Source of the DNA: a virus
Virus record (IMG/VR): IMGVR_UViG_3300034082_000731
Span: 1-20,267 of that record
Direction: 5' to 3' (one strand)
DNA: 20,267 nucleotides
A model generated the notes under the pieces. The model was not told the origin of the DNA, searched no databases, and saw only the letters and a program-made list of their open reading frames with translations. The position numbers and the translations under genes are program-made. Numbering within the stretch: position 1 is the first letter of the stretch; every line of letters starts with the position of its first letter. This document shows positions 1-20,267 of this stretch, in pieces.

Positions 1-1
1 T

Positions 2-820
2 GGTCCAACAAACGCAACAAGATCAAGTGCTGGTGTTTACACTATCACTTACGGTCAAGCGGCTTCTGGTATCTATATACTAAATGCTGCGGGAAGATAT
101 CGTGCTGATTTTACATATACGATAAGTTCAACATCATATACACAGTCACAATACTTTAATGTCTATACGCCGTACATTGACATTGACACCTTCTTTGAAG
201 ATCACCCAGAGCTTGAAACTGATTGGTATGACAAGTTTGAGAAGATGGAAAAGAAGGTGCGAAATATTATCAACACTTTCTGTGGACAGTCTTTTGAGTA
301 CTATCCAAATAAACAACTTGAGGTTATGGGTTCTGGAAAGAAATCAATTCATCTTCCAAATCCAATAACTACTCTGAGAAAGGTCACAGCCGATCCAGGA
401 ACCAATGATGAGATAGTTCTTCATGATTACTCAGATGCAACAATGAATCATATAGAAAAAATAAAAGAACCTCATAGTTTTGGTAGCTCATATTATGTTC
501 AGTTCAGGAAATCAGTTCTTGATAGCGTAAATGTTCTTTTAATTGTTAATAAGTTTAATCCTCAAAGTGTGTATCGGATTGAGGGTGATTTTGGATGGCA
601 GTTTGTTCCGAACAATATTGAGCAAGCAGCAGATCTTTTGTTGGTTGACATGATGAATGATGATTCTGAGTTTAGAAGGCATGGTATAGCAAGAGTAGAT
701 ATGGATACTATTGAGTACGAAATGAGAAGAGATTCTTCGTTCTACGAGTCAACTGGCAATATTGATGCAGATGTCCTGTTGATGGATTATACACTTTTCG
801 TTATGGACTATATTGTATAA
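2..820 (+). CDS. Head-tail adaptor (HK97 gp6-like connector), 5' partial
   Basis: The reading frame is open from the left window edge to the stop at 820 (272 residues visible), so the gene begins upstream; the ATG at 245 is internal. Residues from about 55 on (YIDIDTFFEDHPEL, then a helical stretch, then GQSFEYYPNK and SIHLPNPITTL) have the layout of gp6-like head-tail adaptors: helices, a short beta hairpin carrying a Pro-rich loop, then more helices. Such proteins form a ring under the portal to which the closure protein binds. The first 50 or so visible residues are Ser/Thr/Tyr-rich beta strands (AGVYTITYGQ, AGRYRADFTYTI), resembling an Ig-like domain fused N-terminally. Position directly before the closure and neck genes supports the call. 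Family assignment is from pattern and synteny only. Confidence 0.72.
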   Translation, partial: GPTNATRSSAGVYTITYGQAASGIYILNAAGRYRADFTYTISSTSYTQSQYFNVYTPYIDIDTFFEDHPELETDWYDKFEKMEKKVRNIINTFCGQSFEYYPNKQLEVMGSGKKSIHLPNPITTLRKVTADPGTNDEIVLHDYSDATMNHIEKIKEPHSFGSSYYVQFRKSVLDSVNVLLIVNKFNPQSVYRIEGDFGWQFVPNNIEQAADLLLVDMMNDDSEFRRHGIARVDMDTIEYEMRRDSSFYESTGNIDADVLLMDYTLFVMDYIV

Positions 821-822
821 TC

Positions 823-1197
823 ATGTCACAAGGAACATTTCTACCACTTCCGCATAGCATTGATGTTTATACACGCACCACTTCTGTGAATGATGCTGGT
901 CAGAAAACAATGACATACACTAAGGCTGGAACAATAAAGGCTTTCTTTCAATCAATGTCGTCAGAAAGAAGGACTTATCCGTATATAGATAACATTGATG
1001 AAATTGAATTTTACATTTCTCATAAAGATCAGGCTTATGCTATTTACAATAACAGAATTCAAAATGTTATAGATAGATTTGGGAATATCATTGAGGCTGG
1101 ACCAGTTGAGATTGTAAATATACATAAACAAACTGGTCTCAATGGGAAGGTTCGTCAAATACTTCTTACATGCCGTAAGGTGGTAGAAAATGCTTAA
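823..1197 (+). CDS. Head closure / head-tail joining protein
   Basis: This 124-residue protein fits the Phage_H_T_join family (SPP1 gp16-like stopper), which binds the adaptor ring and seals the DNA-filled head before the tail docks. The N-terminus has the typical strand plus turn (IDVYTRTTSVNDAGQKTMTY), followed by a segment with FFQSMSSERR, a central charged strand, and a C-terminal strand pair ending in ILLTCRK, as in that family. Length is normal. It starts 2 nt after the adaptor stop and its last 8 nt overlap the next gene, suggesting translational coupling. No clear Shine-Dalgarno sequence precedes the ATG. Assignment rests on fold pattern and gene order. Confidence 0.72.
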   Translation: MSQGTFLPLPHSIDVYTRTTSVNDAGQKTMTYTKAGTIKAFFQSMSSERRTYPYIDNIDEIEFYISHKDQAYAIYNNRIQNVIDRFGNIIEAGPVEIVNIHKQTGLNGKVRQILLTCRKVVENA

Positions 1198-1726
1198 TGT
1201 TCAGGTGGATAGCCGTTCAATGACGCAATTGATTGCGGCACAGATTTATTATGATACATTGCCAAACAGAATTCAGTACGCTCAAGCAGAAGCTATGATG
1301 ATGGCTAAAATGAAGTTAAAAGATGCTGTTTCTCCAATCGCAAAGGCTGCTAAGTACCTTCAATATGAACTAATACCATTTGGTGCTGGTGGTATTAGAT
1401 TAAAAATTAAACCATATCCAAAATCACAAACTGGAAAGAATGGTAGAAACATCCAGATTGCATCAGCAATTTTGTTGACTGGCAGGAAGGGCGGGGGAAC
1501 GATCTCTGCTGGCGATGGTCTCATGAAGACTAGACAGGCTTCTGTTGCTCAGGGATATGCAAGATTTTATAAAGAAGTTAGACAGGTAGCAATTGCATCT
1601 AAGAGAGACAAGATAAAGGAAGCGGCTGCAAAGGTTATCAAAGCTGAAATTAAAAGATCCTTTTCAGGTCAGGGCTTTACATCTGGTGGTAATATTAAAG
1701 CTCCTACAAAGGATATCCTGAGGTAA
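1190..1726 (+). CDS. Neck / tail completion protein (HK97 gp10-like by position)
   Basis: This 178-residue, Lys/Arg-rich protein overlaps the closure gene by 8 nt and has a GGTGG-type ribosome binding site inside it. It begins with a helix, contains a segment rich in Gly and Lys (ILLTGRKGGGTISAGDG), and ends with a long amphipathic helix (KIKEAAAKVIKAEIKRSF). That layout, helix, loop with small residues, C-terminal helix, matches HK97 gp10-type neck proteins, which normally sit between the closure and tail terminator genes, exactly as here. Sequence identity to a named family is not obvious by eye, so the call is mostly synteny. Confidence 0.5.
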   Translation: MLNVQVDSRSMTQLIAAQIYYDTLPNRIQYAQAEAMMMAKMKLKDAVSPIAKAAKYLQYELIPFGAGGIRLKIKPYPKSQTGKNGRNIQIASAILLTGRKGGGTISAGDGLMKTRQASVAQGYARFYKEVRQVAIASKRDKIKEAAAKVIKAEIKRSFSGQGFTSGGNIKAPTKDILR

Positions 1727-1729
1727 TTT

Positions 1730-2140
1730 ATGCCAATTAGTGTCTATGATGTAAATACATTTTTAAAAGCTGATACAACTTTGGCAAACATTGCTGGAAA
1801 AACAATGAACTTCTTTCCAGTGATTGGTTATGGTACAGAAACAGCACCTTTTGTCGTCTATTTCTACAACCCTTATATCCCATCAGTTGAAGCATATTGG
1901 AATAGATATGATGCTATTCGCTATTCAGTTTACGATTCTGATGTTGATAGGATGTTTAAAATTGGGGAAAGATTAATTGAATTACTCGGTCATGGTGATG
2001 AAATACAAGGAACTGTGTCTAGCTCAAATGTTCGTATATTAAGCTCTCAATTAGTTTCAACATCTGTATCAGAACCGATTGAGAAAGAAGGTTGGTATCA
2101 AATGGACCTTGATTTCTCCCTGTTTTCAGTAAGTCTATAG
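1730..2140 (+). CDS. Tail terminator protein (gpU / gp17-like)
   Basis: This 136-residue protein is likely the ring that caps the finished tail tube and joins it to the head. The N-terminal helix (VYDVNTFLKADTTL), the strand APFVVYFYNPYI, the segment RYDAIRYSVYDSDVDRMFKIGERLIELL (split here: RYDAIRYSVYDSD, then a long helix) and the C-terminal strand WYQMDLDFSLF follow the alpha/beta layout of tail terminators. It starts 3 nt after the preceding stop, with GAGGT at 1720-1724 as ribosome binding site spanning that stop. It lies immediately before the tail tube region, the usual position. No enzyme motif is present. Confidence 0.65.
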   Translation: MPISVYDVNTFLKADTTLANIAGKTMNFFPVIGYGTETAPFVVYFYNPYIPSVEAYWNRYDAIRYSVYDSDVDRMFKIGERLIELLGHGDEIQGTVSSSNVRILSSQLVSTSVSEPIEKEGWYQMDLDFSLFSVSL

Positions 2141-2148
2141 ATAGTTTG

Positions 2149-2157
2149 TGGTATCAT
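2149..2157 (+). promoter_or_regulatory. Extended -10 promoter-like element (TGG TATCAT)
   Basis: TGG followed by TATCAT (2152-2157) matches an extended -10 (TGn plus a hexamer with 5 of 6 consensus bases). No good -35 is seen. The hexamer ends 8 nt before the ATG of the 64-residue gene, so the predicted transcript would start within a few bases of the start codon. The gene has no Shine-Dalgarno sequence, which fits leaderless expression. Sequence-only prediction. Confidence 0.4.
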
Positions 2158-2165
2158 AAAAGTAT

Positions 2166-2360
2166 ATGAAGTATAATGTAATTACATACATCGGCAAGAC
2201 CCCAGGGTTTTCCGTGAAACTAGGAAAAGATGTTTATGATTTTGAGTGGCAGAAAGGTCGTGGGATCGGAAACCGCTCTGATGAAATAAAAACTGATCAT
2301 GCCATTAAGATTTCTAAATGGCGAGATCGCAAGGGCAAGAAAATATTTGTCCTTGAATAA
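2166..2360 (+). CDS. Small protein of unknown function (64 aa)
   Basis: I do not recognise this protein. It is 64 residues, basic, with alternating hydrophobic and charged residues (KYNVITYIGK, FSVKLGKDVYDFEW, AIKISKWRDRKGKKIFVL) that suggest a compact all-beta fold, possibly SH3-like. It lacks a signal peptide, membrane segment and cysteines. It sits between the tail terminator and the tail tube genes, ends 15 nt before the tube ATG, and has no ribosome binding site; only an extended -10-like sequence lies just upstream. Coding is supported by its position in the operon, the same strand and the fit of length to the gap between neighbours. A minor neck or tail tube accessory role is a guess. 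Confidence 0.6.
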   Translation: MKYNVITYIGKTPGFSVKLGKDVYDFEWQKGRGIGNRSDEIKTDHAIKISKWRDRKGKKIFVLE

Positions 2361-2361
2361 C

Positions 2362-2367
2362 AGGAGG
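2362..2367 (+). promoter_or_regulatory. Strong ribosome binding site of the tail tube gene
   Basis: AGGAGG, the perfect anti-16S core, lies 8 nt before the ATG at 2376. It is the best ribosome binding site in the window and fits the need for many copies of the tube subunit. Confidence 0.8.
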
Positions 2368-2375
2368 ATAGTAAA

Positions 2376-2954
2376 ATGGCAGTAACAACTTCCAATATCG
2401 TAGTTGGTGAAGCAACAGTAAAAACTGGTGTTTCCAACATCACGATGACAAACTCAGATTTTGATAGCTTGACAGATGTGGGCGCAACCCAAGGTGGTCT
2501 TGAAATTTCGTGGGAACCAGACATGGTTGACATTGAAATTGACCAGTACGGTGACGCAGCAAAGGTCATTCAGTCAAAGGTGAAAGTAATGGTTAAGACA
2601 ACCCTCGCAGAAGGAACTCTTAACAACCTTGCAACAGCATGGAGCTATGACAATGTAACTGGTGGAGAGTCAATCAAAGCAAATAATGATGGCGCAAACA
2701 CAAAGACATTGTTGTTTGGTTCACAGGGCGTGTACCCATTTGAGTACGCACTCCAGGTAACTGGTAATGCCCCTGGTTCAACAGCATCGGTAACAAAGAC
2801 CCGCAAGTTTAATACTAAGCGTGCAGTGTCAATGACCACTTCAATGATTTCAATGAAGAGAGCTGAAGCAACCGTGTTTGAAGTATCGTTCCGTGTTTTG
2901 CCAGTAACTGGTGATACAGGCTACGAATACGGCAAGATTATTGATCAGCAATAA
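2376..2954 (+). CDS. Major tail tube protein
   Basis: This 192-residue protein is the likely tube subunit that stacks as hexameric rings around the tape measure. It is almost entirely beta-rich and begins MAVTTSNIVVGEATVKTG, a start typical of tube proteins. The middle has WEPDMVDIEIDQYGDAAKV, recalling the loop region by which tube subunits stack, and the C-terminal half (ALQVTGNAPG, FNTKRAVSMTT, FEVSFRVLP) gives the closing strands of a tube barrel. It has the strongest ribosome binding site in the window and is followed by an intrinsic terminator, both expected for a high-copy structural gene. It directly precedes the frameshifted chaperone and tape measure, the canonical order. No Ig-like C-terminal decoration domain is present. 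Confidence 0.82.
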   Translation: MAVTTSNIVVGEATVKTGVSNITMTNSDFDSLTDVGATQGGLEISWEPDMVDIEIDQYGDAAKVIQSKVKVMVKTTLAEGTLNNLATAWSYDNVTGGESIKANNDGANTKTLLFGSQGVYPFEYALQVTGNAPGSTASVTKTRKFNTKRAVSMTTSMISMKRAEATVFEVSFRVLPVTGDTGYEYGKIIDQQ

Positions 2955-2979
2955 TTAACACCAAAAATTTGTACTAAGT

Positions 2980-3029
2980 AAAAACTCCTGGGAATCGGTA
3001 TGATATACTGAAACCTGGGAGTTTTTCTT
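2980..3029 (+). terminator. Intrinsic terminator after the tail tube gene
   Basis: The arms 2980-2992 and 3014-3026 pair over 13 bp with two central G-T wobbles (left arm AAAAACTCCTGGG, right arm CCTGGGAGTTTTT), with a 21-nt loop and a T-rich tail. It lies 26 nt after the tube stop and before the chaperone gene. It would cap abundant tube mRNA while letting a fraction read through. Confidence 0.85.
3001..3009 (+). promoter_or_regulatory. Extended -10 promoter-like element inside the terminator loop
   Basis: TGA followed by TATACT (3004-3009) is a good extended -10 within the loop of the terminator hairpin. A transcript starting near 3016 would carry only part of the 3' arm, so it could not form the terminator, and would include the ribosome binding site AAGGAG at 3050-3055 of the chaperone gene. 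No -35 match is seen at normal spacing. Prediction only. Confidence 0.4.
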
Positions 3030-3067
3030 ATATTCCCTACGATTATAACAAGGAGCAATATTTAAAC

Positions 3068-3376
3068 ATGACAACAAATAACGATTTGTTCAAGGGTACT
3101 GAGATTACATTTTCTGATGGAAAAAAGAGAGTAGTTAAGCCTTTGACGATTAAGCACCTCCGTGAGTTCATGAAGGTTGCAAACGAAATGAAGACTGATA
3201 ACGAAGCGGGTATGACTGATGATGATATTGATAAGATGATCGCAGCAGCTTCTATTGCTTTGCGTAAGGCAGATCCAGAGTTGGCAGCAAACCGTGATGC
3301 TCTTGAGGATATTCTTGACCTCAGAACATTCGGTGAAGTAATGGCTGCTGCAATGGGTAACGACCCAAACCAATAA
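3068..3376 (+). CDS. Tail assembly chaperone, short form (gpG-like)
   Basis: This 102-residue product is the unshifted form of the tail assembly chaperone, which keeps the tape measure protein soluble and recruits tube subunits but is absent from the finished virion. It has the layout of gpG-like proteins: a beta-strand start (EITFSDGKKRVVKPLTI) then a helical body (HLREFMKVANEMK, IDKMIAAASIALRK, LEDILDLRTFGEVMAAAMG). AAGGAG lies 12 nt before the ATG. Its last codons contain the in-frame slippery heptamer CCCAAAC, ending 3 nt before the stop codon. Location between tube and tape measure genes is diagnostic. Confidence 0.85.
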   Translation: MTTNNDLFKGTEITFSDGKKRVVKPLTIKHLREFMKVANEMKTDNEAGMTDDDIDKMIAAASIALRKADPELAANRDALEDILDLRTFGEVMAAAMGNDPNQ

Positions 3377-3699
3377 ACGGGGAAGGTGGAGGCGGTCAGC
3401 CTCTATCATGGAATGAGATCCCCCTTCTGAAGTATGAGTCAGAAATATTTGTTCAAGTCGGTGCATGGAGAAGTCTAGAGGAATTAGAGGAGTCTTTAAT
3501 TCTTCACGAAATGTTTCTTCTGTACCGAGCTTGTTCAAATGAATATAGTAAAGAAATTAAAGCCCTAGCTCTTTCCCAAGGAGCAGATGTTGACTTTGAT
3601 GAAGACTGGTATTCGCCAGAAGATAAAGTTCCAGATGAGCCGATGAGACCGTTTGAGGTCATGAGCTTCGGTATTCCATTAGGCTACACGCAGGAATAA
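3068..3699 (+). CDS. Tail assembly chaperone, -1 frameshift fusion (gpGT-like)
   Basis: A -1 slip at CCCAAAC (3364-3370) joins the first 101 codons to a second frame that is open from 3361 to the stop at 3697-3699, giving a fusion of about 210 residues. The added part starts PINGEGGGGQPLSWNEIPLL and continues with a helical, acidic segment (LEELEESLILHEMFLLYRA, then YSKEIKALALS). This second frame lacks any start codon with a ribosome binding site near its beginning; the first ATG is at 3511, well inside the open frame, which argues against independent translation. The two-product system is established for lambda G/GT and many siphoviruses: the T part binds tube subunits, the G part binds the tape measure. 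The fusion ratio cannot be read from sequence. Confidence 0.85.
3364..3407 (+). promoter_or_regulatory. Programmed -1 frameshift signal: slippery heptamer plus hairpin
   Basis: C CCA AAC at 3364-3370 is in the correct phase of the short frame and follows the X XXY YYZ rule, re-pairing as CCC AAA. The short-frame stop TAA follows at 3374-3376. Downstream, 3385-3393 pairs with 3399-3407 (GAGGC with GCCTC at the core, flanked by G-C, T-A and two G-T pairs), giving a 9-bp stem with a 5-nt loop, 14 nt from the heptamer. The heptamer call is firm; the hairpin as stimulator is inferred. Confidence 0.82.
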
Positions 3700-3703
3700 T
3701 GAT

Positions 3704-3731
3704 TGCTATTTACTGTATAAAATGGGATAAT
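3704..3731 (+). promoter_or_regulatory. Promoter-like sequence before the tape measure gene
   Basis: TTGCTA (3704-3709) and GATAAT (3726-3731) are separated by 16 nt, and TGG precedes the GATAAT hexamer as an extended -10. A second -10-like hexamer, TATATT (3733-3738), ends 9 nt before the tape measure ATG. The gene has no Shine-Dalgarno sequence, so a very short or absent leader is plausible. Predicted from sequence only. Confidence 0.45.
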
Positions 3732-3747
3732 CTATATTGGTACAAAT

Positions 3748-6700
3748 ATGTCTGATGTAGATCTAATAATTAGCGTACATACTACGGGTGTTAAGGATGT
3801 CGCTAATTTAAGCGCATCTGTACGAAATCTTGCTCTTAACCTAAAGGGTGTAACAGTGCCAATGAGGGCACTGGATAGCCATGCTAAAGCTGTCAATAAA
3901 GCATTAGGCATCACGAGCAAAGGTGTTAATCAACACGCTAATAGCTTAAAAGAACTAAAGAGAAATCAAGCTGCTCTTTCTGAAGAGAGCAAGCGCCTCC
4001 GCTCTAATATTCAGAACTATAACCTCGCAATATTAAAAGCTGGTGGTCCTACAACAAAACTTGGTAAAGAGCTAACTTTTACTCAAAATCAACTCAAGGC
4101 GTTTTCAACAACACTTCGTGGTTTGAGAATTAGGTCTTTTGGATCAGACCTCTCTAATATCTCGCTAAGACTTCAGAAGATGGGTAAGGATGCCCAATTC
4201 GTTGGTAGAAGCTTGATGATTAACCTTACAGCACCATTGTTGCTGTTTGCAAGAACTGGTCTACAAAGTTTAGTTAAAGTTGATGCTGCTCTTGTAAGAC
4301 TAACAAAGGTTCTTGAAGGCGTTGCAATGACAGCCGAACAGGCTGATAAGAAGCTTGGCAAGGGTCTTGGTGGTGCAGAGCGCCAGGCTGCTATTAACAA
4401 AATGGTTGATTCATTTAAGGCTCTTGATTTTGCGTTAACTGGTTTAAGTAATAAATTTGGTGTATCAAAAGATCTTGTAGTTGGTCTTGCAACAGATTTT
4501 GCTGAATTGGGAATTAGTGCTAATGAAAATATCACAGCACTTACAGAGCTAACACTTGTTACTGAAAAACTCGGCAACATGGATGCCGCTGGCGCACAAG
4601 ACCTTTCCCAGGCTTTGTATTTCAACTCGGTTAGAGCTCTTGAGGCATCTGGTGCTTTTGCTAAATTAACAAACGCAAGAGACCGTGAAGCAAGAGCAAT
4701 CGCAGCGGCTAAAACACAGCTCAATATGTTTAACAATATTGAAAATGTCACGGCGCTAACTCTAAAGGACTTGTCTGAGTCACTTCCAGAACTAGGTTCA
4801 ATGGCAGTGAGCTTTGGCTTGTCAATGACAGAGGCAGCAGCATTGCTTGCTCCTATGAAAGCTGCTGGTCTTGATGTTGGTGCTTCTGCAAACTCAATTA
4901 AAGTTTCATTGCAAAGAGCAATCAGTCCAACTAAGCAAAACACAGAATTGTTAGCAAGTCTTGCTAAACAATATGGAGTTGCATCTGATACTCAGAATAT
5001 TTTTAATAAAACAACAAAAACTGGGTTGACTGGTCTTCAGGGTATTGTTGATGTATTTATGAAGGTTGAGGCAAGCTCTGCTGGAGCAGAGGGTGCCCTC
5101 AAGCTTATGTCTGAAATCTTTGAGAAGCGTCAGGGACCAAGAATGTATATTGCCATTCAGCAGATGGGGCAATTTGATAGAGAACTCAATAAGGCTACAA
5201 GAAGCGCTAATACATCAGAAGGGATTCTTGCATCCGTAGCAGAAGGTGCTTTAAGTAAGTTTAATCAATTAAATAGTACAGCGCTTCCAGCAGCTATAAA
5301 TAACTTTAGTGACATTGGAATTATTGCAAGAATTGCAACCGCCCAGGCGGGACAAATGGTTGAAGGTTACGGAAAAGTTTCTGCTGCTGAAATTAAAACA
5401 GCTAAAGAAGTAAGAAAGGCTGTTGCCGATGTTGTCGTTCAGAAGAAGCAAAGTCAAGGAATTGACATCATTGGTGGAGCAAAAACAGAATCTGGTCGTG
5501 CAATGCTCGTTGAGCTTGCTGGTGCATCAAACGCTCAAGAAGTTGCTAATATGGAATTGGAGCAGTCACTCGGTTCGCTTGAAGTAGCTATTCAAAAAAT
5601 TAAAAACGCATTTAAGCTTTTTGCTGCGGATTTGATGAAGACAATTGGTCCAGCATTGAAGAGCATGGCTGATAAAATTCAGGTATTCTATGAAAAATGG
5701 CAATCACTGTCCGAGGCTACTAGACAAAATATATCCAAAGTAATTCTTGGGTTCCTTGCGTTCCTAGCTATTCTTGGTCCAGTAGTTCTTGCTATCGGTA
5801 CAATTCAAGCATCAATGGGTGTTTTGGGTAGAGCTCTTACTGGTTTACTTCCTAAGCTTGCAACAACAGAAGGTGGATTTGTTGGATTAGGAACATCTGC
5901 TTCCATAGCTAATGCAAAAGTAAAAGCCCTGTATGGCACTATTGTTGCAAAGTCATTGCAAAGTAAATTATTAGGTACTAAAACTGGATCACTTGCTGAC
6001 GCACAAAGCGCAGCACAAGCGGCGATGGGTAGTTTTGCAGCACCAAAATCAACTACTTTTACTCCAAAAACTGCAAAAGCATTGGCTCCATTACATCAAG
6101 CAAGAATAACTCAAGCTGAACAGCTTAGAGAGTTTTTGGCAAGAAACTCTGGGGCAACAAAAACTGATTTCTTAAAGAGTAGAGCTATTTCTAGCAAGAT
6201 TGCCTCTGGAGCCGCTCTAACTCCAGCACAATATGCGTATCAGCTTACAAATTCAGCAAAAGTAGCAAGTGTTCCAGGCGCTCTTGCTGCTGGTAAAGCA
6301 GCGGCTGTTACAAGAATTGATGATATTAATAGAAATATAAGAACTGGTGTAGCTAACAGAAACGCAACAGGTATAAGAGCTGCCTTTAGACAGAATCAAG
6401 TAGCGGCAAGAGACCCGTTCTATAAAGCCAAGGGTATTGCTACAGACAGAATGGGTACTCGCTTCTTTAGGGCTGGAGAAGAACTTCTTGATGACACTAC
6501 TCCTGGAACACCGAGCCGTACAAGAGGAGCGCTCTCAAGACTTAGTGGTGGAAGAATATCAGCAACAAGAAGACTTCTTGGAACAGCGGAAGATCAAGCA
6601 AACATTCTTGCTGGCGGTGGTGTTCAGGGCGCAAGGATGCAAACACAACTTCGTGCTCGTAAAGCTGTAGGTGGTATTAAAGACTTTGCAACAACGAGCA

Positions 6701-9700
6701 AGACAGCAAATCTTGGCAAAGGTTTTGTAGAAGCCTTAAGACCGATTAAACAATTCAAAGCTGGTGTTAGTGGTGCTAGGGGTGCCATGGCGGCTCTTGA
6801 AGCTCAGCAAAGAACACTTGGTCTAGCAGGTCCAGGCGCATTCAGAAAACTGGGTGTTGCTATTAAGGGATTTGTTACAAATGTAAAACTTGCAGATCTT
6901 GCAATGAAGATATTCAGAATGACAATGCTTGCTACTGGTATTGGAGCAATTGTTTTGGGCATCGGTGTAGCAGTAATGCTTGTTGTTAAAAACTTTGGAA
7001 TGTTCAAAGAAAAAGCGGCTGGACCACTGAGAGGTCTTGCATTTGCTTTCGGTGTCATCAAGAAAGCATTGATGGAAATAACAAGACCAATTCAGGACTT
7101 GTTCGCTCAGTTCGGTGGTGGAGCAAAGGGGACAGAAGGTTCTGTTAATGGACTTGTTACAATATTTAGACAATTCGTTAAGGTTGTGCAAATGGTTGCA
7201 CAAGCGTTTAAATCGCTTGTTGAAAATATTATCAAACCATATCTGTACGCAGTGGTCAATATTGTTATGGCTGTTGTTTCCATGTTCAAGGGAAATTGGG
7301 GTGACGCACTCAAGTTCTTAACAGCAGCCTTTGCCAGAGTCGCAGAAGTGCTTGTAAGTATATGGCAAGCAGTAATGAAAGTTCTTATCAAGGTTGCTGG
7401 CTTTATAGTAAAAGCAGTTATCACCATATTTGCTGGTTTAATGAAGGGTCTTGTAAAAGTTATTGCCCTAGGCGTTAAATTGATGCTTACATCACTCACA
7501 GCAATACCAAAAGCAGTTGCAAAGGGTTTTAGTTGGCTTAGCAAGATCCCAGGTATGGGATGGTTCAGTGCAATAAGTGATGGCATGAATGACACTATTG
7601 ACGGAATGTATGGGATGGTTGATGCTGGAGCCGATGCTGCTAGTGGTGCTATTGACGCTCTTGCTGATGGCGCTAAGGGATTGGTTGATGGCGGAGTAAA
7701 TCTTTATGGCAAGGCAATTGATGGAATAGCAAATACTATCAAGGGTGGTTTGAAGAAAGGCGCAGATCTTGGTGTTAAAGAAAGCACCCATTCTCTTCAG
7801 AAAGGGAAGAAGCCTCTCGTTGATGCTGGCACAGAGGCTGGTGAAGCCGCTGGTGAAGCTATTGCCAATTCTGCTGGTGATGGTTTTGAAGAGAATGATC
7901 CATCTGGAAAGATTGGTGAGAAGCTCAAGGAAGGTATTAAGAGCGCAGTTCAGGATCTGCAGAATTACATTGCTGGTGAATTAAGTAGTGCAATTGGCAA
8001 GTATGTTGACGCATCAATAAAGTCTCTTGAAAAGCAAAGAGATTCTGCGCTAAAAATATTTGATGTTCAGATCAAGACGCTTGGTAAGCTTGAAAAAGCC
8101 GAAGAGTCACTAACAAAGACAAAAGAGTTTGAAGCCAACAAGCGCAAGATGCTTGATGACAAAGCCCTTAGTGATGAGCAGTTCCGTAGAAACTATGCAT
8201 TGGCTGTTTATGAAGGTCGCACAGATGATGCAAGAATGCTCCAGCTTGAGCAGGTTTCTCAAACAAAATCGTTTAATCAAGATCTCAATTCGCTTGAATC
8301 AGGTCGTGCAAAAGACCTTGCAAAAGAAAATCTTGATGCGCTTAAAGATGCTATCAATGAAGCAAAAGATGCGGCTCAGAAATTCTTTGATGAATCAATT
8401 GTTAAGTTCCAAGAATCTATTGAGACTATCACTAAGTTCCCACCAGTAACGATTGAAGATTACAAGACTCAAATTGGAGAGCTTTACAACATCACAAATC
8501 AAACAGCAACTGATAACAGTGCTGCGTTTGAAAAGATGTTTACCAACTTTGCTACAACTATTAATACAAAGATGCCAAATGATGTTGTCGGTGCATTTAG
8601 TACAAATCTTGATGAACTGGTTCTGGTAGCAAAAGAGAAGTATGGTCTAGGTTCAGATACTAGCGAGAATACAGTTATTGGCGTAACAATCGGAATGCTT
8701 GCCAGTGTTGGCGGTGTGTTTGGTGATAAGAAACAAACAGTTATTGACTCGTTTGGTCTTGTTACAACTGGTCTAAAAGATAACTTTGCGGAATCAGCAA
8801 CAGCTATTGTTAAATCCGTAACTGATGATTTCTTGACACCATTTGCTGAGGCAACAACTAAGTTCAAAGATAACTGGGAAAAGGTTTATAAGCAAGCAAT
8901 TATTGATGGCAATAGAGCAATAACAGATGCTCTAAGAAATGATGTCTCTGTTAACAAAGAATTGTTTGAAGAGATGCGTGGATACATTGATGCAACAACT
9001 CTTAAATGGCTTGGTCTTAAAGCAGCAGCAGAAGCTGCTGGTGAGGCTCAAAAGGATGCTGCGGCTGGCGGTGGTGGAGGCGGTAGTGGAACAACAGGTA
9101 GCACATCTTCTGGAGCTGGTCTTAATGTTGGAAGGGCTGATGCTTTCACTTCTAATAACGCACTAAGAGCGGTTAAGGGTCTCGCTCCACTAACCTATCA
9201 GCAATTCACCGTAGGAACTGGTCTTTCAACGGCAGCTATTGCTGCAAAACCAATTAAGCCATCATTTATTCCAAACCCATCATTGAAGCCAGAGTCAAGA
9301 GCAAAGGGTGGAATTATTCCGTCACAGCGCCAAAATCAAAATAATGGATATCCAGAAGGATACATTCCAGCACCAACACAAGAAGGTGTACCAGCACTTC
9401 TTCATGGTGGAGAATACATTCTTAATGCGAAGGCAGTTCAAAGAATTGGTGTAGGTGCTTTGAATAAGATGAATAATAATCTTATTCCAAAATTCCTTAA
9501 GGGTGGTCAAGTACCAAAGAGGAGTGGGGCGATAACTCCAAAGAAGGGTGACGGAACATTAAACGGTCCCTACGGAACCGTTGTTAAGCCAGTTGTACCA
9601 GGAAATATAAATCTTAATAAACTACCTGTAGTAAAAAACAATATCAAAGGTGAAGGCGGGGTAAGCACAGTTAGGTCACTCAGTATTGGAACAGATCGTG

Positions 9701-11961
9701 GCACAATGCTTATTCCAACAGTTGTTAATGGAAAAATTATAAGTGATCAACAAGCAATAAAGTTTGCAATAAATAGCGGTAAGAATTTAGGAGTCTATAA
9801 AGATGATGCTACTGCTGAAATGGCTGCACAACTTATCCATATGTCGGAAGCAAATAGAGTTGGAAGAGCAAATCCTTCAAACACAAGAGGAAGCGCAGAC
9901 AGAATTGAGCCAAAGAGAAGTGCTAGCAGTAAGTTCCCTACCGCAGACACGGTAGATAGATATTTCACTAAAACTAAGCGTGAGATGCAAGCCAGCAGTC
10001 CTCTTGGTGCTGCTCGTTTAGCACAGCAAGACGCTGGTTATGTTCAGCCAAAATATGATTGGACAAACATGACTAAGTTTGGAATGGGTGGATTGACAAT
10101 TGGTGCCGAAATGCTTGGTACATATTTTGGTGGTCCAGTCGGTGGTGCGCTTGCAACTGCAGCTGCATACAACCTTACTAATAGACTTGGAAATCATCTT
10201 GCAAGCACAGGAGCAGCTCCTGGATTTAAGGGTGATACAACGCTAAAGGGTGCTGCGACAATGGGTGGATTTGCATTGGGTGGTGCTATTGCTGGTTCAG
10301 CACTGGGGCAAGGGCTTAGCGCAATAAGCGGTTTGATTGGTAGAAGGTCAGTTAATCAAGCAACATCAGCGGCACTTCAAGAAACAATTCAATCAGCAGT
10401 TCCTAAGCCTTCAATGGCTCTTGAGATATATCGTGGTCCATTGCAAGCTCAAACTATTACAAGAGAGGCATTGAGGGATGCTGATAAGATAATCACTGAG
10501 TCATTTGAAATGTATAAGATTGGAACAGAGAATGTTGGATTTGGTGTACCAATAAGCAGTGGTGGTTGGGATACAGCATTAAACTTTAAGAAAGTTGATT
10601 TAAATCCATATGACATAAGTGGATTGAGCCCAATGTCTGATGCTGGACAAAAAACAGCAAAAGATTGGATAGCTGCTCATATGGCATATAAATCAGAAAC
10701 AGGTAATACTAAGTCAAACTTTATTGATGCACTTCTGTATTCTGGAAAAAGAGGGGATATCAATTCACTTCTTAAGTTTAATCAGTACGCCCAGTCTGGA
10801 AGAAAACTCCTTAATGATGCAAAATTTGATAATTTTTACACAACTCCAATAGAGGATTTGCAGAGAAGTGTTCAAAGAGGTGGTTTAGATTCTCTTACTT
10901 TAGACGATTTATTCTTAGTTCACGAAACAAAATATGCTCCACCACTTGATAAATTTGGAAATATTTCTCTAAGACCAGCAGCTGATTATCAAACACTTTT
11001 TACTGATGAACTTGGATATACCAATGAGTATGTAAGAGATAGTATCCATATGGCAGTAAATCATCTCGTTACTGGTCATCAGCAAAGAGCCAATATTGAA
11101 GGTGCTCACATAATTGTTTCAAAACTTAAAGATGTAATAAATGCTAATCCAGGCGCATTAGATAACCTATACACAGTTGATTCCTGGCTTACTCCAAAAC
11201 CAGGACAGGGTTTAACAATTCCAAAGGGTTCATTTGAGCAGATATCCTCTGCTACTAATCCAGGGCAGCAGGTTCAAAATGCAATGGAAAAATTACTTGG
11301 ATCAAAAATAACAAGTAAGCATTTATTTAAAGGCGGGGATCATGGTTCTAACACAGAAGGTGCTGATCAGTTACTTAGAATACTTGGAAGGGATCTTGAT
11401 ACTGGATTTGGTCCTCATTTTGACTCACCTACTTATCATAACTCATTAGCGAGAAATATGAAAGAGGCAGGATGGAATGTTGGTCAAGCATTTAGTGAGC
11501 ATGGCATATCTACTTTAAGTGATAATGCAATTGCTCGTTTATTCAGTAGAAGTGGTATGCTTACTGGTGTTAGTAGGCGTTCAGATTGGATAAATCCATC
11601 AGTTATGAAAGCAGGTGGCTATCTCCCTGGATCTCCTTCAACAGCGATTCCTGCAATTCTTCATGGTGGTGAATATGTTGTTAATGCTGATGCTGTGAGA
11701 AACATGGGTGTAAGAACAATGCAAAGCATTAACCAATCAAAGTTTAGAGCACCTTCTGGAGTCCCAGCTTATGCAGGTGGTGGAGGAACAACTAGCGTAT
11801 CCACCGTGAATATCAATGTTGACACATTTGTTGGTGAAGAAGAATGGTTTAAGAGTATGATGAAGAGTTACAATGTTAATGTCCTTCCAAAACAACAGAA
11901 AGCCGCTGGTGTGGAGACAAGAACATTCACAAGCTACAACGGAATAAACCAGGGGTTATAA
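3748..11961 (+). CDS. Tape measure protein with large C-terminal extension
   Basis: This 2737-residue protein sets tail length and is ejected with the DNA. Residues about 150-500 form a TP901-type tape measure core (FGVSKDLVVGLATDFAELGI; later KRQGPRMYIAIQQMG). Hydrophobic segments lie near 662-685, 1052-1082 and 1160-1250, with an Arg/Ala-rich basic stretch between the first two. A helical, coiled-coil-like region spans about 1412-1575, and a poly-Gly linker lies near 1774. From about 1880 the protein changes character: a PALLHGGEY motif (His 1886), a TVRS/LIPTV-type domain (1952-2039), a Gly-rich hydrophobic stretch (2112-2191), an unrecognised globular region (about 2220-2615), and a second PAILHGGEY motif (His 2639). 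The start at 3748 lacks a Shine-Dalgarno sequence. At about 0.15 nm per residue the helical part up to 1880 would measure roughly 280 nm, an inference. It could be a tape measure carrying an ejected effector. Confidence 0.9.
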   Translation: MSDVDLIISVHTTGVKDVANLSASVRNLALNLKGVTVPMRALDSHAKAVNKALGITSKGVNQHANSLKELKRNQAALSEESKRLRSNIQNYNLAILKAGGPTTKLGKELTFTQNQLKAFSTTLRGLRIRSFGSDLSNISLRLQKMGKDAQFVGRSLMINLTAPLLLFARTGLQSLVKVDAALVRLTKVLEGVAMTAEQADKKLGKGLGGAERQAAINKMVDSFKALDFALTGLSNKFGVSKDLVVGLATDFAELGISANENITALTELTLVTEKLGNMDAAGAQDLSQALYFNSVRALEASGAFAKLTNARDREARAIAAAKTQLNMFNNIENVTALTLKDLSESLPELGSMAVSFGLSMTEAAALLAPMKAAGLDVGASANSIKVSLQRAISPTKQNTELLASLAKQYGVASDTQNIFNKTTKTGLTGLQGIVDVFMKVEASSAGAEGALKLMSEIFEKRQGPRMYIAIQQMGQFDRELNKATRSANTSEGILASVAEGALSKFNQLNSTALPAAINNFSDIGIIARIATAQAGQMVEGYGKVSAAEIKTAKEVRKAVADVVVQKKQSQGIDIIGGAKTESGRAMLVELAGASNAQEVANMELEQSLGSLEVAIQKIKNAFKLFAADLMKTIGPALKSMADKIQVFYEKWQSLSEATRQNISKVILGFLAFLAILGPVVLAIGTIQASMGVLGRALTGLLPKLATTEGGFVGLGTSASIANAKVKALYGTIVAKSLQSKLLGTKTGSLADAQSAAQAAMGSFAAPKSTTFTPKTAKALAPLHQARITQAEQLREFLARNSGATKTDFLKSRAISSKIASGAALTPAQYAYQLTNSAKVASVPGALAAGKAAAVTRIDDINRNIRTGVANRNATGIRAAFRQNQVAARDPFYKAKGIATDRMGTRFFRAGEELLDDTTPGTPSRTRGALSRLSGGRISATRRLLGTAEDQANILAGGGVQGARMQTQLRARKAVGGIKDFATTSKTANLGKGFVEALRPIKQFKAGVSGARGAMAALEAQQRTLGLAGPGAFRKLGVAIKGFVTNVKLADLAMKIFRMTMLATGIGAIVLGIGVAVMLVVKNFGMFKEKAAGPLRGLAFAFGVIKKALMEITRPIQDLFAQFGGGAKGTEGSVNGLVTIFRQFVKVVQMVAQAFKSLVENIIKPYLYAVVNIVMAVVSMFKGNWGDALKFLTAAFARVAEVLVSIWQAVMKVLIKVAGFIVKAVITIFAGLMKGLVKVIALGVKLMLTSLTAIPKAVAKGFSWLSKIPGMGWFSAISDGMNDTIDGMYGMVDAGADAASGAIDALADGAKGLVDGGVNLYGKAIDGIANTIKGGLKKGADLGVKESTHSLQKGKKPLVDAGTEAGEAAGEAIANSAGDGFEENDPSGKIGEKLKEGIKSAVQDLQNYIAGELSSAIGKYVDASIKSLEKQRDSALKIFDVQIKTLGKLEKAEESLTKTKEFEANKRKMLDDKALSDEQFRRNYALAVYEGRTDDARMLQLEQVSQTKSFNQDLNSLESGRAKDLAKENLDALKDAINEAKDAAQKFFDESIVKFQESIETITKFPPVTIEDYKTQIGELYNITNQTATDNSAAFEKMFTNFATTINTKMPNDVVGAFSTNLDELVLVAKEKYGLGSDTSENTVIGVTIGMLASVGGVFGDKKQTVIDSFGLVTTGLKDNFAESATAIVKSVTDDFLTPFAEATTKFKDNWEKVYKQAIIDGNRAITDALRNDVSVNKELFEEMRGYIDATTLKWLGLKAAAEAAGEAQKDAAAGGGGGGSGTTGSTSSGAGLNVGRADAFTSNNALRAVKGLAPLTYQQFTVGTGLSTAAIAAKPIKPSFIPNPSLKPESRAKGGIIPSQRQNQNNGYPEGYIPAPTQEGVPALLHGGEYILNAKAVQRIGVGALNKMNNNLIPKFLKGGQVPKRSGAITPKKGDGTLNGPYGTVVKPVVPGNINLNKLPVVKNNIKGEGGVSTVRSLSIGTDRGTMLIPTVVNGKIISDQQAIKFAINSGKNLGVYKDDATAEMAAQLIHMSEANRVGRANPSNTRGSADRIEPKRSASSKFPTADTVDRYFTKTKREMQASSPLGAARLAQQDAGYVQPKYDWTNMTKFGMGGLTIGAEMLGTYFGGPVGGALATAAAYNLTNRLGNHLASTGAAPGFKGDTTLKGAATMGGFALGGAIAGSALGQGLSAISGLIGRRSVNQATSAALQETIQSAVPKPSMALEIYRGPLQAQTITREALRDADKIITESFEMYKIGTENVGFGVPISSGGWDTALNFKKVDLNPYDISGLSPMSDAGQKTAKDWIAAHMAYKSETGNTKSNFIDALLYSGKRGDINSLLKFNQYAQSGRKLLNDAKFDNFYTTPIEDLQRSVQRGGLDSLTLDDLFLVHETKYAPPLDKFGNISLRPAADYQTLFTDELGYTNEYVRDSIHMAVNHLVTGHQQRANIEGAHIIVSKLKDVINANPGALDNLYTVDSWLTPKPGQGLTIPKGSFEQISSATNPGQQVQNAMEKLLGSKITSKHLFKGGDHGSNTEGADQLLRILGRDLDTGFGPHFDSPTYHNSLARNMKEAGWNVGQAFSEHGISTLSDNAIARLFSRSGMLTGVSRRSDWINPSVMKAGGYLPGSPSTAIPAILHGGEYVVNADAVRNMGVRTMQSINQSKFRAPSGVPAYAGGGGTTSVSTVNINVDTFVGEEEWFKSMMKSYNVNVLPKQQKAAGVETRTFTSYNGINQGL
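9388..9450 (+). repeat. PALLHGGEY motif, first copy in the tape measure
   Basis: Residues around 1881-1900 read VPALLHGGEYILNAKAVQRI. The motif, a short strand, HGGE, then N.AV.R.G, is frequent near the C-terminus of tape measure proteins, particularly from actinobacterial phages as I recall. A second copy occurs 753 residues later. Confidence 0.7.
9601..9864 (+). other. TVRS/LIPTV-type domain inside the tape measure
   Basis: Residues 1952-2039 contain GNINLNKLPVVKNN, STVRSLSIGTDRG, LIPTVVNGKIISDQQAIKF and NSGKNLGVY followed by an A..AAQLIH helix. This ordered set resembles a small domain I have seen in many phage virion and internal proteins (NRPVVKN, TVRS, LIPTV, GKHLG, A..LH), whose function is not established to my knowledge. 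The resemblance is from memory, not a search. Confidence 0.55.
10417..11592 (+). other. Unrecognised globular region in the tape measure C-terminus
   Basis: Residues about 2224-2615 lack the helical, Ala/Gly-rich composition of the tape. They are rich in aromatic residues, His, Asp, Asn and Pro. Visible motifs are LEIYRGP (from 2224), LVHETKYAPP (2390-2399), GNISLRPAADY, SIHMAVNHLVTGHQQR (2432-2447), LYTVDSWLTPKPGQGL, and KGGDHGSNTEGADQLL. The density of H, N and D in short motifs looks like an enzyme, but I cannot name a family. The YRG plus later SSGGW combination faintly recalls ADP-ribosyltransferases, without a visible E.E motif. Confidence 0.5.
11641..11712 (+). repeat. PAILHGGEY motif, second copy in the tape measure
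   Basis: Residues around 2634-2653 read IPAILHGGEYVVNADAVRNM, clearly related to the first copy (PA.LHGGEY, N..AV.). The two copies bracket the cargo-like region, suggesting insertion or duplication. Confidence 0.7.
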
Positions 11962-12381
11962 ATGCCAACAATTCAAAATCAACAGCCTAATATAACCCAT
12001 CTTGTTGTGCTTAATGGCACAGAGATTACGGAGCATGGTCGGACCATGAGTAGCACTATGTCAACATCGGCATCTAATGTTGAGTTGCTTAATGGGAATA
12101 AGCGAAGATTCATTAAGAATGCAAAGAACAACTATACTCTCTCGTTTACATACCTCCCAGACATGTCGGAAAGAACCATTGATGGTCGTGTTGCAAGAAA
12201 CTTTCTTTATGCATTAGCAAAGACACCATCATCAGCAACCTTTTCAATTATTCTTGATCCAGCAGAACCTGCTTACAATACGGTAGTTTATGTTGAGTCA
12301 TATACTGAAACATTAGTGAGAAGAGATATTCCCAACCAGTGTGCATACTACAATGTTGAGATTTCTCTTAAAGAGAAATAA
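11962..12381 (+). CDS. Tail tip / distal tail protein, paralogue A (139 aa)
   Basis: The protein follows the tape measure with no gap and has AGGGG in the tape measure's last codons as ribosome binding site. It is beta-rich, with NITHLVVLNGTEIT, KNNYTLSFTYLPDMSERTIDG and a C-terminal ETLVRRDIPNQCAYYNVEIS. It is homologous to the C-terminal 138 residues of the next gene (shared LNG/LDG, Y.P..S.RT.D, LVRRD/LIRRD and a terminal YY...I.L.E). Position right after the tape measure is that of distal tail proteins, which form the ring between tube and tip. No named family was recognised, so function is inferred from order and from the tandem paralogue. Confidence 0.6.
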   Translation: MPTIQNQQPNITHLVVLNGTEITEHGRTMSSTMSTSASNVELLNGNKRRFIKNAKNNYTLSFTYLPDMSERTIDGRVARNFLYALAKTPSSATFSIILDPAEPAYNTVVYVESYTETLVRRDIPNQCAYYNVEISLKEK

Positions 12382-12384
12382 GAG

Positions 12385-13449
12385 ATGTCTGATAGTTTTT
12401 ATTCATTTAGTGAACCACTTAATCGTGGTATAGATTTCTACCAAGCGGATGCTGCGGATGTCACGATTGACATCAATATCAGTTCGTCACTTACAATATC
12501 GTCTTATCAAATAAGATTTGCAAATATTGTAATTGCATCAAACTCTGATGTCGTATCTAATTCATATAAAGTCGCATACGCAGCAGCTAATCTTTCTGTT
12601 GATGGCGCAACAGTTATTGTCGCAACAGAAAGACAGGATGGCGATGTTGTAATTTCAGCAGAAGTCCTTGTTGAAACAAATATTACAAAGATTGCCTATG
12701 CGAGTGCATCAATTTCTGCTAGCTCTGAGTCTAGTATAAGCGGGACAAAGATTTCAATATCTTCATGCTCAATGAGCATAGATTCGTCTGTATCAGTGTC
12801 CATGATAAAAATATCGCATGGCGTTTCGCAGATAGATATTCTTTCATCAATGCTTTCAAGCGGAACACGAATTGTCTTTGGTCGTACAAATCTATCTGGT
12901 GAGGTTAGTCTATTTGTAGCTGGAAAGATAGTTCTTGCAACAATTAGAATTAACATATTAAATAACTCTAATATACGAGCAGAAGCAATTAGATTTAGCA
13001 ATAACATTACTGCTGACTCTTCATTAATCAGAGCGCTACTCATACTTGATGGAAAACCATTAACCAACCAAAGTCGCACACTTGATTCATCCGTTGCTCC
13101 GTTATACATTGAGAACACAAATTGGTCAGGAGATTCATCTCGTTATTACAAGAACAATGCTGCTGGTAGTGCGGCGAAGAGGACATTTAATATAAATTGG
13201 AGTTTTATCCCTAATTATAGTGATAGAACAGTAGATTATAAAGAGGGAAGAAATTATATAAAGTCATTATCAATGGATGCTGATACTCATACGCTTACAA
13301 TTATAAATCAAGATGAAGACGGGGTAACTCCATACACAGAGGAGCAAATCACTGTATTTATTTCAAACTTCTCTGAGAACTTAATTAGAAGAGATCTTGT
13401 AGATGATGTATACTATTTTAGCTGCGCAATGACGCTGGAAGAGGTATAA
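12385..13449 (+). CDS. Tail tip protein, paralogue B with 20-residue repeats (354 aa)
   Basis: The gene starts 3 nt after paralogue A. Residues about 217-354 match almost the whole length of paralogue A (ILDGKPLTNQSRTLDSS; WSFIPNYSDRTVDYKEGRNY; ENLIRRDLVDDVYYF). In front sits a Ser/Ile/Val/Ala-rich region (about 26-216) made of roughly ten degenerate repeats of 19-21 residues, each starting near K/R-I/V with hydrophobic alternation, such as KIAYASASISASSESSISGT and KISISSCSMSIDSSVSVSMI. That pattern suggests a beta-solenoid-like or extended stalk. The likely role is a tail tip component with an outward-facing stalk. The ribosome binding site is weak (AAGAG). Confidence 0.6.
   Translation: MSDSFYSFSEPLNRGIDFYQADAADVTIDINISSSLTISSYQIRFANIVIASNSDVVSNSYKVAYAAANLSVDGATVIVATERQDGDVVISAEVLVETNITKIAYASASISASSESSISGTKISISSCSMSIDSSVSVSMIKISHGVSQIDILSSMLSSGTRIVFGRTNLSGEVSLFVAGKIVLATIRINILNNSNIRAEAIRFSNNITADSSLIRALLILDGKPLTNQSRTLDSSVAPLYIENTNWSGDSSRYYKNNAAGSAAKRTFNINWSFIPNYSDRTVDYKEGRNYIKSLSMDADTHTLTIINQDEDGVTPYTEEQITVFISNFSENLIRRDLVDDVYYFSCAMTLEEV
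12460..13023 (+). repeat. Array of about ten degenerate 19-21 residue repeats
   Basis: Repeat starts at the protein level include QIRFANIVIA, KVAYAAANLS, KIAYASASIS, KISISSCSMS, KISHGVSQID, RIVFGRTNLS and KIVLATIRIN, each followed by a Ser/Val-rich second strand. The repeats are diverged at DNA level. Period is about 60 nt. Confidence 0.6.
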
Positions 13450-13452
13450 ATG
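13441..13452 (+). promoter_or_regulatory. Stop-start junction with embedded ribosome binding site
   Basis: GAGGTATAAATG encodes the last Glu-Val-stop of one gene and the ATG of the next; GAGGT pairs with the 16S 3' end. The identical 12 bases recur at 19254-19265. Spacing is short (4 nt), and translational coupling is likely. Confidence 0.6.
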
Positions 13453-16400
13453 TTAACATCTGGACTATACGGTAAAGATCTATCTAATTCATTTAATTCA
13501 GCTATAGTAGCACCAGCTCAGAAAATTAAGCCTAAGGTTATTATTAAATGGCTGGACAGTCGTCACTTAGACAATCTTGTTGTAACAACAAATGATGCGC
13601 CAGCTGTTAATTCGTATCCTTCAAGAGGATTTTTCTTCCCTGCATCAGAAGCCTTTAATGGCATTAGGAGACAGTCATTTACATGGGCTGTTGCTGGAGC
13701 CCTGGATGCTGATGGCGATGTGATAAGGGCGGATGGTTCTTGGTATGCAATGCCTTCGTTAACAACAAATGATCTATCTAATACCCAGATGGGTAGTAGT
13801 TTAGAGTTTGGATGGTGGTCTAATAGTGTAAGTAATTCAAATACTCATGCTACATATGACGGGTATGGTTTTGTTACAAGTCCATATATACAAGCTACAT
13901 TCACAACAAGAAAAGTAAATAAGATTCGTATAATTACATCGGAGTTTTATGGACAAATCTCTACATACCTACTGCAAGCATATGACGGGTCATTGAATCT
14001 CATTCTTAATGAGACTGGTACTATCCCTGATGATGGTTACTATAGAGATCACATTCTCTCAGAGGCATTGTCTACAAATAACATTTCAAAAATAAAAGTT
14101 ACTGTGTATACAACTAAAAATCCAGGAGACTATGCTAGGATTCAGGAAATTGTTCCTATTTACGAGGAAGATATCAGTGAATATGTAATGTCATATTCAG
14201 TAAATAGAACAAGGGATATACACTCAACTAGCTTGCCAATCGGTGGTTCTGAAACTGCATCAGTTGATTTAAAACTTGATAATACTGGAAAACTGTTTAA
14301 TATTTTTAATAGTGCATCTACATATGGTAAATACATGGCTAAAGACCTTGAGGTTGAAATATACACTGGGTGGAGAATTAAGAAACCTAGTAGTGATTAT
14401 CTAAATAGCTCTGTATTAACAACACAACTCCAGGCAAATATTTCAAACTCATCTTCAACATTTTCTGTGCTTGATAAATCATCCCTTCCGTCTGGCGGTG
14501 CTGGTAATTACTTTACTGTGGTTATTGATAAGGGGACACAATCCGAGGAAGTAATCTTGTGCTCATCAGTTGATTCTTCAAGTGTTGTGACGGTGTTAGA
14601 AAGAGGTTACGGAGATACTATCGCTAAATCACATACTGTCGGTGCGACAATATCGTTTGATATTTATGAATATGTAAAGAACGGTACTTTTTATGTAGAT
14701 GAATGGACAGTCGGAACTGATATGACTGTTGGTGCAAATCTCCAGGACTGGAGCAAATTTCTTTCTGAAAGGTCAATTAATTATGGTTTCTTTTTACAGA
14801 ACGCCTATGTTGGTGATGCTGTAAAGAATCTTTTGATGAGAGCAAATTTTCCAAGCGCTGATATTAAAAAGTTAAATACTTATAAACAGGGTGCAAAAGA
14901 TCGTGAGGCTGTGTCTCTGTATTCGTTCAACGAACAAACAATTGATAGAAGTGGAAATAGCATTATTCCATCAACTGGATTGAGGGCTCGTTTTTGGGGA
15001 ATGCCAACGAATCAAAAAAATATCCAGTCAGTTAAAGACATTGTTGCTGATGCTATTGATAAAGAACTATCACCAATGGATAAAGCCTTGGGAGAAAAAA
15101 GCTTTGTATCCCCAACACTAACATTACTGTCAAAGAGTATATCAACATCAAATACTAGTGCTCTAGACATATCAAATTATTCTTTTACGGGTAATGATTC
15201 GGCTGTATATTCCGAGTATTTCAATGGGGTGTTTGATGGTTACTACATCCCCACCGACTCTGGTCTACAGAAATTAATTGTTTTTATTTCATATGGCGGT
15301 GTTAGATTATATCTTGATGATATTCTAATCCTTGATAAATACCAGACAACCACTAGCTCAACTAGGTATGAATCAAGCATGGTGAATCTATCAGCTGGTG
15401 TTCCAAGAAAAATAAGAATAGAGTTCTTTCACTCGTTTAATAATTCTGGATCAGCATCATTTAGCATATCGCTATACAAAGCGCTGAGCGGCGGTTCGGA
15501 TGCAATTGTATCAGCAGCAGAATGTTGCACGATTGTTCCATTGGATGCGATTGGAAGCAAGAACTCCTCATCTACATGGTCAACTGCGGATTCATACAAT
15601 CACAGAAACAATGGCGTATACATTAACAATCCAAAGCTAAGTCAACCGACTGGTCTAGTATCAGACCAAACGGATAAGTCGGTACTACTTGAAAACAATG
15701 CGTATATTAGAATTCCATATACGGCAACGAATGATTTGTCAACAAAAAATGAATGGACAATGGAATTTTTTGGGAAGTTCCATGCTCAGAATGTAGGTGC
15801 TGCCCCAGCCCCGATTACTGTTACGAATAGCGGTGCATCTAGCTATTTAATAAACGGAGTTTCTAATGCAACAATTTCCATGGTTCGTGGGGGGCTCTAC
15901 ACACTTCAGGTCAATGCAACTGGTCATCCATTTTGGATTCAAACATCAGCTGGTGCTTATAATGCAGCAAATGTTGTAGCTTCAGGAATTATAAACAATG
16001 GATCTGCAGTTGGAACTATCACATTTCAAGTTCCTGCTAATGCCCCAAGCACCTTGTATTACGCTTGCCAACATCACGCTGCGATGGCTGGAACAATAAC
16101 GATCACAGGGGCAGCAAACCCTTATGAATCAATTTTAGGTGATGGAGAGTACATAAGTAATTGGAGTAATTCAATTGCGACATCTGGTTTTGAGTTTTTT
16201 AACAACTCCGTTTCTCATGGATTTAGATTAAAAACGGTATTAGCTAATAGCGCCGTTGTAACAGAAACAGTATCGTCAAATACAGCACTTTCTAACTCAT
16301 CTTCATATCACATAGTGAGTGTGTATGATGGCTCGGATTTAAAGTATTATGTAAATGGTGTTTTGCAAGACACTGAGGTGATAGAGGGAACTCCAGTAAG

Positions 16401-17694
16401 TTGGGCATCAAAAGATACCACAATTGGGGGTAGAGGAGCAAGCTTTGCGTCTGGAGTAGAGGTTACGCCGCCCACTATCAGAAGCTTCTATGTAGATGAG
16501 TTTGCAGTGTATGACAAAGCACTCACTTCTGAGAATATCAAGGATAGATACATTGAGTCTGCAATGCAACCGCTTACTCAGTTTGCATTTTTGTACGGCA
16601 ATGAAACATCAATTCGTGAAATTATGAATGACATTACATTTGCGGATATGGGTCGTATTTATATAGATGAAAATGATAAAGCTAAATATGAACACTTCTA
16701 TAGGTTCTTTGAACCATCAATTGATCAGCATGCAAATGTTCAGTCATATTTTAGTGACTCAACTAATATTACAAATAGCAATTATAATGTTTCGCTTCAA
16801 TGTAATAAGGTTGTTATACCTATCTCATCAATTCAGACATCTACAAACGCTGTTCAGTCTTTATGGATAGCACCAGATGGTTCAAGCTTGGCTACAACAA
16901 AGCTGACTTCCAATCTGGCATCAAATGCAAATGTTGCATATGTATCAACAACGCTGGATCCTGTTTATGCAGATACTGGGTATATCAAGATAAATAGTGA
17001 GATTATTAAATATATTTCAAAAACAGCTACATCATTTAACGGCTTAGAGAGAGCGCAGTATCAAACAACTGCTGCCGCTCATGTTGCTGATGATAAGGTT
17101 CGTGAGTCTCGCTACTATGATATTAAGTTTGACAAGGCTCCAGCCTATAACATAAAAGCACCATTCATCAGTGCGATTTTGTTTGAAAACCCAAAGAAGG
17201 TTGAAATCACAAAGTATTTACCATATCCATACGGTGCTGAGATGATTCTATCTGCAAGTGAGGATTCTGAAGTTGGCGGGCTCGTATTTCTACAAGGAAC
17301 TGACCCTTTAACAAAGTATCCATACGCAACTGTATTGAGCGGAACAGCGGTGATGATGAGTGAGCAGAATGTTCAGGTTAAGGAACAGTCAGCTTCTTTG
17401 GCTGACAGTATTAAGAAGTACGGTGTTAAGGATGTAACAATTCAAAGCCCGTTTATTACGGATTCAGTTCATGCTAAAAAACTTGCTGATTTTATTATTG
17501 AAAAAACACAAATACCTGTTCCAATCATTAATCTTGATGTAACAGCAATGCCAAAAATCCAATTGGGTGATAGAATTAGAGTAACAAATCTGAGTGCTTT
17601 GGATATTACAAACACTGATTATTGGGTTATTTCTCATAATACAACCATTGGGGATAATGTATCTCAAAATCTGGTGTTAAGGAAGGTTTCATAA
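13450..17694 (+). CDS. Tail hub-like protein with PA14, LamG and cupredoxin domains (1414 aa)
   Basis: The ends look like a tail hub / minor tail protein: an N-terminal region with a beta-sandwich (about 100-230), the segment EDISEYVMSYSVNRTRDIHS (from about 238) and a C-terminal strand-rich part with MPKIQLGDRIRVTNL near 1376. In the middle are inserted binding modules: PA14-like (about 510-700; GLRARFWG, YFNGVFDGYYIP, GGVRLYLDDILI), then LamG-like (about 715-1040; YIRIPYTATNDL, EWTMEFFGKF, YHIVSVYDG, LKYYVNGVL, YVDEFAVYDKAL) interrupted by a cupredoxin at about 783-890. Two similar mini-domains (318-408 and about 1145-1222) flank these insertions. PA14 and LamG modules commonly bind carbohydrates, so a role in host surface attachment is likely. 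The ribosome binding site is GAGGT; the last base of the stop (17694) is the first of the next ATG. Confidence 0.75.
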   Translation: MLTSGLYGKDLSNSFNSAIVAPAQKIKPKVIIKWLDSRHLDNLVVTTNDAPAVNSYPSRGFFFPASEAFNGIRRQSFTWAVAGALDADGDVIRADGSWYAMPSLTTNDLSNTQMGSSLEFGWWSNSVSNSNTHATYDGYGFVTSPYIQATFTTRKVNKIRIITSEFYGQISTYLLQAYDGSLNLILNETGTIPDDGYYRDHILSEALSTNNISKIKVTVYTTKNPGDYARIQEIVPIYEEDISEYVMSYSVNRTRDIHSTSLPIGGSETASVDLKLDNTGKLFNIFNSASTYGKYMAKDLEVEIYTGWRIKKPSSDYLNSSVLTTQLQANISNSSSTFSVLDKSSLPSGGAGNYFTVVIDKGTQSEEVILCSSVDSSSVVTVLERGYGDTIAKSHTVGATISFDIYEYVKNGTFYVDEWTVGTDMTVGANLQDWSKFLSERSINYGFFLQNAYVGDAVKNLLMRANFPSADIKKLNTYKQGAKDREAVSLYSFNEQTIDRSGNSIIPSTGLRARFWGMPTNQKNIQSVKDIVADAIDKELSPMDKALGEKSFVSPTLTLLSKSISTSNTSALDISNYSFTGNDSAVYSEYFNGVFDGYYIPTDSGLQKLIVFISYGGVRLYLDDILILDKYQTTTSSTRYESSMVNLSAGVPRKIRIEFFHSFNNSGSASFSISLYKALSGGSDAIVSAAECCTIVPLDAIGSKNSSSTWSTADSYNHRNNGVYINNPKLSQPTGLVSDQTDKSVLLENNAYIRIPYTATNDLSTKNEWTMEFFGKFHAQNVGAAPAPITVTNSGASSYLINGVSNATISMVRGGLYTLQVNATGHPFWIQTSAGAYNAANVVASGIINNGSAVGTITFQVPANAPSTLYYACQHHAAMAGTITITGAANPYESILGDGEYISNWSNSIATSGFEFFNNSVSHGFRLKTVLANSAVVTETVSSNTALSNSSSYHIVSVYDGSDLKYYVNGVLQDTEVIEGTPVSWASKDTTIGGRGASFASGVEVTPPTIRSFYVDEFAVYDKALTSENIKDRYIESAMQPLTQFAFLYGNETSIREIMNDITFADMGRIYIDENDKAKYEHFYRFFEPSIDQHANVQSYFSDSTNITNSNYNVSLQCNKVVIPISSIQTSTNAVQSLWIAPDGSSLATTKLTSNLASNANVAYVSTTLDPVYADTGYIKINSEIIKYISKTATSFNGLERAQYQTTAAAHVADDKVRESRYYDIKFDKAPAYNIKAPFISAILFENPKKVEITKYLPYPYGAEMILSASEDSEVGGLVFLQGTDPLTKYPYATVLSGTAVMMSEQNVQVKEQSASLADSIKKYGVKDVTIQSPFITDSVHAKKLADFIIEKTQIPVPIINLDVTAMPKIQLGDRIRVTNLSALDITNTDYWVISHNTTIGDNVSQNLVLRKVS
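14410..14676 (+). other. Hub mini-domain, first copy
   Basis: Residues about 321-409 show strands with a late sequence SEEVILCSSVD, then VLERGYGDTIAKSHTVGATI. The pattern (sE.I..., then L.RG.y.T....H..G/D..V) is repeated at 16900-17115. Confidence 0.5.
14977..15552 (+). other. PA14-like domain in the hub protein
   Basis: Residues about 510-701 begin GLRARFWG, typical of PA14 starts (GL.a.yw), followed after a helical spacer by YSEYFNGVFDGYYIP, LIVFISYGGVRLYLDD, and GVPRKIRIEFFHSFNNSGSA. These match the core strands of PA14/GLEYA modules, many of which bind sugars. Calcium-site residues cannot be assigned by eye. Confidence 0.6.
15600..16569 (+). other. LamG / concanavalin-like domain, interrupted
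   Basis: The first part (about residues 717-782) has VLLENNAYIRIPYT and EWTMEFFGKF; the second (about 890-1040) has YHIVSVYDGSDLKYYVNG, DTTIGGRG and SFYVDEFAVYDKALTSENI. Together they give the expected strand order of a LamG jelly roll, split by the cupredoxin insertion. Confidence 0.65.
15796..16119 (+). other. Cupredoxin domain nested in the LamG domain
   Basis: Residues about 783-890 contain ATISMVRGGLYTLQVNATGH, PFWIQTSAG, GTITFQVPANAPSTLYYACQ and HHAAMAGTITI. His 826, Cys 873, His 876 and Met 879 fit the type 1 copper ligand order, with Cys-x2-His-x2-Met spacing as known for amicyanin. Strand pattern and the aromatic YYxC are typical of small cupredoxins. Copper binding is inferred. Confidence 0.72.
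16900..17115 (+). other. Hub mini-domain, second copy
   Basis: Residues about 1151-1222 read YIKINSEIIKYISKTATSFN then GLERAQYQTTAAAHVADDKV, matching the first copy at 14410-14676 in the order sEiI, L.R..y.T....H...D..V. Confidence 0.5.
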
Positions 17695-19262
17695 TGCCTA
17701 GTGAGAATACGATATACTTCTTCCCTGGTCGTGGTGGGCACTCTCATGATGGGAATAATTCAAGCCTAATTGATACCACTCAGTATTCTTTGTTTGATTT
17801 CTCATGGGGTTTGCTTGGGGATCCAGATAGAAGGTCAACACAGTCTCGTAATTACGATAGCTTTAAAAACTTTGTTGTAGAGACTGTCAACTCATCACTA
17901 ATTGAGCCAGCTGGTCTTGTCCTTCAGCCTGGAATTGTGAACGGATCTGCTCATATTATTTCAAGATCAATTGAGGCTAATTCAATTGCGGCAAATGCAT
18001 TGACCGCAAATGAAATTGCTGCGAACACAATTACTTCAAATGAGCTTACAGCTAACTTTGTTCTTGTAAACACCATCATCGCCAGTAACAATTTTAATGG
18101 CACATATAATGCAAATACTTTTGCGTTTAGTAATGCGGGAACTACTGGCTGGGCTATTACAAGCTCAGGAGATGCTGTGTTTACAAATGGACAATTCAGA
18201 GGAAACCTCTTTGTTGGTGCTAACGATTATTGGTATTCAAATGGCGCTTTTGCTCTTGGTGGGAATACTGGTATTTATAGAAATGTTGGCGAGGGAATTA
18301 CTCTTGGAGCAAATGTAACAATACTTGGTGGAGTGACAGCAACCGCTGTATCAACCCCAGGAATTGATATCTTGTCTGATGGGACAATATCTAGCGCAAA
18401 CTTTAATGTATCTGCTAGTGGAGATATCACAGCAACTAATGCGGATATTTCTGGAACAATAAATGCAACATCTGGAAGCATTGCTGGTTGGTCAATAAGC
18501 ACCGACACAATCTCAGCCGACAGTGGGAATATTAGTTTGTACCAAGAAGCTGGGTACGGAGCAGTGATTGCTGGTACTGGCGCTGGAACACAAATTATCT
18601 TGAATTCCGAAGCGCAGTTACATGCAGAGTTTGGCGGTATAGACACTGATATCAATTTCCAAACAGATTCTGCGTATGTTTTCAGGATAACCGATGGTAG
18701 TCAGCTTGCAAGAATTTCTCCATCTTTGATTTCTTTCGTTAGCGGCGTTAATTTTTCAGTGCTATCATATGATAGTATCTATACAACTGGTGAAGCTGGA
18801 ATGAGCACTGGTCTCATTGGTGGTATCGGCATCACATATCCTGGATGTACAACTGGTCCAGGTACTGCTAATTACATGGGGCTTGTTTGGAATAACCCAG
18901 ATATACGAGGCACAGTTGATAATGTCGTATCAACTGTTCTTGGAACAGTATCGGATGTAAGATCAAAGTCGTATATTTTAGATGCAGAAGATACTTGGCT
19001 TAATAAATTATATGATTCATTAAGAGTCGTGTCTTTTAACCCAGTAGATTTATTAGATGAAGAAAATCTGCATTTATACCCAAGAAGACTTGGTTTAATA
19101 GCGCAGGAGCTTAATGAAATTCTGCCTGATTTGGTGGTTTCGGCAAACCCGTATGATGAAGAAGCTTTCCTTTCAGTTAATTATCTTGGACTAGTTCCTT
19201 ATTTAATACAGGCGGTTCAGGATCTAAACAATCGTGTAAAAGAATTGGAAAATGAGGTATAA
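17694..19262 (+). CDS. Tail fibre with C-terminal S74 intramolecular chaperone (522 aa)
   Basis: The N-terminus has FFPGRGGHSHDGNNSSLIDT, a motif seen at the start of phage fibre-like proteins and probably the virion anchor. Next come six tandem five-residue units (residues 92-121, SIEAN, SIAAN, ALTAN, EIAAN, TITSN, ELTAN). The middle is beta-rich and Gly/Ser/Asn/Thr-rich with two GW.I units (GWAITSSGD, GWSISTDTI), common in fibres. From residue 420 the C-terminus matches the Peptidase S74 chaperone: SDVRSKSYILDAEDTW, LGLIAQELNEILPDLV, SVNYLGLVPYLIQAV and a final coiled-coil (NNRVKELENEV). In this family the Ser of SD.R.K, with the Lys, performs self-cleavage after trimer folding. The ATG shares one base with the preceding stop; AAGGAAGG-type sequence lies upstream. 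Confidence 0.85.
   Translation: MPSENTIYFFPGRGGHSHDGNNSSLIDTTQYSLFDFSWGLLGDPDRRSTQSRNYDSFKNFVVETVNSSLIEPAGLVLQPGIVNGSAHIISRSIEANSIAANALTANEIAANTITSNELTANFVLVNTIIASNNFNGTYNANTFAFSNAGTTGWAITSSGDAVFTNGQFRGNLFVGANDYWYSNGAFALGGNTGIYRNVGEGITLGANVTILGGVTATAVSTPGIDILSDGTISSANFNVSASGDITATNADISGTINATSGSIAGWSISTDTISADSGNISLYQEAGYGAVIAGTGAGTQIILNSEAQLHAEFGGIDTDINFQTDSAYVFRITDGSQLARISPSLISFVSGVNFSVLSYDSIYTTGEAGMSTGLIGGIGITYPGCTTGPGTANYMGLVWNNPDIRGTVDNVVSTVLGTVSDVRSKSYILDAEDTWLNKLYDSLRVVSFNPVDLLDEENLHLYPRRLGLIAQELNEILPDLVVSANPYDEEAFLSVNYLGLVPYLIQAVQDLNNRVKELENEV
17967..18056 (+). repeat. Six tandem 5-residue repeats (x-I/L-x-A-N)
   Basis: Units SIEAN, SIAAN, ALTAN, EIAAN, TITSN and ELTAN run without interruption at residues 92-121. 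The phase differs from the classical A(D/N)Lxx pentapeptide repeat. It probably forms a narrow beta-stacked or coiled trimer shaft. Confidence 0.75.
18951..19259 (+). other. Peptidase S74 self-cleaving chaperone domain
   Basis: The domain runs from Ser 420 to the C-terminus (103 residues), a normal length. The predicted cut is just before Ser 420 in SDVRSK. IAQE, Y..L.P.LI.A and the terminal coiled coil are all present, so it looks intact. Confidence 0.85.
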
Positions 19263-19265
19263 ATG
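19254..19265 (+). promoter_or_regulatory. Stop-start junction with embedded ribosome binding site
   Basis: GAGGTATAAATG, identical to 13441-13452, ends the fibre gene (Glu-Val-stop) and starts the next. A third related copy, GAGGTATAATAG, lies at 19453-19464. Confidence 0.6.
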
Positions 19266-19451
19266 AATAAAGATGAATTAACTACATATATTTATAACAA
19301 TATGTCTCAATATAGACCGTCTAATACAACTTTAGCGACAAAGCATGCTGAATCGTTCTGGAGAGTATTTGAAACTAAGTTAGTGTCAAATGATATAGAT
19401 ATCATTGATCTACTGGACACTTTTATTGAAAATACCTTCAAAAGACAATAA
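19263..19451 (+). CDS. Small helical protein of unknown function (62 aa)
   Basis: I do not recognise this 62-residue protein. It is predicted mostly helical by composition (ELTTYIYNNMSQY, ATKHAESFWRVFETKL, IDIIDLLDTFIENTF), acidic, without cysteine, signal peptide or membrane segment. Its start codon follows directly on the fibre stop, with the GAGGT site inside the fibre's last codons, which supports real, coupled translation. It might be a fibre assembly factor or a small virion protein; neither can be shown from the sequence. Confidence 0.6.
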   Translation: MNKDELTTYIYNNMSQYRPSNTTLATKHAESFWRVFETKLVSNDIDIIDLLDTFIENTFKRQ

Positions 19452-19456
19452 TGAGG

Positions 19457-19462
19457 TATAAT
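19457..19462 (+). promoter_or_regulatory. Perfect -10 hexamer just before a start codon
   Basis: TATAAT ends 6 nt before the ATG at 19469, the spacing expected for a leaderless transcript. No good -35 or TGn is seen. The overlapping GAGGT (19453-19457) could instead be a ribosome binding site at 11-nt spacing, so the element is ambiguous. Confidence 0.3.
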
Positions 19463-19468
19463 AGATAA

Positions 19469-20146
19469 ATGGCTTACGAGAACTATTCACAAGTTTCATG
19501 GACTGATGGAACCCCAATTACTGGAGACAGACTTCAGCAGATGTCTACAAACATCCAGCAGGTCAAAGAGGCTACAACTGATAGCCCTGAAGGTGTTAAA
19601 AAGCTTAAAACTGTAACAAGTAATACTGCTTCATACACAGACTTTGCAAACACTCACGAGATTATCAACCTATCAGATGAGTCAGGAACTGGCGGTGGAG
19701 ACAATCGTGTTACTATATCTGCAAATAGATTTTATAGAGTAACTCTTAACTTTACTGGATTTGTTGTTGATACAAAAGGTGCTGAGGACTGCACATATAT
19801 ATTAAGTCTTCATACTGGAACTCATGGTTCCGCTAATACAATGATTTACTCAGCTAGATTCACTCCACCACCTTTTGCTTATATTGATGTCTCTACGCTT
19901 GGAGCAAATGCTACTATATCAAATATTGCATTAAGAAATAATTCTTATGACTCTCGGTTTGGAGCAGGATCTCATTCAGTTGTTCTTCAAAGCAATATAT
20001 CTGGATTTAGCAATGAAGTTTTCTTTGCAGCTATCAATCGTATTCAGGGTGCAAGCGCAACAAATGCCCCAGCTTACTATGTGCCAGCGTCAGCAACTGT
20101 GCAACCCCTTCAGATGTATGTTGAAGATGTAGGTGGAGCGGCATAA
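19469..20146 (+). CDS. Minor tail / tail tip protein, beta-rich C-terminal domain (225 aa)
   Basis: The N-terminus (YSQVSWTDGTPITGDRLQQM, then a short helix) resembles the anchor of many phage tip or fibre proteins, where TPI-T-DRLN.M precedes a helix. The rest, from about residue 55, is a beta-rich module (NRFYRVTLNFTGFVVD, CTYILSLHTG, MIYSARFTP, ATVQPLQMYVEDVG) that ends in a strand carrying QMYVEDVG, as in small jelly-roll appendage domains. It is probably a receptor-contacting or decoration protein at the tail tip. I cannot name the family. It stands 17 nt after the 62-residue gene in the same operon. Confidence 0.6.
   Translation: MAYENYSQVSWTDGTPITGDRLQQMSTNIQQVKEATTDSPEGVKKLKTVTSNTASYTDFANTHEIINLSDESGTGGGDNRVTISANRFYRVTLNFTGFVVDTKGAEDCTYILSLHTGTHGSANTMIYSARFTPPPFAYIDVSTLGANATISNIALRNNSYDSRFGAGSHSVVLQSNISGFSNEVFFAAINRIQGASATNAPAYYVPASATVQPLQMYVEDVGGAA
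20131..20138 (+). promoter_or_regulatory. Ribosome binding site deciding a TTG start
   Basis: AGGTGGAG lies 8 nt before TTG at 20147, which directly follows the preceding stop (20144-20146). It makes TTG the best start for the final partial gene. Confidence 0.55.
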
Positions 20147-20267
20147 TTGGCTAAACCAAAGCTCGCATCGCAGAGAACGGACATAGATTGGTCTGCGAAG
20201 TTTGCATCTGGTGAAGATAGTCCTAATTATAGCGGTGGTAAATACATTGATGATAAAGGTTATGTTC
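20147..20267 (+). CDS. Partial gene at the right edge, TTG start (unknown product)
   Basis: From TTG at 20147 the frame is open to the window end, giving 40 residues starting MAKPKLASQRTDIDW and continuing SAKFASGEDSPNYSGGKY. The preceding stop codon abuts the TTG, and AGGTGGAG lies at good spacing. The product is unrecognised. The Ser/Gly/Asp-rich sequence and position in the tail tip operon suggest another small virion or fibre-associated protein. Confidence 0.55.
   Translation, partial: MAKPKLASQRTDIDWSAKFASGEDSPNYSGGKYIDDKGYV

Follow-up and report, generated by a model that had tools for sequence, protein, structure and literature searches.

An optional cupredoxin domain with a predicted type 1 copper site in the LamG loop of a phage tail hub protein

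Known type 1 copper sites act as electron carriers or oxidase centres, and second-shell hydrogen bonds have roles around the type 1 sites of plastocyanin and amicyanin. Among phages, Ig-like domains on structural proteins (Hoc and others) and iron in tails have both been subjects of classic work. The Ig-like domains are promiscuous, being small beta-sandwiches that are optional and occur in unrelated phage proteins (PMC10385173, in the part of the paper available). A metal-binding element on a phage tail adhesin has also been proposed, in the form of iron-binding HxH domains of tail fibres for which an iron Trojan-horse hypothesis was advanced (PMC11705849, in the section available). Cyanophages carry a separate plastocyanin gene, petE (excerpt of PMC2984593); excerpts of further papers treat petE as a metabolic gene (PMC10436341), enter it in a table of Up/Down changes (PMC8875764), deal with a viral nitrite reductase (PMC8115048), or give Borg gene lists (PMC9605863), all of them topics other than a structural cupredoxin. 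In a literature search that was judged by titles and the starts of abstracts, and whose scope took in a minority of subscription journals, we found no description of a cupredoxin in a phage structural protein among the papers listed.

Here, we studied a domain of this kind in IMG/VR virus record IMGVR_UViG_3300034082_000731, analyzed over a stretch of 20,267 nucleotides (the window). The domain has in common with the type 1 cupredoxins plastocyanin, amicyanin, rusticyanin, and auracyanin the predicted fold, the order of the ligands, and their positions relative to the strands and the last loop, and it has the same Cys-x2-His-x2-Met loop length as amicyanin. It differs in being too divergent for the Pfam PF00127 and NCBIfam amicyanin models, in having Pro rather than Asn after the first His ligand, and in lying inside phage structural genes, whereas those proteins are free electron carriers. 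Like the Ig-like domains it is promiscuous and optional in its placement (its membership of the virion being by annotation and context), but it has a cupredoxin fold with a metal ligand set and is found in-frame inside proteins as well as at their ends. With the HxH iron domains it shares the idea of a metal-binding element on a tail adhesin; however, the ligands here are those of a copper-type site, H...C-x2-H-x2-M, and the hosts of the window phage are likely monoderm.

The sequence family of the domain is already present in PHROGs, as the end of phrog_677 (connector; E 1.4e-21, profile positions 309-409 of 412), where it carries no cupredoxin label. Connector is the annotation of five of 15 cyanophage copies in their own records and of two more in the RefSeq copy of the same phage. 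In four of these five connectors the domain is at the very C-terminus, with that of S-N03 running on beyond it, whereas in the window it is nested in the LamG domain of a tail hub; and the connectors belong to cyanophages, whereas the group of the window phage has relatives with WhiB. What we rate as new is the use of a known fold as an exchangeable phage tail module.

The hub gene and its split LamG domain

A preliminary description of the window had placed a cupredoxin domain at nucleotides 15796-16119, an interval that on translation is exactly residues 783-890 of a 1414-residue open reading frame. By homology, the cupredoxin core takes up residues 786-888 (nucleotides 15805-16113). The features of the gene are as follows.

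13450..17694, plus strand: tail hub or tail-tip (Tal-like) gene, 1414 amino acids, with a C-terminal phrog_10359 match
15193..15474, plus strand: PA14 domain of the hub, residues 582-675 (Pfam PF07691, E 2.2e-7)
15541..15792, plus strand: N-terminal half of the LamG (Laminin_G_3) jelly roll, residues 698-781, by homology to the N-terminal half of insert-less hubs
15641..16540, plus strand: block exchanged relative to a close relative, locus L072 (about 900 bases, LamG halves and insert), by sliding identity of the window with L072
15796..16119, plus strand: nested cupredoxin domain, residues 783-890, by fold prediction, fold searches, and profile alignment
15925..15927, plus strand: His826, predicted first type 1 copper ligand, aligned with plastocyanin His37
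16066..16068, plus strand: Cys873, predicted thiolate ligand, aligned with plastocyanin Cys84
16075..16077, plus strand: His876, predicted second His ligand, aligned with plastocyanin His87
16084..16086, plus strand: Met879, predicted axial ligand, aligned with plastocyanin Met92
16123..16572, plus strand: C-terminal half of the LamG jelly roll, residues 892-1041 (Pfam PF13385)
17098..17688, plus strand: C-terminal hub segment with a minor tail protein profile, residues 1217-1413 (phrog_10359)

That the carrier of the domain is a tail gene agrees with the match of phrog_10359, a minor tail protein family, at its C-terminal end (E 1.4e-18); the label "hub" is our reading of this minor tail protein by its position. 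Upstream of the gene lies an open reading frame of 2737 amino acids (3748-11961), which is taken for the tape measure from its length and position. The 354-residue protein encoded directly before the hub (12385-13449) is rich in short stretches of alternating Ile and Ser, and had no Pfam match up to E 1 and no PHROG match up to E 0.1.

The claim that the domain interrupts a LamG jelly roll held when hubs without the insert were compared. Laminin_G_3 runs unbroken across the site in all four insert-less relatives scanned, covering profile positions 3-151, 12-151, 15-150, and 10-150 (L071, L061, L092, and L101, respectively), whereas in the window hub the match covers positions 45-151 only (PF13385 on the region of the C-terminal half, E 2.1e-10, at residues 913-1031); scanned alone, the N-terminal half of the window hub had no Pfam match. 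A search with the C-terminal LamG half returned 52 loci, of which five have the hub of the window and 47 are others, non-identical to it. None of these 47 carries the cupredoxin domain, and in 46 of them both LamG halves are found, separated by zero to five residues, the remaining locus (L100) starting inside the region. The insertion site is a short loop that reads KFH-NG-SF in most rows. An end-to-end fusion was considered in place of nesting and rejected, on the grounds of the natural alleles that do without the domain, the unbroken Laminin_G_3 matches, and the clean insertion seen between two further hubs, L355 and L358 (below).

Modeled as one piece, the whole nested region reached a pLDDT of only 64.4, in part because 22 of the 55 rows of the input alignment were misplaced. 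The 50 PDB matches listed for this model were to the lectin-like jelly rolls of clostridial neurotoxins, none exceeding a TM of 0.41 or having an rmsd below 9 Å, and our reading of the model is that these represent a generic jelly-roll match and nothing more.

Cupredoxin fold and predicted copper ligands

The cupredoxin fold claimed in the preliminary description was recovered by structure prediction and by fold searches of the PDB. The AlphaFold2 model of the domain, for which a 38-row alignment served as input, has a mean pLDDT of 88.7 and a pTM of 0.81, and its strand list shows the first His between two strands and the Cys closing a strand, with the loop ahead of the final strand holding both the second His and the Met. 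Foldseek ranked rusticyanin first (E 1.2e-5), followed by a multicopper oxidase, auracyanin, and plastocyanin, and VIA-align found X-ray chains of rusticyanin at Z 10.3-11.5, with 99 residues superposed at 2.0-2.1 Å. Copper proteins with cupredoxin domains are thus the top matches of both searches, as for a cupredoxin Greek key; an immunoglobulin fold is not indicated, the matches listed in the fold searches being filled by copper proteins of cupredoxin fold. Sequence profiles are less responsive: Pfam PF00127 (Copper-bind) does not match the window domain and matches five of 38 domain rows weakly (best E 0.0018), and the NCBIfam amicyanin model TIGR02657 has no match in the window and weak ones in 11 of the 38 rows (best E 0.019). 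The likeness to amicyanin drawn in the preliminary description is therefore retained for the length of the ligand loop only, since the closest folds are those of rusticyanin and other copper proteins and the amicyanin model finds no match; amicyanin proper is rejected.

Other fold relatives came from BFVD and include cyanophage tail fibres. In the same database, beta-sandwich proteins from genomes named as Pithovirus and Marseillevirus (A0A481Z6J5, A0A481YVH3, and others) resemble the fold of the domain.

Translation bears out His826, Cys873, His876, and Met879 and their Cys-x2-His-x2-Met spacing, and the comparison with plastocyanin places all four on the four ligands of that protein (probability 95.1, E 3e-8, for a single comparison), the reversed control of the same profile alignment giving probability 0.3 and E 0.21. 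The query profile comprised 72 phage and cellular copies, 60 of which were used by the program, and the cupredoxin profile comprised 24 rows (poplar plastocyanin, amicyanin, and 22 rows extracted from other loci) picked by eye from 49, the 25 dropped being mostly multicopper oxidase-like and several of them cupredoxin-like or near-copies. Against a profile of two sequences, hhalign covered the last loop alone (probability 45.8).

In the alignment of 72 rows the ligand positions are among the most conserved of 111 columns. Cys is invariant (72/72, conservation rank 2), as is the second His (72/72, rank 3); the first ligand is His in 71 rows (rank 5), and the axial ligand is Met in 70 and Gln in two (rank 8). 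Homologues lacking these residues had been named as evidence that would tell against the copper site, and the check went in its favor: the full H, C, H, M set is present in 105 of 111 distinct domain sequences, which are a biased collection because the search patterns included the Cys and both His ligands. All four residues are also kept in 15 of 15 cyanophage copies, which were found by tblastn without ligand patterns and chosen by hand for spread from 275 records. A type 1 ligand set at homologous positions is thus upheld by the profile alignment and by both counts, and a chance match of the four residues is rejected by their conservation and by their alignment on the plastocyanin ligands. 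We regard the domain as almost certainly a cupredoxin with a type 1 ligand set.

Among the exceptions, Gln replaces the axial Met in L110 and in the second copy of L031, and Asn replaces the first His in L114, a cellular copy. Two partial matches, L053 and L054, are without the C-H-M loop, and the latter is also without the region of the first His.

Beyond the ligands themselves, 71 of 72 rows have His-Pro at the first ligand, an arrangement that resembles that at the type 1 His of laccases, and Pro at Cys+2 occurs in none of the 72. With no backbone NH after the first ligand and no Pro at Cys+2, the hydrogen-bond pattern would be swapped relative to plastocyanin and amicyanin, and, on the boldest reading considered below, the copper site would therefore be of its own spectroscopic kind.

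Domains of cupredoxin fold that hold no metal do exist, ephrins among them, so the ligand-like residues could in principle have been kept for packing only, in a degenerate fold. The changed ligands of L114, L110, and L031 and the missing loop of L053 and L054 would suit such an account, but the four residues that align with the plastocyanin ligands are conserved jointly, and we consider a metal-free domain highly improbable. We infer copper occupancy of the site, as we do the function of the domain, and think that copper is probably bound in the virion.

Spread, exchange, and hosts

As a correction to the preliminary description, the domain is not peculiar to this phage and occurs in many phage contigs. 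An alignment search of viral contigs confirmed at least 544 stretches with the domain among the 600 candidate matches listed. Collagen-like repeats, called by a pattern of our own, stand next to the domain in 49 of 106 distinct viral open reading frames (a set that includes fragments and near-copies), elsewhere in eight, and are lacking in 49. Of eight domain-carrying proteins scanned with Pfam, four have Collagen and one has Mtd_N, a tropism-determinant domain. The domain is also nested within a small phage protein of about 118 amino acids that is unrelated to the hub, in 11 of 62 distinct open reading frames; these were partly found through the domain, so that the proportion is no frequency, and L290, one of the 51 scored as negative, is truncated by its contig end within the domain.

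Several other observations concern the proteins that carry the domain. The small protein (L139, L144, L137, and relatives) has a distant match to phrog_1276, and the contig of L006 carries both a small-protein copy and a hub copy. In L188, a protein of 1358 amino acids (101-4174) has the domain near its N-terminus, by eye within another split jelly roll; the protein matched no Pfam family at E 0.01.

In GenBank phages, the window domain as query matched 275 of 50,697 records and another copy as query matched 357, counts that include many near-identical isolates. By the first word of their names, nearly all records with the domain are cyanophages, the remainder being a few marine viruses and single Pelagibacter, Actinomycetia, and uncultured entries. 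Cyanophages carry the domain in tail fibre genes and in gp9, where it lies at or near the C-terminus.

The domain seems rare in bacteria. A scan of a bacterial genome collection with two patterns gave 18 loci with the domain, 11 of them flavobacterial by title, and among genomes of one order, that of a flavobacterial genome carrying it, it was found in one of 40, the starting genome itself. Of three domain-carrying flavobacterial genomes scanned with Pfam Copper-bind, namely the genomes of L109, L111, and L123, none had a match. Seven of the flavobacterial proteins (L109, L111, L116-L119, and L125) are by eye lipoproteins with repeats, which we take to be CHRD-like, and have the cupredoxin domain at the C-terminus; L122, also among the flavobacterial loci, looks like a phage gene. 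The domain of these lipoproteins is homologous to that of the window and has the same ligands, but the proteins are cellular and, by eye, secreted or membrane-anchored, unlike the phage hub.

Close relatives permit the presence and absence of the domain to be compared directly. Relative to L072, which lacks the insert, identity within the exchanged block falls to 57-77% per 60-base bin outside the insert and the junction bins. The nearest three bins upstream of 15641 are at 98-100% (83-100% in the bins listed further upstream), and identity downstream of 16540 is 92% and then 98-100%. The difference between L355 and L358, in contrast, is one clean insertion (1421 versus 1309 codons, a difference of 112), outside of which identity is 88-100% in 90-base bins. 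In a tree of 38 hubs, seven with the domain and 31 without, at least three changes of presence are required even if only well-supported branches are trusted; the tree was a quick one built without the domain, it drew a long-branch warning, retained the exchanged LamG columns, and does not distinguish gain from loss.

Pairwise identities vary among the hubs that carry the domain. The window and L006 are 82% alike in the domain and 74% in the insert with linkers, compared with 44-45% in the N- and C-terminal parts of the hub, and for L006 and L355 the corresponding values are 72% for the insert with linkers and 44-47% for the hub ends. For the window and L355 transfer is not indicated, as identity is lower in the insert (65%) than in the hub ends (75%). 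Taken as sequence comparisons, these patterns indicate transfer of the domain, alone or within a short segment, among at least some of the hub lineages, and they suggest an optional, exchangeable module that close phages have or lack as a whole.

The fibre gene beside the hub varies too. The region 17694-19262 of the window encodes a tail fibre that ends in an S74 endosialidase-chaperone. Compared with L072, the alignment extends to 18370 and resumes at 19450, no match longer than 100 bases being listed for the stretch in between, whereas compared with L066 the whole of 17694-19262 is matched at 89%.

Regarding the host, all 137 GenBank matches of the tail-tube protein are, by name, phages of Streptomyces, Rhodococcus, or Microbacterium, and of the 87 matches of the hub, 69 are Streptomyces phages while the other 18, which presumably arise through the cupredoxin domain, are cyanophage or marine records. 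WhiB, an actinobacterial regulator, is encoded on all six contigs of insert-less hub relatives searched, and on seven of the eight contigs given, the 34.6-kb contig of L006 having none. From the tail-tube and hub matches and the WhiB genes of its relatives, the window phage most likely infects an actinobacterium. A terminase search returned nothing in three contigs. The GC content of the window is 35-44%, and a freshwater origin is our guess.

Possible roles at the tail tip

The preliminary description had offered three roles for the domain, namely to stabilize the tip, to sense the cell surface, or to bind a receptor, and among these receptor or surface binding fits the context best. We lean toward an optional cupredoxin module in the LamG loop of the tail hub that has a type 1 copper site and serves for adhesion or display; for the adhesion or display role taken by itself, we put the chances slightly above even. 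The virion would display the domain at the tail tip, where the cassette of LamG and cupredoxin would touch the host envelope. A bound metal may lock the ligand loop and hold the conserved metal-side face in shape, and this face or the loops around it could add a second cell-surface contact beside the LamG lectin. Phages would exchange the domain like other parts that determine tropism. The LamG domain that differs together with the insert, the contexts with Mtd_N and collagen, and the absence from sister phages argue for this reading, whereas the occurrence of the domain in bacterial proteins without a known role counts against it.

The same breadth of contexts (the gp9 C-terminus or its vicinity, positions beside collagen-like stretches, and the inside of two unrelated proteins) would also be expected of a filler, that is, a stable beta-sandwich spacer that needs metal only to fold and that adds bulk or reach, or masks the hub, with no specific partner; that close relatives do without the domain favors this account as well. 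However, a pure spacer would be expected to lose its ligands often, and such strict conservation speaks against mere filler, while the fact that the surrounding LamG domain differs together with the domain in the L072 comparison points to a tropism part. We therefore hold a structural filler to be unlikely.

A further set of explanations takes the metal site as functional in its own right. The domain might exchange electrons with a host surface protein, remove copper or reactive oxygen at the tip, or offer copper to a host uptake protein, the last being a copper analogue of the iron Trojan-horse idea. Such roles would find use for the complete, predicted set of type 1 ligands and for the His-Pro after the first ligand, and would suit GenBank carriers that are mostly cyanophages and marine viruses; for iron, such a role of a phage tail fibre has been put forward (PMC11705849, in the part available). 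On the other hand, the hosts differ widely, being cyanobacteria by record and actinobacteria by the WhiB genes of the relatives of the window phage, and no partner is known. Actinobacteria also lack the outer-membrane receptors on which the iron idea draws. Redox or copper handling thus appears very unlikely to us, and because of the WhiB genes on the contigs of the insert-less hub relatives, an outer-membrane Trojan horse in particular is unlikely for the window phage.

The boldest reading, and a quite unlikely one in our estimation, is that some phages have a functional blue copper site on the tail tip and use it in adsorption, either by docking on a redox or copper-handling protein of the host surface or through a grip that switches with the copper or redox state. 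If this were true, the infection of some planktonic bacteria would depend on copper.

The annotation of phrog_677 and of the C-termini of cyanophage gp9 proteins can be improved at once, and the ligand changes of L110, L114, and L031 supply natural variants for spectroscopy. If copper is bound, phage particles in natural waters would also hold a small pool of protein-bound copper. Viral contigs contain at least 544 stretches of the domain, nearly all of the copies examined for ligands (111 distinct sequences and 15 from cyanophages) retain the type 1 set, and closely related phages have or lack the domain as a unit; these natural plus and minus alleles make the role of a metal domain on the tail tip directly testable.
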